This document shows, piece by piece, positions 1-64,000 of a stretch of 64,000 bases of DNA. Position numbers and translations under genes: made by a program. Positions within the stretch are counted from its first letter, which is position 1. Each line of letters starts with the position of its first letter. Source of the DNA: Planctomycetota bacterium (GTDB lineage Bacteria; Planctomycetota; UBA8742; UBA2392); the NCBI GenBank assembly GCA_020425605.1, contig JAGQRH010000015.1, positions 1 through 64,000 on the forward strand, given 5' to 3'. The notes below the pieces were generated by a model that did no database searches, was not told the origin of the DNA, and saw nothing but the letters and a program-made list of their open reading frames with translations.

Positions 1-2
1 GC

Positions 3-146
3 CAGTCGTCGGCCAGCAGCATCAACGGCCAGTTCGGCGAGCTGTGCCTGCGAGTGCTCGCGCACAACATAGCACTGTTTTTGCGTCGCCGGATTCAGCA
101 ACCCCCAAACCCGCTTGAAATGTATGCTTTCAACGGAGCACACTGA
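3..146 (+). CDS. C-terminal end of a probable transposase (cut by window edge)
   Basis: The frame is open from the left edge and encodes 47 residues before a TGA. It contains the segment LCLRVLAHNIALFLRRR. A Leu-x-Arg/Lys-Val-Leu-x-His-Asn-Ile/Leu helix is the usual C-terminal end of IS4/IS5/IS1182-type DDE transposases, often written as 'CKVLCHNIxxLI'. No catalytic part is visible, so the family cannot be fixed. The neighbouring gene remnant at 641-901 fits a transposition-scarred edge. A chance open frame is the alternative. Confidence 0.45.
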   Translation, partial: QSSASSINGQFGELCLRVLAHNIALFLRRRIQQPPNPLEMYAFNGAH

Positions 147-180
147 CAACCATTCAGGAGGGTACCACTCATCCAAACTG

Positions 181-672
181 CTATCTGTCAACACCTCCTG
201 CCACCGCAAGGAACATCCTAGAGCTACCATCTCCATACCAGACAATCCCAATCAGCCTAGGGTGCCTTAGCCCAGACTGGGTCGGACGTACCCAGACAGC
301 GAGTTTTACTGCGTGATCCAGGGCAGGGTTGAAGTTAGACGGGGCAGAGTCATCTGGGTCAAAGCGATCTGCATCGCGGTACTGAGAGTACGTTGGAATC
401 GGATAATCCGTTAGGACGTTGGGAGGGGGGGCCACCTTGGAAGTGATGTCCTCTGCGGAAATGCCGAATTCGACAGCGCTCGTGACTTGTTTGATCAACT
501 CGTTGTCCCGCACGTCAAACGGAATTACTCGTTCCGCTTTGGTTTGATTGTTCGACGATTCTGACTGGTTTCCGCACGCCGCAAGCAGAGCCAGTACAAC
601 CACAATAGCCATGAGACCCGATAATCCGTGTGTCCAGGCTCTACCGCTTGACGCGTATGCCGATCTTTCCAT
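181..672 (-). CDS. Putative lipoprotein, unknown function
   Basis: Encodes about 163 residues from the ATG at 672, beginning MERSAYASSGR. A hydrophobic stretch MAIVVVLALLAACG ends in a lipobox (LAAC), so it should be exported and lipidated. The mature part is short and polar, with a Pro-rich patch and no family I recognise. The frame opens further upstream to 756, but that extension overlaps the preceding coding remnant. Neither ATG 672 nor ATG 612 has a good ribosome binding site. Starting at 612 would leave only a short, uncharged n-region, so 672 is preferred. Overlap with the remnant at 641 suggests the two were once adjacent genes of one unit. Confidence 0.55.
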   Translation of the reverse strand: MERSAYASSGRAWTHGLSGLMAIVVVLALLAACGNQSESSNNQTKAERVIPFDVRDNELIKQVTSAVEFGISAEDITSKVAPPPNVLTDYPIPTYSQYRDADRFDPDDSAPSNFNPALDHAVKLAVWVRPTQSGLRHPRLIGIVWYGDGSSRMFLAVAGGVDR

Positions 673-901
673 CCGGCTTGGTGTAAGACTCACGGGGGTA
701 TATCGCCGTATTATCGTTTCTATCGTACCACTCCCATCGGTTGAGCGCGTCCGCATGTACTTCAGTCATACCAGAAGAAACAGACACACTTGTAAACGAA
801 GCGGTTCCGTCGTTGTTCACTTCCATGCCCCAATGAAGGCACGCTTTGATTTCCGCATTCGGGCCGTTGTCCTCAAGCCACCCACCTTGGCTCCAGGGGA
901 A
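641..901 (-). pseudogene. 5'-truncated gene remnant upstream of the lipoprotein
   Basis: On the minus strand, an open frame of 87 codons runs from just after an in-frame TAG (902-904) to a stop at 641. Its product reads like a normal protein C-terminus: an acidic, polar segment with LEDNGPNAEIKACLHWGMEV, then RWEWYDRNDN and a basic end GIRVKR. The only ATG (826) falls in the middle of this protein-like text, so the true start appears lost. The break coincides with the short repeat at 906-924. An intact 61-residue gene from 826 is the alternative. Confidence 0.4.
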
Positions 902-905
902 CTAA

Positions 906-924
906 AAAGGGGGCAGGCTACTTT
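906..924 (-). repeat. Short dispersed repeat, copy 1 (AAAGTAGCCTG type)
   Basis: Read on the minus strand this is AAAGTAGCCTGCCCCCTTT. It matches the plus-strand copy at 50984-51002 at 18 of 19 positions. AAAGTAGCCTGnCCCCTTT words are, to my knowledge, common intergenic repeats in many bacterial genomes, often near REP-associated tyrosine transposases. None of these transposases is in the window. Confidence 0.45.
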
Positions 925-953
925 TATAGGCCTATTTTTACTGGGTTTGTAGC

Positions 954-3203
954 TCATCGCCTCTTTTGCGCTGATCTGTTTGGTTCGTTGCCTCGATCTT
1001 CGCTTGCCTGCAACTCATTGAGCTGTTTGTACCAGTCGCCCCACCAGGGCTCGTAGTTCCTCCAGCGCTCGACGGCCTTTTTGTAGAGGGGCTGACGAAC
1101 CTGGGCCAGGCTGGCGGTGCGCACGTTGCGCTCGGTCTTGTGGAATTCGAGGCAATTGGGGTCCCAGTCCATGCCGACCCAATCGAGCATACGACGGGCC
1201 TGAGTCTCCAGGTCCTCTACCATGGCGGCGTAAGGCACGTGCAGGATGCGCCCGGGCAGCACCTTGTCCCAGTGCGCCATGATGCGCTTGTAATTGCGGA
1301 AGTGGCTCACGATGTGCTCTTTGCGCTCGGCCCAGCGGATCGAGCCGAAGTGGACCTGCCAGCATGAGGTCGCCACGTCGCGCAGGTCGCGCTGCAGGTG
1401 GATGATCTTCGCGTTCGGGAACATCGTCAGGATCCAGCCGATGTTGACGTAGTTCTCGGGCATCTTGTCGACGATACGCCTTGCCTTGCGGTCATAGGCC
1501 TGCAGCTTGTCGAGGTGATCCGCGGCGATGTCGCCGACCGCCTTCTTTGTCGCCTGCGGCACGGCATCCGGCGCGTCACATGTCAGCCCAAGGGCGCCGG
1601 GCAGGGACATGAATGATTCGCGGGCAAGCCGCAACTCATCCGCGCCGAAAATTTCCGGATGACTGGCCAGCACCTGCTCGGACAACGTAGTGCCGGAGCG
1701 CGGCAGCCCAAGGATAAACACCGGCACATCGCTGTCGTTGCCCCAGCCCCTGGTGCGCTCGAAATGCTCGGCTGTGAATACCTGCATGAGCCGGTCGACC
1801 CACTCCGTGTGTTCCTCCGGGTGATAGTCGACCCCTCGTTTTGCACGACTCCGGCTGTTGAGTTGGTTGGCCTCATCCAGGTAGCGCGCGGCCCATTCGT
1901 GTTCGCCCACCGCATCGTTGTTGGCGCCAAGACCGTACAGGATCGAGATTCGCGCGGGCTCACGCAGACGCGGCCCGGCCTGCAAGGCCGTTTCCATCGC
2001 CCCGGCGTCGCTGGCCGGAAGATCCTTGCGCAGGGAATTCGCTAGCTGTTCATACGCCCCACCGACCAGTGGCTCGATGCGCAGCGCAGCCCGGCATGCA
2101 GCCTCCGTGCCCTTGAAGTCGCCGCGCTCAGAGCAGATCTGGGCGAGGCCCATGTGTGCGGCCGGCAATCGTGGGTTCAACTCAAGGGCGCGCCGCAACA
2201 GGCGCTCGGATTCTTCGATCGTGTGTGCTTCGCCGCCCCTGCGCATGTCGGCCGCCAGCCCGATCATCGCCTCCACGCAATCGGCATCAATCTCAAGTGC
2301 ACGGCGGAACCAGGCCGCGGCGTCCTGACGGCGCTCCATGTCCGCAAACGCGCTGGCCAGGTTGCAGATCGTCTTGGTCGAGCGCGGGTCCAGCTTGAGC
2401 GATCGCTCATACCAGCTGATCGCGGCCTGGTACTCGCCCTTCTGCTGCTCAAGCTGGCCGATGTTGTTGTGCGTGATCGCCAGCTGCGGGCTCAGCTTCA
2501 GGGCTTCGTCGTATTGCGCCTGCGCAGCATCAAGCTCACCTGTTTCGCGCAGGGCGTTGCCGTAGTTGTTGCGCGCGGCCGCAAGATTGGGCGCAAGCTT
2601 TACGGCGTTCTGGAGGCGCGTCAGTGCTTCGTCGACGTCGCCGTCTTCCAGCAGCATCTGTCCGAGGTTGCTCAGGAATTCCGGGTTGGCCGGCTCAAGT
2701 TGCACAGCCTTGCGCGCGGCCACCAGTGCGTCTTCATTGCGCTTGGCGGTGCGCAGGATGTTGCCAAGGTTGTTCCAGGCGAGCGCGTTGCGCGGGTCTT
2801 TGTCGACTGTGTAGCGCAGCTCTTTCTCGGCCTCCGCGACTTCACCGTTCGCTGCCAGCGCCAGCGCGAGGTTGTTGCGGCAGGCGTGGTAGTTCGGGTC
2901 AAACTTTAGAGCGACACGACAGTGGGCAATGGCATCGGCGTTGCGCCCGACCACGCGGTAGGCCTCGGCCAGGTTCGAGTGCATGGCCGGCACATCCGGC
3001 CGCATCTGCACGGCGCGAGTGATCATCTGTATGGACTGGGATGGGTTTCCCCGCTGCAATGCCAGCACGCCACGCAGGTGGACGGCATCTACGAATTGGG
3101 GGGCGCTCTCGGGAATCGCGCGATAGCCCTGTTCGGCCTCGGCAAGTCTTCCGGCACGGTGAAGCGCCATGGCTTCCTGAAGTTGCACCGCTGGATCCGC
3201 CAT
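954..3203 (-). CDS. TPR-repeat protein with C-terminal sulfotransferase domain
   Basis: A 749-residue protein. Roughly residues 1-460 are tandem tetratricopeptide repeats, with repeated 'A-x-x-N-x-G/A-x-x-L' helices such as AWNNLGNILR and AARNNYGNAL. The C-terminal ~260 residues form a Sulfotransfer_3-type domain. It opens with PVFILGLPRSGTTLSEQ, the PAPS 5'-phosphosulfate loop, followed by HLQRDLRDVATSCW, a likely 3'-phosphate-binding segment, and ends in the usual W-x-x-Y region. Such fusions transfer sulfate to unknown acceptors, possibly glycans or proteins. The frame is open to 3296, but the ATG at 3203 is preceded by AAAGGTGG at normal spacing, so that start is used. No signal peptide is seen, so it should be cytoplasmic. 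It stands alone and is divergent from the amidase gene. Confidence 0.85.
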   Translation of the reverse strand: MADPAVQLQEAMALHRAGRLAEAEQGYRAIPESAPQFVDAVHLRGVLALQRGNPSQSIQMITRAVQMRPDVPAMHSNLAEAYRVVGRNADAIAHCRVALKFDPNYHACRNNLALALAANGEVAEAEKELRYTVDKDPRNALAWNNLGNILRTAKRNEDALVAARKAVQLEPANPEFLSNLGQMLLEDGDVDEALTRLQNAVKLAPNLAAARNNYGNALRETGELDAAQAQYDEALKLSPQLAITHNNIGQLEQQKGEYQAAISWYERSLKLDPRSTKTICNLASAFADMERRQDAAAWFRRALEIDADCVEAMIGLAADMRRGGEAHTIEESERLLRRALELNPRLPAAHMGLAQICSERGDFKGTEAACRAALRIEPLVGGAYEQLANSLRKDLPASDAGAMETALQAGPRLREPARISILYGLGANNDAVGEHEWAARYLDEANQLNSRSRAKRGVDYHPEEHTEWVDRLMQVFTAEHFERTRGWGNDSDVPVFILGLPRSGTTLSEQVLASHPEIFGADELRLARESFMSLPGALGLTCDAPDAVPQATKKAVGDIAADHLDKLQAYDRKARRIVDKMPENYVNIGWILTMFPNAKIIHLQRDLRDVATSCWQVHFGSIRWAERKEHIVSHFRNYKRIMAHWDKVLPGRILHVPYAAMVEDLETQARRMLDWVGMDWDPNCLEFHKTERNVRTASLAQVRQPLYKKAVERWRNYEPWWGDWYKQLNELQASEDRGNEPNRSAQKRR

Positions 3204-3539
3204 CGAACAATCCACCTTTGGACGCCCAACATACAAGCGAAGACGCCTTGGCGCTTCCGCCAGTTCCCGCCGCGCTGCGCCGGATGAGCTTCCCAAGGAT
3301 TATGGAAGGCGACCACGAGAAGGCTGGACTGGACCACAAACACCCTCCAAGCGGTTCAGCGACTACTACAACCTTGAAGGCAACGGCCGCTGGCCATGCG
3401 TCGCGATTGCACACGCGTTGGGTTTTTCTTGTGGGATTTGATCCTTGTGTCGCCCTAGGCAGTAGTAAAAGCGTGACTATTGCTGGGCGACTCGCGTCAT
3501 CGGCCGGGATCCGATGGCGCCTCGGTGCGGAGATATCCC
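3204..3539. other. Divergent intergenic region
   Basis: This 336-bp gap separates the sulfotransferase and amidase starts and must hold both promoters. Open frames cross it on both strands but look like extensions or shadows of the neighbours. I see no convincing -35/-10 pair. A GGAG about 10 bases before 3540 is the amidase ribosome binding site. Confidence 0.4.
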
Positions 3540-5291
3540 ATGAAGCTGAAGCTCCCGCTTCTTTGTGCTGTCGTTTGTCTGCTTGCGGCGACGCTGCATG
3601 CCCAGCCGGCGAAGCCAACCTGTATCTGGGACCCCTCGCCGAACTACACATCCGGGCGAACGACCACCATTGACGCGATCGTAATCCATACGACCGAGGG
3701 CAGCTATTCGGGCAGCGTGAGCTGGCTCAAGAACCCCTCGGCTGGCGCAAGCGCGCACTACGTCATCAAGGAAGACGGCAGCGAGATCACGCAGCTCGTG
3801 GCCGACTCCGACCGCGCGTGGCACGCGACGTACTACAACAACCGCGCCATCGGCATCGAGTGCGCCGGATACGCAGGACAGGCCAGCACCTGGACGCAGG
3901 GCATCCTGCCCAAACTGTACGACCTAGTGGCCTACCTCTGCTACACCTACAACGTGCAGGTCGTGCACCCGGCGGGCACGGCGACGGTCAGCCCGCAGAC
4001 GAACGATTTCAACGGCGTCGGTCTGGTCGGGCACTATCAGGTCCAGCCCTGGAACCGCACCGACCCGGGCAGCTACTTCGACTGGAATCAGCTCGTCGTC
4101 GAGGTGAACAACCGGCTCGGCGCAGGCAGCAACGACCGAATCGTGGACAACAGTGACGCGGGCTTCAACGTGCTCAGCGGCTCCTGGAGCACCGGCACAT
4201 CCGCGGCCGGGCACTACGGCGCCGACTATCGCTTCGCCGGCAACAGCGCCAGCGTCACCGCCGAGTGCGAGTGGCGCCCAAACCTGCCTGAAGGTGGCGT
4301 CTACGAAGTCCTGCTGTACTACCCGCAGGGCAGCAACCGCGCCGACAACGCGCCGTTCACGGTCTATCACGCAAACGGCAGCAGCGGCACGGCCGTGAAC
4401 CAGCAGGCCAACGGCGGCGGCTGGTACAGCATCGGCAACTACGACTTCTTCACCGGCAACAGCGGCTATCTGCGGCTGACGAACAATTCAAACCCAAGCG
4501 TGGTCATCGCTGACGCGGTGTGGTTCAAGCAGATTTCGTCGGCACCGGTTCCGGCCGCGCCGGGCACACTGACAGCCAACGTTGTGAACAGCACGGACGT
4601 GAGCTTCAGCTGGAACTACTCGGCCTGGGCCGACGGCTACTACGTGGACATTGCAGAGAGCGCGGCCGACCTGGGCGGCAGCACCGGTACGTTCCAGAAC
4701 GCCAACGTCGGGCGCACAAACAGCCACGTGTGGACGGGGCTGACGCCCGGCCAGACGTACTACTGGCGCGTGTACGCCTACAATCAGGCCGGGGGCAACC
4801 ACGGCTACCCGACGCCGACCAGCTTCACCATGGGCAGCGGGACACCGCCCGCCGCGGCAACTGGGCTGACCGCGACAGTACTGGGCGACACTTCGATTCG
4901 ATTCAGCTGGAACGCAAGCGCGGGGGTCGACGGCTACTGGGTGGACATAGCGGAGTCGTCGGCCGATCTGCTGGCAGGCACGTCCGGCGCAACTTTCCAG
5001 AACATGAACGTCGGTTCTACCACGACAACGCTTGATTGGACCGGGCTGACGCCGGGCACTACCTATTTCTGGCGCGTGTTTGCATACAACACGGCGGGCG
5101 GCGCGCACGCATATCCGACACCAACGTCGGTTTCGACAACCGGCGGCAGCAGCAGCGGTGGCACCGGCCCCGGCGGCAGCGGCGGCGGGAACAGCGGCGG
5201 TTGCTCAACGGACGGCGCCGATTCGTGGCTGTGGCTTGCCTTGCTTGGCGCTTTGCCCGCCTGCATTGCGATTCGCCGGAGGCTGGCCTGA
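3540..5291 (+). CDS. Exported N-acetylmuramoyl-L-alanine amidase with golvesin-like and two FN3 domains
   Basis: A 583-residue protein preceded by GGAG. Residues 1-21 are a signal peptide ending LHA. Residues 40-190 are an Amidase_2 (AmpD/T7-lysozyme type) zinc domain. The likely ligands are His50 (IVIHTTEG), His165 and Asp175, and the candidate catalytic Glu is Glu108 (IGIECAG). The His-x9-Asp spacing matches AmpD. Residues 200-325 form a golvesin C-terminal-like beta-sandwich, followed by two FN3-like repeats with the motif GLTPGxTYxWRVxAYN. A Gly/Ser linker then leads to GGCS, a hydrophobic helix and IRRRLA, a likely cell-envelope sorting signal. It should cleave the lactyl-Ala bond of peptidoglycan outside the cytoplasm. 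Its stop overlaps the next gene's ATG by one base (TGATG), implying translational coupling. Confidence 0.85.
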   Translation: MKLKLPLLCAVVCLLAATLHAQPAKPTCIWDPSPNYTSGRTTTIDAIVIHTTEGSYSGSVSWLKNPSAGASAHYVIKEDGSEITQLVADSDRAWHATYYNNRAIGIECAGYAGQASTWTQGILPKLYDLVAYLCYTYNVQVVHPAGTATVSPQTNDFNGVGLVGHYQVQPWNRTDPGSYFDWNQLVVEVNNRLGAGSNDRIVDNSDAGFNVLSGSWSTGTSAAGHYGADYRFAGNSASVTAECEWRPNLPEGGVYEVLLYYPQGSNRADNAPFTVYHANGSSGTAVNQQANGGGWYSIGNYDFFTGNSGYLRLTNNSNPSVVIADAVWFKQISSAPVPAAPGTLTANVVNSTDVSFSWNYSAWADGYYVDIAESAADLGGSTGTFQNANVGRTNSHVWTGLTPGQTYYWRVYAYNQAGGNHGYPTPTSFTMGSGTPPAAATGLTATVLGDTSIRFSWNASAGVDGYWVDIAESSADLLAGTSGATFQNMNVGSTTTTLDWTGLTPGTTYFWRVFAYNTAGGAHAYPTPTSVSTTGGSSSGGTGPGGSGGGNSGGCSTDGADSWLWLALLGALPACIAIRRRLA

Positions 5292-7549
5292 TGAACGTCA
5301 TCCGCGCGCTCGTTCTTGCGCTTCTTGTTTGCCTCTGCGGCGCACTCTCTGCGCAAGTGACGATCGACAACGTCGACTCAGGCTTCAGCGTCACGTTTGG
5401 CTCGTGGACGACCGCCAGCAGCGCCTCGGGCAAGTACGGCAGCGATTACCTTTACAAGGGCGCCGTCGGCTCAAGTGCGAGCTACAGCGGCACCGTCGAG
5501 TGGCGGCCGACGTTGGCGACGGACAGCTACGAAGTCAGCGTCTGGTACTCGTCCGGCAGCAACCGTGCCAACGATGCGCCCTACACCGTCTACGACGCAA
5601 GCGGGCCGACCACCGTTCGGGTCAATCAGCAGACAAACGGCGGGCAATGGGTGAGTCTGGGCACGTTCAACTTCAATGCGGGCACCAGCGGGTACGTTGA
5701 GCTGGCAAACAACGCCCAGGCGGGGCAGGTCGTGATCGCTGATGCGGTGCGCTTCGTGCCCAGCAGCTACGTGCCGCCTGCCGCCGACGAGATGCGCGGG
5801 GTATGGGTCAGCCGCTACGAGTGGCCGAGCACGACACCAAGTACATGGAAGTCAAACATCAACTCGATCGTCGCCAATGCCAAGGCGGGCAACTTCAACA
5901 CGATCGTGCTGCAGATGCGCGGCGACACGACCACACTGTATCCGTCGCCCTATGAGCCGCTCAGCAGCCTGATCACCAACGGCAGCGGCGACGATGCGCT
6001 GGCGTTTGCAATCGCCGCCGCGCACGCGCAGGGCCTGCAGCTGCACTGCTACTTCAACACACACGTCTGCACGAGCGCGTTCGCCAGCGCCAACCCGAGC
6101 TGGCTGATCGCGGACGCAGCCGGCACGCCAATCAGCTCGCCCGTGGATGGCTACTACTGGCTGGCGCCCGGCAACCCGGACGTGCAGGCCTATCTGCGCC
6201 GGCAGATCATGTACATCGTGAACACGTACCCCACGCTTGACGGAATTCACTTTGACCGCATCCGCTGCCCGGAGGCCGTCTACAGCCACGACGCCGTCAG
6301 CGAAGCTCGCCGCACTGGTGGCGCGAACCCCGACAGCCTCGGCTTTGATGACTGGACCGCCGACCAGATCACCCGCTTTCTGCGCGACGTCTACGCCGAG
6401 GTTCACAGCGTGAACCCGACGTTGCAGCTCAGCGCCGCGCCGCTTGGGCTGTACGACGCCAGTGCCTACAGCGGCTATCCCACCGGCTACTACTATGGGC
6501 TGCCGCGCCACCAGGATGCGAAGGCCTGGCTGGCGGCCGGTGCCATCGACTGGATTGCGCCGCAGTGCTACTGGCCCGACACCGGCGGGCTGCCCGACTT
6601 CAGCGACCTTGTGCCCGACTGGCAGGCCGCCGCCAGTGGCCGTCGCGTTTACCCGGGAATGAGCGTCACCAGCGACTCCGATGAGACCGAGACGGTCAAC
6701 GAGATCACGGCTGCGCGCGGCTTCGGCTGCCAGGGCACGATGGTCTGGAGCTACGGTGCCGCCAACAGCCTGAACTTCTGGAGTACACTCAAGGCCGCGG
6801 GCAAGCCGTACGAGCAGCCGGCTGCCGTGCCCGACCTGCCGTGGCTGAGCAGCCCGTCCACGGCGATTGTCCACGGCGTCATCACCGACTTCGGTACCGG
6901 CACTCCGTTGCAGGACGTGCACGTCACGCGCAGCGGAAGCAGCTACACAGCGCTGAGCGCGGCCGACGGTTTCTGGTGCTTCCTGAATCTCGCGCCCGGC
7001 AGCTACACATTCACGGCAGATCTGCCCGGCACCGGTACCGCCGTCATCAGCGTAAACAACCTGGTAGCCGGCGAAGTCCGTACGGTGAACATCGCGATCG
7101 CCGCGCCGGGCACGGCCACACGGCTCGAGATTGACGCGTCAACACCGACGCAGGTGCCCGCGGGTGACTCGTTCGGCCTGCTGGTTCACGTGGTGGATGC
7201 CCAGGGCAACCCGGTCACCGCAGGCAGCTACAACCTGAGCGTCTCGCCCGTGGGCGTGACCGGAACGCTGACGGGCGCGACCAGCGGCGTCACAGCGGGC
7301 GGCGACCTGACATTCACGTTCAGCCACGATTCACCGGCGACGGTGACGTTCCTGGTGCTGGAAGGGACGAGCACACTCGCATTCGCCAGCACCAGCGTAA
7401 CGTTCACCGCCACCGATTCCGGTGGCGGTGAACGCAATTCATCGGGCTGCGCCGTCAACGCGACCGGCGCCTGGCCACTGTGGGCTCTGCTCGCGCTAGC
7501 TGCGGTCCGTCTGCCGCTGATCGCGCTGCGCAAGCGCGGGCAGGCGTAG
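5291..7549 (+). CDS. Exported GHL10/DigH-like glycoside hydrolase with golvesin-like domain
   Basis: A 752-residue protein starting MNVIRALVLALLVCLCGAL, a signal peptide. Residues ~22-155 are a golvesin-like domain closely resembling that of the upstream amidase. Residues ~165-470 are a GHL10 (YngK/DigH) TIM barrel starting EMRGVWVSRYEWPS, with the characteristic DGIHFDRIRCP segment. A carboxypeptidase-regulatory-like beta domain follows (~510-590, GVITDFGTGTPL), then an Ig/filamin-like region. The C-terminus has SSGCAV, a hydrophobic helix and LRKRGQA. E. coli DigH cuts peptidoglycan strands stripped of peptides, the product of amidases, so the pairing with the amidase makes functional sense (inference). 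The 3' end overlaps the convergent gene by 54 bp. Confidence 0.8.
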   Translation: MNVIRALVLALLVCLCGALSAQVTIDNVDSGFSVTFGSWTTASSASGKYGSDYLYKGAVGSSASYSGTVEWRPTLATDSYEVSVWYSSGSNRANDAPYTVYDASGPTTVRVNQQTNGGQWVSLGTFNFNAGTSGYVELANNAQAGQVVIADAVRFVPSSYVPPAADEMRGVWVSRYEWPSTTPSTWKSNINSIVANAKAGNFNTIVLQMRGDTTTLYPSPYEPLSSLITNGSGDDALAFAIAAAHAQGLQLHCYFNTHVCTSAFASANPSWLIADAAGTPISSPVDGYYWLAPGNPDVQAYLRRQIMYIVNTYPTLDGIHFDRIRCPEAVYSHDAVSEARRTGGANPDSLGFDDWTADQITRFLRDVYAEVHSVNPTLQLSAAPLGLYDASAYSGYPTGYYYGLPRHQDAKAWLAAGAIDWIAPQCYWPDTGGLPDFSDLVPDWQAAASGRRVYPGMSVTSDSDETETVNEITAARGFGCQGTMVWSYGAANSLNFWSTLKAAGKPYEQPAAVPDLPWLSSPSTAIVHGVITDFGTGTPLQDVHVTRSGSSYTALSAADGFWCFLNLAPGSYTFTADLPGTGTAVISVNNLVAGEVRTVNIAIAAPGTATRLEIDASTPTQVPAGDSFGLLVHVVDAQGNPVTAGSYNLSVSPVGVTGTLTGATSGVTAGGDLTFTFSHDSPATVTFLVLEGTSTLAFASTSVTFTATDSGGGERNSSGCAVNATGAWPLWALLALAAVRLPLIALRKRGQA

Positions 7550-8476
7550 CGCCCCGACGGACCGCCTGAACACGCGGCCGCGAATCAATACCAGCAGCGC
7601 AGCCAATACACCCAGTGCCAACAATCCCAGCCCGCCGCCCTCGGAAGTAGAGCATCCGGCAACGTTCGCACTCACGCTGCCCTTGCCCGAGGTGAAGTTA
7701 CGGACCTGGAAACCGGAATGCGCCTCCGCCAGTCCAGACGCGGAAAACACTGCGTTCACGTCCGAGATCGGGCTCTCGGTCAGGTCTACGCCGACTCCGT
7801 AGTAAGCGGCGACCCCGTTGCTCGCGTTTACCGTGACGGTGCCGGTGATCTGCATGTTGGAGCCCGCACCGCCCATCAGCGACATGGTGATCGGCCCGGT
7901 GAATGACGTGTCACGCTGGCCCGAGGCGTCGAGGGCTTCCACGACCGGCTGCACAAGCAGCGTCGGCCCGATCAGTCCACCGACCGGGTGGGTCAGGACA
8001 CGCAGCGCGGGTGCTATGCCGACCTGGCTTGCCAGGCCCGTACCGGAGAACTCGAGAACGTACGGGTCCTCGCCGCCGGTCGTGTCGTTGTTGCTGACCG
8101 TCCAGGTGAAGCTCCAGGGCCCGGGCGCGAGTGGGGTCACGGTAAGTGAGCACTCCTGCCACTCACCGGCGGCCAGAGTAGTCTGCCAGCCGTTGCCGTA
8201 GGGCGGGCCGTGGCAGATGCGGCCGACGATGCAGTTGGACTCCGTGGTCGTAAAATTCGGGTCCAGCGTCAGGGTTGCGTCGCCAAGGTTGACCACGCGA
8301 ACGGTGCGAAAGTACGTGCCCGAGACGTAGGTAGGTCCCCAGCTTGTGTCCGCCACGCCGCTTGGGTGGGGCGTTCCCGCAGGGTACTGGAATTCAATTT
8401 CCGGACCTGACTGGGCCGCAAGCCCGCCGCAGAAAGCGGCCAATACAAATGTCACGTACCACACGAATCGATTCAT
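7496..8476 (-). CDS. Exported choice-of-anchor-D-like surface protein with C-terminal Cys sorting signal
   Basis: 326 residues from the ATG at 8476, which follows GGAG. The signal peptide is MNRFVWYVTFVLAAFCGGLAAQ. The mature N-terminus, SGPEIEFQYPAGTPHPSG, and VRVVNLGDATLTL are typical of choice-of-anchor-D/ASH-type Ig domains of bacterial surface proteins. A second beta domain follows, covering the segment RVLTHPVGGLIGP to VFSASG. The tail has NVAGCSTSEGGG, a hydrophobic helix and RGRVFRR, then about 21 polar residues encoded antisense to the end of the neighbouring gene. That extension is unusual for the set and may reflect loss of an earlier stop. It is a clear relative of the next gene. 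Confidence 0.75.
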   Translation of the reverse strand: MNRFVWYVTFVLAAFCGGLAAQSGPEIEFQYPAGTPHPSGVADTSWGPTYVSGTYFRTVRVVNLGDATLTLDPNFTTTESNCIVGRICHGPPYGNGWQTTLAAGEWQECSLTVTPLAPGPWSFTWTVSNNDTTGGEDPYVLEFSGTGLASQVGIAPALRVLTHPVGGLIGPTLLVQPVVEALDASGQRDTSFTGPITMSLMGGAGSNMQITGTVTVNASNGVAAYYGVGVDLTESPISDVNAVFSASGLAEAHSGFQVRNFTSGKGSVSANVAGCSTSEGGGLGLLALGVLAALLVLIRGRVFRRSVGALRLPALAQRDQRQTDRS

Positions 8477-8561
8477 CTTCAGTCTCCGTTGGATCTCAGT
8501 GAGGTACAATTGTGCCGGTGCGGGGTGGGCGGCTGCTGCTCGCCCACCACGCCTCCTTCGG

Positions 8562-9617
8562 CTACCGCCGGGCGAGACGGCGCCTGCGGGTGAAGATCAG
8601 GATTGCGGTCAGGCCTGCCAGCATCGCAATGCTCAGACTGCTTTGGGCCGCGACACAGCCGCCGCCGCCCCCACCACCGCCACCCGACCCACTGCCAGAT
8701 CCACCGCCGCCGCCGATCGGGCCGCCTGGAACGGTCGTGAAGTTCCAGAGCATGAAGGCCTGCGAGTGCGCATCCGAGTAGCCGCTGGTGCTGAATTTCA
8801 GGTTGTACATCGCGTAGAGGCTGTCGGTCTGGGTGCCTACGAGGTCGGTGAAGCTTGCGAGCCCGTTTACGGCGTTGACCGTCAGCGTGCCCCCAAGCTG
8901 GCCCGTCGCGCCGGCGCCGCCGAACATCGAGACTGTGACCGGCCCGTTGAAAGACGTATCGCGGCTGCCCGATGCATCCAGCGCCTCCACCGTGGGCTGC
9001 TGGTACAGCGCCGTGCTGGTCAGCCCGCCGATGGGTTGCTTCAAGACGCGCAGCGTTGGCGCCACCCCGACATCCGAATCGACGGCGTTGCCGGTGAACG
9101 AAACAACGTAGGGGCTTTCATTGCCCGTGGTGTCGTTGTTTACGAGTTCATAGGTGATGTCCCAGGCGCCCGGCGAATTCGGCTGCCAGCCGATGGAGAA
9201 TTCCTGCCACTCGCCCGGCGCGAGCGTCGTGGTCCAGGCCGGTGGAGAGAGGTGGTACCAGATCGACACACAGTTGGACCACGTCGCGATTGAACCGTGG
9301 TCAGGCATCGTCAGGGGCGCTGTGCCAACGTTCACCACCCGTACCGTGAGGTAGTAGCCTTTGCCCTGCACGATGCTGGGCCCGGTGTTCGAGACTGTGC
9401 TGCCGCTGGCAACGGGGGTGCCGGGCGGGCACTGCAGCTCGATTTCCGGGCTGCCCTGTGCCGCGAGCACACCGCAGAATGTCAGCAGCAAGATCAGGCT
9501 GCCGATGGCCAGCAGCACCTCAACCCACCCGAAGCGCGCCTCCAGCGCCAGCCTCTCTTCTTCAGCCCGGTCCGGGCAGTCGATCCCTCTCCAGCGCGTG
9601 TCTTGAGTCGTCATCAT
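8562..9617 (-). CDS. Exported choice-of-anchor-D-like surface protein, paralogue of 7496-8476
   Basis: About 351 residues. Two ATGs (9617 and 9614) follow GGAGGG; the second has the better spacing. An unusually long, charged N-region of about 33 residues precedes the hydrophobic signal LLAIGSLILLLTFCGVLAAQ. The mature part begins GSPEIELQCPPGTP and has VRVVNVGTAPLTM, matching the neighbouring paralogue, and then the same second domain (RVLKQPIGGL). A Gly-rich linker ends in GGGCVAAQ, a hydrophobic helix and FTRRRRLARR. Both paralogues lie head-to-tail, so they probably arose by tandem duplication. Their function is unknown; a structural or adhesive surface role is plausible. Confidence 0.75.
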   Translation of the reverse strand: MMTTQDTRWRGIDCPDRAEEERLALEARFGWVEVLLAIGSLILLLTFCGVLAAQGSPEIELQCPPGTPVASGSTVSNTGPSIVQGKGYYLTVRVVNVGTAPLTMPDHGSIATWSNCVSIWYHLSPPAWTTTLAPGEWQEFSIGWQPNSPGAWDITYELVNNDTTGNESPYVVSFTGNAVDSDVGVAPTLRVLKQPIGGLTSTALYQQPTVEALDASGSRDTSFNGPVTVSMFGGAGATGQLGGTLTVNAVNGLASFTDLVGTQTDSLYAMYNLKFSTSGYSDAHSQAFMLWNFTTVPGGPIGGGGGSGSGSGGGGGGGGGCVAAQSSLSIAMLAGLTAILIFTRRRRLARR

Positions 9618-9743
9618 CGGTCCCTCCAATCGAATCGTGAGCGGTCTGTGTTTCGTACGGGATAACCGTAGCCCGGCGTTTTCAGAATCACAAAGTGGAA
9701 CAGGGCACTTGCGCCAAATGCTTTTGCAAATTATGAAAACAGC

Positions 9744-11273
9744 ATGAGAGCCGATGCCGGCCTGGTTGAGCGCCTGAAGATCGTGGCGAGCCGCTACACG
9801 CAATCCGAAATCGCGCGTCGCACCGGCACCTGGGTGTCAAACGTCCACCACTATCTCAATGGCACGCGTGTGCCGGCCGACTTCTGCATCGCGCTGGTCG
9901 AAAAGCTCGGCGTCAGCGCGCAGTGGCTGCTGACTGGCGAGGGCGAGCCGTACACGGCCGACGCCGCACCCGACGCGGACCAGTTCGCAGGCGACGTGAA
10001 ACGCCTCTCTCGTTCTCTGGACTCGGCGTCACGTCTGCGCCTCGGCGAGTTGGTATCGAACAAACGCACACGCGCGCTGGCCGAGATTAACGACGCCATC
10101 GACGCCCACGCCGACGCCCAGCGCCGCGTTAGCGCGCAGCTTCGGCAGCCGCTGGTGGATCTGTACCTGTCGTTCACGGCGGCCATCAGTGAGCACGACC
10201 ACGGCAAATCCGAGGCACTAGGTCGAGCAAAGTCGCACTTGCAAAGTGCCCAACTCCTGCAGCGACTGACGGACGACCCGGCGCGCAGGCTGGACGTAAC
10301 ATTCATGGAAATGGAGGTGGCGATCCGTGAATCGCGCTTCGCCGATGCGCTGGTCGAAGCGCGGCGCTGCTTCCTGATCTCCTTTTCGGTATTCGGGCCC
10401 GCCGCCCCGCGCTTCATTGACACTGCTTCCACCTACGCTTCCGGCGCAATGCGCCTGGGCTACATGCGTGAAGCACGTGCTGTACTTGACGCCGGACTCG
10501 CAATGGCGCGCATGGCGGGCAATGACCCCGATTTTTCAGGGTTCGCCGACGTACAGCGGGCGAACATTGCCGTTGAAACCGGGGTAATTGAGGGCATGCA
10601 TGACCTGGCGCGTCGAGGCCTTACGCGGATTGCAAATCGGCCGCTCGTTTCACGGATAAACGCCGCGCCCCTGGTCGCCAACATCGGAATGATGGCCGGC
10701 GTAACCACATTTGAAGAGGCCCTCAAGACTGAGCCTCGCAGCGTCTACCAACTACGTCACCTGTTCCAGTGGGCCGCCTGGCTTGAGGATGCCGGACGCT
10801 TGCGCAAGCTGCTTCGAGTCCGCACGAAAGACATGGCTGGCGTTTCCAGCGTCACTAGCCGCCTCTATGACCATTGGCGCGCTGTAGGCGAGTTTGTTCT
10901 GCGCGCAGCGTGGGATCGCCCTCACGGGCTTTGGCGCGAATATGAAACGTGGGACAAACAGGAGGTCAGTTCGGGCGCGCCCGAGAAGGATGCCGTCCAG
11001 CGCAAGATTCGCTGCACCCAAGTCGCACGCCTGTGCGGCGAAACAAGGCAGGCGGGCAAGCTGCTGCTGGAATCCGACCGCCTCCTGAATGCCATGCCGG
11101 AGGGAATGGAACCGCTCCTGCTCGATCGCGCCACGCATCACCGCAATGCGCTGGTGCTGGGCAACCCGTCGAAGGCCAACTCAAAGATCAAGCAGTTGCG
11201 CGACGACGCGCGACGCTGGTTTTTCGACATGACCGCCGCGGGCTACTCCTGCTTCGCCGGGCTCGGCCTGTGA
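9744..11273 (+). CDS. HTH (CI/Xre-type) regulator with long TPR-like domain
   Basis: 509 residues. Residues ~5-65 form a Cro/CI-type helix-turn-helix: YTQSEIARRTGTWVSNVHHYLNG, then LVEKLGVSAQWLLTGEGEPY, the hallmark ending of CI-like repressor DNA-binding domains. The remaining ~430 residues are helical with TPR-like spacing (for example EARRCFLISFSVFG and REARAVLDAGLAMAR), suggesting a protein- or peptide-responsive regulator. No transmembrane segment is seen. No Shine-Dalgarno stands before the ATG. It is divergent from the paralogue at 8562-9617 and overlaps the beta-helix gene by 31 bp at its 3' end, so it may control the surface island (inference). Confidence 0.75.
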   Translation: MRADAGLVERLKIVASRYTQSEIARRTGTWVSNVHHYLNGTRVPADFCIALVEKLGVSAQWLLTGEGEPYTADAAPDADQFAGDVKRLSRSLDSASRLRLGELVSNKRTRALAEINDAIDAHADAQRRVSAQLRQPLVDLYLSFTAAISEHDHGKSEALGRAKSHLQSAQLLQRLTDDPARRLDVTFMEMEVAIRESRFADALVEARRCFLISFSVFGPAAPRFIDTASTYASGAMRLGYMREARAVLDAGLAMARMAGNDPDFSGFADVQRANIAVETGVIEGMHDLARRGLTRIANRPLVSRINAAPLVANIGMMAGVTTFEEALKTEPRSVYQLRHLFQWAAWLEDAGRLRKLLRVRTKDMAGVSSVTSRLYDHWRAVGEFVLRAAWDRPHGLWREYETWDKQEVSSGAPEKDAVQRKIRCTQVARLCGETRQAGKLLLESDRLLNAMPEGMEPLLLDRATHHRNALVLGNPSKANSKIKQLRDDARRWFFDMTAAGYSCFAGLGL

Positions 11274-14260
11274 CGCATTGCCCTCCACGCGGCGGCTAAC
11301 GCGCCAAGCAGGCCGGTCAGCAGCAGCCAGCACGGGCCCCGGGTGTCTTCCGTGCTGCACCCGCCGGAGCTGCCACCGCCCCCGCCGGAGCTGTTCGGGT
11401 TGGTCTCCGTAATCGTTGGAACGTCCACCGGCAGCGACTCGTTGCCGACTCCGTCTTCTGCCGTCGCAAGGAAGTTGTTGGCCGCTCCCTGCACCAGCGG
11501 CGTGGCCAGATTGAACGCGGCCGCCCCCCCCGTGAGCTGCACGCTGGCCACTACGCTGTCCGTGCCGTTCACGAAGCCGTCGTCATTCAGGTCTGCGTAG
11601 ATGCGTACGAGGCTGTTGGGCTGTGCCGTGCCTGCAATTCCGTAGGCAAGTGCGTCGATCGAGACCGGCCCGGTCGGGTCGGTGATCACCGGCGGCATGA
11701 TTGGCGGCGTCGTGGTCTCTGTGATCGTCGGAACGTCCACGGCGGCCGACGTATTGCCCGCGGCATCCTGCGCGGTGACGACGAAGTTGTTGGTCGTGCT
11801 CTGCGTGAGCGGCGTGTTGATGCTCCAGTTCGTGCCCCCACCCGTTAGTTGCTGCTGTGCGATTACCGCGTCTGCGCCATTGATCAGACCGTCGTTGTTG
11901 AAGTCGATGTAGACGCGCACGCGCGAGTTCGCCTCGGCCGTGCCGCCGATCGCGAAACTGGTGCCGGTCGTGTTGGTGGCGCTTGCCGGCGTCGTGACCA
12001 CCGGTCCGTTTGGTGAGATTGAGTCTTCGGTGATCGTGGGTACATTCACTTCCACTGACTCACCGCTGCTGCCGTCGTCAGCCGTTGCCAGGAAGTTGTT
12101 GTCGGCGTTCTGTACCAGCGTGACCGTGATGCTGAAGGCCGTCCCGCCGCTTACCAGCTGCTGTTGACCGACGACCATGTCGGTGCCGGTGTCAATCGTG
12201 CCGTTGTCGTTCACATCCACGTAGATACGTACCAGCGAGCCGGATGGTGCCCCACCAAGGATCGCGTAACTTGCCGCGTTCACGCTGATCACCGCCGCGG
12301 GGTCAGATACCATCGGCGGTCCGGTCAAAGCGGCCCCGTTGAACTCGTAGGCGCCGATATCCACTCCGCCGCCGTCGTTGCGCGGGAAGCCTGCACCGCG
12401 CTGGTCAAAGCTCAACACCTGAGGGTTGCTGCCCGCATCGCGCGCCGCGCTGGTACTGGCGATGGAATGCGTCTGCGTGGGGCCGCTGTTGTTCTGGAGG
12501 CTTCCCAGCGCGGGGTCGGTACCGATCACGTTGCCCGCACCTGAGGCGGGGCTCACTCCGTTCTCAATGACACAGCTGTCCGCGTTCAGGGTGCCGTCCG
12601 CATCCGGGTTCGAACTGGCAGAGTTGTCAGCGAAGATGGTGCTTTCAGCATTGATGGCCGCACCGCTGCTGTTGTCTTCAAATGCGCCCGCGCCGAGACT
12701 CGGGCTCGCGGCGCCACCCGAGCCACCCGAGCCTCCGCCGCCGCCACTGGCCCCGCCCGCGCCCGGCGTTGCCGTGGTCGCCGTATTCGCCGCGACAGTC
12801 GAATTTGTGATCGAGACACTGGTTCCGCGCACGTAGATCGCGCCGCCGCGGCTCTGCCCGGCGCCGCCACCCAGCCCGCCGTTTCCGCCGACTCCAATGG
12901 CAGTACCGCCTGCCCCGCCGGCGCCGCCATCACCACCAGCAACGACGTTCCCGGACATCGTGCACTGCACAATGGTGACGCTTGCATTCTGGATGAAAAC
13001 GCCTGCACCGTGACCGAAACCGCCGAGGCCTCCCTGGCCGCCGTTTCCGCCGCTCACGCCGGTGCCGCCGTCGCCCCCCGCGCCGCCATCGCCGCCGTCG
13101 GCTGTCGAGTTGCTTAGGGTTGAACTCGAAATGTCGACCGTACCGGCGGCCCCGAAGATCGCGCCGCCTTGCGCACTGCCGCCATTGGCTCCGATCTGGC
13201 CGGCGCGCCCGCTTGTGCCGGTCAGCCCGCCGCCACCTTTTCCGCCGATCCCGCCAGAGCCGCCGGTAGCGACATTCTGGTCAAGGGTGCAGGTGTCGAT
13301 CGTCAGCGTCCCGGAGTTCACATAGAACGCCGCACCCCGCGCGGCGCCGCCGAATGATGCGCTGCCGCCATTTCCTGGGAAGCCTTGTGCAACGCCGCCG
13401 TCGCCGCCATTTCCGCCATTTCCGCCCGATGCGGAGTTCGCGGAAACCTGCACGGAATCGATTGTCAGCTGGCCACCGGCAATGTACGCCGCTCCACCAT
13501 GGCCATTACCGCCGAAGGCGCCGTCTGCGCCATTGCCGGCCGTCACTCCCGACTGGAGCCCGCCGACGCCACCATTGCCGCCACGCCCACCGCCCGCAGC
13601 GTTTGCCGACCAACTGCCGCCGGTGACGTCCACGTTGCCTGCCGCGAGATACATGCCCCCACCAAGAGCATTGCCGCCCGCGCTGCCCGGTGTGCCATTC
13701 GCTGCCGGTGCGCCGGCCGTTCCGTCGACGCCATCCGCGCCGTGGGCTGAGTTGTCGCTGACAACCATGTTCTGCATGGTCAGCGCGCCTGCGCCTTCTT
13801 TCAGGATTGCACCGCCGCGGCCCTCACCTGCGGTGGTGCCGTCGTCAATCGCAACGCCTCCCTGGATGGTGAAGCCGCTGAGAGTAACCGGCGCGTTCAC
13901 GCCATTGTTGAAATGGAACACCCGGTCGACGCCATTGGCGTCGATCACAACTGTCGCGCCGGACGCGGGCTGAATCACAACGGTGCCGGCCGCCTTCACG
14001 AGGTCGAGGTCGCCCGAGACGTTTGCGTTGTCCCCCGCCGCGCCCGTCAGCACATAGGTGCCCGACTGCATTTCGATGATGTAGCTGTTGCTGTCACCGT
14101 TGACCGTCGAAATGGCCGCACGCAACTGCGTTACGTTTGAAACGCCAAGCGTCGTCTGGGCCGACAGCTCTTGCGAAGCCGCCGCAGCCAGCCAGATCGG
14201 GCTGGAAAGCAACAGGCAGCGCTTGATGTTCAGGTCAAGAAACCGGCTACGTTTGGGCAT
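11243..14260 (-). CDS. Large exported beta-helix surface protein with three Ca-loop-like repeats and C-terminal Cys signal
   Basis: 1005 residues, with GGAG before the ATG. An N-terminal signal (~1-35) ends LSAQ. Residues ~40-640 are a parallel beta-helix of the polymorphic-membrane-protein type. It is very rich in Gly, with repeats like GGNGGxGG and 'GGAIY/GGAxF' turns, and ends in DQRGAGFPRNDGGGVDIGAYEF, the usual closing motif. Residues ~650-930 hold three ~90-residue repeats, each with a VRIYVD-N-D/N-G loop (DVNDNGTID, DFNNDGLINGAD, DLNDDGFVNGTD) resembling calcium-binding loops, followed by VPTITE. A Gly/Ser linker, GGCSTED, a hydrophobic helix and WRAMRHR close the protein. A cell-surface adhesin or scaffold is likely. 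It convergently overlaps the HTH-TPR gene. Confidence 0.8.
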   Translation of the reverse strand: MPKRSRFLDLNIKRCLLLSSPIWLAAAASQELSAQTTLGVSNVTQLRAAISTVNGDSNSYIIEMQSGTYVLTGAAGDNANVSGDLDLVKAAGTVVIQPASGATVVIDANGVDRVFHFNNGVNAPVTLSGFTIQGGVAIDDGTTAGEGRGGAILKEGAGALTMQNMVVSDNSAHGADGVDGTAGAPAANGTPGSAGGNALGGGMYLAAGNVDVTGGSWSANAAGGGRGGNGGVGGLQSGVTAGNGADGAFGGNGHGGAAYIAGGQLTIDSVQVSANSASGGNGGNGGDGGVAQGFPGNGGSASFGGAARGAAFYVNSGTLTIDTCTLDQNVATGGSGGIGGKGGGGLTGTSGRAGQIGANGGSAQGGAIFGAAGTVDISSSTLSNSTADGGDGGAGGDGGTGVSGGNGGQGGLGGFGHGAGVFIQNASVTIVQCTMSGNVVAGGDGGAGGAGGTAIGVGGNGGLGGGAGQSRGGAIYVRGTSVSITNSTVAANTATTATPGAGGASGGGGGSGGSGGAASPSLGAGAFEDNSSGAAINAESTIFADNSASSNPDADGTLNADSCVIENGVSPASGAGNVIGTDPALGSLQNNSGPTQTHSIASTSAARDAGSNPQVLSFDQRGAGFPRNDGGGVDIGAYEFNGAALTGPPMVSDPAAVISVNAASYAILGGAPSGSLVRIYVDVNDNGTIDTGTDMVVGQQQLVSGGTAFSITVTLVQNADNNFLATADDGSSGESVEVNVPTITEDSISPNGPVVTTPASATNTTGTSFAIGGTAEANSRVRVYIDFNNDGLINGADAVIAQQQLTGGGTNWSINTPLTQSTTNNFVVTAQDAAGNTSAAVDVPTITETTTPPIMPPVITDPTGPVSIDALAYGIAGTAQPNSLVRIYADLNDDGFVNGTDSVVASVQLTGGAAAFNLATPLVQGAANNFLATAEDGVGNESLPVDVPTITETNPNSSGGGGGSSGGCSTEDTRGPCWLLLTGLLGALAAAWRAMRHRPSPAKQE

Positions 14261-14449
14261 GGCGGCTCCAGCACGAGGGCAATGATCTCGGGGTTACCAC
14301 GAACGGTAGTCTAGTGCCGAGCGTGCCAGTGAGTACCACTTTCTGCGACGTTCATCTCTACTTCGCGCTGGGGCAGTTCAACTGCCTGAAGCCGCCGATA
14401 GGGCATCCACAATCTGTGCATGGACTGCCTCGCTGCTATCGTGCCCGCC

Positions 14450-17089
14450 ATGGCAGGCAAAGGCGAAGACTCGCCGGCAATGAAGCAGTACCGCGAGCTG
14501 AAAGACGCCCACGCGGGTGCGTTGCTGCTTTACCAGATGGGTGACTTCTTCGAGACCTTCTTTGAAGACGCCCGTCAGCTTGCTGACACGCTTGGAATCA
14601 CGCTCACCACGCGCGGCGACGACAGCCACGGCAACCCGATCGATATGGCGGGCTTTCCCCTCCGCGCGCTGGACCAGCATCTGCCCCGTCTGCTCGAGGC
14701 CGGATTGCGCGTGGTGATCTGCGAGCAGATCGAGGATCCGGCCGAGGCCAAGGGGCTGGTCAAACGCGACGTCACCCGCGTGATCACGCCTGGAACCGTG
14801 CTGGAAGAGTCGCTACTGGATGCCCGCAAACCGAGCATCATCGCCGCGTGGCTGCCGCCGCGCAAAGCGGGCACCGAGGGCGGGCTTGCATGGGCCGAGC
14901 TCAGTACCGGGCGATTCCAGTGCGCGTTGCTTGCAGAATCCCAGCTGGAGGCCGCCATCGCGCGGCTGGACCCCGCAGAGCTGCTACTGCCCGAGAAGCT
15001 CTGGGCCAGTGACCGCGAGCAAGTCACCCACCTGCGCAGCAGCCTGCGCGCCAGCCTGACTGCCGCCGCGGACTTCAGCTTCGACACCAAACGCGCAACG
15101 GAAGAGCTGCACCGCCACTTCGCCGTGAAAACGCTTCAGGGCTTCGGCTTTGATGACGGCAAGAGTGCCGACGTCGCTGCAGCCGGCGCCCTGCTGATGT
15201 ACCTGCATGAGAACCAGCGCGGCAAGCTGGCCCACGTGCGCTCGCTTGAGCGATTCAATCCGCGCGACGTCATGGCGCTGGATCGCGCAACCCTCGACGC
15301 GCTCGAGATCACGAAGACCCTGCGGGAATCCAGGCGCAGCGGCAGCCTGCTTGATTGTGTGGACCGCACGCTGACGGCAATGGGCGCACGCGAGTTGCGC
15401 GACTGGATGACCGGGCCCTTGACCGATCCACGCAAGATCAACGCGCGCCACGCGGCCGTGGACGAGCTGGTGCACACGCCAAGGCGCCTGAGCTTGATCC
15501 GTGAAGCAATGCAGGGGCTACCTGACGTCGAGCGGCTTGCGGGACGGCTGGGTACCGGTCGCGTGACGCCACGCGACCTGAGCGGCCTGCGCCTGGCGCT
15601 TCAACGGCTGCCCATGCTTCGCAGCGCACTGAGCGGAACGGAAAGCTCCCTGCTCAGCTATGCCGGTGACCAGTTGGATGCCCTGGCCGACCTAAGGGCG
15701 CTGCTCGAGACGCGACTTGCAGACGACCCACCGGTCACGATCAAGGATGGTGGTGTGATCCGTGCGGGAGTCAGCGAGGAACTTGATGAGCTGCGGGCAC
15801 TGGGCCGGGACGGCAAGTCCTGGATGGCGAAGTTCCAGGAAGACGAAGCGCGGCGCTCCGGCATTTCGTCGCTGAAGGTCGGCTTCAACAACGTGTTCGG
15901 CTACTACATCGAGGTAACGCACGCTCAGGCCAGCAAGGTACCTGAGCACTACATCCGCAAGCAGACACTGAAGGCGGCCGAGCGATACATCACGCCGGAA
16001 CTCAAAGACCACGAGTCGCGCATCCTGAACGCCGAGAAACGCATATTGGCGCTGGAGACACAGCTGTTCAGCGAGTTGCGAGACGAACTGACGTCACACA
16101 CGGCACGGCTGATCGCCAGCGCGCGACTGGTGGCACTGGTCGATGCGCTGACCGGGCTCGCACAGGTGGCAAATGAGCGCGGTTGGTGCCGACCGGCGCT
16201 GGATGACTCGACCACCCTGCGGCTCGTACAAGCGCGCCATCCGGTGCTTGAGCAATCGCTGGACCCGGGCAAGTGCGTTCCCAACGACGCATTGCTCGAG
16301 GACAACGTCACCATGGCCGTTGTGACCGGGCCGAATATGGCCGGCAAAAGCACATACGTGCGCACGGTGGCGCTATGCGTGCTGCTGGCGCAGTCGGGCA
16401 GCTTCGTCCCGGCCAAGCAGGCGGTCATCGGCGCCGTGGACCGCATTTTCACCCGCCTCGGCAGCGCCGACGACATTGGCAAAGGCCAGAGCACATTCAT
16501 GGTCGAGATGGCCGAGACGGCGAACATCCTGAACCACGCGACGTCGCAGTCGCTGATCGTGCTGGACGAAGTCGGGCGCGGCACGAGTACGTTTGACGGC
16601 GTCAGCATCGCCTGGGCCGTGAGCGAGTTTCTGCTGCGCACGGTGAAGGCACGAACTTTCTTCGCCACGCACTATCACGAACTGACTCAGCTTGCGCTGC
16701 AATTCGACGGTGTGACGAACCTGAACGTCGTTGTGCGCGAATGGAATGACGAGCTGATCTTCCTGCACCAGATTGCCGAAGGCGGCGCGGACCGAAGCTA
16801 CGGCATTCACGTGGCGAAGCTGGCCGGCATCCCGGCGGGCGTCGTCACGCGCGCTTCGGCAATTCTCGGCAAGCTTGAGGCGGACAGCCCGGTGCTGTCC
16901 GGCAGGGCGCTGAAAGGCGAGCCTGCAGGCGGCCCGAAACTGAAGCGGCCCAAGCAGGTGCAACTGAGCCTGTTCAGCATCTCGGAGAACGCGGCATTGA
17001 AAGAGCTGAATGCGCTCGACACATCGAGCATTACGCCTGAGCAGGCGCTGGCCGAATTGCTGCGCCTCAAGGGACTCGCACGGGAGTAG
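14450..17089 (+). CDS. mutS: DNA mismatch repair protein MutS
   Basis: 879 residues, the normal MutS length. Near the N-terminus, LLYQMGDFFETFFEDA carries the F-x-E mismatch-reading motif. The connector, lever and clamp regions follow. The ATPase has Walker A GPNMAGKSTYVRT (Ala replaces the commoner second Gly), then GKGQSTFMVEM and the Walker B/signature region LIVLDEVGRGTSTFDG, and later FFATHYHEL. MutS recognises mismatches and small loops in DNA and recruits MutL, which is not in the window. The frame is also open to an ATG at 14420; neither start has a clear ribosome binding site. 14450 is preferred because MAGKGEDSPAMKQY resembles the usual MutS N-terminus. Confidence 0.95.
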   Translation: MAGKGEDSPAMKQYRELKDAHAGALLLYQMGDFFETFFEDARQLADTLGITLTTRGDDSHGNPIDMAGFPLRALDQHLPRLLEAGLRVVICEQIEDPAEAKGLVKRDVTRVITPGTVLEESLLDARKPSIIAAWLPPRKAGTEGGLAWAELSTGRFQCALLAESQLEAAIARLDPAELLLPEKLWASDREQVTHLRSSLRASLTAAADFSFDTKRATEELHRHFAVKTLQGFGFDDGKSADVAAAGALLMYLHENQRGKLAHVRSLERFNPRDVMALDRATLDALEITKTLRESRRSGSLLDCVDRTLTAMGARELRDWMTGPLTDPRKINARHAAVDELVHTPRRLSLIREAMQGLPDVERLAGRLGTGRVTPRDLSGLRLALQRLPMLRSALSGTESSLLSYAGDQLDALADLRALLETRLADDPPVTIKDGGVIRAGVSEELDELRALGRDGKSWMAKFQEDEARRSGISSLKVGFNNVFGYYIEVTHAQASKVPEHYIRKQTLKAAERYITPELKDHESRILNAEKRILALETQLFSELRDELTSHTARLIASARLVALVDALTGLAQVANERGWCRPALDDSTTLRLVQARHPVLEQSLDPGKCVPNDALLEDNVTMAVVTGPNMAGKSTYVRTVALCVLLAQSGSFVPAKQAVIGAVDRIFTRLGSADDIGKGQSTFMVEMAETANILNHATSQSLIVLDEVGRGTSTFDGVSIAWAVSEFLLRTVKARTFFATHYHELTQLALQFDGVTNLNVVVREWNDELIFLHQIAEGGADRSYGIHVAKLAGIPAGVVTRASAILGKLEADSPVLSGRALKGEPAGGPKLKRPKQVQLSLFSISENAALKELNALDTSSITPEQALAELLRLKGLARE

Positions 17090-17521
17090 CCCTACCTGTG
17101 AGAGAAACGCCAGCGCCCGAGTTTGCATCAGGCGCCAAAAACCAATCGAACGGCATACACGAGTGCAAACCGCGCGACATCGACGAAGTCCCTCTCCACA
17201 TCAGGAAACAAATTGCACAGTCACGAAGTCCCACAACGCCCAATTCTGACGCAGTCGATTTAGTGCAGAATGTGCAACCTGTGGTGGTTCTCACGGTTGG
17301 CGGTCTACCGACACCCTACCGAGTGTGCGTTCGCCCCAATTTGTTGAATCCCGTAAGTCACTATATCCACAATGTTTACGCGTTCTATGTCGAACGATTC
17401 TTTGAGGCCGACGAATAGTTCGAGTCTCATTTTGCTTCGACTTGGAAGGCAAACAACAATACAATCGCTACTTACACGATGATTTCACAACAGGGATTCT
17501 CTCACCGCGGAGTCGCAGCCA
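17090..17521. other. Intergenic region without a supported gene
   Basis: This 432-bp stretch is less GC-rich than its surroundings. It contains a GTG-started 106-codon frame (17098-17418) whose product has no recognisable feature and an odd composition. It probably holds the promoter of the downstream regulator. A GTTCGAGTCTC word near 17419 looks like a tRNA T-loop, but no cloverleaf can be built around it. Confidence 0.35.
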
Positions 17522-18271
17522 GTGACCAAGTATTACACCACGAGCGAAGTAGCCAAGATCTGCAATGTGCACCGAAACACCATCATCGGGGCCATTCGCA
17601 AGGGCTTGCTCAAGATCCACCGCACGCCCGGTGGACACGCACGCGTGGCCCAGGAAGACCTCGATGATTTCTGTCATCGGCGCAGCCTGCCCACGACCTC
17701 TCTGATCTCGCGCAACAACCGCGCGCTGATTCTCGATCCGGATCCCAAGTTCGCAGCCACGCTGGCCAAGGCCCTTCGCGACTACGAGTATCAAGTGGAA
17801 GCCGCCCGGGACTCATTCCAGGCCGGCTACCTGCTGGGCAAATTCCAGCCGAACGTCGTGTTGGTGGAGCTCGAGATCGGCCAAGACATGACCGGCGCCG
17901 GTGTATGCCGCTCGGTCCGCAGCCTACCGAAACTGCGCGACACGGCCGTGATCGGCATCAGCACAGACAGGAGCCAGGAAAAGATCGACGCGCTGCTGGA
18001 CGCGGGCGCGGATGATTTCGTCGCCAAACCGTTCGAAGTAGAGACGCTCGTCGAGCGCATCGTCAACCTGATCGGCCCGGTCATTGTCGGCACCAGTGGC
18101 CGTGCAACCACGGGCAAGATCACCGGCAAACTCACCAAGCGCGTTGAGCCAAAGGACGAGGCCGAGGACGACGACCGCATGACCCGGAAAGCACCTCCCA
18201 AGAACCAGCATCGCACGACACACGGCGGGGTTCTGGCAGGCCCGGAAGAAGAAGACGATTTCGGCACCTAA
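17522..18271 (+). CDS. MerR/excisionase-type HTH fused to a pseudo-receiver domain
   Basis: 249 residues with a GTG start. Residues 1-50 are an excisionase/MerR-like winged helix: YYTTSEVAKICNVHRNTIIGAIRKGLLKIHRTPGGHARV. Residues ~66-185 are a CheY-like receiver. The acidic pocket (Asp72, Asp74), Ser/Thr148-149 and Lys169 (VAKPFE) are kept. The phosphoacceptor position in PNVVLVELEIG is Glu116 instead of Asp. This could mimic phosphorylation or make the domain phosphorylation-independent. The C-terminal ~60 residues are charged and disordered. No histidine kinase is adjacent. The role is probably transcriptional control; the target is unknown. Confidence 0.75.
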   Translation: MTKYYTTSEVAKICNVHRNTIIGAIRKGLLKIHRTPGGHARVAQEDLDDFCHRRSLPTTSLISRNNRALILDPDPKFAATLAKALRDYEYQVEAARDSFQAGYLLGKFQPNVVLVELEIGQDMTGAGVCRSVRSLPKLRDTAVIGISTDRSQEKIDALLDAGADDFVAKPFEVETLVERIVNLIGPVIVGTSGRATTGKITGKLTKRVEPKDEAEDDDRMTRKAPPKNQHRTTHGGVLAGPEEEDDFGT

Positions 18272-18301
18272 CGTGTCCAATGGCAGTTCGCGGTGCAGGC
18301 C

Positions 18302-18325
18302 GGGGGCGTGAGCAATCGCGCCCCC
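18302..18325. terminator. GC-rich hairpin between convergent genes
   Basis: GGGGGCG (18302-18308) pairs with CGCCCCC (18319-18325), with a 10-base loop between. It lies between the convergent regulator and dapB and touches the dapB stop. It lacks a U tract, so it is a weak terminator call. Confidence 0.3.
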
Positions 18326-19113
18326 TACCCGTTAAGCCCCAGTACCTCGGACATCCCGTACAGGCCTGGCTGCTTGCCCACAAGCCATTCGGCGGCGCGC
18401 AGTGCGCCGCCTGCGAAGGTATCGCGGCTGCTGGCCTTGTGGGTCAACTCAATGCGCTCGCCCTCGGTTGCGAACACGACCGTGTGGTCCCCCACTACAT
18501 CGCCGCCCCGCAGGGCGTGCATGCCGATTTCCTTGCGTGTGCGCTCACCGGCGTGGCCTTCGCGGCCGTGGCGCACGACCTCACTCGGGTTGCGACCGTT
18601 GCCAGCACAGACCGCCCGCAGGATGCCCAACGCCGTGCCGCTTGGTGCATCGACCTTTCGGCGATGGTGCATCTCGATGATCTCGATGTCGTAGGTCTCC
18701 GGCAATGCGGCCGCCGCCTGCTTTGCCAGAGCGAACAGCAGGTTCACGCCGACGCTCATGTTAGGCGCCCAGACGATCGGGATCGTCTCGGCCGCTTCAT
18801 CAAGCCCCGTGAAATCCTCAGCTGTCAGGCCTGTGGTGCCGGATACAAATGGTGTGCCATGCTTCAAGCAATCCGCCAGCCGCGCGCGAAAGCCTTCCGG
18901 CAGGCTGAAGTCGATCAATACATCTGCGCCGCCGTTGTATGCGCCGGTGACTTCACTGCGAAAGCGGTGGTCGCCAATCACGCTGCCGTAAGGCTCGCCG
19001 ATGAACTTGTGGTCGATCGGCGCGACAACGTCATGTCCGGCATGAGCCGCTAGGTCGGCAATGCGCCGCCCCATCCGCCCGCCCGCGCCGTTGAGTGCAA
19101 TCTTGAGAGCCAT
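18325..19113 (-). CDS. dapB: 4-hydroxy-tetrahydrodipicolinate reductase
   Basis: 262 residues, typical for DapB. The N-terminal Rossmann motif is NGAGGRMGRR (residues 8-17). The substrate-binding/catalytic motif EMHHRRKVDAPSGTA spans residues 147-161, with His149/His150 and Lys153. It reduces hydroxy-tetrahydrodipicolinate with NAD(P)H in lysine and meso-diaminopimelate synthesis, which implies a peptidoglycan-building cell, in line with the exported amidase here. TGGAG precedes the ATG. It stands alone, away from other lysine genes. Confidence 0.93.
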   Translation of the reverse strand: MALKIALNGAGGRMGRRIADLAAHAGHDVVAPIDHKFIGEPYGSVIGDHRFRSEVTGAYNGGADVLIDFSLPEGFRARLADCLKHGTPFVSGTTGLTAEDFTGLDEAAETIPIVWAPNMSVGVNLLFALAKQAAAALPETYDIEIIEMHHRRKVDAPSGTALGILRAVCAGNGRNPSEVVRHGREGHAGERTRKEIGMHALRGGDVVGDHTVVFATEGERIELTHKASSRDTFAGGALRAAEWLVGKQPGLYGMSEVLGLNG

Positions 19114-19179
19114 CGGTGCTCCAGTAGTCAGTGGCCGGGAGCCAGTAAACAGATTTCCGGGTCACTGGCCACAGATGAC

Positions 19180-19377
19180 TCATTCAGTGGCCTTGAACTC
19201 GCCTGAGTCTTCAGGGGATGGGTCGCTCGGCTTTTGCTCCGGCTGCCCGTGCGGAGTCCCGCCGAGATACCACGGATCGGCCGTTGCATTTCCGCTGTAG
19301 ATGGACCAGCAATAATCACCCGACTTCTTCGAGCCGGTAAGCTTTCGAACCGTCCAACGGACGCCGCTTTCGATCAA
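19180..19377 (-). CDS. Possible small hydrophilic protein
   Basis: A 65-residue frame with a TTG start (first residues MIESGVRWTVRKLTG). It continues with KKSGDYCWSIYSGNATADPWYLGG and a Pro/Glu-rich acidic tail. The amino acid make-up is sensible, and it fills most of the 361-bp gap between dapB and the next gene. There is no good ribosome binding site, and I do not recognise the family. It could be spurious; the remaining gap shows nothing else. Confidence 0.3.
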   Translation of the reverse strand: MIESGVRWTVRKLTGSKKSGDYCWSIYSGNATADPWYLGGTPHGQPEQKPSDPSPEDSGEFKATE

Positions 19378-19474
19378 TCAGAGCATTGGGCTACCTCGCT
19401 GGCATTCTAACGCAGTTTGCCGACACTTGCTTCCCTCCCCTCGACCGACCGCGTGGACTGGCTAAGTTGCGCCG

Positions 19475-20635
19475 ATGCGCTGGCTGTACCCCGACCCGAA
19501 CGATCACGAAGAAAACGCTGCGCGCCATGCAGTGGAGACGCGCATAGAGCGCTGGTGGAGCGCCTTTGCAGAACACGCCACAGAGATCCGTGAGTCATTC
19601 AGCGATGATTCCGACTTTGATATCCCCGCCTTCATGCGAGAGCACCTTGAGCAGGTGGATCAGCGCCTCGGCTGGGAATTCGGCCCGGCCCTCGAAAGCG
19701 ACGATGAGCGTCTCGTGATCACGCCGGAGCACCGGCTGTACCTGCGCCCGCTCGCCGATGCCATCATCGCACGCGCGCCAGGAATCGACGGCTTCGAGTT
19801 GTACCACGCCCGCCCGGCCGAGCCGGCCGACGTCGCGCTCGCCGCTGTTGAGGCAGAAACCGAAATCGAGCTCGGTCGTTGCAAGGTCTCGACGACCGCC
19901 GACGAGATGAACCGTGTCACGTTGAAGTTCTTCATGCCGGACGTGCTCGATCGCGAACTTGGCGCGGTCCAGGCTGCGATCGCCGCCGAGTCGCTGCTGG
20001 GCGAGGAGGCCTTTGCCCGATGGACCGGCCGGATCGAGGTCGTCGACCGCGAAGAGGGCAGCAACTGGGTGCCGCTGGAAGAGCTGAAGCGGCATGTGTT
20101 TGCCGAAGTCGCGAATATTGACGCCGCGCTGCGGGACACGCCGCTGGTAATGAACGTGGATCGCCTGCAATGGAGCCTCTGGCGCCTGAGTCCGCCGCAG
20201 AAGGACGAGTATCCGCGACAGCAGGATCTGATCATGGGCAGCAGCGCGCTGGACAACATGAGCGCCTGCGCGCAACTCGGACAGAACTTTGACTCGCGCC
20301 GCTACTCACGCACGGGCGAGACGTTCTGCTTCCTGAAGTTCGACGGGGAAGGCCGCAAGATCGCCGCCCGCATGGATGAACGCAAGGCCGTCGAAAAGGC
20401 CGTCAATGACGCGCTGATTGAGGCGAGGCTCGGCGTTGTTGTTGGCACCGGGACCGGCAAGAAATACAGCTACCTCGACCTCGCGCTGACGGATGTGCAG
20501 GCCGCGCTGCCGATCATCCATGAACACATGCGCGCCGCCGCCGTGGCCAACCGTTCATGGCTGCTGTTCCACGACGCGCATCTGGCCGACGAGTGGGTAG
20601 GTATCTACGAAGACACCCCGCCGCCGCCGCGCTAG
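19475..20635 (+). CDS. Conserved-looking hypothetical protein
   Basis: 386 residues, cytoplasmic, acidic, with no signal peptide or membrane segment. I do not recognise the family. The N-terminal half has a long acidic helix region (RIERWWSAFAEHATEIRESF). The C-terminal half includes GTGTGKKYSYLDLAL and a Trp/His-rich end (SWLLFHDAHLADEWVGIYED). GTGTGKK resembles a P-loop but lacks the GKS/T ending and is more likely a beta-turn. It is convergent with the following secreted-protein gene, with 20 bp between stops. Confidence 0.65.
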   Translation: MRWLYPDPNDHEENAARHAVETRIERWWSAFAEHATEIRESFSDDSDFDIPAFMREHLEQVDQRLGWEFGPALESDDERLVITPEHRLYLRPLADAIIARAPGIDGFELYHARPAEPADVALAAVEAETEIELGRCKVSTTADEMNRVTLKFFMPDVLDRELGAVQAAIAAESLLGEEAFARWTGRIEVVDREEGSNWVPLEELKRHVFAEVANIDAALRDTPLVMNVDRLQWSLWRLSPPQKDEYPRQQDLIMGSSALDNMSACAQLGQNFDSRRYSRTGETFCFLKFDGEGRKIAARMDERKAVEKAVNDALIEARLGVVVGTGTGKKYSYLDLALTDVQAALPIIHEHMRAAAVANRSWLLFHDAHLADEWVGIYEDTPPPPR

Positions 20636-20655
20636 GCGGGGGCTTTGCGGCATGG

Positions 20656-22254
20656 CTAGCGTGGATTTCGGGGCTTCGGCGGCTCAGCCGCTTTTTCCTC
20701 AGCGTTGCTGTCCGGGTTTTCGTTGGCGACGACAAGAATGCCGTCTTTGCCGCAACGGAACTCGCCGGTGTTCTTGCCTGTCTCGGTCAAGGCCAGTTCG
20801 CGAGACGTGCCATTGACGGTCAGCTTGACCGTCACGGTCTCGATTTTCTCGGGGTTCTTGTCCTTCTTGAGCTTCAGCACGATCCAGACGCGACCGCCGG
20901 CCTCATCCGAGACAGCCTTGTCCAGCACGAGTGCCGTGACGGGCTTGAAGTCCTTGTCACAGAAGTGCAGGCCCGGGCTGACCTCGAGCACCTTGGGCTC
21001 AATCTTCTTCTCGAGCTTCTGGTCGAGGTCGTCCTTGGGCACGGTGTCCTGCGTGATGCTGCCGCTTCCGGCGAGGTCACCGCCGGTGCCTTTGCCGATC
21101 GCACCGCCGCCGCCGCTGGGACCGCCCGAAGGGCTCTGGTTCGGCAGGCCGCGCGAGTTATTTGGCAGCGGGGCAAATCCCGATCCACGTGACGGCCCGC
21201 TGCTGTTGGTGCTGGGACGGACGAAGCTGCCACCGCCCCCGGTGTTGCCGGTATTGCCGTTCCGGTTGCGATTGCCGCGGGTGTTGCTTGAGCTGTCCAG
21301 CGGGCGGCTGCCCGTGTTGATGGACGACGGCGAAGGCGATGAACCAGAGGTACTGGCGCTGCTTTCACTGCCCGATGGCGTCTCCGCCGGTGCGGGTGCG
21401 GGATCTCCGTTGTCGTTGCTTCCCTGGATAGCCGACTTGGCCGTGAAGGCGTTTACTACCAGCGCGGTCTGATTCGACAGCGCCGCGCCACTCACCTCGC
21501 AGGCAAGGTCGCCCTGAATGCCGCCCACTAGGCCGAAGTACTGCGTGTTGTACTTGATGCCGTCCACCCGCACGGTCACGGTGTCGAGGGCAGCATTGCC
21601 GATTGCAAAGCTGAAGATTGTGTTGGCCTGGGCCAACGCGGGCGAGTTGATGGTGCCGCTGGTCGTGGTCACCGTCGGCTCGGAATCGAATGCGCATCCC
21701 GTTGGCGCCTTGATGCTAACGCTTCCGGCAATGGCCCCGGTAATGACAATGACGCCGGCCGGCTGGGGGTCCGGGCTGTTTACCCGCACCAGCAGTACAC
21801 TTTCCACGCCGACCTTGGCCTGCGACCCGCTGACCGCGGTCGTTCCCTTGATGCCGAGCGTTCCGCGCAGAGTCTTCAGTACCTTGGTGCCATTCACCGA
21901 ATACAGGTCGAGGCTGACTTCGATCGTGCCGTCGGCATCCTGGTCAACGTCGATGCTGAATTGCGCTTCGTTCTGGTTGAGCAACTGAAAACTGCCCGGC
22001 ACCAGCGTCACGCCGGCGCTGAAGCGCACCACGGGCTGCTTGCTGCTGCTGTTGGCAAAGCCGGCCGGGTCATTCGCGACCAGCCGCATGGCCAGGCCGC
22101 GCGCCCCGCGATCAACAGCTGCCGGCTGGGTGACGAACGACTCCTTGGCCGCCGAAGGATCCGGTGTCGGTGTCCCCGGCGGGATCGGGGGTGCTGTCTG
22201 CGCGGAAAGTTGCGCGGTGCAGATGGCCAACAAAAGGCAGATCGCGTATCGCAT
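20656..22254 (-). CDS. Exported protein with low-complexity middle, unknown function
   Basis: 532 residues. The ATG at 22254 follows GGAG at six bases; a TTG at 22260 is also in frame. The signal peptide is MRYAICLLLAICTAQLSAQ. A beta-rich domain (~residues 50-270) resembles a cohesin-like or choice-of-anchor sandwich, with segments such as RFSAGVTLVPGSFQLL and IFSFAIGNAALDTVTVRV. A Ser/Asn/Gly/Pro-rich linker (~270-400) leads to a C-terminal beta domain ending in a Pro/Lys tail. There is no sorting signal at the C-terminus. The gene begins 15 bp after the CNNM-type gene stop and is probably co-transcribed with it. Confidence 0.6.
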   Translation of the reverse strand: MRYAICLLLAICTAQLSAQTAPPIPPGTPTPDPSAAKESFVTQPAAVDRGARGLAMRLVANDPAGFANSSSKQPVVRFSAGVTLVPGSFQLLNQNEAQFSIDVDQDADGTIEVSLDLYSVNGTKVLKTLRGTLGIKGTTAVSGSQAKVGVESVLLVRVNSPDPQPAGVIVITGAIAGSVSIKAPTGCAFDSEPTVTTTSGTINSPALAQANTIFSFAIGNAALDTVTVRVDGIKYNTQYFGLVGGIQGDLACEVSGAALSNQTALVVNAFTAKSAIQGSNDNGDPAPAPAETPSGSESSASTSGSSPSPSSINTGSRPLDSSSNTRGNRNRNGNTGNTGGGGSFVRPSTNSSGPSRGSGFAPLPNNSRGLPNQSPSGGPSGGGGAIGKGTGGDLAGSGSITQDTVPKDDLDQKLEKKIEPKVLEVSPGLHFCDKDFKPVTALVLDKAVSDEAGGRVWIVLKLKKDKNPEKIETVTVKLTVNGTSRELALTETGKNTGEFRCGKDGILVVANENPDSNAEEKAAEPPKPRNPR

Positions 22255-22269
22255 GGTCAACTCCGACTC

Positions 22270-23694
22270 TTACTCGGCCTTCTCTTCGTCGTCGCCGCTC
22301 ACGAGCTGCGGCTGGTCCAGCGACTTTCGCCCGTGCACGGTTTCTTCAGCAGCCTTGATCTGGCGTGTATGCCTGCGCCGCCCGCTGACTCCTGCCACAT
22401 CTTCGGCTTCGGCCGCCTGGATCTCCTCGGGGGTCAGCTTCCGGATGCGCAATCTGCGCACACGATGGCCCCTCACGCGCGTCGCCGTGATCTCCATCCC
22501 ATGATACGTCGTGGCATCGCCTTCCGACGGGATATTCCCGAACGCTTTCAGCGCAAGCCCGGCGGCCGTGTCGAAGCCTTCCAATGCGTCCGGGGGCAAT
22601 GATACGCCAAGACGGGCAACCAGCCGCTCATCGCTTACCCGGCCGTCCACTTCCCATGTGCGGTCGTCCAGTTGCTCGAAGGGTGTGGCAACTACGTCAT
22701 ATTCGTCCTCAATGCGGCCGACGAGCATTTCGACTACGTCTTCAAGCGTGACCAGGCCGGACGTTCCACCGTACTCATCCAGAACAATCGCGAGGTGACT
22801 GCGCTTGGCGCGCATTTCGTTCAACAGGTCACCAATGAACATGGAGTCCGGCACGAACAGCGGCTTGTGCAGAAATGAGCGCAGGTCAAAGCCCTCACTC
22901 GTTTCGTGCCTGAGGAATTCCTTGAAATTCAGGATGCCGACAATGTCGTCAAAGTCGCCCTTGTAGACCGGCAATCGCGAATATGGCGTCTTGCGGAACA
23001 GCGCGCGGATGTCGTCGAGGCTGGTCTGCAACTCAACACCCTGAATGTCCGTTCGCGGCGCCATGATCTCGCGCACCCGTGTGTCGTTCAGTTGGGCCGC
23101 TCGCTGGATCAGCTGTTTTTCCATGGTGTCGATGACGCCCATCTGCTCGCCCATGTGGGCGACAGCCTGGATCTCGTGCACGTCAAAGATGTCCTCGTCG
23201 CCGGCACGGCTGCCCATCAGGCGCATGATGGCGTTGCTGAACTGGATCAGCAGCCAGGTGATCGGGCGGGTAAGGAGCATCAGCACGACGACAGGCCACG
23301 CCGACATCAGCGCCCACTGGTTCCGCATGCGCACGGCGATCGACTTGGGCACAACTTCGCCGAACACGAGCAGGAAGCCGACCGAGCAGATCGACGCCAC
23401 GATCGGCGCCGCCCACTGCGGCATCAGGTCTTTTCCCTGCAGGAATCCGTCGAAGACCACGGTCGCGTACACAGCCAGAATCACGTTCACCACATTGTTG
23501 GCGACCAGCAATGCAGCGATGACGCGGCCCTTTTCATACAGCATCTTCAGCAACAGCTTTGCTGAAGCATTGCCGTGGTCGGCAAGACGGGTAAGGGTTA
23601 CCGTGGAGACGGCCGTCAGTGCGGTCTCGGTGCCCGAGAACAGCCCGGAAAGCGTGAGAATGCCGAGGAAGATGAGTACGGAGCCTATGTCCAC
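22270..23694 (-). CDS. CNNM/CorC-type membrane protein with CBS pair
   Basis: 474 residues. A GTG start follows GGAG at five bases. Residues 1-~140 are a DUF21/CNNM transmembrane domain (LSGLFSGTETALTAVS, then NNVVNVILAVYATVVF and FGEVVPKSIAVR). Two CBS motifs follow (IMAPRTDIQGV... and FVPDSMFIGDLLNEM...DEYGGTSGLVTLEDVVE). A CorC/HlyC transporter-associated domain and a charged tail end the protein. The family is linked to magnesium/cobalt export and was earlier called hemolysin-like. The CBS pair probably binds nucleotide-Mg. Substrate specificity cannot be read from the sequence. Confidence 0.85.
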   Translation of the reverse strand: MDIGSVLIFLGILTLSGLFSGTETALTAVSTVTLTRLADHGNASAKLLLKMLYEKGRVIAALLVANNVVNVILAVYATVVFDGFLQGKDLMPQWAAPIVASICSVGFLLVFGEVVPKSIAVRMRNQWALMSAWPVVVLMLLTRPITWLLIQFSNAIMRLMGSRAGDEDIFDVHEIQAVAHMGEQMGVIDTMEKQLIQRAAQLNDTRVREIMAPRTDIQGVELQTSLDDIRALFRKTPYSRLPVYKGDFDDIVGILNFKEFLRHETSEGFDLRSFLHKPLFVPDSMFIGDLLNEMRAKRSHLAIVLDEYGGTSGLVTLEDVVEMLVGRIEDEYDVVATPFEQLDDRTWEVDGRVSDERLVARLGVSLPPDALEGFDTAAGLALKAFGNIPSEGDATTYHGMEITATRVRGHRVRRLRIRKLTPEEIQAAEAEDVAGVSGRRRHTRQIKAAEETVHGRKSLDQPQLVSGDDEEKAE

Positions 23695-23774
23695 GCCCGC
23701 TCCATCAACCGATCAACGCGCGATGAGTGCCGTGCGTAAGCATTACTGCAACATCGATCCGAGGTCATGGGCGT

Positions 23775-26630
23775 CTACTTCCTGCCCTGGTTTGCGCGCG
23801 TGTCCTTGAACTCTGATTCCAGGCGATTCAGCAGTTGTTGCGCCCCGTTCTTGTCGCCGCGCCCGGCCATTGAGTTGGCAAGCCCCAACAAGCCCCACGC
23901 GTAGTACTCACGAACCAACGCATAGGACGGGTCTTTCGCATCCAGGTTCTTCCAGGCGTGATCAATCAACGACCATGCCGCGTCATACGCCTCAAGCTCG
24001 CACATCCACGCGAACAGTCCGACGAGAATGGGCGGGCCGCCGCTGGCAACGGGCTTCTGCAAAGCAGCCCAGGTGCCGGCGTGATAAGTGATCAAGTGTG
24101 TGACCGCGGCCGCGAGCGCCATGCGCTTGTCGCGTGTATCAATCTCCGCCGCCGAAATCTTGGTGACCTTTCCACTCTTGGCGTCCGAGAGCTCGATGCT
24201 CCATTGCTCGTTGTCCAGATCGGACTTCACGCGGATGGTCAGTACCGCCTGCGCGCTTCCGAAGAAACTCACCACGTCCGCAGGCCACGGGTGAACCTTC
24301 AGCAGGTCGTTGGTTTCAATGATGTCGGGCATTGCATCCGCGCGCACGAGCTTGAGCAGTGACTGGTACTCGAGCGTCGTCTGTTCTTCGCGGCGATTGA
24401 TGTCGTCGAGGATCGGCTTGAAGCGCGGGCGGTCGCTGTAGGCGATGTAGTCGGTGTTGCTCAGCTCGAAGTCGCGCAGCCGCTGCGAGACCATTTTGGA
24501 GTCACCGCGCGCCGCGTCGCGGCGGCAGGCCTCCAGCACGCTCTGCAACGCGCCGCTGCAGCGCGTGAACGCATCCTCGACGGCTGTGCGCTCGGCCGCC
24601 GCGGCCTGGGATTTGAACAACGTAAGCTTCTGCTCGATGCTGTCACCCAGGACTTTCAGGTAGCCGATGTAGTCGGCCTGGTCGCACGTGCCCTGCGCAT
24701 CACGGACGCGGGCCAGCACACTCTCGGCTGTAGCGGCTTTCAACTCAGGTGTCTGGGACTTCTCGGCGTCTTCGACTTCTCGTGTCATGGCCTTGCTGAA
24801 GGTCTCGTAGTGGTTCCTGACGCTCGCGCCGTACATTCGCGTGTAGTAGTCTTTCGCACGCTCCTCGACGATTTTCTTGATCTCTTCATTCGTCGAGTCC
24901 TGGTACTTGTTGATGAATCCCTGCACCAGGTCGGCTGCGGCCTGGTAGTGGAACTCCGTGATCGCAGCTTCCGAATCACGGAATGTCTGGTCCCATTCGT
25001 CAGCAACGGCCGCAGCGCCCTTTGAAATCGCATCGAGCTTGTCCTTGAGCTCGCTGATCCGGTCGGTCACCAGTTTCTTGCGTTCGTCCGTTGCCTTGGG
25101 ATTCTCCGCCAGCTTTTCCTCAAGCCTTGCAATGGCGGCCTTGTAGGCCTCCTTGTCATCTTTGCTGTCGCTGATCTTGAACTCCGCATACAGCAGGGCG
25201 TCATCTAGCGCCTTGTTGGCCGCCTTCACTTCGTCAGAAACCACCGGGCCGGAGTTTGTTGGTGGAGTGTTGTTGGAGGGCGCAACATTGCTGTTGCTGG
25301 TGATGTTGTTGGCCGTGCTGCTTCCGCTGAACACAAAGAACCAGATCGAGAACGCAGCACCAAACAGAGCGATCAGCGCAATCACGCCAACGATGATCAG
25401 CTTGCGCTGCCGGGTCAGGTCGGCAAGCTGCTGAGACTGGTCTGCCGACAGGCCGGTTGCACGCCCCGCGAAGGCACTGCCGTCTGACGCCGCCTTGCGC
25501 GATGCCAGGTTTTCCCAGTCACTGAGGTCGTTGGCGATCTCGCTGGCGTGCTGGTAACGCTCGGCGGGGTTCTTGGCGAGCATGCGGTCGATGATGCGGG
25601 CGATCGCGTGCGGGCAATCCGGCACGGTCTCGGTGATCGGTGTGTGCGGCTCGCGTACCTGCTTCTTCAAGATTTCTTTGACCGTTGCGCCGGTGAACAG
25701 CGTCTTGCCGGTCAGTGTGCGGTAAAACGTGGCCCCCAACGCGTAGATATCGGCGCGATGGTCGATGGCCTTCCCCATCGCCTGTTCCGGCGCGATGTAG
25801 TGCGGTGTTCCGAACACGCCGTCCTGCTCGGCCTGCAGTTCCTGTGTACTCATGGCAAGCCCGAGGTCACCCAGCTTTACGCTGTCGTCTTCGGTCACCA
25901 TCAGGTTGTCCGGCTTGATGTCGCGGTGCACCAGACCTTTGCGCTCGGCATAGTCGAGCGCGTTGCAGGCATCCTTGATGACCTTTACGGCGCGCGCCAG
26001 GGTTATGGACTTCTTGCTGGTCAGCTCTTCCAGCACACTGCCCTTTGACGCGTACTCCATGCTGAAGAAGTACTGCCCGCCCTCATCGCCTACGTCATAC
26101 ACCTGGATGATGTTCGGGTGGTTCAGGCTGCCGGCAGCGCGCGCCTCCTTCACGAACATCTCGCAGAACTTCTCGTCCTTCACCAGGTCCTGTGACAGCA
26201 CCTTCAGTGCCACGGTGCGGCCAAGGCTGAGCTGTGTGGCCTTGTACACGGTACCCATCGCGCCTCGGCCGAGGCGTTCTTCGATGCGGTAGCCGCCAAT
26301 CTGCTGGCCGATCAATCCGCCGTGCGTGTCCGTCTGCTCATCCGGCAGCCACGAGATGAGCGTTTCACCGATCTGGATACTGTCGCCGAACGCGAGCTTG
26401 TGCGCTCCCGCGGCCTGACGGCCGTTCACGAGTGTCCCGTTGGCGCTGTTGAGGTCTTTCAGCCCGAAGACGCTGCCCTTGCTGGCGATCAGGAAGTGGC
26501 GGCGCGAGGCCATGGTGTCGGAGAGCTGGAGGTTGGCCTCCTTGTCACGTCCGGCCACGATCTGGCCCCCCACGGCAATCGTTACCGATTTGCCGCGGTC
26601 AGGACCTTTCTCGACCAGCAGTCGTGGCAC
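23775..26630 (-). CDS. Transmembrane Ser/Thr protein kinase with N-terminal FHA domain
   Basis: 951 residues. A GTG start follows GGAGG. Residues 1-98 are an FHA domain with Arg28, Ser42-Arg-Arg-His and LNSANGTLVNG. Residues ~113-375 are a Hanks-type kinase: glycine loop LGRGAMGTVYKA, Lys143, catalytic HRDIKPDN (Asp237), and DLG (255-257) in place of DFG. The activation segment ends GTPHYIAPEQ. One membrane span (~413-437, IIVGVIALIALFGAAFSIWFFVF) leads to an Asn/Ser/Pro-rich linker and a ~480-residue mainly helical, Lys/Glu/Asp-rich extracytoplasmic region. The fused FHA suggests binding of its own or a partner's phosphothreonine. The target is unknown. Confidence 0.88.
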   Translation of the reverse strand: MPRLLVEKGPDRGKSVTIAVGGQIVAGRDKEANLQLSDTMASRRHFLIASKGSVFGLKDLNSANGTLVNGRQAAGAHKLAFGDSIQIGETLISWLPDEQTDTHGGLIGQQIGGYRIEERLGRGAMGTVYKATQLSLGRTVALKVLSQDLVKDEKFCEMFVKEARAAGSLNHPNIIQVYDVGDEGGQYFFSMEYASKGSVLEELTSKKSITLARAVKVIKDACNALDYAERKGLVHRDIKPDNLMVTEDDSVKLGDLGLAMSTQELQAEQDGVFGTPHYIAPEQAMGKAIDHRADIYALGATFYRTLTGKTLFTGATVKEILKKQVREPHTPITETVPDCPHAIARIIDRMLAKNPAERYQHASEIANDLSDWENLASRKAASDGSAFAGRATGLSADQSQQLADLTRQRKLIIVGVIALIALFGAAFSIWFFVFSGSSTANNITSNSNVAPSNNTPPTNSGPVVSDEVKAANKALDDALLYAEFKISDSKDDKEAYKAAIARLEEKLAENPKATDERKKLVTDRISELKDKLDAISKGAAAVADEWDQTFRDSEAAITEFHYQAAADLVQGFINKYQDSTNEEIKKIVEERAKDYYTRMYGASVRNHYETFSKAMTREVEDAEKSQTPELKAATAESVLARVRDAQGTCDQADYIGYLKVLGDSIEQKLTLFKSQAAAAERTAVEDAFTRCSGALQSVLEACRRDAARGDSKMVSQRLRDFELSNTDYIAYSDRPRFKPILDDINRREEQTTLEYQSLLKLVRADAMPDIIETNDLLKVHPWPADVVSFFGSAQAVLTIRVKSDLDNEQWSIELSDAKSGKVTKISAAEIDTRDKRMALAAAVTHLITYHAGTWAALQKPVASGGPPILVGLFAWMCELEAYDAAWSLIDHAWKNLDAKDPSYALVREYYAWGLLGLANSMAGRGDKNGAQQLLNRLESEFKDTRANQGRK

Positions 26631-26757
26631 GCTTCAGCCTCCGAATACGCATACGACACCATGACGGCCCCCGGCCGCCACGGCGCGCGCATTCATTTCC
26701 CGCAAGTATCCAAGGTTTCACGGCTTGGGTCAACGCAGCGAACCCTGCCGCTCAAAA

Positions 26758-26789
26758 CTACGGCCCCCGCGCGGGCGCGGGGGCCGTAG
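26758..26789 (-). terminator. Strong intrinsic terminator of the greA-fusion gene
   Basis: A perfect 14-bp stem (CTACGGCCCCCGCG and its complement, with a CGGG loop) is followed on the minus strand by TTTTGAG. It begins 14 bases past the greA-fusion stop. Confidence 0.85.
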
Positions 26790-26802
26790 CAAGGCTGCAA
26801 CT

Positions 26803-29058
26803 CTATTCAGCCCGCTCAACGCTGATGACCTCGTAGGCCACCGAACCCTCTGGGGTCTCGACCATGGCCTTTTCGCCGGGCTTCTTGCCGAGAATGCCCT
26901 GCGCGATCGGGCTCTCGTTGCTGATGATGAAGTTCTCGTGGTCGGCCTCATAGCGGCCCAGGATCGTGTAGTTCTTGGCCTTGCCGTCCTCACGCTTGAG
27001 GCTGACCTTGGTGCCGAAGCCGGCGACGCTGGCGTCGACCGTGGCCGGATCGATCACCTTCACGCGCTTCAGCTCGTCCATGATCTCCTTGGCGGCTTCC
27101 TTCAGGCGGCTTTCACGCTCACGTGCCGCATCCAGCTCGGCATTTTCGGACACGTCGCCCATGGCCAGCGCTTCGCCGATCTGCTTGGCAACGTCCGGCA
27201 GCTCTTCTTCCTGGATGTTTTTGAGCTCGGCCTGGCGTTTGCGCAAGCCGCGCTCGGTGGCCAGGATTTCGCCGCTTCCGTCCTCGTCATGCATGTCCGC
27301 AGCGGTGAGTGCGGCCTTTGCCTGGAGTGCCGGAAAGGCCTTCATGAGCAGCTCACGCAAGGTTGACTGGTGTATGTCGCTCAAGCCGCGGCAGCGCTCC
27401 ACCTCGTGCAGCAAGTGTGCAGCGCGATCTTCACTGAGACCGTCCATCGCCGTGGTCAGCAAGCGCGAGCTACGCTCGGTCATTGCCGCACGCAGGCTGG
27501 CCAGTACTTCCTTAAGCTGGTTCTCGCCGCGCTCAATGCGCGTCAGCACCTTGTTAATGGTCCAGAGCAGCTTGCTGAACAACTCGTTTGCGGGTGCTAC
27601 TTCAAAGCCCTGCGGCAGGTCAGAGCCGAGGATACCACGGCGCGAAACCCAAAGCGTCTGAAGGGGGTACTTCTCGCCATCTGCGTTCACCGCATCGAGC
27701 GCCTTGCGCAGCTCTGCGTGGTGATCGGCATCCATCAACTTCTTAGCGATGTAATCCCACAGGCTGGGCACGTCCTTCAGGAATGCCTGACCAAAGGTCT
27801 TGGCCCATGCATCTTCGTTCAGCTTGAGGTTGCGCTCAAGACTGCGCTGCTGGTAGTCCGCGTCTCGTACGTCCTCAATGCGGCTGAGTACGTCTTCACT
27901 GGCTCGCACCAGTTCGTCGACGTCGTACGGCAGCTCAACTTCGACTTCCTTCTCGGCCTTGCGCAGGTCATCAATGAGGAACGAAACGACAATGCGGTCG
28001 CCGGCCAGCGTGCCGCCTGAGCGCCTGCGCTCATCGAGGTCGCCGTCTCCGCCGACGGATTCCTTCAATTCGTTGGCGACATACTGCAGCAGGTCCTTGC
28101 GCGCCTCGCCCTTTTCGGAATCGCGGATGTAGCGACGCAGCAGGTCGAGCTTGTTGAACAAGTGGATGGCGTTGTCAAAGCGCTCGCGGGTTTCGTCCTC
28201 GAACGTCATGGCAGTGACCAGCCGGTCGATTGTCGGGTTCGTACCCGTGCCCAGTTTGATGTACTGGTGCTGCGCGAGTTCCTTGCGCGTGCCGGTCCAC
28301 CACTTGGCCCAGCTCTTGCTTTCGATTACTGCAGGTACCAGTTCGGCCTTGATGCGCTTGAGGTTGCTCTTGTTGTTGTGGGCCTTGAGCACCGTGAGGA
28401 TCACGCTAACGGGGTCGTCCTTGCAGCGCTGCTTGAGCTCATCCATGTGGGCGGCGCGCAGCACCATGATGTCGTCTTCGCCAAGCTTGCGGAAGAATTT
28501 GGCAGCCGCGCCCAGCTTCACCTTGTGGTCTTCCTTGCTCTGGAAGTCGATCTTGAGTTCGCCGGCTTCGGCGTCGATTTCTTTCACTTCACCGAGGCCC
28601 CAACCGGCGTCGTGGAACACCCAGTCGCCGGGCTGGAACATCAGCTGGCTCCAGAGCTCCCGGACGAACTTGTTGTCGCTGCCCTTGGCCGCTTCTTCTG
28701 CCCGCTCGACGCAATTGGCGTACCCCGCCAAGTCGCCGTAGGCATTGCCGAACACGGTCTCAGCCAGTGCCTTCTGGTTCGGGTTGCGCGGAGCGACTCG
28801 GGCCAGCTCCCCCAGAACGGTCGCAGCCTTCTTGTGTTCGCCCAGTTCATCGAGCTTGTTAACCACCTGCTCAAGGAGGTTGCCGGCCTTCTCGCCGTGT
28901 CCGGCCTTGGCGAGCTTGTCGGCAAGTGAAAGGAAGGTGTCGATCTCGGTCGGCGCTTTTTCGAGAGCCTCCGTCCACACCGTCTCGACTTCGCCGAGTT
29001 GTTCCTTCTTGATCAGTTCGGTAATGCGTGCAGTCTCTTTATTCAGGCTGGTAACCAT
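26803..29058 (-). CDS. greA: Transcript-cleavage factor GreA with large N-terminal extension
   Basis: 751 residues against about 158 for an ordinary GreA. The last ~150 residues are a full GreA module: a coiled coil with MGDVSENAELDAARE (the acidic tip residues Asp and Glu that hold the catalytic Mg are present), then the FKBP-like domain ending VETPEGSVAYEVISVE. The first ~600 residues are helical, TPR-like at the start (AGNLLEQVVNKLDELGEHKKAATVL). A segment QLMFQPGDWVFHDAGWGLGEVKEIDAE resembles a CarD/Tudor-like fold. Chlamydial GreA has the same kind of long fusion. GreA rescues backtracked RNA polymerase. The ATG at 29058 is used; an upstream TTG at 29097 is unsupported. Confidence 0.88.
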   Translation of the reverse strand: MVTSLNKETARITELIKKEQLGEVETVWTEALEKAPTEIDTFLSLADKLAKAGHGEKAGNLLEQVVNKLDELGEHKKAATVLGELARVAPRNPNQKALAETVFGNAYGDLAGYANCVERAEEAAKGSDNKFVRELWSQLMFQPGDWVFHDAGWGLGEVKEIDAEAGELKIDFQSKEDHKVKLGAAAKFFRKLGEDDIMVLRAAHMDELKQRCKDDPVSVILTVLKAHNNKSNLKRIKAELVPAVIESKSWAKWWTGTRKELAQHQYIKLGTGTNPTIDRLVTAMTFEDETRERFDNAIHLFNKLDLLRRYIRDSEKGEARKDLLQYVANELKESVGGDGDLDERRRSGGTLAGDRIVVSFLIDDLRKAEKEVEVELPYDVDELVRASEDVLSRIEDVRDADYQQRSLERNLKLNEDAWAKTFGQAFLKDVPSLWDYIAKKLMDADHHAELRKALDAVNADGEKYPLQTLWVSRRGILGSDLPQGFEVAPANELFSKLLWTINKVLTRIERGENQLKEVLASLRAAMTERSSRLLTTAMDGLSEDRAAHLLHEVERCRGLSDIHQSTLRELLMKAFPALQAKAALTAADMHDEDGSGEILATERGLRKRQAELKNIQEEELPDVAKQIGEALAMGDVSENAELDAARERESRLKEAAKEIMDELKRVKVIDPATVDASVAGFGTKVSLKREDGKAKNYTILGRYEADHENFIISNESPIAQGILGKKPGEKAMVETPEGSVAYEVISVERAE

Positions 29059-29102
29059 GGCCGCGATGCTTTCTCGAAATCCGTCAGAGACAATCAAAGT
29101 CG

Positions 29103-29133
29103 AAAAAATAGGCGTCGACTATGTGGTCGACGC
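29103..29133 (-). terminator. Intrinsic terminator of the two-component operon
   Basis: GCGTCGAC (29112-29119) and GTCGACGC (29126-29133) form a perfect 8-bp stem with a 6-base loop. On the minus strand this is followed by CCTATTTTTTCG. It lies 33 bases after the response regulator stop. Confidence 0.75.
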
Positions 29134-29165
29134 TCAACCGCTTATAGGGCGTGGGTCCGGCACGG

Positions 29166-29600
29166 TCAAGCAACCGAATGGTTAGGCAACGTTGCCACGT
29201 CCAGCCAGAAGTGCTTGAGCGCACGAATTGCCTCGCGCAACTCCGTCAGGCTGCCGGGCTTGCGTACGTAGCCGTTCACTCCGTGGCGATAGGCTTCCTG
29301 CACATCCCGAGGCAATTCCGATGACGTAAACGCCACGACCGGCATGTTGCTCAGTCGCGAGTCCCTGCGCATCTGAACAAGAACTTCCAGCCCTCCCATA
29401 CGCGGCATCTTCAGGTCCAGCAGTACCAGTCCCGGAAGCCTGCGAGCCGGGTCACGGAGTCTTGTCAGCAGCTGCCTGCCGTCACTGCAAAACTCCATTT
29501 CGCCCCTGAAGCCCGAGTCGGTGAGGGCCTGGCGCAGGATCAGCTGATCGTCCAAGTCATCCTCGGCGATCATCAGCAGCGTTGCATCTTCGGTCTTCAT
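29166..29600 (-). CDS. Single-domain response regulator (Rcp1-like)
   Basis: 144 residues consisting only of a CheY-like receiver. The acidic pocket is EDD (13-15), the phosphoacceptor is Asp62 (LVLLDLKMPRMGG), Thr/Ser occur in VVAFTSSE and Lys in YVRKPGS. The 'EDDxDDQ' start and roughly 140-residue length match the Rcp1-type regulators that pair with phytochrome-like kinases. Its ATG overlaps the kinase stop (ATGA, 29597-29600), so the two are translationally coupled and the kinase at 29597-30856 is its expected partner. There is no output domain, so it probably acts by protein contact or in a phosphorelay. Confidence 0.88.
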   Translation of the reverse strand: MKTEDATLLMIAEDDLDDQLILRQALTDSGFRGEMEFCSDGRQLLTRLRDPARRLPGLVLLDLKMPRMGGLEVLVQMRRDSRLSNMPVVAFTSSELPRDVQEAYRHGVNGYVRKPGSLTELREAIRALKHFWLDVATLPNHSVA

Positions 29601-30856
29601 GATGGGCTCTCCGTTTTTGGCAGCGTGAACCGAAAAGTGGCACCCTCACCCGGGCGCCCCTCTGCGACAATGGTTCCGTTGTGCCGCTCAAGGATTCTCT
29701 TGCAGACCGTCAGGCCTACGCCGGTGCCTGCATATTGCTCACGCGTGTGCAGACGCTGGAACGGCTTGAAAATCTGCTCTGCATACTCCTGCTCGAAGCC
29801 GATTCCGTTGTCCTCATACGTGACCTCTACTCTGCCGAGGCCGGTGTCGTGCGCGCGGATCGAAATCCGCAGGGGCACACCCGATCTGCGGTACTTCACC
29901 GAATTGCTCAGCAGATTGAGAAACACCTGCCGGATCGCAATCGGCGCGACATGTACGGTGGGCAAGTCTTCTGCGTTGATCACAGCCTGGGCCTCCCCCA
30001 GGCTGGTTTCCACGTCTTCCCGGGCCTGTGCCAGTACCAGGTTCAAGTCCAGGTCCATTCGACCCTCGGACCTCTTCGACGCGCGCGACAGTTGCAACAG
30101 ATCGTTGATCATCACGCTCATGCGCACCGCCGCGCTGCGCATTCGCAGCAAGTAGTCCTTGCCGGGATCTTCCAGGCGCTCGCCGAGGGTCTCTTGCAGC
30201 ATTTCACTGAAGGCGCGCACCTTTCGCAGCGGCTCCTGAAGATCGTGCGACGCAACGTAGGCGAACTCTTCCATTTCGGTATTTGCAGCCTCGAGCTCAC
30301 GAGTCTTCTTGCGCAGTCGCAGCTCGATTTCTTCGCCCTTCTTCAACGCGGCCTTCAGCCGGTCATTGGTTTCGGAAAGCACGCGAGTGCGTTCGGCCAC
30401 ACGACTCTCGAGTTTGTCATGTGCCGCACGCAACGCTTCTTCTGCCTGCTTGCGCTGCTCTACTTCCTTCTCCAAGGCCTCTGGACTGCGCATGGAAAGG
30501 AAACGCGGCAGGACCGGCACCATGGCGATAACGGTCAACCAGGACGCCACTGCCGTTACACCCAGTACCGCGCCGGACAGGCGATACATCGGGTCATAGA
30601 AAGTGAACACGTCGAGAAGATGTGTGAAACCGCAACTCACGATGAAGAAGACGAACAGCCAGATAATCCCCCGATGCGGGAAATCCGGGCGTTTGCGCCC
30701 AACATAGAACAGACCGAGCGGGATCGCCATGTAGGCCAGCCAGATCAGAGTGTCCGAGGTAACCGTGAGCCAGATCAGCCCTTCTGACCAGCCGCCGCAC
30801 TGAGGCCGCGGAACAAATGGTTCTGAGTCAAGCAACCAGTCCAACCAGTCAAGCAT
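29597..30856 (-). CDS. Histidine kinase with ethylene-receptor-type membrane sensor domain
   Basis: 419 residues. The ATG at 30856 follows GAGG. Three membrane helices (~28-50, 62-85, 92-118) align with the ethylene-binding domain of plant ETR1 at a constant offset of +10. Asp35, Ala41, Tyr42, Pro46, Ile72, Cys75 and His79 correspond to ETR1 Asp25, Ala31, Tyr32, Pro36, Ile62, Cys65 and His69. Cys75 and His79 would be the copper ligands (SCGFTHLLDVFTF). A coiled coil follows (~125-195), then HisKA with FAYVASHDLQEPLRKV and a HATPase with NLLSNSVKYRR, DNGIGF and GTGVGLTVC. There is no GAF domain, unlike ETR1. Copper and ethylene binding is inferred from the residues; other small ligands are possible. 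Confidence 0.88.
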   Translation of the reverse strand: MLDWLDWLLDSEPFVPRPQCGGWSEGLIWLTVTSDTLIWLAYMAIPLGLFYVGRKRPDFPHRGIIWLFVFFIVSCGFTHLLDVFTFYDPMYRLSGAVLGVTAVASWLTVIAMVPVLPRFLSMRSPEALEKEVEQRKQAEEALRAAHDKLESRVAERTRVLSETNDRLKAALKKGEEIELRLRKKTRELEAANTEMEEFAYVASHDLQEPLRKVRAFSEMLQETLGERLEDPGKDYLLRMRSAAVRMSVMINDLLQLSRASKRSEGRMDLDLNLVLAQAREDVETSLGEAQAVINAEDLPTVHVAPIAIRQVFLNLLSNSVKYRRSGVPLRISIRAHDTGLGRVEVTYEDNGIGFEQEYAEQIFKPFQRLHTREQYAGTGVGLTVCKRILERHNGTIVAEGRPGEGATFRFTLPKTESPS

Positions 30857-31051
30857 GGCTCGCCTCGCTTTGGCGCATAAAGCCGCGCCGCCCGATGCCG
30901 GTGCCCGGAAGAACATGTCTGCCCGGTTTCATGGTACAACGTGCATCACTGGGACAGAGAATCGGGAAACAGGTTTTGAGCGAATTTCCACATTGGCGGA
31001 ATCGATTACCGCCGGTAGCCTGAATGGACAAGTCAAGCAGAGAGGGTAGCC

Positions 31052-31978
31052 ATGGTCGCAGCTCTCGATCACCCACCAACCGACATTGAGACTTCCGCCC
31101 TGCGTATTTTGCTGGTGGAAGACGATGTTGAGGACGTCAGCATCTTCGAACACCTTGTCGGCAAGCTGCCGGATTACCGTGTTGACCTGACCACAACGCG
31201 CGACTTCGACTCTGCGCGCGACCTGCTGCGCAACCGGCGATTTGACGTGCATTTCATCGATTATCGACTTGGAATCCGCAGCGGGCTGGACCTGATGAGC
31301 GAATCCTTGCGAGAAGACCCCTGCAAGGCATTCGTGGTAGTAACAGGCGTCGGAGATGAAGAACTCGCGGCCCGAAGCATCCAGCGCGGCGCGATTGACT
31401 ACATCTCAAAGGACAAATTGAACGCCCAGCAGTTGGAGCGCTGCATCACCCACTGCGTCACCGAGGGCAAGCAACGGACCGAACAACTACGCCGCCTGGC
31501 TGAAGCCCATTTCGACGGGCTGACCGGTGTCTACCGCCGCGAAGCCTATCTAAGCCTGGCGCGACAGTTGATTGTCGCCGGAAGCAGCAACGTACAGAAC
31601 TGGGCCGTGCTGCATGTAGACGTCGATGAGCTGGCTGGAATCAATTCCGATCTTGGGTTTGCGGAAGGCGACAATAGTCTGCGCGCTGTCGCAAAAACCC
31701 TGCGGGGTGGCATCGGCCCTGACGACCTGCTCGGGCGCATTGAAGACGACGGCTTTTGCGTGCTTACTCGCGTTGCCAACGGCAACGCGGCCAAGACCTT
31801 GGCAGAACAACTGCGCAAGCTGATCGACGATACTCTTGAGGTAAGCGTCAGCATCGGAGTTTGCGTCGAGAAAGCCCCGCTGGCCATGCTGAACACTCTA
31901 CTGAGCGGCGCATCCATGGCGCTTCACAAGGCCAAGGTAGCCAGCGGCAACAAAGTGGTCATGTACCAGCCTAATTAG
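31052..31978 (+). CDS. Response regulator with degenerate GGDEF domain
   Basis: 308 residues, preceded by GAGAGGG. Residues ~17-130 are an intact receiver: VEDD (22-25), phosphoacceptor Asp70 (HFIDYRLG) and Lys120. Residues ~150-305 have the GGDEF fold (HFDGLTGVYRREAY, then LHVDVDELAGIN). The active-site motif is EDDGF (231-235) and the usual Lys of DxDxFK is missing. Cyclic-di-GMP synthesis is therefore unlikely; the domain may bind a nucleotide or a partner. It is divergent from the ethylene-receptor-like kinase operon, which it may serve. Its 3' end overlaps the coiled-coil gene by 8 bp. Confidence 0.82.
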   Translation: MVAALDHPPTDIETSALRILLVEDDVEDVSIFEHLVGKLPDYRVDLTTTRDFDSARDLLRNRRFDVHFIDYRLGIRSGLDLMSESLREDPCKAFVVVTGVGDEELAARSIQRGAIDYISKDKLNAQQLERCITHCVTEGKQRTEQLRRLAEAHFDGLTGVYRREAYLSLARQLIVAGSSNVQNWAVLHVDVDELAGINSDLGFAEGDNSLRAVAKTLRGGIGPDDLLGRIEDDGFCVLTRVANGNAAKTLAEQLRKLIDDTLEVSVSIGVCVEKAPLAMLNTLLSGASMALHKAKVASGNKVVMYQPN

Positions 31979-33668
31979 TATCCGGTGGCACGTCTGCGAG
32001 CTTGCGCAGTGCCTCCAGAAGTGGTTGACGCTGTCCCTGGACGGTGTTGGTCAGGTCTTCGGCCAGCTTCAACATGCCCAGAATACGCTCTTTCAGCACT
32101 CGCAACTGGGTGCGTTGCTTGAGCAGGTCTTCGTATCGCTCGTCCGATTCCTGCTCAAGACGGTCTGCACGGCTGCTGTGTTGCATAAGTTCAGACTTGT
32201 GCAATTCGCCCAGTTTCTTGAGCGATTCGAACAATCGGCCTCGCTCCTGCTCAACTTCCTGAAGCCGGTTCGTGAGTCGGCGAACCTCATCGCTGACGAG
32301 CTGTCGTGAGTCTATGTCGCCGGGCTGCACGATTGCCGTGTCCTGCGCACGGGCCTTGGCGCCCTGTAGGGCCCTCTGCAGGTCGGCCAGCTTGTTTTCA
32401 AGCTCCTTGGCCTGCTCTTCGAATGTATTGGCCTTTAGCTCGGCCTTCTGGAGTTTGCGCTCAAGCTCCCGGGCGCTTTCCTGAGACTGCTCAAGCTCGG
32501 CGTTGAGCGCCGGGATGCGTCTCTGCGATAGGCGGTAGCTGCGGGCGGCCTCGCTGTCGAGTTTCTCCTGCAACTCGGCGACGTCCTTTTCCTTCGCGAC
32601 CAGCGACTCCTGCAGGTCGGTGATGCGGTCTTCGAGGCTTTCGACGCGCTTGACCTCTTCCTCCATGGGCGCCAGCCGCTCGATTTCGGACTTGGCTTCC
32701 GCCAGCGCCTTGGTCACCGCATCCAGCTCGGCCTTGCGGTCGTCCAGTTCACGGGACTTGCGTTCGACCTCGTCGCTGGCGTCGCGCCCGTCGGCAAGTT
32801 CCTTCTTTGCGACGGCGAGCTCCCGCCCGATCTCTTCGTTTTCCTTGATTTTGGCATCCAGCTTCTTGTTTCCCAGCTCGAGCTCTTTGCGCAGATCCTT
32901 GACCTCGCTCTCCAATTCTTCGACCTTTCGGCCAAGCTGGTCGTGCGCGTGCTCGGTGCGGTTTTCGGCTCCTTGCGCTTCTTTCAGCGCTGATTTGAGC
33001 TGGGTGTTCTCCCTCTGGAGCGCCTTGATCTGCGCGTCCATGAAGTCGAGTTCTTTCTTGGTGTCGTCCGGCACGGCGTCGGCCGCGTCACTGTTCTCCA
33101 ACTCAAGCTTCTCTGCGCGCTGCTGCGCCGTCTGCAGCTCTGCCTTCAGGCGCTTGACCTCGGCCTCGGCGTCGGCGTGGTGCTTCTTGGCCTCGTTCAG
33201 CTGGGCCTGCATTCGGCTCAGCTCACCGCTTGGCGCGGCGCTTTCCAGTTTGTCCTGCAGATCGCGGTTCTTTTCGAGCAAGGTCGCGCGCTCGTCCTGA
33301 AGGCCCTGCAACTCCGCCTTGAGACTCTTGAGCTCAAGCTGCAGCTCATCCTGCTCGTCGGCCGCGGCCTTGGCGTCGAGCTCGCGCTTGTCTTCACTGT
33401 CGAGTGAGGGCGAGTTTTCGGTGAACTCGACCGTGTTGCTCAGGTCGGCGTCGGGCTCAACGTCGAGCGGAACGTTTGCGTCCGCGGTCAGATCCATCGG
33501 CTCAGGCTGTGCAGAGAGGTCTTCTGGCTCTTCGGGCTCAACGTTGATGGTCACGTCGTGGACCTGTGGCTCGAGCGACAACTCCTGCTCGTCACCAAAA
33601 CCCAATTCGGGATCGTCGAGGGAATCCTCGGGCATCAATGGCGTATTGCCGGGATCAGGCGCGTTCAT
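31971..33668 (-). CDS. Long coiled-coil protein
   Basis: 565 residues. Residues 1-~100 are acidic and disordered (Asp/Glu/Pro-rich). Residues ~100-540 are almost unbroken heptad-repeat coiled coil rich in Glu, Lys, Leu, Ala and Gln. The C-terminal ~40 residues form a small helical end (ERILGMLKLAEDLTNTV). There is no signal peptide, membrane segment or SMC-type ATPase head. It starts 20 bp after the gatA stop and is probably the last gene of that transcript. A cytoskeletal or cell-division scaffold is possible, but nothing in the sequence proves it. Confidence 0.65.
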   Translation of the reverse strand: MNAPDPGNTPLMPEDSLDDPELGFGDEQELSLEPQVHDVTINVEPEEPEDLSAQPEPMDLTADANVPLDVEPDADLSNTVEFTENSPSLDSEDKRELDAKAAADEQDELQLELKSLKAELQGLQDERATLLEKNRDLQDKLESAAPSGELSRMQAQLNEAKKHHADAEAEVKRLKAELQTAQQRAEKLELENSDAADAVPDDTKKELDFMDAQIKALQRENTQLKSALKEAQGAENRTEHAHDQLGRKVEELESEVKDLRKELELGNKKLDAKIKENEEIGRELAVAKKELADGRDASDEVERKSRELDDRKAELDAVTKALAEAKSEIERLAPMEEEVKRVESLEDRITDLQESLVAKEKDVAELQEKLDSEAARSYRLSQRRIPALNAELEQSQESARELERKLQKAELKANTFEEQAKELENKLADLQRALQGAKARAQDTAIVQPGDIDSRQLVSDEVRRLTNRLQEVEQERGRLFESLKKLGELHKSELMQHSSRADRLEQESDERYEDLLKQRTQLRVLKERILGMLKLAEDLTNTVQGQRQPLLEALRKLADVPPDTN

Positions 33669-33687
33669 GAACCACCAGTTGGCGATT

Positions 33688-35139
33688 CTATGCGATTGCA
33701 GGCACCCGGTCCACTTTCGGCTTCAGCACTTGCTCAAGTGCGTGGGCGGCCGACAGCAATCCTGCGTCGGCGTAGGGCGCCGCCTGAAGATGCATGCCGA
33801 TCGGCAGGCCAGCGGCGTCAAAGCCTACGGGCAGGCTAAGCGCGCATTGGCCCGCCAGGCTGGCCGGGATTGTGAACACGTCGCACAGGTACATGCTGAG
33901 CGGATCGGACTTTTCGCCCGACTTGAAAGCCGTGAAGGGTGCGCAGGGCCCGGCAATCAGGTCACAACTCTTCCAGGCTTCGTCGAAGTCGCGCTTGATG
34001 AGCGTGCGTACCTTTCCCGCTCGCCCATAGTATTCGTCGTAATGCCCGGCCGAGAGCGCGTAAGTGCCCAGCATGATGCGGCGTTTGACCTCCGGGCCGA
34101 AGCCCCGGCCGCGACTATGCTGGTACATATCGAACAGGTTGTCGGCCTTTTCGCGCAAGCCGTAGCGTACGCCGTCAAAGCGCGACAGGTTGCTGGACGC
34201 CTCGGCGCTGGCGACGACGTAGTAGACCGCAATGCCGAATTCGGCATGGGGCAGCTTCACATCCACAATCTCGGCGCCCAGTGACTTCATGCCCTCGATC
34301 GCGACACCAACGGCATCGGCCACTTCGCGGTTGGGCATCTCGTCGAGATACTCACGTACGACACCAACCCGCTTTCCCCTCAGGTCGCCCTTTAGAAGCG
34401 CCGGGTAGTCGGGCACTTCGCGCTCCGGCGTTGTGCTGTCCAACGGGTCTCGCCCGGCCATGACCTTGAGCGCCAGTGCAGCATCGCGCACCGAGCGCGT
34501 GAAGGGGCCGATCTGGTCCAGACTGCTGGCAAACGCGACAAGTCCGTATCTTGAAACGCGCCCGTAGCTTGGCTTGTAGCCGACAAGCCCGCAGAAGCTT
34601 GCGGGAAGGCGGATGCTGCCGCCGGTGTCGCTGCCCAGCGATATGAATGAGCTGCGGGCGGCGACGGTAGCAGCCGAGCCGCCGGAGCTTCCACCTGGCA
34701 CGCAACGGACATCCCACGGGTTGTGGGTCTGCTGCAGCGCGCTGTTTTCGCAGCTGCTGCCCATGGCGAACTCATCGAGGTTGGTCTTGCCGACGATGAT
34801 CGCCCCGGCCGCCCGCAAACGCTCAACGACCGTCGCATCGTGCGGCGCATGAAAGCCTTCGAGGATATGCGAGGCACACGTGGTAAGCTGGCCTTTGACG
34901 TGAATGTTGTCCTTGATGGCAATCGGTACGCCTGCCAACGGGCCGCTTGCTTTGCCGGCATCGACTGCCTTGGCCTGGGCGAGTGCCCCCTCCACATCGA
35001 GGCGCAGAAACGCACCGACTTTCGGCTCGGTTCTCTGCGCGTGTTCAAGCACCATCGCTGTCAGTGCCTCGGCCGTCGTGTCCTTTTCACGGATACGGCG
35101 GACGGCTTCGGTTGCATCGATGTTGAGAAGATCATCCAT
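33688..35139 (-). CDS. gatA: Glutamyl-tRNA(Gln)/aspartyl-tRNA(Asn) amidotransferase subunit A
   Basis: 483 residues from the ATG at 35139, the usual GatA length. The amidase signature is complete: Lys76 (VPIAIKDNI), cis-Ser151 (GGSSGGSAA) and nucleophile Ser175 (GSDTGGSIR), in the spacing known from staphylococcal GatA. It releases ammonia from glutamine for transamidation of mischarged Glu-tRNA(Gln) or Asp-tRNA(Asn). gatC lies 13 bp upstream. gatB is not in the window. The frame extends upstream to 35304 across gatC, but that part is a shadow. Confidence 0.95.
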   Translation of the reverse strand: MDDLLNIDATEAVRRIREKDTTAEALTAMVLEHAQRTEPKVGAFLRLDVEGALAQAKAVDAGKASGPLAGVPIAIKDNIHVKGQLTTCASHILEGFHAPHDATVVERLRAAGAIIVGKTNLDEFAMGSSCENSALQQTHNPWDVRCVPGGSSGGSAATVAARSSFISLGSDTGGSIRLPASFCGLVGYKPSYGRVSRYGLVAFASSLDQIGPFTRSVRDAALALKVMAGRDPLDSTTPEREVPDYPALLKGDLRGKRVGVVREYLDEMPNREVADAVGVAIEGMKSLGAEIVDVKLPHAEFGIAVYYVVASAEASSNLSRFDGVRYGLREKADNLFDMYQHSRGRGFGPEVKRRIMLGTYALSAGHYDEYYGRAGKVRTLIKRDFDEAWKSCDLIAGPCAPFTAFKSGEKSDPLSMYLCDVFTIPASLAGQCALSLPVGFDAAGLPIGMHLQAAPYADAGLLSAAHALEQVLKPKVDRVPAIA

Positions 35140-35152
35140 GGGAATGCCGCGT

Positions 35153-35434
35153 CTACTCGATTGCCGGCGGAACGCGGAAGAAATTCTGCTCGCTGTCGGG
35201 GGCGTTGGCCGTGGCCTCTTCGCGCTTGAGGCTGTTTTGCGCTCTGTCTTCGCGCCAGAGGTTCCGATCGCAGACGGGATGTACCGTGGCCTCCACGCCC
35301 TCAACGTTCACCTTTGAGAGCTGGTCGATGTAGCCGGTGATGGCCGACATCTCGCCTGCGAAGCGCGCAACCTCCGCCGCATCCAGCTGTAAACGCGCCA
35401 GTTTCGCCACATGCTGTACGGTCTGCTCATCCAT
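35153..35434 (-). CDS. gatC: Aspartyl/glutamyl-tRNA amidotransferase subunit C
   Basis: 93 residues from the ATG at 35434, which follows AAAGG. MDEQTVQHVAKLARLQL, then the middle segment ending GVEATVHP and the C-terminal FFRVPPAIE, are the standard GatC pattern. GatC stabilises the GatA-GatB complex. It is the first gene of gatC-gatA-coiled-coil and is divergent from lepB, with only 56 bp between the starts, so the two promoters must lie very close together or overlap the genes. Confidence 0.93.
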   Translation of the reverse strand: MDEQTVQHVAKLARLQLDAAEVARFAGEMSAITGYIDQLSKVNVEGVEATVHPVCDRNLWREDRAQNSLKREEATANAPDSEQNFFRVPPAIE

Positions 35435-35490
35435 GAAGACCTTTGTATCGGGCAGGGGCAAACGGGGCAACATGGCGGCATAATGGCGGC

Positions 35491-36198
35491 ATGGCTGAAG
35501 ACAGCTCCAAGCGCAATCGCATCTCGACTATTGTCGCCGTTCTGTCCGTGATTGCAGGCGGACTGCTGGTGCTGTTCGTGCTCGCGGTACTGGGCGTGGT
35601 GCCGCTAACCCGAGGGTTGTACCTGGGGCCACTGATATGGACCGCTGCGACCGGATTGCTGGGCTTGACCCGGTTGAGGCCCGTGCCGGTGATTGTGCTC
35701 TCCTTCATGGCCGGAGTTGCCGTGTTGGGATTGCTCATCGCGATGAACTTCAAAGCCGTGCGCGTTGAAGGACAAAGCATGGAGCCGACACTGGTACCAG
35801 GCGACGTTCTGCTGGTCGACCTGACCGAGCCGCCATCGGCACGCTACGGCATCTATGTTCTGGATGTTGAAGGCGAGCGGCACAACCCGCTCATCAAGAG
35901 GCTGGTCGGATTGCCCGGAGAAGAGGTTGACGCACGCTACGGACGGGTCTTCGCAGACAAACTGGAGGTGTATCCACGAGATGGAACGCCTGCGGATACC
36001 TGGAACAAGGAACGACCTGCTTATGCCCGATTCTACGACCGCGCGCTGGAACTGGCGGAGCAGGAGTACTTCTTCCTGGGCGACAATCCGCCCGACAGCC
36101 GTGACAGCCGCGAGTTCGGGCCTGTGCAACGCGACGGAGTGGAAGGCCGCGTGGTCTGGAGCCTGCGGGGAAGCCATGGCTTCGGCCACGTAGACTAG
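35491..36198 (+). CDS. lepB: Signal peptidase I
   Basis: 235 residues from the ATG at 35491. Three hydrophobic segments (~12-36, 43-60, 66-85) precede the catalytic part. Ser96 lies in VEGQSMEPTL and Lys136 in LIKRLVGLPGE, the Ser/Lys dyad of type I signal peptidases. The C-terminal box is FFLGDNPPDSRDSREFGPV. The first two segments are more than most homologues have, so the topology deserves care. It would cleave the many Ala-x-Ala signal peptides in this window at the outer face of the inner membrane. Confidence 0.92.
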   Translation: MAEDSSKRNRISTIVAVLSVIAGGLLVLFVLAVLGVVPLTRGLYLGPLIWTAATGLLGLTRLRPVPVIVLSFMAGVAVLGLLIAMNFKAVRVEGQSMEPTLVPGDVLLVDLTEPPSARYGIYVLDVEGERHNPLIKRLVGLPGEEVDARYGRVFADKLEVYPRDGTPADTWNKERPAYARFYDRALELAEQEYFFLGDNPPDSRDSREFGPVQRDGVEGRVVWSLRGSHGFGHVD

Positions 36199-36212
36199 CC
36201 GGCTCAAATGCC

Positions 36213-36240
36213 AACCGGGGCGCCTGTTGGCACCCCGGTT
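36213..36240 (+). terminator. Intrinsic terminator after lepB
   Basis: AACCGGGGCGCC pairs with GGCACCCCGGTT (one G-T pair) around a TGTT loop and is followed by TGTTAACT. It starts 15 bases after the lepB stop. Confidence 0.7.
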
Positions 36241-36265
36241 TGTTAACTCGCCTCTGGAAGGGGTT

Positions 36266-36291
36266 GGGGGCAGCGGGCGATCGCTGCCCCC
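36266..36291 (-). terminator. Hairpin downstream of porin gene
   Basis: GGGGGCAGCG and CGCTGCCCCC form a perfect 10-bp stem 50 bases past the porin stop on the minus strand. There is no clear U tract, so the call is moderate. Confidence 0.45.
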
Positions 36292-36340
36292 GTCCAGGTT
36301 TCCAAGCAAGGCATGGCATTGGATCCTGGGAAACCGCTTC

Positions 36341-37783
36341 CTAGAAGATCCACTGCAGCTGCAGGCGGACGATCCACAGGTCATTGTGGTCGGCCCCTGA
36401 GCCACCCAGCGTGCCGCCGCCGAGAACGCGGTTCGGCAGGCTGTTGTAAACACCGTCAAGGCTGCGTGCGCCCGAGCCGTTGTCCGGACGAAGCGCAAGC
36501 TGCTGGCTGACCATCAGGACGTCAAAAGTCAGCTTCAGGTTGTCGCCCTGCAGGTAGTAGTTGACCGACAGACCAATTTCCGTCGCGTCCGGACGCAGCG
36601 CAAAGGAACGCGGGTTGCCCGCAGCGCTGGTGCCGCCCTGCCAGAAGTCTTCAGCGTTCAGCATGCCGAAGCGGATGCCGACGTTGAACTGCTTCGGAAG
36701 GATAAAGTAGCTGACGTCCACGGTGAAGCCGCTGTCTTCGAGGTTGCCGACGCTTGCCTGGTGGTCAGGGCTGAAGCGGTTGGCACCGCGGTTGTGGAAC
36801 TCGCTGTGGCGCCAGAAGTAGGCGACGTCCAGGCTCAGTCCGTGCCAGCGGAAGTGGCCGTCGATGGTGATGGCCCAGGTGTCCTGGTTGGTGCGGAAAC
36901 GACCCGATGCAGTCGCGGTAGCGACAGTGTCGCCGCGGATACCGGCTTCGTCAGCGTCGTAGCCGCTCGTGAACCAGTTGACCGCAAGGCCGATGGCGAA
37001 CAGCACGGCGTCGTACTCGTCTTCGCCGCGCATGTCGTTGAGGCTGTGCTTGATATCGCCCAACGGGTGCGTCTCAAGACGCAGGTTGAGCATCATTTCG
37101 CCGTCAACGAGGTTGCTGAAGGTGTCACTGACCCGTTTGACGTCCGCGTTGCGGAAATCATCGTTGTCCTTGAGCACGCCGTTGAAGATGCCGATCTCGT
37201 ACTTCAGCCAGGTGATGTCTTCACCGACCTTGCCGTCGATGTTGATGCCCTTGGCGAAGTCCTGGTTGAACACTTCGTTGACGTAGCTGCGGTCAACGAA
37301 CTGCTGGCTGCCCGAGCTGGTCATCTCTTCCCAGTTCCAAGCCAGCTTGAACTGGCCGGCCTTGACGTTGATGTACTGCATCACCGCCCAGCGGAACCAT
37401 GCTTCTTCGACGATCTCGTCACCGCCGCCCGCAAAGGTCAGGGTGACCTTGTACTGGAATTCCTTCTGGAAGATGAAGCCGCTGAATGCGGTCTTGACGC
37501 GGCGAATACGGAAGTTGATGAAGTCCCTGCCGTTCTGTCCGTGTCCGCCGTTTGCTACTTCGTTCTGATACGTAAGACGGAACTGCACGCGTGTGGTCAT
37601 GCGCAGCTCAAACCCGTCCGTCGTAAAGACCAGACCCTTCTTGCCTAGCGTTGCGTCAGCAGCACCTTCACCGCCACTGCGGTGAACCGTGCCCAAGTCA
37701 TCGCTGTCTTGCGCCATCGCCGGCGCAGCCAGCAGCCCGATACCGCAAAGCAATATCAGGGCCATAGCCAGAAACTTACTCAT
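36341..37783 (-). CDS. OprO/P-type outer membrane porin, copy 1
   Basis: 480 residues. The ATG at 37783 follows AAGGAG. The signal peptide is MSKFLAMALILLCGIGLLAAPAMAQ. The mature part is a repeated amphipathic beta-strand protein with the features of phosphate-selective porin O/P (VQFRLTYQNEVANGGHGQNG, FQYKVTLTF, GIFNGVL) and ends in LQLQWIF, with the terminal Phe required for BAM-dependent insertion. Phosphate, pyrophosphate or another anion could be the substrate; selectivity cannot be read. It is closest to copy 3 (39473-40915), sharing length, signal peptide and the GKKGLVFTTDGFELR start. Confidence 0.85.
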   Translation of the reverse strand: MSKFLAMALILLCGIGLLAAPAMAQDSDDLGTVHRSGGEGAADATLGKKGLVFTTDGFELRMTTRVQFRLTYQNEVANGGHGQNGRDFINFRIRRVKTAFSGFIFQKEFQYKVTLTFAGGGDEIVEEAWFRWAVMQYINVKAGQFKLAWNWEEMTSSGSQQFVDRSYVNEVFNQDFAKGINIDGKVGEDITWLKYEIGIFNGVLKDNDDFRNADVKRVSDTFSNLVDGEMMLNLRLETHPLGDIKHSLNDMRGEDEYDAVLFAIGLAVNWFTSGYDADEAGIRGDTVATATASGRFRTNQDTWAITIDGHFRWHGLSLDVAYFWRHSEFHNRGANRFSPDHQASVGNLEDSGFTVDVSYFILPKQFNVGIRFGMLNAEDFWQGGTSAAGNPRSFALRPDATEIGLSVNYYLQGDNLKLTFDVLMVSQQLALRPDNGSGARSLDGVYNSLPNRVLGGGTLGGSGADHNDLWIVRLQLQWIF

Positions 37784-37990
37784 GGAATGCTCTCCTTTTC
37801 CGAATCTCACACTGCCTGCCTGCACAGGAATGGGCAGAAGGTATGGAGTGAGTCGGTGGATACGCAACGGAGACTGTGTGGATTGACTAAACTCGAACGG
37901 CGCGGCAACACGTTCCTCAACCGGCCTTAACAAAAAGCGACAAATCGCCGTCTCTTGGGCCGAAGGACGTCTTGACACGTCAAGCTTTTA

Positions 37991-39373
37991 TCAGAAGATC
38001 CACTGCACCTGAAAACGCACGATCCAGAGTACGTCGTGGTCCGCATTTGCACGGCTTTGGCCCAGCAGCCCGTTGCGGGTCTGCGGGTCATTGTAGACGC
38101 CTGAGAGGTACGGCCCGCCCTTGTAGCTGTAGGCCAGTTGCTGATCTATGTAGACGATATCCAGGCTGAATTTCAGACGCTCACCTTGCAGCAGGTAGCT
38201 GGCATTGAAGCCGTATTCCATGGCGTCCGGGCGAATCGCGCGCTGCTGAAGGTCTGTCTGGCTAAGCGCGGCGTCCGCACCCCAGAACTCGTCTGCGTCC
38301 ACGCTGCTGACGCGGAAGGCCACGTTCAGGTCGATCAGGTGGATGTAGTAAGAGGCTTCAAACGTCCAGCCTGAGTCTTCGAGGTCGCCGATTCCCCGTT
38401 TGTTGCTGTTGTCGAATGCGTTGATTCCCTTGTTGTGGAACTGGGTTGTGCGCCAATAGACGGCCACGTCGACGGCAATGCCGTACCAGCGGAAGTGGCC
38501 ATCCAGGGTGACGGCCAGTGTTTCCTGGCTTACACGCGGGCGGCCAGAGCCTGTGGTCGTGGCACCGCTGTCGTTGCGCAGGTCTGCGTTGTCGACTCGG
38601 CTGAACAGCAGATTCGCGCCGGCGCCGAATGCCAGCAGAAGCTGATCATGCTCGTCTTCTGATCTGCGGTCGCCGAGTCCGTAGTCCATGAGCCCGAATG
38701 GATGAGTCTCAACCCGCGTGTTGAACATCAGCTCGTTGTCGATCAGGGTGCTGAATGAGTCACTCGTCAACGCCCCATCCTTGTTGCGGAAGTCATCCTG
38801 GGCGGCCAGGACGCCGTTGTAGATGCCGAACCAGTACTTCACCCAGGGAACGTCCGTACCGAACTGGCCATCAAGCCAGACTCCCTTGCCGTAGTCCTGG
38901 TTGAAGACCTCGTTGGCGTAGCTGCGTTCCTGAAAGTTCAGGTTAAGCGCGTCAACCTGCTCTTCCCAGTTCCAGCGTACGGCGGCCTGGCCGCCGCTGA
39001 CGTTCAGAAACTGGTGGAAGGCCCAACGCAATTGGGCTACTTCAATCATCTCGCTTGCCGGGCGAGCGAAGTTGAGGCGAACCTGGTACTGAAAGGCCGG
39101 GTCGTAGATATGGCCCTGAAACTCGAGCTTGGCTCGGGCGACCCGGAAGTTGCGGAAATCACGCCCGTTGGACCCGCCCCGCCCTCTCTGGCCGACTTCT
39201 TCCTGGATGGTCAGGCGGAACTGCACGTACGTCTGCACGCGAATCGAGAAGCCTTCGGTCTCGAACTTCAGGCTACGTGCTTCAAGAGTTGTAGTCGTAA
39301 CGGTTTGCGCCGAAAGGGCACCCGCAGAAATCAGAACCAGAAAGCAAGCGATGTTCAGCCCGATACGCGTCAT
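37991..39373 (-). CDS. OprO/P-type outer membrane porin, copy 2 (divergent)
   Basis: 460 residues with AGGGGG before the ATG. The signal peptide is MTRIGLNIACFLVLISAGALSAQ. It is collinear with the two flanking porins (VQFRLTIQEEVG, FQYQVRLNF, FGIYNGVL, ending FQVQWIF) but lacks their acidic N-terminal leader segment and differs at many positions. It is therefore an older duplicate sitting between two more similar copies. It ends 208 bp upstream of copy 1, leaving room for a separate copy 1 promoter. Confidence 0.83.
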   Translation of the reverse strand: MTRIGLNIACFLVLISAGALSAQTVTTTTLEARSLKFETEGFSIRVQTYVQFRLTIQEEVGQRGRGGSNGRDFRNFRVARAKLEFQGHIYDPAFQYQVRLNFARPASEMIEVAQLRWAFHQFLNVSGGQAAVRWNWEEQVDALNLNFQERSYANEVFNQDYGKGVWLDGQFGTDVPWVKYWFGIYNGVLAAQDDFRNKDGALTSDSFSTLIDNELMFNTRVETHPFGLMDYGLGDRRSEDEHDQLLLAFGAGANLLFSRVDNADLRNDSGATTTGSGRPRVSQETLAVTLDGHFRWYGIAVDVAVYWRTTQFHNKGINAFDNSNKRGIGDLEDSGWTFEASYYIHLIDLNVAFRVSSVDADEFWGADAALSQTDLQQRAIRPDAMEYGFNASYLLQGERLKFSLDIVYIDQQLAYSYKGGPYLSGVYNDPQTRNGLLGQSRANADHDVLWIVRFQVQWIF

Positions 39374-39423
39374 GGATCGCCCCCTGAACCGGCCCGGAGT
39401 CTAGAGAATCGAAGGTTAAAGCG

Positions 39424-39451
39424 AAAGGGCGGCCGTGATCGGCCGCCCTTT
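39424..39451 (-). terminator. Hairpin terminator after porin copy 3
   Basis: A perfect 12-bp stem, AAAGGGCGGCCG / CGGCCGCCCTTT, with a TGAT loop, 21 bases past the copy 3 stop. On the minus strand it is followed by CGCTTTAACC. Confidence 0.7.
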
Positions 39452-39472
39452 GCTTAGAGACATAAACGATTC

Positions 39473-40915
39473 TTAGAAGATCCACTGCAGCTGCAGACGG
39501 ACAATCCAAAGATCGTTGTGGTCGGCGTCGTTCACGCCACCGATACCGCCGCCAAAGGCTGCGCGGGACGGCGGAGCGTTGTAGACACCGTCGAGACCGC
39601 CGTTCGCGGCCGCGACAGGAAGCTGCTGGCTGACCATGATGATGTCCAGGGTAAGCTTCAGGTTCTCGCCCTGGATGTAGTAGTTGACGCACAGGCCAAG
39701 CTCGGTGGTGTCCGGACGGTTGCCGAACACGCGAGCGTTGCCGCTGGCCGACCAGAAGTCGTCTGCGTTCAGCATGTCGAAACGAACGCCAACGCTGAGC
39801 TGGTTGACCAGGATCATGTAAGCAACTTCAAAGGTGAAGCCCGAGTCCGTGATGTTCGCGATACCAGCGCCGCTGGTCGGATCGAACGTGTTGCGGCCAC
39901 GGTTGTGGAACTCGGTGTGGCGCCAGTAGAACGCAGCGTCCACGCTCAGGCCGTGCCAGCGGAAGTGGCCGTCCATGGTGAAGGACAGCGTGTCCTGGCT
40001 GGTGCGGAAACGGCCGGAAGCCGTGGCACCGAGACCGGAGTTGTCCAGACGGGCGTTGCTAGCACCGCCGTAGGTGGTGTTGGCATCGTAGCCGCTCAGG
40101 AACCAGTTGACGCCAAGACCGATGGCGAACAGGACCTGATTGTACTCGTCTTCGCCGCGCATGTCGTTCATGCCACGCGCCACTTCACCCAGCGGGTGCG
40201 TCTCGAGGCGAAGGTTGATCATCATTTCGCCGTCGACAACGTTGCTGAAGGTGTCTGCGTTGATGGCCTGGTCGTTGTTGCGGTAGTCCGTGTTGGACCT
40301 GAGAGCGCCGTTGTAGACGCCAACCCAGTACTTCAGCCACGGGGTGTCTTCGCCAACCTGGCCGTCGATGGTGATACCCTTGCTGTAGCCTTCGTTGAAG
40401 ACCGCGTTGACAGCGCTGCGGTCAACGTGCTGCAGGCTACCGGAGCTGACGAGCTCTTCCCAGTTGAACTGGGTCTTGCTCTGGCCGGCGGTGATGTTGA
40501 TGTACTGCATCACGGCCCAGCGGAATGTGGCCACTTCAACGATGTTGTTGCCGCCCGAGGCCCAGTTCAGCAGAAGTTCGTACTGGAACTCCTTCTGAAA
40601 GATGTAGCCAACGAACTTGGTCTTGGCGCGACGGATGCGGAAGTTGATGAAATCCCGACCGTTCGTGCCGTTGCTGCCGTTCGCTACCTCGTTCTGGTAG
40701 GTCAGGCGGAACTGAACGCGGGTGGTTACGCGGAGCTCAAAGCCGTCCGTCGTAAACACCAGCCCCTTTTTGCCCAACGTGGTGTCTGCGGAACCTTCCG
40801 CACCACCGCGCTGGATTGAGCCGACGTCGTCGGCTTCGGACTGAGCCATCGCCGGCGCAGCCCATAGCCCCGCACTCATCATGAGTGCCAGAGCCATCCA
40901 CCAAAATTTTGCCAT
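39473..40915 (-). CDS. OprO/P-type outer membrane porin, copy 3
   Basis: 480 residues. The ATG at 40915 follows GGGAG at eight bases. The signal peptide is MAKFWWMALALMMSAGLWAAPAMAQ. Mature features match copy 1: GKKGLVFTTDGFELR, VQFRLTYQNEVANG, WVGVYNGAL, and the end LQLQWIF. A hairpin terminator separates it from copy 2, so copy 3 is probably its own transcript from a long upstream region. Copies 1 and 3 have the same length and similar leaders, which suggests recent duplication or gene conversion. Confidence 0.85.
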   Translation of the reverse strand: MAKFWWMALALMMSAGLWAAPAMAQSEADDVGSIQRGGAEGSADTTLGKKGLVFTTDGFELRVTTRVQFRLTYQNEVANGSNGTNGRDFINFRIRRAKTKFVGYIFQKEFQYELLLNWASGGNNIVEVATFRWAVMQYINITAGQSKTQFNWEELVSSGSLQHVDRSAVNAVFNEGYSKGITIDGQVGEDTPWLKYWVGVYNGALRSNTDYRNNDQAINADTFSNVVDGEMMINLRLETHPLGEVARGMNDMRGEDEYNQVLFAIGLGVNWFLSGYDANTTYGGASNARLDNSGLGATASGRFRTSQDTLSFTMDGHFRWHGLSVDAAFYWRHTEFHNRGRNTFDPTSGAGIANITDSGFTFEVAYMILVNQLSVGVRFDMLNADDFWSASGNARVFGNRPDTTELGLCVNYYIQGENLKLTLDIIMVSQQLPVAAANGGLDGVYNAPPSRAAFGGGIGGVNDADHNDLWIVRLQLQWIF

Positions 40916-41657
40916 GCCTTGCTCTCCCAATAGACCAGAAAACCCGTTTAGTCCGTCCGTCGCTGCTGCAGGAGAACTCAAACACGACCCTTTCCGATGC
41001 GCGTCTGAGCCACAAGCAGATGTCAATTCCTGACAAGCAGGCAGACCATAGAACCACTTAATGCCGCGTCAACTACGTTCTAACGCCATTTTGACGCAGT
41101 CCTCACAATTGCAGACGCGAGACAAATACCCCCTCTCACGTCATTCCGCAACTACGAAATCCAGCGCTTACAAGCCCTGGCAAGATTTCATCGGCTGACT
41201 GCGTCCGATAACTTTCATGATTCTGAAAGGAATCTGAAAGCAATCTTTGCCCGCGCCTCTTTCGGCCGCGTGCCCCGAGGTCACTACCCTCCTTTCCAAA
41301 CGGCGGCAATGAGCCAGCCGTCCGCGGCCGGGACCGGGCCGGAAGACACGATTGTAGGCGGGTTTGCCCCCCAAGCCTGATTCGAAACTCCTCGCCGATC
41401 GCCCGGCAGAGCCGTTCCGTTAGTTACTGACACACCGGCGCACGCTAACTTTGCAACGTGTGCGATGCAAGGGCCTTCTGTTCAAAAAGGAATGTTCGAG
41501 CCGACAAAAAGCCCTGCAATTTCGCCAGCCAAGGCTCCTGTTTTCCGAATAACATGCGTCCCAGCGTCGTTGCGCCCCATGCACTGCAGCGCGATTGAGC
41601 TAGGATGGTCACAACTGCCGCGGCACGCACAAGATTATTGAAGAAGGAAGAACAGAG
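40916..41657. other. Long divergent regulatory region between porin and kinase operon
   Basis: A 742-bp gap. The short frames in it (41168-41374 and 41445-41630, minus strand) are Arg-rich and unconvincing. It should hold the porin copy 3 promoter (candidate at 41045-41072) and the promoter of the kinase operon. An imperfect inverted repeat, CGCACG/CGTGTGCG, lies near 41432-41465. Its length is notable for a dense genome. Confidence 0.4.
41045..41072 (-). promoter_or_regulatory. Candidate sigma70-type promoter for porin copy 3
   Basis: On the minus strand, TTGACG (41067-41072), a 16-base spacer and TATGGT (41045-41050) form a plausible promoter. It would give a leader of about 125 bases before the ATG at 40915. 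Confidence 0.3.
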
Positions 41658-44588
41658 TTGCCAGGAGCCTCAGACTCAGGCCTGCACATTCGCCCGCTGC
41701 CCCGACTCGGGCAGGAGATCGGACGTTTCCTGATTGAGCGCGAGCTTCCGCGCGGCGGGCAGGCCCGTGTCTACCGCGCCTGGCAGACCGACCTTCAGCG
41801 CCCGGTTGCGCTGAAACTGCTGCCCAGCAGCTATGCCTCGGACAATGACGCCTCCGCCCGCTTCAAACGGGAAATAGAAAACGTCGCGCGCATCAGTCAT
41901 CCGAATATCGTGCGGGTCTACGACGCCGGCGAGATCGAGGGCCAGCCCTTCTTCACCATGGAGTTCCTGGAAGGCCAGGACGCCGATCACATGGTCAAGC
42001 GCGGCGCCATGGACCCGGACGAAGCCGCCAGCGTGATCGAGGCCGTGGCGCGCGGAGTGCAGCAGGCCCATGCGGCCGGCATCATCCACCGCGACATCAA
42101 GCCCGGCAACATCATCCTGCGAAAGGACGATACGCCCGTCTTGACCGACTTCGGTCTGGCGCAGGACCTTACGCACACGGATCAACTGACGCAAACCGGC
42201 ATCAGCATGGGCACTCCGGCTTACATGGCACCGGAGCAGGCTCGCGGTGAGCGCGATCGCGTCGGCAAACGCAGTGACATTTACGCACTTGGCGCCACGC
42301 TGTTCAGCCTGCTGACCGGCAAGCGCCCGGTCGAGGGCGAAACGACCTACGAGTTGATGCTCAAGGTTGCCGAAAGCCAGGGGCCCAAGTGGCCACGCGA
42401 AGCCATTGAGGACGTACCCGCCGACCTGCGAGCCATTGTTGAGATGGCGATGCAGAACGACCCGGGCAAACGCTACGAAAGCGCGGCCGACCTCGCCGAC
42501 GACCTGGAGCGATTCCTGCACGGCGAGTGGGTTGTCGCCCGCACACGCAGCCCTCTGGCCAAGATGTGGGTACGCTCGCGGCGCTATCTTCCGGTCGCCG
42601 CCATTGTGATCGTCACGCTCTCCCTTGCGGCCGGCATGGTCTACACGGGGCTGAACCCACAGCAGTCAGACAATTCAGAGGGCGCGATCCTCGGCAATCC
42701 GCTGGACCTTTCGAAGGACTTCACCGAACGATCCGGCGAAGAGCTTGAATCCCTGTTCGATCCCAAGCGCGACGGCAGCTGGACCAAGTCCGGCGCCAGC
42801 GTGCGTCGCGGCGAAGTCGGTGAGCTGGTCCTGACGAGATCCGGCGACGAGCCTCTGCTGATTTCACCAAAGGCCCCGCAATGCTGGGGCGATTTCACCC
42901 TGCAGACGGATTTCCAGCTGGTCGGAACCGGGGGCGAGCTGGCGCTGCTCGTTGGCATGCCGGACAGCGCCGACTTGAACGAGACGGCCTACGTGATTGC
43001 GCTCGGGGCTCAGTCCCCCGATCGCCTTGAGCTCAGGAGGCTGGGTGCCGCTGTATTCAGCAGCTACCGGCCGGGCGCTGACAAGTTGCTGCAGGACGGG
43101 GTCTGGTACCGTGCAGTGGTTACCCGCAGCGGCCAACGGCTCGAGTTCTCGCTGTTGCAGGTGACCGGCTCAATTCCGGTCGCGTCCTTTGTATATGAAG
43201 ACGACTTCCCCGCCCTGGTGAGCGGGCAGTCGCCGGAGGGGCCGTTCACCCGCCAGCGTTTCGGCATCAGCGCGCGCTCGACAGTTCTCAGCATCCGCGA
43301 CGTGACGGTAAGCCACCGCGACAACCAGCACTCCACCGAGCAGCTGCTGTTCAGTGTAGGCCAGTATACCGAAGCCGAATTACGCCTCTCCGCCCGCCTG
43401 AGTGAGCCGTTGCCGGGTAATGCCGATTCCACAGCGAGAAACGACCGTGCAGCCATGCTTTACCTGCGCGCGCGCTGCCGGGTGCCGATGGGGCAAGTGA
43501 CGGAAGCTCTGCAGGACTGCTTTGATGCAAAGTTGCTGCTCAATGACAGTGATCTGCGGGCCCGGGTATTCTTGCTCAGCTCACAGCTTGCGACTCTTCA
43601 GGCGGATGACGATGCCGCACTGGCACAACTGCGCGTCGCGCAGTTCAACGGCAGCGGCGTGTTCTCATCGCGGGTTTACCACGATGCCTATGGTCGCGGT
43701 CTGGAACTTGAGGCCACGGCTCCGGAGCGCGCCCTGCCTTACTTTGACTGGACGGCCGCAAACGCTCTGGGCAGTCCATGGCTGGTCTGCGACTCACTTT
43801 ATCGCAGCGCACGGCTCCGCCTCGCACAACCTGAAACACGCCCGCAGGCAGTGGCCGCGCTGGAGCGCATCGAAAGCGCGAACTACCAGCGCTTCGGCGC
43901 GACGTTCGCACCCGCCATGGTGCAGTTGTTTGAACTGCGCTGGGAGTCGATCTCAGGTGCCGCACCAAACACGTCCGGCATTGCAGACGCCGCGGACTGG
44001 CTGGCCGCAGTCGTGCAGGGGTACGGTGTTGACAACACGCTATTGATCGAGCCCCTGGTACGCGCGGCATGGATGGGGCGACTCGCATCTGAGCCTGCAG
44101 ATCCCACGCTTTGGAACAAGGCTGACACCTGGCTGAACGCGGCGGCCGATGCAGGCGCCAGCCCGATCTGGCTCGAATTCCAGCGCGCCTTGATGCAGTT
44201 CGAGCGCCCGCGCGGCATTTCCATCGAAGATCGCATTGATGCCTGGCGTGAACTTGCGGCCAAGCTCGATGTGTCAGAGCCTGACAATGGCGTGCTGATT
44301 GCTGTCAGCGACTATTTCATCGGCTCGCCTACCGACCCCGGTGACCAGACACGACGTAATGACGTGCTGTTGCGGGCATTACGACGCGAATTCAACGAAG
44401 CCCCGGCCTGGTGGTACGGTGCGGCCGACGCGGACACCATGGCCGATTACTGCATCGCACTGTTCGAAGCGCAATCGAGCCGCGAGGCCGCCGCCACGCG
44501 CCTCGAAAAGGCTGCCGCCCGCAAGGGCGCAGGCGCGCTAGCCCTTCTGAAGGGCCGCGCCAATCGCTGGCTGCCTTTCCAGGGTTAG
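41658..44588 (+). CDS. Transmembrane Ser/Thr protein kinase with lectin-like/TPR-like sensor region
   Basis: 976 residues. A TTG start follows AAGGAAG at seven bases. Residues ~20-290 are a Hanks-type kinase: Lys53, HRDIKPGN (Asp146), DFG (164-166), GTPAYMAPEQ. The glycine loop is PRGGQARVY, degenerate in its first half. One membrane span (310-331) leads outward. Residues ~350-525 look like a concanavalin/3-keto-disaccharide-hydrolase-type beta sandwich (WGDFTLQTDFQLVGTGGELALLV). Residues ~540-976 are helical and TPR-like. It heads a run of four same-strand genes (41658-50897) with gaps of 41, 2 and -4 bases, probably an operon. The extracytoplasmic part may sense a glycan or protein ligand; this is an inference. 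Confidence 0.88.
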   Translation: MPGASDSGLHIRPLPRLGQEIGRFLIERELPRGGQARVYRAWQTDLQRPVALKLLPSSYASDNDASARFKREIENVARISHPNIVRVYDAGEIEGQPFFTMEFLEGQDADHMVKRGAMDPDEAASVIEAVARGVQQAHAAGIIHRDIKPGNIILRKDDTPVLTDFGLAQDLTHTDQLTQTGISMGTPAYMAPEQARGERDRVGKRSDIYALGATLFSLLTGKRPVEGETTYELMLKVAESQGPKWPREAIEDVPADLRAIVEMAMQNDPGKRYESAADLADDLERFLHGEWVVARTRSPLAKMWVRSRRYLPVAAIVIVTLSLAAGMVYTGLNPQQSDNSEGAILGNPLDLSKDFTERSGEELESLFDPKRDGSWTKSGASVRRGEVGELVLTRSGDEPLLISPKAPQCWGDFTLQTDFQLVGTGGELALLVGMPDSADLNETAYVIALGAQSPDRLELRRLGAAVFSSYRPGADKLLQDGVWYRAVVTRSGQRLEFSLLQVTGSIPVASFVYEDDFPALVSGQSPEGPFTRQRFGISARSTVLSIRDVTVSHRDNQHSTEQLLFSVGQYTEAELRLSARLSEPLPGNADSTARNDRAAMLYLRARCRVPMGQVTEALQDCFDAKLLLNDSDLRARVFLLSSQLATLQADDDAALAQLRVAQFNGSGVFSSRVYHDAYGRGLELEATAPERALPYFDWTAANALGSPWLVCDSLYRSARLRLAQPETRPQAVAALERIESANYQRFGATFAPAMVQLFELRWESISGAAPNTSGIADAADWLAAVVQGYGVDNTLLIEPLVRAAWMGRLASEPADPTLWNKADTWLNAAADAGASPIWLEFQRALMQFERPRGISIEDRIDAWRELAAKLDVSEPDNGVLIAVSDYFIGSPTDPGDQTRRNDVLLRALRREFNEAPAWWYGAADADTMADYCIALFEAQSSREAAATRLEKAAARKGAGALALLKGRANRWLPFQG

Positions 44589-44629
44589 CTCCCCTACGGG
44601 AATTGCGTTCCTTCCGCTATAAGCGGGGC

Positions 44630-45196
44630 ATGGCCAAACCCGAATCAAGCCCGCGCCCACTGGCGCTGATCGCTACCCGTCCGATAGCTGACGCCAAACT
44701 GGCGGCTGCACTGCGCGACGATCTGACCGAATTGCTGCAGTTCATAAGGCTGCGCGTCGTTGCCAACGACTCGCCCGATGAGCTCGCAAAGACCGCGGCC
44801 GCCCACGACGGGCCCTGCCTGATCACGTTCAGCGATGTTGCAGGCATCCCGGCCGACTGTGTGGAAGGGGCGCTCGAGATGCTCGAGGGGCCGGACGTAG
44901 TCATCGGGCCTTGTGCCGACGGCAGCATTTACCTGATTGCCGCAGAAGGTTTGGACGAGGCGGGGTTTAAAGCGTTAATAGACGCGGCCCTCGCCCCGGA
45001 TGGGCTTGTTCGCTGTATCCCCTTGCTGGAACAGGCCGGGCTTGAGGCTGCGGCATTGCCGCCGTGGTTTCGGGTTGCCAATGAGAAAGACGTTTCCTTT
45101 GCGAACAGCCTCGCACGTCTTAGCCTGATGAGTGATGAAGGCGAAAACGACTTCATCGCCGACAGGCTGCGCGTGTGGCTGGAGAAGCCGGAATAG
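44630..45196 (+). CDS. DUF2064-type glycosyl/nucleotidyl-transferase-like protein
   Basis: 188 residues, starting at the ATG of MAKPESSPRPLALIATRPI. It has the shape of the DUF2064 family (rSAM/selenodomain-associated transferase 1): a GT-A-like Rossmann start, GPCLITFSDVAGIPADCVEGAL in place of the usual GSDCP, and GPCADGSIYLIAAEG in place of GPAxDGGYYLIG. The altered metal/nucleotide motifs suggest weak or changed activity. No signal peptide is seen. It sits between the kinase and two exported proteins, two bases before the next ATG, so it is expected to be co-translated. Its link to the kinase is unknown. Confidence 0.65.
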   Translation: MAKPESSPRPLALIATRPIADAKLAAALRDDLTELLQFIRLRVVANDSPDELAKTAAAHDGPCLITFSDVAGIPADCVEGALEMLEGPDVVIGPCADGSIYLIAAEGLDEAGFKALIDAALAPDGLVRCIPLLEQAGLEAAALPPWFRVANEKDVSFANSLARLSLMSDEGENDFIADRLRVWLEKPE

Positions 45197-45198
45197 CC

Positions 45199-48003
45199 AT
45201 GAAGGTCAAACGAACCGTCACTGCCATCGTGATCATGGTCGCCGCGGCGACCGTGTTCATCAGTGCCGTGGCGGCCCAGCGAGTGGTCCGCATCATCGGA
45301 GGTCGCGCACGCCCTGCCACAAACAGCCCCAGTGGCGAGAAAACAGAGCAGGTCGACCTCAATGCCGTGAAGGCGATCCCGCCCTCGCCCGAGGAAGCAA
45401 GCCAGATTGCTGATCTGATCGAGCAACTGGGCGACGAGCACCTTGTGCGCCGCGACCGCGCCATGTCAGAGCTTGCGGGCTATGAAGCCAAAGCACTCGA
45501 CCAGGTCCGCGAGGCCAAGAAACACGACGACGACGAAATCGCTGCCCGCTGCGCTCTTCTTGAAGAAGTCATCCAGAGCCGCCAGGGCGAGCTGTTCCTT
45601 GCGGCCCGCCGCCTCAACCTGACGATTGCCGAGCTGAACGGCTACCTCGCCAACGAAGACGTCGGGCCGTTGCTCAGCATCCTGCGCAGCCGCGCACAGG
45701 GAGGGCTTGTTGCACTCTGGGCGCGCGTGCTTGCGCGACTTTCAGCCCGCACACAGCTGTTCCCCACGGCCGAGCTTTGCCGCGAAATCGAAGGGGACGT
45801 CGGCTACGGCCAGGCGCTGGCCAAGGCTGCCCGCTCGCCCGATGCCGGCGCCGCGGCCGGCAACATTCTGATACTGATGGCAATCCTGCCACCCGGCGAT
45901 CCCGCCGACACAGTCGAAACCATGACGCAGTTACGGTTCTCGGTCGAAGGCGCGCAGGGCCTCGAGAGTGTGCTTTCACAAACGTCCGACTACCGCGGCG
46001 TATACGACGCCGCGGCCCTGCTGTCCGCCATCGGCGGGCGCCCCGATCCGAACGCCAAGGAGCCCAACGGCGCATCGGAAGTACGGATGGCGCTGGCGCT
46101 GGGCATGATCGAGAAGTGTACCGCCGAGCAACTGGCAGGCGCAGGCCTGCCCCCTGCGGACGCCATGTCGCCCATGCTGTTGAACACATGGCTGGCGCTG
46201 CTGCAGCGCTCCGGCCTGAACGCGCAGATCGAAAATGCCATGCTGGGCCTGTTATCGAGCAGCGCAGATACGCGCCGGATCAGCATTGCGTCAGGCTCCT
46301 ATGCCGGCGTGTCCAGCGTCAGCGACGTGATCGACGTGTTTGACGCGTTGCCATTCGAGGCACAACTCAGCGTGCTCGACGCTTGGTGGCTCAGTCCGCG
46401 CGAGCCCCGCGTGACCCAACCATTCCTGCTGAAGCTGCTCGAGTCAGGCCAGCCCGGAATCCGCTCGGCCGCTGCAAGCCTGTTGGGGCAATACCGCGCC
46501 GGCAGCACTGCGGCGGCACTGCTAAGCGCATCGCTGAACGACGCGGACACTGCACCGTCCGCGCTGGAGTCGCTGGGGCCGATGGCCGACCTGCTGTCGC
46601 CGAACCAGCTGAAGTCACTGGCTGACGTGCTGCCTGGAGCGGGGCTGCTGACCAGGCCGTTGATCGCGCAGATCCTGATCAACTCGGGGCAGACAACAGC
46701 GCTGAAGCCACTCGTGGAAGGCTGGCGCAAAGTGCTCCCGCGCAATGAGTTGCCGCTTGCGGTGAACGTGCTGGCACTGGAGCCCAAGACGCCGGCCGGC
46801 GCCTATGCGGCCAGCCTGCGCGCCGCCGCGCTGGTTTCCAATGGTGACGTAGACCTCTATCTGCTGCAGAATCTCGACAACCCGGACCTGGAGCTGATCC
46901 GCGCACTGCTGTCGCTCAGCGATGAGGACGGCTTCAAGCTGTTGACGGCGATCGCGAAGGATGAAAACGACTCCGCACGCCTGGCGGCAATGAACGCCCT
47001 TGCCATGGCCGAGCAGGACGGCGAGCTGATCGAGGACTGGCTGAAGCGCCTGTCCGGCGAAACCAAGGATGAGCTCGGCGCGCGGATCGGTAGCGCGGTT
47101 TCACTCAGCACTACACAGCAGGCCGAGGAATTCCGGCGCAACACGATGCAGAAAGGTGCCGCCGCGGCCAACCTGGGATGGGTGGTGCAGAGCGTGCTGT
47201 TGGGACGCAGCAGGTCCGTCACGTTCGAGGACCTGCTGGAAGTTCTCTTCGATACACCGCAGAGCGCCCAGGCATGGTCTACCAAGTGGGCGCTGGTGAG
47301 TCGTCCATTACCGCCAAAGGCCCTTCACAACCTGGCAACATCGCTGGCTTTCACGGAAGGCCGCAACCTGTTCTCCCAGACCGGCCTGGCACTGAAGCTG
47401 GCCGACTCCGGCATCGACATGTTCGAAGTGCTGTACGGCGACGCAGAAAGCCCCCAGCCGCGCGACCTGGTACACCTCTACAACACGGTCCTGCTGTGCA
47501 AGCCGGAACAGGCCAAGGCCGTCGTGGAACATGCTGAACGCAAAGAAGACGGCAGCAACTACATGGGCCTGATTATCTCGCGCGCATGGCTGGGAATGCT
47601 GCCGGCAGAAGAAAGCGCGCGGATCCGGCGAGGCGCCGCAAGCTCGCCGACGAGTCTATTCGGCGCAGTCGATCGTATGCGGCGGGCCAGGGCGGGCAAC
47701 ACTGGCGCACTGCGCACCCTGCTGGATGCGTTCGGCCCGGATTCCATGCGATTCCAGCGCGGCGAAACGGCCGAGGCCCGCATGATGGAACAGCGCTGGG
47801 GCAGCCCTTATATGAACATATCCGGCGTCGGAGCGGCGGCGTACTCGACGTTTACGACCCCGCCGCTGCTCGCCGCCTCTCAGCTGCAGTCTCTGCTGAA
47901 GGATACCGTCCCGGAAGACTGGCGCCCCTGGTGGTCATGCCGCCGCGCGCTGCTTGAGTTTGACGAAGCCGCGGGCAAGTACACATTCGCGGAGCTGCCA
48001 TGA
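45199..48003 (+). CDS. Exported HEAT-like repeat protein of the kinase operon
   Basis: 934 residues from the ATG at 45199. MKVKRTVTAIVIMVAAATVFISAVAAQ is a signal peptide or anchor. The rest is helical with HEAT/ARM-like spacing: RRDRAMSELAGYEAKAL near the start, and LLKLLESGQPGIRSAAASLLGQY in the middle. A Leu/Ala-rich solenoid continues to about residue 800. No enzymatic motif is visible. The stop overlaps the next ATG (ATGA). Together with the next gene it forms a pair of very large exported helical proteins encoded with the membrane kinase, so they may form an envelope complex (inference). Confidence 0.7.
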   Translation: MKVKRTVTAIVIMVAAATVFISAVAAQRVVRIIGGRARPATNSPSGEKTEQVDLNAVKAIPPSPEEASQIADLIEQLGDEHLVRRDRAMSELAGYEAKALDQVREAKKHDDDEIAARCALLEEVIQSRQGELFLAARRLNLTIAELNGYLANEDVGPLLSILRSRAQGGLVALWARVLARLSARTQLFPTAELCREIEGDVGYGQALAKAARSPDAGAAAGNILILMAILPPGDPADTVETMTQLRFSVEGAQGLESVLSQTSDYRGVYDAAALLSAIGGRPDPNAKEPNGASEVRMALALGMIEKCTAEQLAGAGLPPADAMSPMLLNTWLALLQRSGLNAQIENAMLGLLSSSADTRRISIASGSYAGVSSVSDVIDVFDALPFEAQLSVLDAWWLSPREPRVTQPFLLKLLESGQPGIRSAAASLLGQYRAGSTAAALLSASLNDADTAPSALESLGPMADLLSPNQLKSLADVLPGAGLLTRPLIAQILINSGQTTALKPLVEGWRKVLPRNELPLAVNVLALEPKTPAGAYAASLRAAALVSNGDVDLYLLQNLDNPDLELIRALLSLSDEDGFKLLTAIAKDENDSARLAAMNALAMAEQDGELIEDWLKRLSGETKDELGARIGSAVSLSTTQQAEEFRRNTMQKGAAAANLGWVVQSVLLGRSRSVTFEDLLEVLFDTPQSAQAWSTKWALVSRPLPPKALHNLATSLAFTEGRNLFSQTGLALKLADSGIDMFEVLYGDAESPQPRDLVHLYNTVLLCKPEQAKAVVEHAERKEDGSNYMGLIISRAWLGMLPAEESARIRRGAASSPTSLFGAVDRMRRARAGNTGALRTLLDAFGPDSMRFQRGETAEARMMEQRWGSPYMNISGVGAAAYSTFTTPPLLAASQLQSLLKDTVPEDWRPWWSCRRALLEFDEAAGKYTFAELP

Positions 48004-50897
48004 AGAAGCTGTGCGCAGTTGCATTCGCGGGCTTGCTGCTCGCGCTGAGCGTCAACCCGGCCCGCGCCGATGATGAGCAGCAATCGCGCCTGGCATTCGA
48101 GCTCGATTCGCTGCGCGAAGCGTGGCTCTACGCAGATGACGCCACGGCCGCGGCGCGCCTCGACACACTGCGTGAAGACAATCGCCTGAGTGGCGAGTTC
48201 CCACGCTGGTTTGCCGGCCTGCGCGCGACGCTGGCCTTGCGCAAGGGTGACAAGGCCGCGGCATTGAAGGTCATGCAGCCGATCCTGGACGGCAGCAATG
48301 ACGCGAGGAACTACCTGCGCGTTGCCCGCATCTTCATGGCATACGGCGCAAACGATTCGGCACTGGAGGTGATCCGCCAGGGCCGCCGCTGCGGGCCCGA
48401 TTCGCGAGCACTGCTGCGCTATGAGGCAGGGCTGCTGTGGCTCGGGGGCGACTACGACGGCGCGCTGGACTGCTACGTCGATATTGTCTGCACCGATGAT
48501 CGCCCGCAGTACCCCTTCGTTCTGCCCGCCAACGCACGCTGGAGCGAGGCAAAGCCGTGGGACGCCAAGGGAGACAAGCCCGTCGCACCGACCAAAGAAG
48601 CGTACGACGAATGGGGCGACCCCATCCAGACGCCGGACAGCTACAAGCCGGAGCCATTCTCAAGCCTGTTCATGCCGATCTGGTGGTGGCCGAGCGATCT
48701 TCCCGGCCTGGACCGCTGCATCGACGAAATCGCCCGGAACGCGGACCAGGTCAAAGCCCGCACCGCGAACATCGCTGAGCTGGTCAAGCTTGCACACGAA
48801 GCCCAGGACACGCTCGACACCCTGCGCACCGGCGACGAAGCCGTCCGCAAGGATCTTGAGGCAAAGGCCCGCCGCACACGCTGGCTGGCAGTAATCGCCA
48901 CGCGGATCGCCGCACAGGCCAGGCTGAATGCATCCGAGTGGGAGGCCGCCGAAGTGCTGGCGCGCAATGCGCTTCCACTGGCACCGGACGATCTGTCGCT
49001 GCTGGACCTGCAGGCACAGGCAATGGCAGAGCTGGGCAAGGCCGAAGAAGCCCGCACCGGACCGCTTGCTCGCTTGCGCACGCTGGCCAATCTCTCTGTC
49101 TACAGCTACGGCGTGTACGCACGCGGGCCTTCACGGCAGGTTGCGGACCGCGTGTTCGAGCCGGCACTCACGCTCTACCGCGCGAACAAGCAGGCCGGGC
49201 TGACACAGCTTGAGCTGATGCGCACGACCTTCGGGGACACCAACCGCAACCAGCCCGTCTATGCGGGCTTGCTCGGTCTCTGGATGATGATGCACAACGA
49301 GCCGGAACTCGCCCGCAAGTACCTGCTCGAGGCCAGCCGCCTGAACGGCTTTGAGTCCGGCAAGCCGCTGTACCAGGACGCAATCTACGTCGAGATGGCA
49401 CTGCTGGCACTCGGCGAAGGCAAGGGCGCCGAAGTCGAGCAGCCCGAAGACCCGGACAAGAACAAAGAAAAGGAAGTCGAAAAACCACAGCCGCCGGAAG
49501 GCGAAGAAGAAGGCGTCGAAATGGCGAAGGTCGACGCGAATACCCACCCGCTGCTACGTAAGGCACTGCGCGCCGGCGCGGTGATCGGCGCTGTGCCGGA
49601 CACCCGCGAACGCCTGCGCGAACTGGCCGGCGTTGACCTTTGGGGCGGCTCGGCCGGCATCGGCTCTGTGCTTGCGGCCGCGACGATGCTTCCCGACGGC
49701 AACAACGTCATGCAGGAAGCCCTTTACGGAATGCCCGGCCGAATCGCCGGGGGTGTGCCCGCCAAAGAGCTGGATGCGTTCCTTTCCGAAGAACACGTCA
49801 CCAGCCAGGGTCTCAAGCAGGCTCTGACAACAATGGCCGAGTTGATTGAGCAGGTTCGCGCCAACAACAGCTGGCAAGTGCGCCAGTCGCTCAGCCAGAA
49901 GACCGGGCCTGTGTTCGGCATGGTTGAGGCGCGCGCGATCCTGCTGCGCGCGAAGCTGATTGTCGACAAGCCCGCAAGCCTCGATGAGCTCGCAGCATGG
50001 CTGAGCAAGTGGCAGAAGCAGATCGACCTGCGCGTCCAGCTGAAGGCACGCCCCAGCGACGCCTACGCACGCTTCAGCGACGCGCGCCGCAAGGCAGGAT
50101 TGCCCGAGATCGTCCACACCGGCCTGCTGCTTGATGCCGCGCGCATGCTGGCCCGCAATGGCGCGGCCAAGGATGCCGCCCGTCTGCTGTGGTACAACCG
50201 CGACGCCATGCTCGGGCTTGAGACCCAAAACCGGCTGCTGTCACTGGCCGCAGCGCTGGCCGAGAAGGCCGGAGACCACACACTCGCCCTGCGCTGCCGG
50301 ATTGAAGCCACATCGCTGGCGCCGGATCAGCGCGACAACACCTATCTCGACCCCCAGCTGCTGCTGGTGGAACTGGCCGCAACCCGCGCCGACCTGACCG
50401 AGTTCGGCTCGATCGAGGATGTGCTGAACTACCTCGAGATCCAGCTGATCCCCTACTCGGACTCGCCCAACATGGCGGCGATTGAGCAGATCGTGCCGGA
50501 GCTGAAGAAGGCCCGCCCGACGCTCGTGATGCGCAACACCAGCCGCACCGGCACCGACGGGATCTTCGCCAACAGCTTGGCATCGGGTAACTGCTACGTG
50601 ATCGTGCGCAACTGGTACAAAATGTCCGTCAGCCCCGAGTGCCTGCCGATCTGCGAGCGCTTCGCCGCCTGGGTGATCGCGAGTGACCTGCCCGTGTCAG
50701 GCCGCGGCACGCACAACGGTCTCGCCCCCACCGGCGATGCAATCACCGGCTGGGCCATGCTGCGAGAGATCTACCGCAAACAGAGCGCAAACGACCCGGC
50801 AGCTCTCAAGGAATCCGAACGCCTCGCCAGGCTGATCAGCCGCACCAACACCCTGATCGACGAGCAGGAAGAACAATACGAAGAGTGGTGGGATTAA
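48000..50897 (+). CDS. Exported TPR-like repeat protein of the kinase operon
   Basis: 965 residues. The signal peptide is MKKLCAVAFAGLLLALSVNPARA. The mature part has TPR-like helices (GDKAAALKVMQPILDG, then YLRVARIFMAYGANDSALEVIRQG), a charged Glu/Lys/Pro insert (~residues 480-510, EQPEDPDKNKEKEVEKPQPPEGEEEG) and further helical repeats. The C-terminal part, LMRNTSRTG region to RISRTNTLIDEQEEQ, has no recognisable fold. Translation is coupled to the HEAT-like gene by a 4-base overlap. It is the last gene of the unit; no hairpin terminator is obvious after it. Confidence 0.7.
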   Translation: MKKLCAVAFAGLLLALSVNPARADDEQQSRLAFELDSLREAWLYADDATAAARLDTLREDNRLSGEFPRWFAGLRATLALRKGDKAAALKVMQPILDGSNDARNYLRVARIFMAYGANDSALEVIRQGRRCGPDSRALLRYEAGLLWLGGDYDGALDCYVDIVCTDDRPQYPFVLPANARWSEAKPWDAKGDKPVAPTKEAYDEWGDPIQTPDSYKPEPFSSLFMPIWWWPSDLPGLDRCIDEIARNADQVKARTANIAELVKLAHEAQDTLDTLRTGDEAVRKDLEAKARRTRWLAVIATRIAAQARLNASEWEAAEVLARNALPLAPDDLSLLDLQAQAMAELGKAEEARTGPLARLRTLANLSVYSYGVYARGPSRQVADRVFEPALTLYRANKQAGLTQLELMRTTFGDTNRNQPVYAGLLGLWMMMHNEPELARKYLLEASRLNGFESGKPLYQDAIYVEMALLALGEGKGAEVEQPEDPDKNKEKEVEKPQPPEGEEEGVEMAKVDANTHPLLRKALRAGAVIGAVPDTRERLRELAGVDLWGGSAGIGSVLAAATMLPDGNNVMQEALYGMPGRIAGGVPAKELDAFLSEEHVTSQGLKQALTTMAELIEQVRANNSWQVRQSLSQKTGPVFGMVEARAILLRAKLIVDKPASLDELAAWLSKWQKQIDLRVQLKARPSDAYARFSDARRKAGLPEIVHTGLLLDAARMLARNGAAKDAARLLWYNRDAMLGLETQNRLLSLAAALAEKAGDHTLALRCRIEATSLAPDQRDNTYLDPQLLLVELAATRADLTEFGSIEDVLNYLEIQLIPYSDSPNMAAIEQIVPELKKARPTLVMRNTSRTGTDGIFANSLASGNCYVIVRNWYKMSVSPECLPICERFAAWVIASDLPVSGRGTHNGLAPTGDAITGWAMLREIYRKQSANDPAALKESERLARLISRTNTLIDEQEEQYEEWWD

Positions 50898-50983
50898 GCG
50901 GAAGTGCCGCGGCCATGCAGGGATACGCAGGTGCACTGAAAGGCATCCAGTGCAACGGCAACGCAGCCCCCAAAGCGGCAATC

Positions 50984-51002
50984 AAAGTAGCCTGACCCCT
51001 TT
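50984..51002 (+). repeat. Short dispersed repeat, copy 2 (AAAGTAGCCTG type)
   Basis: AAAGTAGCCTGACCCCTTT, one mismatch from the copy at 906-924, which lies in the opposite orientation. It is in the 212-bp gap between the TPR gene and the C26 amidotransferase gene, which otherwise shows no gene. Confidence 0.45.
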
Positions 51003-51109
51003 CTGACCACAAGATCTTACGGCTCACCGATGGGCGTATCTGGAGATGACTCATGCGCAGTGTCATCGTGCGCGCATCGGCCCCGGCATTGGCATGCTGG
51101 GCTGACGGG

Positions 51110-51838
51110 CTAGGCGGGCACGTTCAGGTGTGTGGCTGCGACTGCGACCAGTGCCTTGAAGAGGTTCTGCATGCGTGGGTCGTCGGGCATTCGCTCTGGG
51201 TGCCACTGGATTCCGATGCGGAACGGGTGGTCGGTGAACTCCAGCGCCTCGATCACTCCGTCCGGCGCCTTGGCGCATACTTTCAACGGGCCTGCGACAC
51301 TTTCCACGGCCTGGTGGTGTTGTGAGTTGACCTCGATGCTGGTCGCGCCGATGGCCTTAGCGAACGCTGAGCCCTTCTCAACTTCTACCTTGTGGCGTGT
51401 GAAGCCCTCTTTGCCGTCGCGGTGCACGCCTTCGCCGAGGTGTTGAATCAACTTGCCGCCCGCCCAGATCGCCGTCAGCTGCATGCCCCCGCAAACGCCG
51501 AGCACGGGCAGGTCCGTTTCTTCGTAGAGCATTTTGGCAAATGCGCGGTCAAAGCTCGCACGCTGTGGCGTGACCGGCACGTCCGTCGCGATGGTTGGTT
51601 TGCCGTACCATTCGGCCGGGTAGTCATCACCGCCCACGATGATCACGCCCTGCACCAGCTCAAGCAACGGGCGGATCTCTTCAGCGTTAGGGACTACGGG
51701 GATGACAACCGGCGTTCCACCGGCCGCGATCACGGCCGTGCAGTATTGCGGGTAAAGCTTCAGGTAGCTGCGATCGCGGTCCGGCTGCGGGAAGTGCCGG
51801 ACGTGGTCGGTGGTAATGCCGATCAGGGGCTTACGCAT
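51110..51838 (-). CDS. Class I glutamine amidotransferase, peptidase C26 family (PuuD-like)
   Basis: 242 residues, preceded by GAGAGG. The catalytic triad is visible: Cys116 in GVCGGMQ, and His213 and Glu215 in GIQWHPERM. MRKPLIGITTDH and IIVGGDDYPAEWYG are typical of gamma-glutamyl-gamma-aminobutyrate hydrolase-type C26 enzymes. These hydrolyse gamma-glutamyl bonds in small molecules, as in putrescine degradation. No other putrescine gene is nearby. The next gene (folC, divergent) makes gamma-polyglutamate chains, so a gamma-glutamyl (folylpolyglutamate) hydrolase role is worth considering, though it rests only on proximity. Confidence 0.85.
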   Translation of the reverse strand: MRKPLIGITTDHVRHFPQPDRDRSYLKLYPQYCTAVIAAGGTPVVIPVVPNAEEIRPLLELVQGVIIVGGDDYPAEWYGKPTIATDVPVTPQRASFDRAFAKMLYEETDLPVLGVCGGMQLTAIWAGGKLIQHLGEGVHRDGKEGFTRHKVEVEKGSAFAKAIGATSIEVNSQHHQAVESVAGPLKVCAKAPDGVIEALEFTDHPFRIGIQWHPERMPDDPRMQNLFKALVAVAATHLNVPA

Positions 51839-51932
51839 GGGGCCTCTCAGACGCTACACTTTAGCCGATTTGGGGCTGGCGGCCTAACATTCAATCGGTA
51901 CCATCCCGCCCCAAACTGCAATCGAAGCCTCC

Positions 51933-53294
51933 ATGTCGACCTCCATAAACACGCTGCAGGACATCACCAGCTTCCTCGCGCGCCATACCGATTATGAGCG
52001 TCAGCAGGGCGGGCGTACCCGCGACATCTTCGACCTTGAGCGCATGAACGAGGTGCTGAACCGCCTCGCTCGCCCGGAGCTGGCCTACGCCACGGCGCAC
52101 ATCGCAGGCACCAAGGGCAAGGGCAGCACGGCGCGCTTTCTTGCCAGCGCGCTGCAGTCGCAGGGCCTGAAGGTCGGCCTGTTCACCAGCCCGCACCTGG
52201 AACGGCTGACCCAGCGCATCGAGATCAACAGCGTCGAAATCCATGAAAAGGCGCTGGTTGAAGCCTTCCAGCGCGTCGTCGAGGCGCTGGAACGCGAAAA
52301 GGGCGGCGCGCCCGACGTGACGTTCTTTGAACTGCTTACACTCGCGGCGATGGTCGCGTTCCAGCAGGCGGAAATCGACGTGGCCGTGTTCGAAGTCGGA
52401 CTAGGCGGACGGCTGGACAGCACGAACGTGATCAGCCCGCTGGTCAGCATCATCACCGAGATCGGCAAGGACCACACCCGCCAGCTCGGCGACACGATCG
52501 AAGAAATCGCGCGAGAAAAGGCCGGCATCATCAAGCCGGGCGTGCCGGTAGTGTGTGGCGCGAGCAACCCCGAGGCCCAGAAGATCGTCGGGCTAACGGC
52601 GCGCGACATGGAAGCACCCGTGCTGTACTTCGGCCACGACTACCAGCTGCGGGGGCTCCAGCGCAATGGCCGCAGCGTCGAGTTCACGGCCGACGTGCGC
52701 GGCTATCGCTACGAGAAAGTCCACCTGAATCACCCGGCACGTTTCATGGCCGAGAACGCGACGCACGCCCTGTGCGCCCTTGAGATCATGGCCAGCGAGC
52801 CCGACTTCCTGCCAGACGGCATCATCGACCGCGAACGCGCGATGGACGCGATTGCACGCACGGAGCTGCCGGGACGCTTCGAGATTTTCGACGGGCGGCC
52901 GCTGCTGGTGATCGACAGCGCGCACAACGAGGTCAGCATCAAGGCCGCCATGCAGACCGCAAAACAGGTGGCCAAGGGGCCGATCATCTGCGTCAGCGGA
53001 ATCGCAAGCGACAAGGATATCGAAGCCTGCATGCGCCACATGGCGGAAGTCGCCGACGGCGCGATTTTCACCACCTACTACAACCCGCGCGAAACCCAGC
53101 CTGTCGAGCTGCTGAACCTATATGAGAAGTTCGGCGGCAAGAACGCCGGCACGGAAGAACACCCGGAAGCCGCCCTGGAGGTTGCCATCGAGCAGGCGGG
53201 CGAAAACGGGCTGGTGCTGGTGACGGGCTCGGTCTACCTCGCAGGGCTGCTCCGCGCCGCCGCAATCGAGTATGCCGAGCAGCAGGGCGATTGA
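51933..53294 (+). CDS. folC: Folylpolyglutamate synthase / dihydrofolate synthase
   Basis: 453 residues. The P-loop is AGTKGKGSTARFL, the family signature is VFEVGLGGRLDSTNV, with EIGKDHTRQLGDTIEEIAREKAGIIKPG and LLVIDSAHN (the usual DGAHN with Ser for Gly). It adds glutamate to dihydropteroate and/or folate using ATP. It is followed after 34 bp by xseB, probably in one transcript, an association seen in other bacteria too. Confidence 0.92.
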   Translation: MSTSINTLQDITSFLARHTDYERQQGGRTRDIFDLERMNEVLNRLARPELAYATAHIAGTKGKGSTARFLASALQSQGLKVGLFTSPHLERLTQRIEINSVEIHEKALVEAFQRVVEALEREKGGAPDVTFFELLTLAAMVAFQQAEIDVAVFEVGLGGRLDSTNVISPLVSIITEIGKDHTRQLGDTIEEIAREKAGIIKPGVPVVCGASNPEAQKIVGLTARDMEAPVLYFGHDYQLRGLQRNGRSVEFTADVRGYRYEKVHLNHPARFMAENATHALCALEIMASEPDFLPDGIIDRERAMDAIARTELPGRFEIFDGRPLLVIDSAHNEVSIKAAMQTAKQVAKGPIICVSGIASDKDIEACMRHMAEVADGAIFTTYYNPRETQPVELLNLYEKFGGKNAGTEEHPEAALEVAIEQAGENGLVLVTGSVYLAGLLRAAAIEYAEQQGD

Positions 53295-53328
53295 TCCTGC
53301 ACACCTTCAATGCTTGGATGCTCACACG

Positions 53329-53601
53329 ATGGCCAAGAAAAAAGACGAGCCGAAGTTTGAGGACCTGGTCAGCCAGGTTGAGCAGGCGCTGCAGCAGCTG
53401 GATTCCGGCGATCTACCGCTGGAAGAAGCGCTCAAGCGCTATGAAGAAGGCGTGGCCGCGCTGCGTCAGGCCTTCGGCATCCTGAAGAAGGCCGAGAAGA
53501 AAGTGCAACTGCTGTCCGAGCGCGACGGTGAGATTGCGACCCAGGACTTCGACGTCGAAGACGACGAGCCGGCCGAAGATACCGGCAAGAAACTCTTCTA
53601 A
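53329..53601 (+). CDS. xseB: Exodeoxyribonuclease VII small subunit
   Basis: 90 residues from the ATG at 53329. FEDLVSQVEQALQQLDSGDLPLEEALKRYEEGVAALRQ is the diagnostic XseB helical hairpin, followed by ILKKAEKKVQLL and an acidic tail longer than usual. It partners XseA, which is absent from the window, in degrading single-stranded DNA. The preceding folC stop is 34 bp upstream. Confidence 0.93.
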   Translation: MAKKKDEPKFEDLVSQVEQALQQLDSGDLPLEEALKRYEEGVAALRQAFGILKKAEKKVQLLSERDGEIATQDFDVEDDEPAEDTGKKLF

Positions 53602-53636
53602 CCCAACGCGAACGCCGCACCCTCGTTTCAACAGGC

Positions 53637-53831
53637 ATGAAAGCCTGCCGCACGGTACATGGAGCCATGGCCACCGCGATCATCGCCGGGCTGGTGGGCG
53701 CCGTAATTGGCGGGCTGTTCATGTCGCCATTGGGCTACGACGGCATGAGGATGGGCACAGTCATAGGCGCTTTGCCCGTCGGGCTGATCACGCTGGTCAT
53801 CAAATACCCGCGCTGGGAAGCCGACCTGTAG
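53637..53831 (+). CDS. Small membrane protein
   Basis: 64 residues with two likely membrane helices (~11-30, ATAIIAGLVGAVIGGLFMSP; ~38-57, MGTVIGALPVGLITLVIKY), each Gly-rich, resembling the small Gly-zipper membrane proteins of bacteria. An alternative ATG lies at 53667. It sits between xseB and the repeat lipoprotein in the same direction. Function unknown. Confidence 0.5.
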   Translation: MKACRTVHGAMATAIIAGLVGAVIGGLFMSPLGYDGMRMGTVIGALPVGLITLVIKYPRWEADL

Positions 53832-53872
53832 ATTTCCCAACCCGAGACCGCGGCGCGCGTTAGAATCCCTGC

Positions 53873-54247
53873 ATGAAGTATGCACTGTCCATCCTGATGT
53901 TCACGGCTGCCCTGCTGGGTGGGTGCGCGTCCTATTCGCTGGACATGTCCGGCCTTGAGTCCTACTCGACCGATTCGCTCGACGACACGGCCGACCGCTA
54001 CTCAATGACTTCGCTTGAAAGACTCTCGTCCTCCACTGCGGGAGAAATCTCGGACAGCATGACGGTCTCAGACCTGGAGCACCTGTCCACGGAAGAACTC
54101 GGTGAGACAGCCGACTATTACAGCGTTTCCCGCCTTGAGCACGCCAGCAGCATGCACATGGAGCCGATCGCGGAAAGCCTGTCGATCACCCATCTCGAGC
54201 GCGCGGCGTCTCGCAACCTTGACCCGGATACCATCGGCGGCCGCTAG
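53873..54247 (+). CDS. Small lipoprotein made of 20-residue repeats
   Basis: 124 residues. The signal peptide ends in the lipobox LLGGCASY, so it should be lipidated at Cys19. The whole mature protein is about five repeats of 20-22 residues: SLDMSGLESYSTDSL, SMTSLERLSSSTAG, TVSDLEHLSTEELG, SVSRLEHASSMHM, SITHLERAASRNL. The consensus is S-hydrophobic-x-x-Leu-Glu-Arg/His-x-Ser followed by an acidic, Ala/Asp-rich turn. I know no family with this unit. The stop shares a CTAG palindrome with the convergent HAD gene stop. Confidence 0.7.
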   Translation: MKYALSILMFTAALLGGCASYSLDMSGLESYSTDSLDDTADRYSMTSLERLSSSTAGEISDSMTVSDLEHLSTEELGETADYYSVSRLEHASSMHMEPIAESLSITHLERAASRNLDPDTIGGR

Positions 54248-54975
54248 TGCTTCACTTCGATCCCGAAGCGGTCCTTCAGGAAATCCAGCAAGTCGAAGAA
54301 ATTGTGGATCTCGAAGTCCGGCGTGGTCTCGCCCGGCTCGAACTTTCGTGACGTGCGCTTGTTCAGCACTGTGATCATGCCGATGCGGTTGCATGGGTCG
54401 ACGTCCATGCGCGGGCGGTCGCCGACGTAGATCGCCTCGCTGGGCCGAACTCCGAAGGCAGAACATGCGCGCAGGTACAGCTTCGGGTTCGGTTTGCTGA
54501 TGCCGATTTCGTCGCTGATGAACACACCCTGCGGCTCAAACATGTTCACCAGGCCCAGCCGCACGAGCTTCTCGGCCTGCTTCAAGGCCAGCCCGCTGGT
54601 GATCACGCCCAGCTTCAGCTCGGTCTGGTCGCGCAGTAACTTCAGCACGTCGACGGCGTCTTCATGTGGGCGAAGCTCGCGGAACTTGGTCTCGTGGTAG
54701 CCGACAACACCCGCCGCGACCAGGATCGTGTCGCTCACGCCCTCCCAGTAATGCTTGGGCACCCGCCGCAGGAGCTTGTCGAAGTGATGCTCGTAGTTGC
54801 TGCTGAACTCGACGACGATTTCCTGCAGCTCGCGCAGGGCGTCCTCGGTGGCCATCCGGAAGCCGTGCGCACGCATGTTCTCGATCGCGTTGCGACGCGC
54901 AAGTGCGGCGAACTCGCTGGTTGAGTACAGCGTGTCGTCGATATCGAAAAAGATTGCCCGCAGCGTATCAGCCAT
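54244..54975 (-). CDS. HAD-superfamily hydrolase (CTE7/TIGR02253-like)
   Basis: 243 residues. The HAD motifs are complete: I, IFFDIDDTLYSTS with both Asp; II, GVITSGLALKQ; III, Lys in GISKPNPKLY; IV, YVGDRPRMDVDPC. A four-helix cap is inserted after motif I (RAHGFRMATEDALRELQEIV). A small-molecule phosphatase is likely; the substrate is unknown. The start overlaps the upstream small membrane-protein gene by 8 bases. Confidence 0.88.
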   Translation of the reverse strand: MADTLRAIFFDIDDTLYSTSEFAALARRNAIENMRAHGFRMATEDALRELQEIVVEFSSNYEHHFDKLLRRVPKHYWEGVSDTILVAAGVVGYHETKFRELRPHEDAVDVLKLLRDQTELKLGVITSGLALKQAEKLVRLGLVNMFEPQGVFISDEIGISKPNPKLYLRACSAFGVRPSEAIYVGDRPRMDVDPCNRIGMITVLNKRTSRKFEPGETTPDFEIHNFFDLLDFLKDRFGIEVKH

Positions 54976-55201
54976 CGCTCTTTTCGATCTCCGCGCGAGC
55001 TCGCTCTTCGGCCAACTGACGCTCTCGCATGACCCAGCCTACGATCAGTCCGACGATAAACACGGCCGGGATGGTGATCATGTGGATGCCCCACGGAAAC
55101 TCGTCCGCGCCACGCATCTCGGTGACCACGACGGCAATCGCCCCGGCCAACAGGGCAATGCTGACGGCAACCAACACGACGGGACCTTTTGCCGGACTCA
55201 T
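54968..55201 (-). CDS. Small two-helix membrane protein
   Basis: 77 residues from the ATG at 55201, preceded by CGGAG. Two membrane helices (~6-25 and ~39-58, MITIPAVFIVGLIVGWVM) are followed by a charged helical tail, RERQLAEERARAEIEKS. It overlaps the HAD gene start, so the two are probably coupled. The family is not recognised. Confidence 0.6.
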   Translation of the reverse strand: MSPAKGPVVLVAVSIALLAGAIAVVVTEMRGADEFPWGIHMITIPAVFIVGLIVGWVMRERQLAEERARAEIEKSDG

Positions 55202-55334
55202 AATTCTCCGTAACCACTTGCGGTTGCGCCGCTTGTACCGAGCGCCAGTTTCAACATTTGGCGCGAAAGTAAGTACCACTATAGCGCACTAATGTACTGG
55301 ATACACCAACGACGCCAAACCAAGGAGCGGGGAC

Positions 55335-56108
55335 ATGAGCAAGCTTTTCGTAGTCGCGCTGATCGCGTGCACGTTCGCCATCGGTATGCCACTGGCTGCC
55401 CAAGGCGGCGGCGGCAAGGGCGGCAACTGGGGCAAGGGCAAGCAGTACAAGGGCCCGAACAGCAACGGCGGCGGCAATGGTGGTGGCCAGGGCGGGGGTC
55501 AGGGCTCCGACTGGATGAAGAAGAAGATCGAAGAGATCGGCTGGGGTGAAGACGGCACGGAAGAACGCGTTGAGCCCGGCGACACCGTTAAGGATGACGC
55601 CAAGGAGGCCCGCCTCGAAGAGGAAGCTGACAAGCTCGGCCTTGAAGACAAGAAGATCCGCAAGGACTTCATCAAGTACGGCAAACTCGGCTGGCAGAAA
55701 GCCGAGAAGGAAGACGCCCGCTGGGCCAAGGACTACAAGAAGTACAAGGATAACGAAGAAGCGCTCGCCAAGGTAAAGGTCGAGCACAAGGAAAAGCTCG
55801 ACGCTGCATGGGCCGACGCCGACGAGTCACAGCTCAAGAAGGAAATCCTGACCGAAGAGCAGCTTGAGACCTTCAAGAAGAACACGAAGGACCTGCGCGA
55901 AGAAACCGCGACGGACAAGAGCGTCCGCCAGGATGAGATCCGCGCCCGCAAGATCGAAGAGCTGAAGAAGACGGCCGAAGACTGGGTCAAGGCCCAGAAG
56001 GAAAACGGCACCGACGGCAAAGACAACGAAGTGAAGAAGGAAAAGAAGGACGAAGAAGGCGACAGCAGTGACGACGGCAAGGAAAAGAAGGACGACGAGG
56101 ACAAGTAG
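55335..56108 (+). CDS. Exported Lys/Glu-rich helical protein, paralogue A
   Basis: 257 residues with AAGGAGCGGGG before the ATG. The signal peptide is MSKLFVVALIACTFAIGMPLAAQ. A Gly/Asn-rich linker (~24-57) precedes a charged helical core (~85-215) and an acidic/Lys tail. The core has LGLEDKKIRKDFIKYG and LTEEQLETFKKNTKDLREETATD, which recall the LTxxQ motif of Spy/CpxP periplasmic chaperones (tentative). It is clearly homologous to the protein at 57561-58277: both share the core pattern EKEDxRxxxxYKxYxDN and DLREkTATD. A perfect terminator follows. Confidence 0.65.
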   Translation: MSKLFVVALIACTFAIGMPLAAQGGGGKGGNWGKGKQYKGPNSNGGGNGGGQGGGQGSDWMKKKIEEIGWGEDGTEERVEPGDTVKDDAKEARLEEEADKLGLEDKKIRKDFIKYGKLGWQKAEKEDARWAKDYKKYKDNEEALAKVKVEHKEKLDAAWADADESQLKKEILTEEQLETFKKNTKDLREETATDKSVRQDEIRARKIEELKKTAEDWVKAQKENGTDGKDNEVKKEKKDEEGDSSDDGKEKKDDEDK

Positions 56109-56129
56109 CCGTCTCTGGTAAACAAACAA

Positions 56130-56154
56130 ACGGGCCCCATGCGGGGCCCGTTTT
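56130..56154. terminator. Bidirectional intrinsic terminator
   Basis: ACGGGCCCC/GGGGCCCGT with an ATGC loop, followed by TTTTC on the plus strand and by TTTGTTTGTTT on the minus strand. It serves paralogue A and the convergent HEATH lipoprotein gene. Confidence 0.88.
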
Positions 56155-56171
56155 CTATTGTCTGCAAGGGC

Positions 56172-57419
56172 CTATTCGTCGTGGTAGGTGATCTTCGCCT
56201 TGGCCAGCGCGTCGATGATGGCCGCAAGCTCGGTCGGCGATGCATCACCGTCACCACGCACGACGATGACTTTGCGTGGTGCATTCGGCTCATCCCACTC
56301 GGCCTGGCTCAGATCTTTGAGATCCAACAACGCCTCCCAGAACTGTTTTGCGTCCTCCGCCGTGTCCCAAGTGGTAACCCACAGCTGCAGCTTCTGCTCC
56401 CCCTTGGTGGCGGTGAGCATCACGTCGCCGCCCCAGCCTTCTGCGGCCTCACCCGCGGTGGCCGGGTCGCCATTCAGTGCCAGCTCAACAAGTGTCCCGA
56501 TCTCGCCGGCCGTGTCCGGCTCGCCCAGCTCCCATCCCTCTGGCAGTGCCGCATTCACAGACTCCAGGTCCAACTCAATCTTGTCTCCTGCCTCGCGCTT
56601 GCCGCTGTATTTCTCGACGTGCAGGATCTGCTCCGACGTCAAAGGCAGGTCCTTGAAGGCAGCGTCCACGGCCGCGTAGCTTGATCCATCTGCCAGTTTC
56701 TTCACGAATCGCGCACCGTCGCTGTACAGGAAGATCTTGCGCAGTCGCTCATCGCTCAGGGGCTTCTTCGGGTTCGGCGGGAGCTTCAGCACGTCCAACA
56801 CGCCGTACATGGTCATGTAGGCAACCTGCGGTTGCTCGTCGATCAGCGCGTCGATCATCACCTGGCTGGCTTCGCCCTCGATCAACGCAATAAGCGCCAT
56901 CTGCTGGTCGGTGGTCGTCGGCTTATCGTGCAGCGCCGCGAGATCGTAATGCTGATCCTGCAGCCCGTGGGTCGCCTCGTGGATTCGCAGGCCGAACTGC
57001 CGCTTCTCTCCGGCCGCATCCGGCACCATGTAGAGGCACTTGGTGGAAGGCTTGTAGAAGCCGAGGATGTTCTCCGGCGTGAAGCCGTCGTCGCCCCAGC
57101 CCTTTAGCTCTTCAACCAGCTCTTCGGGGGTGTAGTTGTAGACCGGAATCGGCTGCTTGAACTTCAGCCCGGTGACCTTCTCGATCAGCTCAATGGCCCG
57201 CACCTGGTCGGCCGAATCGGCCGCTTCAAGCTCCCCAAGTGTTGCCTTGGGTTCGGGTTCGGGTTCGGGTTCGGGTTCGGGTTCGGGTTCGGGCCGCGGC
57301 TCAGCGGCCTGCTCGTTGGCCGGTGGGTTCCCCGCAGCGTCATTGCCATCCGGCTTGGATTCCGGCTTCGAGCAGGCGGCGAGCAGCATCAGTCCGACCA
57401 TCAACAGTGCACGCTTCAT
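56172..57419 (-). CDS. Lipoprotein with HExxH-type metallopeptidase-like motif
   Basis: 415 residues from the ATG at 57419, which follows GAGG. The lipobox is LLAAC (Cys16). A Pro-Glu dipeptide repeat (~43-57) encoded by GGGTTC units acts as a linker. The core has RIHEATHGLQDQHYDL with HEATH at 147-151, and a downstream LIEGEASQVMID (Glu181/Glu183). The HExxH plus GEA arrangement is that of gluzincin-like zinc peptidases, so it is probably a surface or periplasmic metalloprotease. The C-terminal ~100 residues form a separate domain (MLTATKGEQKLQLWVTTW). It lies between the two Lys/Glu-rich paralogues on the opposite strand. Confidence 0.72.
   Translation of the reverse strand: MKRALLMVGLMLLAACSKPESKPDGNDAAGNPPANEQAAEPRPEPEPEPEPEPEPEPKATLGELEAADSADQVRAIELIEKVTGLKFKQPIPVYNYTPEELVEELKGWGDDGFTPENILGFYKPSTKCLYMVPDAAGEKRQFGLRIHEATHGLQDQHYDLAALHDKPTTTDQQMALIALIEGEASQVMIDALIDEQPQVAYMTMYGVLDVLKLPPNPKKPLSDERLRKIFLYSDGARFVKKLADGSSYAAVDAAFKDLPLTSEQILHVEKYSGKREAGDKIELDLESVNAALPEGWELGEPDTAGEIGTLVELALNGDPATAGEAAEGWGGDVMLTATKGEQKLQLWVTTWDTAEDAKQFWEALLDLKDLSQAEWDEPNAPRKVIVVRGDGDASPTELAAIIDALAKAKITYHDE
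57249..57290. repeat. GGGTTC hexanucleotide tandem repeat
   Basis: Seven exact GGGTTC units within the HEATH lipoprotein gene, read on the coding strand as Pro-Glu codons. Unit gain or loss keeps the frame and changes only linker length. Confidence 0.9.
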
Positions 57420-57560
57420 ATGGTGTTCCTCAGAATTGGTCCGCCATAGTAGCCCAATGGCCTGTGGCGAGTCTATCACAGGCGAATCTCGCCGAATCCG
57501 CGAAACCCTTGGTCTGGGCCCGGGTGTAATTGGTAGTTCCAATACCTCTGGAGACACCCG

Positions 57561-58277
57561 ATGAACCGTATCGTCACCGTGATGGCCTTTGCACTGCTGT
57601 TTGTGTGCGCGGCCGGCCTCAACGCCCAGGGCCTGGGCAAGAACTACAAGAAGCAGAACGGTTCATACAAGAAGGCCAACGACAAGGCGCAAAAGGCCGG
57701 TCAGGCACAGGCCAAGAAGGCTCAGAAAAACGCCGAGCAGGAAGAGAAAAAGCAGGAACGCGAAGACGCGAAAGCCGAACGCGAGGGCGGAGACGACGAT
57801 GACGGCGGCATCGGCATAGTCGGCGGCGAAAAAGCCGACGAAGTGGCTGAGCCGGGCAGCACCATCAGCCGTGCCATCAAGGACGAGACGCTTGAGAAAA
57901 TAATGGACGAGCTGAAGCTTGAGGACAAAGCCAAGCGCGCCAGCTTCAAGAGCAACGTACGCGGCGCCTGGGAAGACAGCGAGAAAGAAGACAAGCGCTA
58001 CGCGAGCATCTACAAGCGCTACGAAGACAATGACGACAAGCTTGCGGCCGAAAAGAAGGTCCACGAGGACAAGCTGAAGAAGATCTGGGACGATTCGGAC
58101 GAGAAGCTGACGAAGGATGAAGTCCTCGACGAAGCCCAGCTCGCCGCCTGGAAGAAGACCAGCGCGGACCTGCGCGAGAAGACCGCGACGGACCGCTATT
58201 ACGAAGCAAAGAAGAAGGCGGCAGCCGGCGACGACGACGAACCCAAGAAGGAAAAGAAGGAAGAAGACGACAAGTAG
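57561..58277 (+). CDS. Exported Lys/Glu-rich helical protein, paralogue B
   Basis: 238 residues. The signal peptide is MNRIVTVMAFALLFVCAAGLNAQ. A Lys/Gln/Ala-rich N-terminal part and an Asp cluster precede the core shared with paralogue A: LKLEDKAKRASFKSNVRG, EKEDKRYASIYKRYEDN, LDEAQLAAWKKTSADLREKTATD. The tail is Lys/Glu/Asp-only. Function unknown; a Spy/CpxP-like periplasmic or a scaffold role is possible. CTCTGGAGACACCCG precedes the ATG (GGAG). It is divergent from the HEATH lipoprotein gene. Confidence 0.65.
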   Translation: MNRIVTVMAFALLFVCAAGLNAQGLGKNYKKQNGSYKKANDKAQKAGQAQAKKAQKNAEQEEKKQEREDAKAEREGGDDDDGGIGIVGGEKADEVAEPGSTISRAIKDETLEKIMDELKLEDKAKRASFKSNVRGAWEDSEKEDKRYASIYKRYEDNDDKLAAEKKVHEDKLKKIWDDSDEKLTKDEVLDEAQLAAWKKTSADLREKTATDRYYEAKKKAAAGDDDEPKKEKKEEDDK

Positions 58278-58291
58278 TACCAATCCAACAC

Positions 58292-58320
58292 AAAAGGCCG
58301 GCCCATTGGGCCGGCCTTTT
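58292..58320. terminator. Bidirectional intrinsic terminator
   Basis: A perfect 13-bp stem, AAAAGGCCGGCCC / GGGCCGGCCTTTT, with an ATT loop, between convergent paralogue B and the diguanylate cyclase gene. Confidence 0.88.
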
Positions 58321-58336
58321 CAATTCGCTGGCTGAG

Positions 58337-60220
58337 TTACGCCGACTTGCGCACGGCCTTGCGGAGGCGCTTGCTAGGCGCTTCGCCCTTGGCCAGTTTC
58401 TCGCCCTCGTCATCGGTGAGGTAGTCGAGGCGATCGCTGTCGGCGTTCAGCGCGGCATCTTCCTCGGCCTGCAGGGCCTTGATGGCGGCCTCGGCTTCTT
58501 CCTGCAGCTTCTTCTTCGACTTGCGTCGGGCCGGCTTGCGCTTCGGCTTGGCTTCCGCCGAGGATTCTGCGGGTGCCACGACAGGAGTCTCAGCCTTCTT
58601 GCTGCGGCGTTTGCGCTTAGGCTTGGCTGGCTCAGCAGGGAGCGACCCACCAAGGCGTGCGGACAGGTTGCGCGTCAGGAACTCGGTCGCTTCACGCACG
58701 ACTGTATCCACCACGCGCGCTCGGCTGCTGTCGGCGCCGACTACGTCGGCCAGGCCGGTTGCCAGCTTGTCGATGCTCTCGCCAAGTTGTGCGCGGGCCG
58801 ATGCCGCCTTCACGTCCGTGATCGGCGCGGGGTCCTTGTCGCCATCAAGCGGTGAGTTGTCGCCCGCCAGCCCGAGCCGCCGCTTGATCTCCATTCCTGG
58901 GTCGCCGCTGCGTTCCAGCCTGGTGAACTGCTCTTCGCCTTCGCAGACGACGACCAGGTTTCGCCCGCCTTCTTTCGCCACGTAGAGCGCACGGTCGCAG
59001 GCTTCTTTCAGGTCTTTCTCGCTCTTCATGCGTGTCGGGTCGAACTCCGCGACGCCGATGCTGGCGCTGATCGGCAGCAGCCGGCCGCGATCGTCATAGA
59101 ACTCGGTGCAGGCGATCTTGTGGCGCATGCGCTCGGCTGCCTTGGCGGCGTCTTCCTCTGTGGTACCGCAGCAGACTATGCACAGCTCCTCACCGCCGTA
59201 GCGGTAGGGCGTGTCGCTCTCACGTGCTTCGCGCTTGAGAATGTTGCTTATCTCGGCCAACACAGTGTCGCCGGCCAAGTGCCCGTATGTGTCGTTGATG
59301 TGCTTGAACTTGTCGACGTCGAGCATGATCAGGCTCAGCGGCGCGCCCGTGCGCTGGGCGATTGCGACCTGCCGCTTCATTTGGTCTTGATAGTGGTTGG
59401 CGTTGTATAGACCGGTCTTTTCATCCTTGATGGCGCGGTCCCACATGCTGGCTGTCTTCAGGCCGAGTGACACCATGCGCACCAACTGCGCCATCGCCTG
59501 CTCGTAGGCGGGCATTTCGTCCTGGAAGTCGGGCTCATCGGCCACATTGCGGGCGATCCGCACAACGCCGCGCACGCCGTCGGGAGTGCTGAAGTAGACA
59601 GCCAGCACAAACTCGCCGGTCTTCTCATTCAATTGACGTACCTGGCGCCCGATGCGAACGGCATCGTCCACCAGCGAACACTCGATCGCGCCTTCCACAA
59701 GAATGGGAGGGAAGCGGTCTACGCCCTGGCGGCGCTCTGCGCGCACAACAGCCTTGCCCGCCTCATCAATGGTGAATACCGCGATGGAGTCGCTGTGGGC
59801 GAAATGCTCCAGTTGCTCCAGGACGACGCTGAGAATGCGCTCGAAGTCGACTTCCTGCTTGATGGCCATGCTTACCTGCTGCGCGGCCGAGACCAGGTCG
59901 AGGTTGCGCATCAGGCGAGTGCGTTCCTTGGCTACATCTTCATTAAGGAAGCGCTGGAGTTGACGGTACTCGTTCTCGAAGCGCACGCGGGCGCGATAGG
60001 TCGCGCTCGCGAACAGTGCCAGCAAAGTGGCCATCAGGGCAGAAAGCCCGCCCGCCACGGCGATAATGGAAAACGCCCACGGATCGGAATGGATCTCGGG
60101 CGCGAACGGATTCATTCGTGCAAAGAAGTACGTAACCAGCACAATCGTGCCGATCGGCAGCAGCAGGGCGACACCCAACAGGTACGTCGAGTGCCATGTC
60201 ACGTTGTTGTGTGTCGGCAT
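58337..60220 (-). CDS. Membrane diguanylate cyclase (GAF-GGDEF) with basic C-terminal tail
   Basis: 627 residues from the ATG at 60220, which follows GGGGA. Two membrane helices (~13-33 and 47-73) and a linker helix precede a GAF domain (~125-255). The GGDEF domain (~262-425) has DVDKFKHIND and an active GGEEL at 342-346. An inhibitory RxxD site (RESD, 333-336) lies exactly five residues ahead, so product feedback is expected. The last ~190 residues are disordered, with blocks of KRKRRSKK and KPKRKPARRKSKKK reminiscent of nucleic-acid-binding histone-like tails. It should make cyclic-di-GMP. Confidence 0.88.
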   Translation of the reverse strand: MPTHNNVTWHSTYLLGVALLLPIGTIVLVTYFFARMNPFAPEIHSDPWAFSIIAVAGGLSALMATLLALFASATYRARVRFENEYRQLQRFLNEDVAKERTRLMRNLDLVSAAQQVSMAIKQEVDFERILSVVLEQLEHFAHSDSIAVFTIDEAGKAVVRAERRQGVDRFPPILVEGAIECSLVDDAVRIGRQVRQLNEKTGEFVLAVYFSTPDGVRGVVRIARNVADEPDFQDEMPAYEQAMAQLVRMVSLGLKTASMWDRAIKDEKTGLYNANHYQDQMKRQVAIAQRTGAPLSLIMLDVDKFKHINDTYGHLAGDTVLAEISNILKREARESDTPYRYGGEELCIVCCGTTEEDAAKAAERMRHKIACTEFYDDRGRLLPISASIGVAEFDPTRMKSEKDLKEACDRALYVAKEGGRNLVVVCEGEEQFTRLERSGDPGMEIKRRLGLAGDNSPLDGDKDPAPITDVKAASARAQLGESIDKLATGLADVVGADSSRARVVDTVVREATEFLTRNLSARLGGSLPAEPAKPKRKRRSKKAETPVVAPAESSAEAKPKRKPARRKSKKKLQEEAEAAIKALQAEEDAALNADSDRLDYLTDDEGEKLAKGEAPSKRLRKAVRKSA

Positions 60221-60369
60221 TGGTATCCCCGCGGCGCTGTTGCAATCCGCTGTCGGGATATCGGACTGATCGCACACGATCTTTAGGAGATCGTGTCCGG
60301 TGGCCCGTGTTTCGTGGGTCGCGCGCAGCCGCATGCCGCTGGTGTGGCGCGCGATACAACCAACACAAA

Positions 60370-60399
60370 CAAAACGGCCCGCGCTGATGCGCGGGCCGT
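60370..60399 (-). terminator. Intrinsic terminator of the HU gene
   Basis: ACGGCCCGCGC / GCGCGGGCCGT, 11-bp perfect stem with a TGAT loop, followed on the minus strand by TTTTGTTTG. It lies 21 bases past the HU stop. Confidence 0.88.
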
Positions 60400-60419
60400 C
60401 TGTTTTGATCGATTCAAGG

Positions 60420-60713
60420 TTACTTCTTGCCCTTGTTGATCTTGTCCTTGAATTCCTTGCCGACCTTGAAGCCGACGGTCTTGTAGGCCTTGATCTTCAT
60501 GGCCTGGCCGGTCTGCGGGTTGCGGCCGTTGCGGGCGCTGCGTGAGCGAACGCTGAAGGTGCCGAAACCGATGATCTGGACCTTGCCGTCCTTCTGAACG
60601 CCTTCGCGAACCGCGTCGACGACCGCGTCAAAAGCGCGCTCTGCGGCGGCCTTGCTCTCGAAACCGGCCTTCTTGTTCTTGAGGATCAGGTCAACCAACT
60701 GTGCCTTGTTCAT
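60420..60713 (-). CDS. HU/IHF-family DNA-binding protein
   Basis: 97 residues from the ATG at 60713, which follows GGAG. MNKAQLVDLILKNKKAGFESKAAAERAFDAVVDAV forms the helical half. GKVQIIGFGTFSVRSRSARNGRNPQTGQAMKI is the beta-arm signature with the RNPQTG arm tip and intercalating Pro. The Lys-rich end KDKINKGKK is typical of HU. It compacts and bends DNA non-specifically. A long (~560-bp) upstream region with repeats and hairpins suggests complex control. Confidence 0.95.
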   Translation of the reverse strand: MNKAQLVDLILKNKKAGFESKAAAERAFDAVVDAVREGVQKDGKVQIIGFGTFSVRSRSARNGRNPQTGQAMKIKAYKTVGFKVGKEFKDKINKGKK

Positions 60714-60942
60714 CTTTGCTCCGTTGCCCGTCATTGGGCGGTTTGAAAATCGTTAGCCACCCGAGACCACCCCGGCGTGACTGTAATCTCTGACTTGGAC
60801 ATCTACACAAGATGTAGTCTGTCGTGAACTAATTTGAATCGGTATTCAGGAACTTCCATCCGGGTAGCCCCTGAACTTCGCTGTTCAGGACGACCCCTCC
60901 GGAGCCCTTTGATTCCAAGCCCCAACGGCTTGCGTTGGCCGG

Positions 60943-60971
60943 AAAATAGCCCGCGCCGACACCCCGGTCAA
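60943..60971 (-). promoter_or_regulatory. Candidate sigma70-type promoter upstream of HU
   Basis: On the minus strand, TTGACC (60966-60971), 17 bases, then TATTTT (60943-60948). It would give an untranslated leader of about 230 bases before the HU ATG. Confidence 0.4.
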
Positions 60972-61112
60972 GTGGGTCCCTGCAAATTGTTGAAAAATTC
61001 CCGCCCGCAAACCCGCTTGAAATGGGGCTTTTTTCGGGCACTCACCGAACGAATTCGCTTGACACTGCATTCTGCAGACGATACATGCCCGCCCGCCTGT
61101 CAAGCGGGTCCC
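60967..61112 (-). repeat. Pair of 14-bp direct repeats with embedded TTGAC
   Basis: GTCAAGTGGGTCCC (60967-60980) and GTCAAGCGGGTCCC (61099-61112) match at 13 of 14 positions, 132 bp apart. On the minus strand each reads GGGACCCrCTTGAC, so each carries a -35-like TTGAC. Confidence 0.6.
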
Positions 61113-61241
61113 CGGGCGGTGTCGGCTTCAATGCCCTTGACAGCGGCGCTGGCCAGCACCTCCCGCGAATCGGCCACCATGGCGGTTTTCACGCCACCTG
61201 TGACCGCGTTCCCGATGTGATCGGCGTCCGGTAATCTCTGG

Positions 61242-61272
61242 GCAATTGGGAAACTGACACACCCCCAATTGC
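61242..61272. terminator. Weak hairpin at the end of the TPR gene
   Basis: GCAATTGGG (61242-61250) pairs with CCCAATTGC (61264-61272) over a 13-base loop, touching the TPR-gene stop. No U tract follows, so termination is uncertain. Confidence 0.3.
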
Positions 61273-64000
61273 TACTTCAATCGGGCCTCAAGGTCCGAGA
61301 GTCTTGACCTGTAAAGATCAAGCGCGGCGAGATACTGCTTCTTTTCTTCCTCGCCCATGCGTTTGGCTTCGCCTTCCGTGATTCCGTCTTTCTCAACCGC
61401 GCGAAGCTGATCACCGGCGCGGGCTGCCCACTCCTTTGCCCCGCGGCGATCATCCATCTTGTCGAGCAGCAGTCCCGCAAGGTCGATCATCAACAGCACG
61501 CGCTGCCCGGTCAGCAGTCCGTCTATTCGCAGCGCACTCGAGTACACGTCGCGTGCGAGACCGAAGTACTCCGCCTGCTTGTCCGGCTGCGCCTTGGCCA
61601 GATCCAGCAGGATGTCTGCCTTCAGCTGATAGGTGCGCATCTGCGCCCCCTGCAGCTCAAGTGCGTGATCTACGTAGTCCAGTGCCTCCGAATACTTGCC
61701 GTCCTCTTTCAGACGCCGCGCGCCGGCCAGGTAGCCGACTGCAAGCGCGGACATGTTGTTCAACTCGGCACGGGCCTGCTTGCGCAGCTCGGTGTAACGC
61801 TGGTACTCGGGCGTGTTCTCATCCATCGTGATCTGCGCGGCGTCGATCACGGCAACAGCCTGCGTGAATGCATTGCGAGCGCGGACGATCCGATCCTCCT
61901 CGAACTTCAGGCCCTCGTCCGCCCAGTACAGTTGCGCGCCCTTGATCAGCGCCACCGGGTCGGTCGACGCGCGCACGAAGTCGCGGGCCGCCTTGACGGC
62001 GAACGCATCACGCTCGTCCGTATCCTTCTGCTCTTTGGCCATGGCGAGATGGATCTCGCCCCGTACGGCATACAGCGCGGGTGTAGGCGACCGAAACGCT
62101 TCATCCAGCCGTTTCATCGCGTCACTCAGCCGCCCCTGCCGCACGAGGTCTTCGGCTTCTTCCTTCGCGATGCGCCGCTCCAGCTCGATGATCTGCTGGG
62201 TCAGGTCCCCGACGTTCGCGGCCGGATCGGCCTTTAGCTTCTGCGCGCGGATCTCCTCCAGTTCGCGCTTGCGCTCACCCGCGTTGCGGACGAACCAAGC
62301 GCGCTTTTCACGAACCTCGGCGATCTCGTTCGCGAAGTCCAGCGGCGCAAGTGCGTAGGCCTCCAGCGCGACGGTGTAGTACTTCTCGGCGTCGCTGATC
62401 AGCAGGTACGCCAGCCGCTGGGCCGCGGTGCCTCGCATGCGGATCGGCAGGTTCAGCTTCTCCGGGTTCTCGGGCTCGTCAAGCAGAATGCCGGTGGTTT
62501 CAAGCGCGTCGAGGTACGCCTGCACGGCCTGGTCGCGCAGTTGCTTCGCCTCTTCCTTCTGGTCGCGGCGCAATTTTTCTTTGTAGCGCGACAGCAGGTC
62601 CTGACCGAAATCGAGCTGCAGCTGGCCGAGCGACAGGTACACGCCGTGCATCAGCTCGGGCCGGTCTTTGAGCGCGTCGATCAACTTGCGGAAGGCCTTC
62701 AGCGCTTCATCGAAGTTGCCCTGTTCCTTGTAGAATGACTTGAGCCAGTCCAGCGCCTCTACGTTTTCGGGATTCAGAACGCTGGCGGCGCGCATGAACT
62801 CGCTCGCTGCGAGCTTGCGTGCGCCCTCGGACAAGTCCATGAATTCGCCGTTTTCGTCGCGGAGCTTCATCTCATCCTTGGCGACCTTGTCCGCAATCCG
62901 GAACAACTTGCGCGACAGGATGTTTCGCGCGCGCTCGGACAGCGTGAGCATGTTCTTGAGCAGGTCATCCATCGCCGCGCGGCGCTCTTCTTCAGGCACT
63001 TCCGTCTTGGGCTTGCGGATCAACTCCTCTGCCAGTTCGAGATAAAATCCCGTCAGCTTTGCCGCGACTTCGCCATCCACCGGTCGCGCATTGAACGCTA
63101 TACGAAGCAATTCCTCGGCGTCGGCGCGCAATTGATCATCGAAGGTCCACCACATGCCCTGCGTGATCTGGATGCCGGAGCCCGCGATGATCGCGTGGCC
63201 CTCCTCATTGTCCGGGTCAGTCTCGATCGCTTCACGCAGAAGCGTGGTAACGACCCGCAACTCTTCGCGGAATCTCTTGCTGCCTTTGAGTGTGGTGATC
63301 AGGCCTTCCCACGTCGGGTCGCCATCATCCTTCTTGATGCTGACATACTCACTACGCCAGTCGCGCTTCAGGGCATAGGCGCGATCCACCGCCTGCTGCC
63401 TCAATCCGGCCGCCTTCAGCACCAGCGCGGGCTTGTAGTCCGGGTGGCGGTTCAGCTCTTCGCTGAGCATTCTTGTGGCTTCCGCCAGCGTCGGAACCAC
63501 TCCTTCGCCTTTCTGCTTGAGCAGATCAGCCTTCTCAAACAGGTACTGGGCGATCAAGTATCGCAGACCAAGATACTCGGGCGCCAAGACCAGCGCGCGG
63601 CGCAGGTACTTCTCGGCCGTCGGGTCAGCCTGACGGCCGCGGCTGAAGGCATCGGCGGCTTCAATCAGCGTGCCGGCCAGAGCCATATGCGGCGTCGCGC
63701 CATTGTCTCGCATCTCCACCAGACGGCCGTACAGGTTTCGTGACTCGTCGATCAGCGGCTGCAACTCGGGCGGGATGTCCTTGCCGCCGCCTTTGCCTGA
63801 CAGCGCCAGGCGCCGGTCGAACTCGGCCAGGTTCAGGCGCGCGCGGGCCTCGATCAGCAAGGCATCTTCGCTGCGCATACGCTCGTAGTCCGCGAGGTGG
63901 CTGCGGGCCTTGTTCAGCAGGTCTTCATCAACCGGATCGGCATCGAGCGCCATGCGGCTCAATTCGCTGCACAAGTTGAGGTGTGCGCCTGCATATCGAT
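61272..64000 (-). CDS. Large TPR-repeat protein, 5' end beyond the window
   Basis: At least 908 residues. The frame stays open to the right edge past an in-frame TTG at 63974 (upstream residues RYAGAHLNLCSELSRM continue the helical pattern), so the true start lies outside. The visible part is TPR-like throughout (AEKYLRRALVLAPEYLGLRYLIAQYLFEKADLL; ASEFMRAASVLNPENVEALDWLKSFYKEQGNFDEALKAFRKLID) with Glu/Lys-rich coiled segments. It ends ...YRSRLSDLEARLK. Export cannot be judged without the N-terminus. It resembles other giant helical-repeat proteins in the window in style only. Confidence 0.75.
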   Translation of the reverse strand, partial: RYAGAHLNLCSELSRMALDADPVDEDLLNKARSHLADYERMRSEDALLIEARARLNLAEFDRRLALSGKGGGKDIPPELQPLIDESRNLYGRLVEMRDNGATPHMALAGTLIEAADAFSRGRQADPTAEKYLRRALVLAPEYLGLRYLIAQYLFEKADLLKQKGEGVVPTLAEATRMLSEELNRHPDYKPALVLKAAGLRQQAVDRAYALKRDWRSEYVSIKKDDGDPTWEGLITTLKGSKRFREELRVVTTLLREAIETDPDNEEGHAIIAGSGIQITQGMWWTFDDQLRADAEELLRIAFNARPVDGEVAAKLTGFYLELAEELIRKPKTEVPEEERRAAMDDLLKNMLTLSERARNILSRKLFRIADKVAKDEMKLRDENGEFMDLSEGARKLAASEFMRAASVLNPENVEALDWLKSFYKEQGNFDEALKAFRKLIDALKDRPELMHGVYLSLGQLQLDFGQDLLSRYKEKLRRDQKEEAKQLRDQAVQAYLDALETTGILLDEPENPEKLNLPIRMRGTAAQRLAYLLISDAEKYYTVALEAYALAPLDFANEIAEVREKRAWFVRNAGERKRELEEIRAQKLKADPAANVGDLTQQIIELERRIAKEEAEDLVRQGRLSDAMKRLDEAFRSPTPALYAVRGEIHLAMAKEQKDTDERDAFAVKAARDFVRASTDPVALIKGAQLYWADEGLKFEEDRIVRARNAFTQAVAVIDAAQITMDENTPEYQRYTELRKQARAELNNMSALAVGYLAGARRLKEDGKYSEALDYVDHALELQGAQMRTYQLKADILLDLAKAQPDKQAEYFGLARDVYSSALRIDGLLTGQRVLLMIDLAGLLLDKMDDRRGAKEWAARAGDQLRAVEKDGITEGEAKRMGEEEKKQYLAALDLYRSRLSDLEARLK

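Follow-up and report, generated by a model that had tools for sequence, protein, structure and literature searches.

The Gly-Cys Tails of Five Neighboring Proteins

Five neighboring genes from a Planctomycetota bacterium encode proteins with a similar Gly-Cys tail, which raises the question of whether the tail is a protein sorting signal and, if so, to which kind it belongs, how far it extends beyond these five genes and which protease could be its partner. The genes are located in a window of 64,000 nucleotides (the window being the whole stretch of DNA that was analyzed) on contig C66 of a 164-contig, 4.24 Mb assembly, which is 86% complete. The five ORFs with Gly-Cys tails of the original prediction were found to be present between positions 3540 and 14260 (see Table 1), and all five follow the plan described for them, namely a Gly/Ser linker, a Cys, a hydrophobic helix and an Arg cluster. 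With regard to the family names proposed for these proteins, those of the amidase, the GHL10 protein and the beta-helix protein (through a choice-of-anchor-Q domain) were upheld, while the pair named choice-of-anchor-D was found to have weak domain matches, at 18–19 bits against a cut-off of 45.

The start of the GHL10 gene overlaps the stop of the amidase gene. The first choice-of-anchor gene is on the strand opposite to the GHL10 gene, and the 3' ends of the two share 54 bases (window positions 7496–7549). As a result tails 2 and 3 lie nearly back to back, and the tail of the first choice-of-anchor-D-like protein extends beyond its own Arg cluster.

Table 1. Positions in the window of the five tail-bearing genes and of their Cys tails.
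Feature	Position	Strand	Remarks
Amidase (N-acetylmuramoyl-L-alanine; Amidase_2, Golvesin_C, fn3)	3540..5291	+	Signal peptide; C-terminus NSGGCSTDGADSWLWLALLGALPACIAIRRRLA
Cys tail 1 (amidase)	5181..5282	+	Profile match, E 1.6e-9
GHL10 glycosyl-hydrolase-like protein with Golvesin_C	5285..7549	+	Signal peptide; C-terminus NSSGCAVNATGAWPLWALLALAAVRLPLIALRKRGQA
Cys tail 2 (GHL10 protein)	7424..7537	+	Profile match, E 1.0e-8
Exported choice-of-anchor-D-like protein, first	7496..8476	-	Weak domain match; C-terminus NVAGCSTSEGGGLGLLALGVLAALLVLIRGRVFRR followed by ~20 residues
Cys tail 3 (first choice-of-anchor-D-like protein)	7574..7666	-	Profile match, E 8.6e-7
Exported choice-of-anchor-D-like protein, second	8562..9617	-	Weak domain match; C-terminus GGGGGCVAAQSSLSIAMLAGLTAILIFTRRRRLARR
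Cys tail 4 (second choice-of-anchor-D-like protein)	8577..8681	-	Profile match, E 1.0e-7
Beta-helix-like protein with choice-of-anchor-Q domain	11243..14260	-	C-terminus SSGGCSTEDTRGPCWLLLTGLLGALAAAWRAMRHR
Cys tail 5 (beta-helix-like protein)	11267..11383	-	Profile match, E 1.2e-11

Number and Composition of Tails in the Source Genome

The MYXO-CTERM model TIGR03901 gave 38 matches in the source genome up to E 10, of which eight were over the cut-off of the model. A tail profile was built from 32 aligned tails (TIGR03901 matches and window tails) and gave 65 matches in the same genome up to E 10, with 52 of these being below E 1e-3. On inspection of 51 tails (E up to 1.1e-4), consisting of the 32 profile seeds and 19 new tails, every one was found to possess a Cys at the same place and to lie at the C-terminus of its reading frame. 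Gly precedes the Cys in 37 tails; the Cys is followed by Ser, Ala, Thr or Val in 50 and, one position further on, by Thr, Ala or Ser in 46. The length past the Cys is 26 to 37 residues in 48 of the 51. The original prediction would have been refuted by a genome with no further proteins of this type; instead, the profile search returned at least 51, which confirms that the observation made on five proteins is real and much larger than first noted.

The tail Cys was the sole invariant column in an alignment of the 51 carriers (long proteins being trimmed to their last 1300 residues, and three being incomplete at the locus edge). No single domain was common to all of these proteins, with Ig-like HYDIN/ASH types, He_PIG, FG-GAP, GSDH and others being identified among them. 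A signal-peptide-like start was detected by a simple rule of our own in 45 of the 48 carriers with a readable start compared with none of 11 cytoplasmic controls; the figure of 45 is approximate, as the rule also fired on an implausible start in window protein 4.

A version of the profile in which the Cys was masked was run against 949,717 bases of DNA from the family of the source organism (51 stretches including the window, not chosen for tails). All 18 matches (domain E up to 0.0033), six of which are profile seeds, carry a Cys at the masked column. The presence of 51 tails in one genome, their occurrence in every genome of the family, their near-absence elsewhere in the phylum (see below) and the recovery of the Cys in 18 of 18 masked matches together indicate that the tails are beyond chance.

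Comparison with Known C-Terminal Signals

The tail belongs to the Cys-type C-terminal sorting signals, the kind known as MYXO-CTERM. All 51 tails show the tripartite plan of this kind, in which a single invariant Cys precedes the helix. Like MYXO-CTERM (TIGR03901, TIGR03382), the planctomycete signal has an Arg-rich end and dozens of carriers per genome. However, the planctomycete motif is mostly G-C-[STAV]-[TAS], compared with the generic GCGC given for MYXO-CTERM in PMC11980579, and the phylum differs from that of the MYXO-CTERM system with its myxosortase MrtX, MrtC or MrtP. Three of the five window proteins gave weak MYXO-CTERM or JDVT-CTERM matches in NCBIfam (7 to 15.5 bits) and the other two gave no match to either. 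The TIGR03901 cut-off of 20 bits was passed by none of the five (best 15.5), and the JDVT-CTERM cut-off of 27 was not reached by the best match, window protein 4 at 14.3 bits.

The original prediction named a second outcome that would count against it, namely that a catalogued CTERM model whose partner is known accounts for all of the tails. This was checked and does not hold, since TIGR03901 is passed by no window protein and, of the 38 matches that it has in the genome, by only eight; on the partner side, none of the six CPBP proteins of the genome passes any Mrt model. The same counts bear on the possibility that the tail is plain MYXO-CTERM with an ordinary myxosortase, the low scores being due to models built on Myxococcota. 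The eight matches over the cut-off, the same Cys, the same plan and a similar length are in keeping with this explanation, but the failure of all five window proteins and of all six CPBP proteins argues against it, and it is regarded as unlikely, if still deserving of consideration. As a matter of naming, the ordinary MYXO-CTERM label is possible for the planctomycete tail.

The tail may also be compared with other catalogued signals. JDVT-CTERM with MrtJ shares the invariant Cys and a CPBP partner, but is described in PMC11980579 as a two-gene pair with a single target, whereas the planctomycete signal has about fifty scattered targets. The PEP-CTERM signal (exosortase) has the same tripartite plan with a PEP motif in place of the Cys, and no PEP motif was found in the 51 tails inspected. 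CGP-CTERM, an archaeal signal associated with MrtA, is likewise a Cys signal, but no Cys-Gly-Pro motif was detected in these 51 tails. GlyGly-CTERM, whose proteins are type II secretion cargo in Vibrio, shares the Gly-rich linker, the helix and the basic end, while the Cys is invariant in the planctomycete tails. In the open-access literature searched, no paper was found whose listing describes planctomycete Cys-type sorting, and the one paper returned for planctomycetes with MYXO-CTERM mentions them in separate places.

The tail could alternatively be an uncut membrane anchor only, made up of a C-terminal helix and stop-transfer Arg residues. A helix and Arg cluster alone would anchor a protein and no processing has been observed; however, a bare anchor does not need a Cys, so that its retention in 51 of 51 tails, and in 18 of 18 matches when masked, is left unexplained, and this explanation is considered improbable. 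A Cys-directed tripartite sorting signal is supported as the best reading of the five tails. As for the Cys-directed anchoring signal originally put forward, its reading as a signal is supported by the 51 tails and their invariant Cys, while we infer the surface location and the Cys chemistry.

Distribution across Planctomycetota

The distribution of the tail was examined in the 16 genomes of the source organism's family (termed family genomes, with the source genome included) and in other genomes of the phylum. Among 60 genomes, source included, the tail profile at E up to 0.1 gave 22 to 65 matches in each of the 16 family genomes and 1 to 11 matches in 17 of the 44 non-family genomes. At E up to 0.01, matches were found in 57 of 392 phylum genomes. 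These comprise 41 non-family genomes with 1 to 4 matches each, four being the maximum among the 376 phylum genomes outside the family, and the 16 family genomes, each of which has between 16 and 19 of the 19 candidates that were scored.

Eighteen non-family matches from seven genomes were inspected individually. Cys tails were identified in all four inspected matches of G016, which is of the same order, and in three of four of G017, which is of the same class. PEP-CTERM tails accounted for matches in G032 (three), G045 (one) and G093 (three of four). The remaining matches of G017 and G093, and all those inspected in G019 and G020, were neither Cys nor PEP-CTERM tails. On the basis of these inspected matches, the Cys tail is the signal of one Planctomycetota family with outliers in the same order and class.

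Candidate Proteases

No candidate protease is encoded in the window, as had been noted originally. The source genome was found to possess six CPBP genes which pass PF02517. None of the six was over the cut-off of a catalogued myxosortase model (MrtX, MrtC, MrtP, MrtZ, MrtJ, MrtS, MrtA, or Mrt_core) in this 86% complete genome; these cut-offs were judged in bits for the six source proteins, and the comparison of the remaining group A, B, and C members with the models was by best E-value. CPBP proteins of the source genome and 20 other genomes were grouped by sequence, and in a tree built from 69 of the 92 proteins each group forms a single clade. Of the 16 family genomes, group A was found in 14, B and C in 15 each, D in 11, and E and F in seven each. 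In one genus, the genes of groups F and A are within ~3 kb of each other (L138/L109 in G010 C7; L139/L108 in G013 C49).

To look for a protease whose distribution tracks the signal had been proposed in the original prediction. A CPBP partner fits this description, with rhombosortase remaining under its cut-off in all 16 family genomes. The protease is most likely that of group B (L032) or group C (L033), with B being preferred only slightly. Both groups track the tail nearly genome for genome and are not separable by the present data, and distribution within the family does not tell the partner from any other family-specific gene.

Group B was detected in all but one of the 16 family genomes and also in G016, the relative from the same order that bears tails. 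Its one gap is G006, from which the adjoining tadA gene is also absent (the best match in a tadA search was a 40% partial one inside a longer frame), suggesting that the locus is probably unassembled. No clear group B member was found in the tail-positive G017, which is 54% complete, and a protein of the tail-negative G018 may be a distant sister of the group according to the tree. A scan of contigs from 84,980 species by short conserved patterns, which distant relatives can escape, returned group B from 14 Planctomycetota MAGs (e.g., HKST-UBA88, ACE_PLA33, and H3_PLA7) and one further contig, together with one weak Pseudomonadota match.

The EExxxR, H and HxxxN motifs were found to be invariant in 14 of 14 group B members. 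The source copy scores 68.9 bits with PF02517 (gathering cut-off 22.4) and 32.7 bits with Mrt_core NF040914, not reaching the cut-off of 100. Its AlphaFold model has a mean pLDDT of 84.5 and aligns with Methanococcus Rce1 (4cad) over 198 residues (Z 13.0, rmsd 3.6) and with SpdC, which has the CPBP fold, at Z 12.7, compared with Z 4.3 for the first non-CPBP row. Foldseek alone gave a weak result (E 0.4). All 14 group B members match MrtS, MrtJ and Mrt_core. The best MrtJ score among the CPBP proteins was that of group B at 42.6 bits, under the cut-off of 75. This likeness to the Mrt models carries no weight as support for group B, as CPBP proteins of the tail-negative G018 and G019 reach MrtJ scores of 44.8 and 39.8.

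The partner may instead be the MroQ-like group C, an option which is held to be possible but less than probable. This group is likewise found in 15 of the 16 family genomes, with G003 as its only gap, has invariant EE, H and HxxxN motifs and has a relative in the tail-bearing G016 (support 87/81). However, the best catalogued family for all 15 of its members is MroQ, which is not a CTERM protease, and its gene adjoins nuo-like genes (nuoJ/K/L-like) and purH, as named from sequence reading. Group B is flanked by tadA and HU genes, also named in this way. Gene neighborhood was rejected as a guide to the protease, with tail genes being rare beside both groups. In the protease flanks examined (HMMER with filters off) no tail gene directly adjoins a CPBP gene, the nearest tail matches being two at about 6–7 kb from group A.

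Group A (L035, L098–L114) is an MrtA-like CPBP group present in three other Planctomycetota besides the 14 family genomes. A role as the partner is very unlikely for group A, which is distantly related to MrtA, the archaeal protease of CGP-CTERM. All 14 of its members match MrtA, and L035 does so at 77 bits over almost its full length, but the cut-off of 200 is not reached and the group does not track the tail. It is absent from the tail-bearing G007, G008 and G016, and three genomes that do have it (G032, G036 and G056) showed no Cys tail. Two motif residues are missing from the group, namely the first Glu in EExxxR and the Asn in HxxxN. Processing by a rhomboid (rhombosortase-like) protease, as in GlyGly-CTERM, is the least probable of these options. 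Rhomboid-like matches do occur in all 16 family genomes and the linker is Gly-rich, but none of the 16 has a match over the rhombosortase cut-off of 84 (best 54.3 bits) and the planctomycete tails keep the Cys, which GlyGly-CTERM is not known to need.

Proposed Mechanism and Secretion

In Myxococcus, the CPBP protease MrtX cuts the MYXO-CTERM of TraA, a cleavage which needs the cysteines of the tail and for which MrtX suffices in E. coli. The lipidation of the MYXO-CTERM Cys has been proposed by the same authors, and the transport of MYXO-CTERM proteins is by type II secretion (all according to PMC11980579). By analogy, it is considered probable that the planctomycete tail is a Cys-type sorting signal of about fifty exported carriers, in which the Cys would receive a lipid and a CPBP (Rce1-like) protease would remove the helix, leaving the carrier lipid-anchored for display on the outer membrane. 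Sec would export the carrier, whose C-terminal helix would keep it in the inner membrane, with the Arg cluster staying in the cytoplasm and the invariant Cys at the outer face of that membrane. After lipidation of the Cys, the glutamic intramembrane protease would cleave distal to it, and the carrier, anchored through its new C-terminus, could reach the outer membrane perhaps via the type II secretion system. For the source organism, the plan shared with MYXO-CTERM and the GspD secretin of all 16 family genomes lead us to infer export by Sec, modification of the Cys, cleavage by a CPBP protease and anchoring at the surface, with myxobacterial precedent as the model for lipidation, cleavage and surface location.

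The GspD-type secretin scores 333 to 362 bits in the 16 family genomes, being over the cut-off of 351 in ten. In the source genome, gspD is located on the same contig as the window, ~23 kb past the window end (L319, 3323–5443), and two more tail genes on this contig have their tails within ~12 kb of it. A linkage between tails and gspD is not claimed. Eleven tails were counted in 305,526 bases near gspD compared with ~4 expected from the average of the source genome (~54 per 4.24 Mb), but these are too uneven across genomes, coming from six of the 16 with five of those six belonging to one genus.

These observations extend Cys-type protein sorting to a Planctomycetota family seen here only as MAGs, name fifty-odd cargo proteins in the source genome and leave two short genes (groups B and C) as candidates for the enzyme. 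It can be suggested tentatively, with somewhat less than even confidence, that the tail is a further class of Cys-type signal, whose own CPBP protease (B or C) arose in one Planctomycetota lineage independently of the myxobacterial enzymes, and that, in the surface display of some fifty proteins, it replaced PEP-CTERM systems like those found in other members of the phylum. Such a system would offer a second lineage in which to find the step that modifies the Cys.

Other Features of the Window

Three tandem similar-looking outer-membrane porin-like genes are located at window positions 36341–41026; two of these match Porin_O_P (49.1 and 38.2 bits) and the third has no Porin_O_P match at E 1e-5. 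A long protein encoded at 954–3296 joins TPR to a sulfotransferase domain, and at 17522–18271 an excisionase-type HTH_17 domain was identified in fusion with a response-regulator receiver.

Follow-up and report, generated by a model that had tools for sequence, protein, structure and literature searches.

We found that a 64,000-nucleotide stretch of the draft genome of a planctomycetote (contig JAGQRH010000015.1; hereafter the window) encodes a sensor histidine kinase with an ETR1_N domain and, overlapping it, a short receiver. We regard these as probably constituting a two-component pair of the ETR1/AzoEtr1 type with ethylene or a similar olefin as its input, an altered coupling of binding to output, and a history as an ancestral cassette that was later lost in several congeners. 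The sensor retains the usual copper- and ethylene-binding residues, and a leucine takes the place of a conserved lysine, making the protein a natural variant of the very residue by which current models link ethylene binding to signaling. The elements of the pair are:

Positions 29597 to 30856, minus strand: sensor histidine kinase of 419 amino acids with the start at 30856 (Pfam, motif check and AlphaFold2).
Positions 30620 to 30754, minus strand: binding residues from D35 (30752-30754) to H79 (30620-30622), including Y42, I45, P46, I72 and C75 (30632-30634), from alignment with ETR1 and homologous domains.
Positions 30563 to 30565, minus strand: Leu98, codon CTG, at the place of ETR1 Lys91 and AzoEtr1 Lys98 in the ungapped alignment of bacterial sequences.
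Positions 29166 to 29600, minus strand: stand-alone receiver of 144 amino acids with phospho-acceptor D62 (PF00072, E-value 1.7e-20).

An initial annotation of this DNA had placed a kinase and a receiver here and joined them by an ATGA overlap; both genes are indeed found, and the start of the receiver overlaps the stop of the kinase in this manner at 29597-29600. Pfam recovers ETR1_N (PF25487), HisKA and HATPase_c in the kinase, the first with an E-value of 1.5e-33 and 115.3 bits against a curated cut-off of 27, and chance is excluded by a wide margin as the source of this match. The polypeptide runs from a three-helix membrane domain through a coiled-coil-like linker to HisKA and HATPase_c; there is no Pfam match to a PAS domain, and residues 123-194 are free of any Pfam domain. 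In the AlphaFold2 model residues 1-129 have a mean pLDDT of 95 with helices at 25-55, 62-87 and 91-121, and the ETR1_N domain is accordingly modeled as three membrane helices. Searches for a solved structure homologous to the sensor domain returned none by sequence, and none by fold with an E-value below 0.001. The phospho-acceptor histidine is H204, in a motif (SHDLQEPLR) starting at residue 203, and the motif check found the N-, G1- and G2-boxes of the HATPase_c domain all present. The receiver likewise has its motifs intact (the EDD acidic pocket, D62, T92 and K114) and is the single domain of its protein, an output domain being absent. Receivers overlapping, or directly downstream of, an ETR1_N kinase occur at no fewer than eight sampled loci in the phylum.

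The alignment places D35, A41, Y42, I45, P46, I72, C75 and H79 of the window kinase opposite ETR1 D25, A31, Y32, I35, P36, I62, C65 and H69, respectively, at a uniform offset of +10. The residue numbers of the ETR1 reference are self-consistent. Seven positions at this offset had already been listed in the initial annotation, and the alignment confirms them; that list omitted the I35 equivalent (I45), although I35 is customarily counted among the seven (D25, Y32, I35, P36, I62, C65 and H69). This set is complete in the window kinase, with Ala31 kept besides. Our conservation survey comprised 78 retrieved ETR1_N domains besides that of the window, one of them a fragment, in which the copper-site Cys is kept in 76 and the His in 77. 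Judged from these sequences, the seven binding residues are the normal state of the ETR1_N family, common to nearly all members examined, and not a special match. The window genome also has two copper-ATPase genes, which are common and only permissive for a sensor with a copper site.

The departure from the family pattern lies elsewhere in the domain. PMC13012798 describes ETR1 Lys91 as bridging Asp25 and as thought to couple binding to output. Over the 77 other domains, the Lys91 column has K in 69, R in four, D in two, and L and Q in one each; a basic residue (K or R) is thereby present in 73 of the 77, and the window kinase is without one. The bridge is typical of most members but is no criterion of the ETR1_N family. 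In the other domain with a leucine in this column the Asp is lost as well, making it one of three domains with both equivalents replaced (Asp and Lys being S/D in L115, N/D in L123 and N/L in L128), one further row without the Asp being a frameshifted fragment. The loss of D35 accompanies that of K98 with a Fisher p of 6e-4 across 76 distinct sequences including that of the window, a value derived from three cases only; in this sample, Asp and Lys behave as if changing together. The window protein is alone among the surveyed domains in keeping the Asp with an apolar residue for the Lys, and K98L is its sole strong departure among positions conserved at 80% or more.

With the K91 equivalent being Leu98, normal coupling cannot be assumed: the substitution predicts that the coupling of binding to kinase activity is altered, i.e., weakened, locked or rewired. 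Tentatively, it is conceivable that this is a natural ethylene receptor with a full copper/ethylene pocket in which, the bridging Lys having been replaced, binding is split from, or otherwise coupled to, the kinase output. A further proposal is that a receptor with a copper site has acquired a new route of coupling and been retuned to another input, such as CO, a different alkene or Cu(I) itself. The combination of retained binding residues with a vanished D35-K98 bridge, together with the joint change of both bridge partners in other ETR1_N proteins, would be consistent with such retuning; however, nothing positive points to another ligand and the nearest relatives of the window sensor domain keep the lysine, and we consider it quite improbable.

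In the two-component reading that we prefer, the three membrane helices would form a dimeric site that binds ethylene or a similar small olefin; in it, C75 and H79 would coordinate Cu(I), and D35 would lie next to them. The ligand state would modulate autophosphorylation of H204 and then phosphotransfer to D62 of the overlapping receiver. The replacement by Leu98 of the Lys bridging to D35 would alter the usual link between binding and the kinase, and ethylene control of the kinase may thereby have been lost. As the 144-residue receiver has no output domain, it must act through protein contact. A likely second target would be the product of a divergently oriented gene:

Positions 31052 to 31978, plus strand: receiver-GGDEF protein of 308 amino acids (PF00072 and PF00990; alignment; positional orthologue in a congener).

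This gene is a probable further member of the cassette, and its product could be phosphorylated by the kinase. Its receiver is intact and its GGDEF signature has degenerated to EDDGF; hence, production of c-di-GMP by this protein is unlikely. The positional orthologue in the congener G003 (L105:3-629) has SYASF at the same site, the motif being lost in both, and the two proteins are 32% identical, as against 86% for the flanking gatA. c-di-GMP synthesis through the divergent gene, a candidate output of the pair, is weakened by this loss. In a different Planctomycetota genome, a gene at L098:2633-4726 (minus strand) fuses ETR1_N to PAS, GGDEF and EAL domains, joining an ethylene-type sensor to c-di-GMP domains.

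The corresponding neighborhoods of five congeners (G001-G005) throw light on the history of the cassette. None of them yielded an intact sensor gene, the site in G003 falling between contigs. The order gatA, coiled-coil gene, greA is kept in G001, G002, G004 and G005, with about 125 to 340 bases versus 2.9 kb in the window. In G002, G004 and G005 the sites at the cassette position are empty, and the gap in G001 holds a remnant of the receiver that is split over two frames, contains stops and can be aligned on into the greA leader. The G003 contig starts inside the receiver-GGDEF gene, which faces the coiled-coil gene as in the window; the kinase and receiver, if present there, lie in the assembly gap, their retention being unproven. 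A three-gene tree has the form ((G000,(G002,G003)),(G004,G005)), where G000 is the window genome, with G001 outside. From the synteny and the tree we infer, as the simplest reading, that the ancestor of the genus probably carried the cassette and that several congeners lost it, bearing in mind that the basal position of G001 has 66% support and that within the genus the kinase is seen only in the window genome. Elsewhere in the window, two adjacent genes (36341-37978 and 37991-39373, minus strand) cross-match each other in relatives, and the congeners have two to three related copies there.

The same pattern raises the prospect that the window receptor is itself decaying: the genus would no longer need the signal, and the site would still bind copper and perhaps ethylene, but the kinase would be uncoupled from it, under relaxed selection and heading to loss. 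The lack of an intact copy in the five congeners and the stop-ridden remnant in G001 fit such a course, as do the substitution at an otherwise nearly invariant column and the divergence of the receiver-GGDEF protein relative to gatA, its GGDEF signature having gone in the window and in G003 alike. Yet both reading frames of the pair are unbroken and retain every catalytic motif, and K98L stands as the only strong departure from the conserved positions of the domain; on the whole, we see decay as rather unlikely. The occurrence of ETR1_N in just one of the 16 genomes of the family might alternatively point to recent horizontal acquisition or a binning artifact. This is largely refuted and hardly probable at all, given that the flanking genes and their order match those of the congeners, and that the G001 remnant and the G003 receiver-GGDEF gene occur at the same place; we rejected recent transfer and contamination on account of the synteny and the remnant. 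No close relatives of the sensor were found in viral contigs. A weak tblastn match of the sensor domain (E-value 4e-3), which may be due to chance, was seen to a hypothetical protein of the Maribacter phages Molly_1 to Molly_5 at about 37101-37373.

Two further elements lie at the end of the receiver gene:

Positions 29141 to 29169, minus strand: TTGACC-N17-TATAAG, the putative promoter of greA, with a -35 that overlaps the receiver stop codon (conservation of hexamers and spacing).
Positions 29112 to 29133, minus strand: terminator-like hairpin with a T-run in the greA leader (folding z-score -3.4; conservation).

Hairpin and promoter show conservation across six family members, of which five are without an intact pair; in these genomes the hexamers and the 17-base spacing are invariant, and the spacer sequence varies. 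The initial annotation had credited the pair with its own terminator; the hairpin, however, sits behind the greA promoter and is kept with it where the pair is absent, and we rejected that assignment. From this conservation, we favor assigning both elements to greA, one as its promoter and the other as a hairpin in its leader; transcripts reading through from the kinase and receiver would meet the hairpin too. In E. coli, the GraL RNA derives from greA's own leader. Autoregulation of E. coli greA via GraL is described in PMC6829880. By analogy, the region 29056-29169 (minus strand) may mediate attenuation of greA. Taken together, the original view of the locus as an ethylene-receptor-like pair stands, but it had misassigned the terminator and overlooked Leu98, its seven residues are not special, and the rest of the genus yielded no intact copy.

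Discussion of ETR1_N receptors usually centers on cyanobacteria and on proteobacteria associated with plants; our sample adds about a tenth of the Planctomycetota genomes (41 of 392, ~10%). In a second sampled phylum, probably Bacteroidota (the sample being centered on a Flavipsychrobacter MAG), they occur in 18 of 296 genomes (~6%). The genus of the window exemplifies the loss of an ethylene-type receptor with the remnant of its receiver still visible. The window protein and the Asp/Lys double variants, in turn, offer a direct test of the Asp-Lys coupling model.

The reading as an ethylene-receptor-like sensor with a cognate receiver holds, and the pair closely resembles an experimentally studied system, AzoEtr1/AzoRR-Etr1, whose AzoEtr1 from Azospirillum brasilense binds ethylene (PMC11819568). 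There too, the gene for a short stand-alone receiver comes after that for an ETR1_N kinase, stop and start overlapping (Azospirillum locus L109), and D35, C75 and H79 occur at identical numbers; with the same residues, numbering, gene order and overlap, the window pair belongs to an already known kind. AzoEtr1 differs in having a PAS domain and Lys98, of which the window kinase lacks the former and has Leu98 instead of the latter, though PAS is not required of such pairs, as other bacterial members, e.g., L096, also do without it. SynEtr1 (slr1212) of Synechocystis similarly combines an ETR1_N domain bearing the copper Cys with His-to-Asp signaling to a separate response regulator; unlike what we see in the window, it is also light-sensing, and its response regulator activates a small RNA (PMC11819568). 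Arabidopsis ETR1 shares the seven binding residues, but it also contains a GAF domain and a receiver of its own, retains Lys91, and for the most part does not depend on histidine kinase activity for its signaling. The closest sensor domains are those of the Planctomycetota L039 and L023, with 55% and 47% identity, respectively, both of which keep the lysine: L023 is, like the window protein, a short kinase with an adjoining receiver gene, whereas L039 is a hybrid kinase with the receiver fused.
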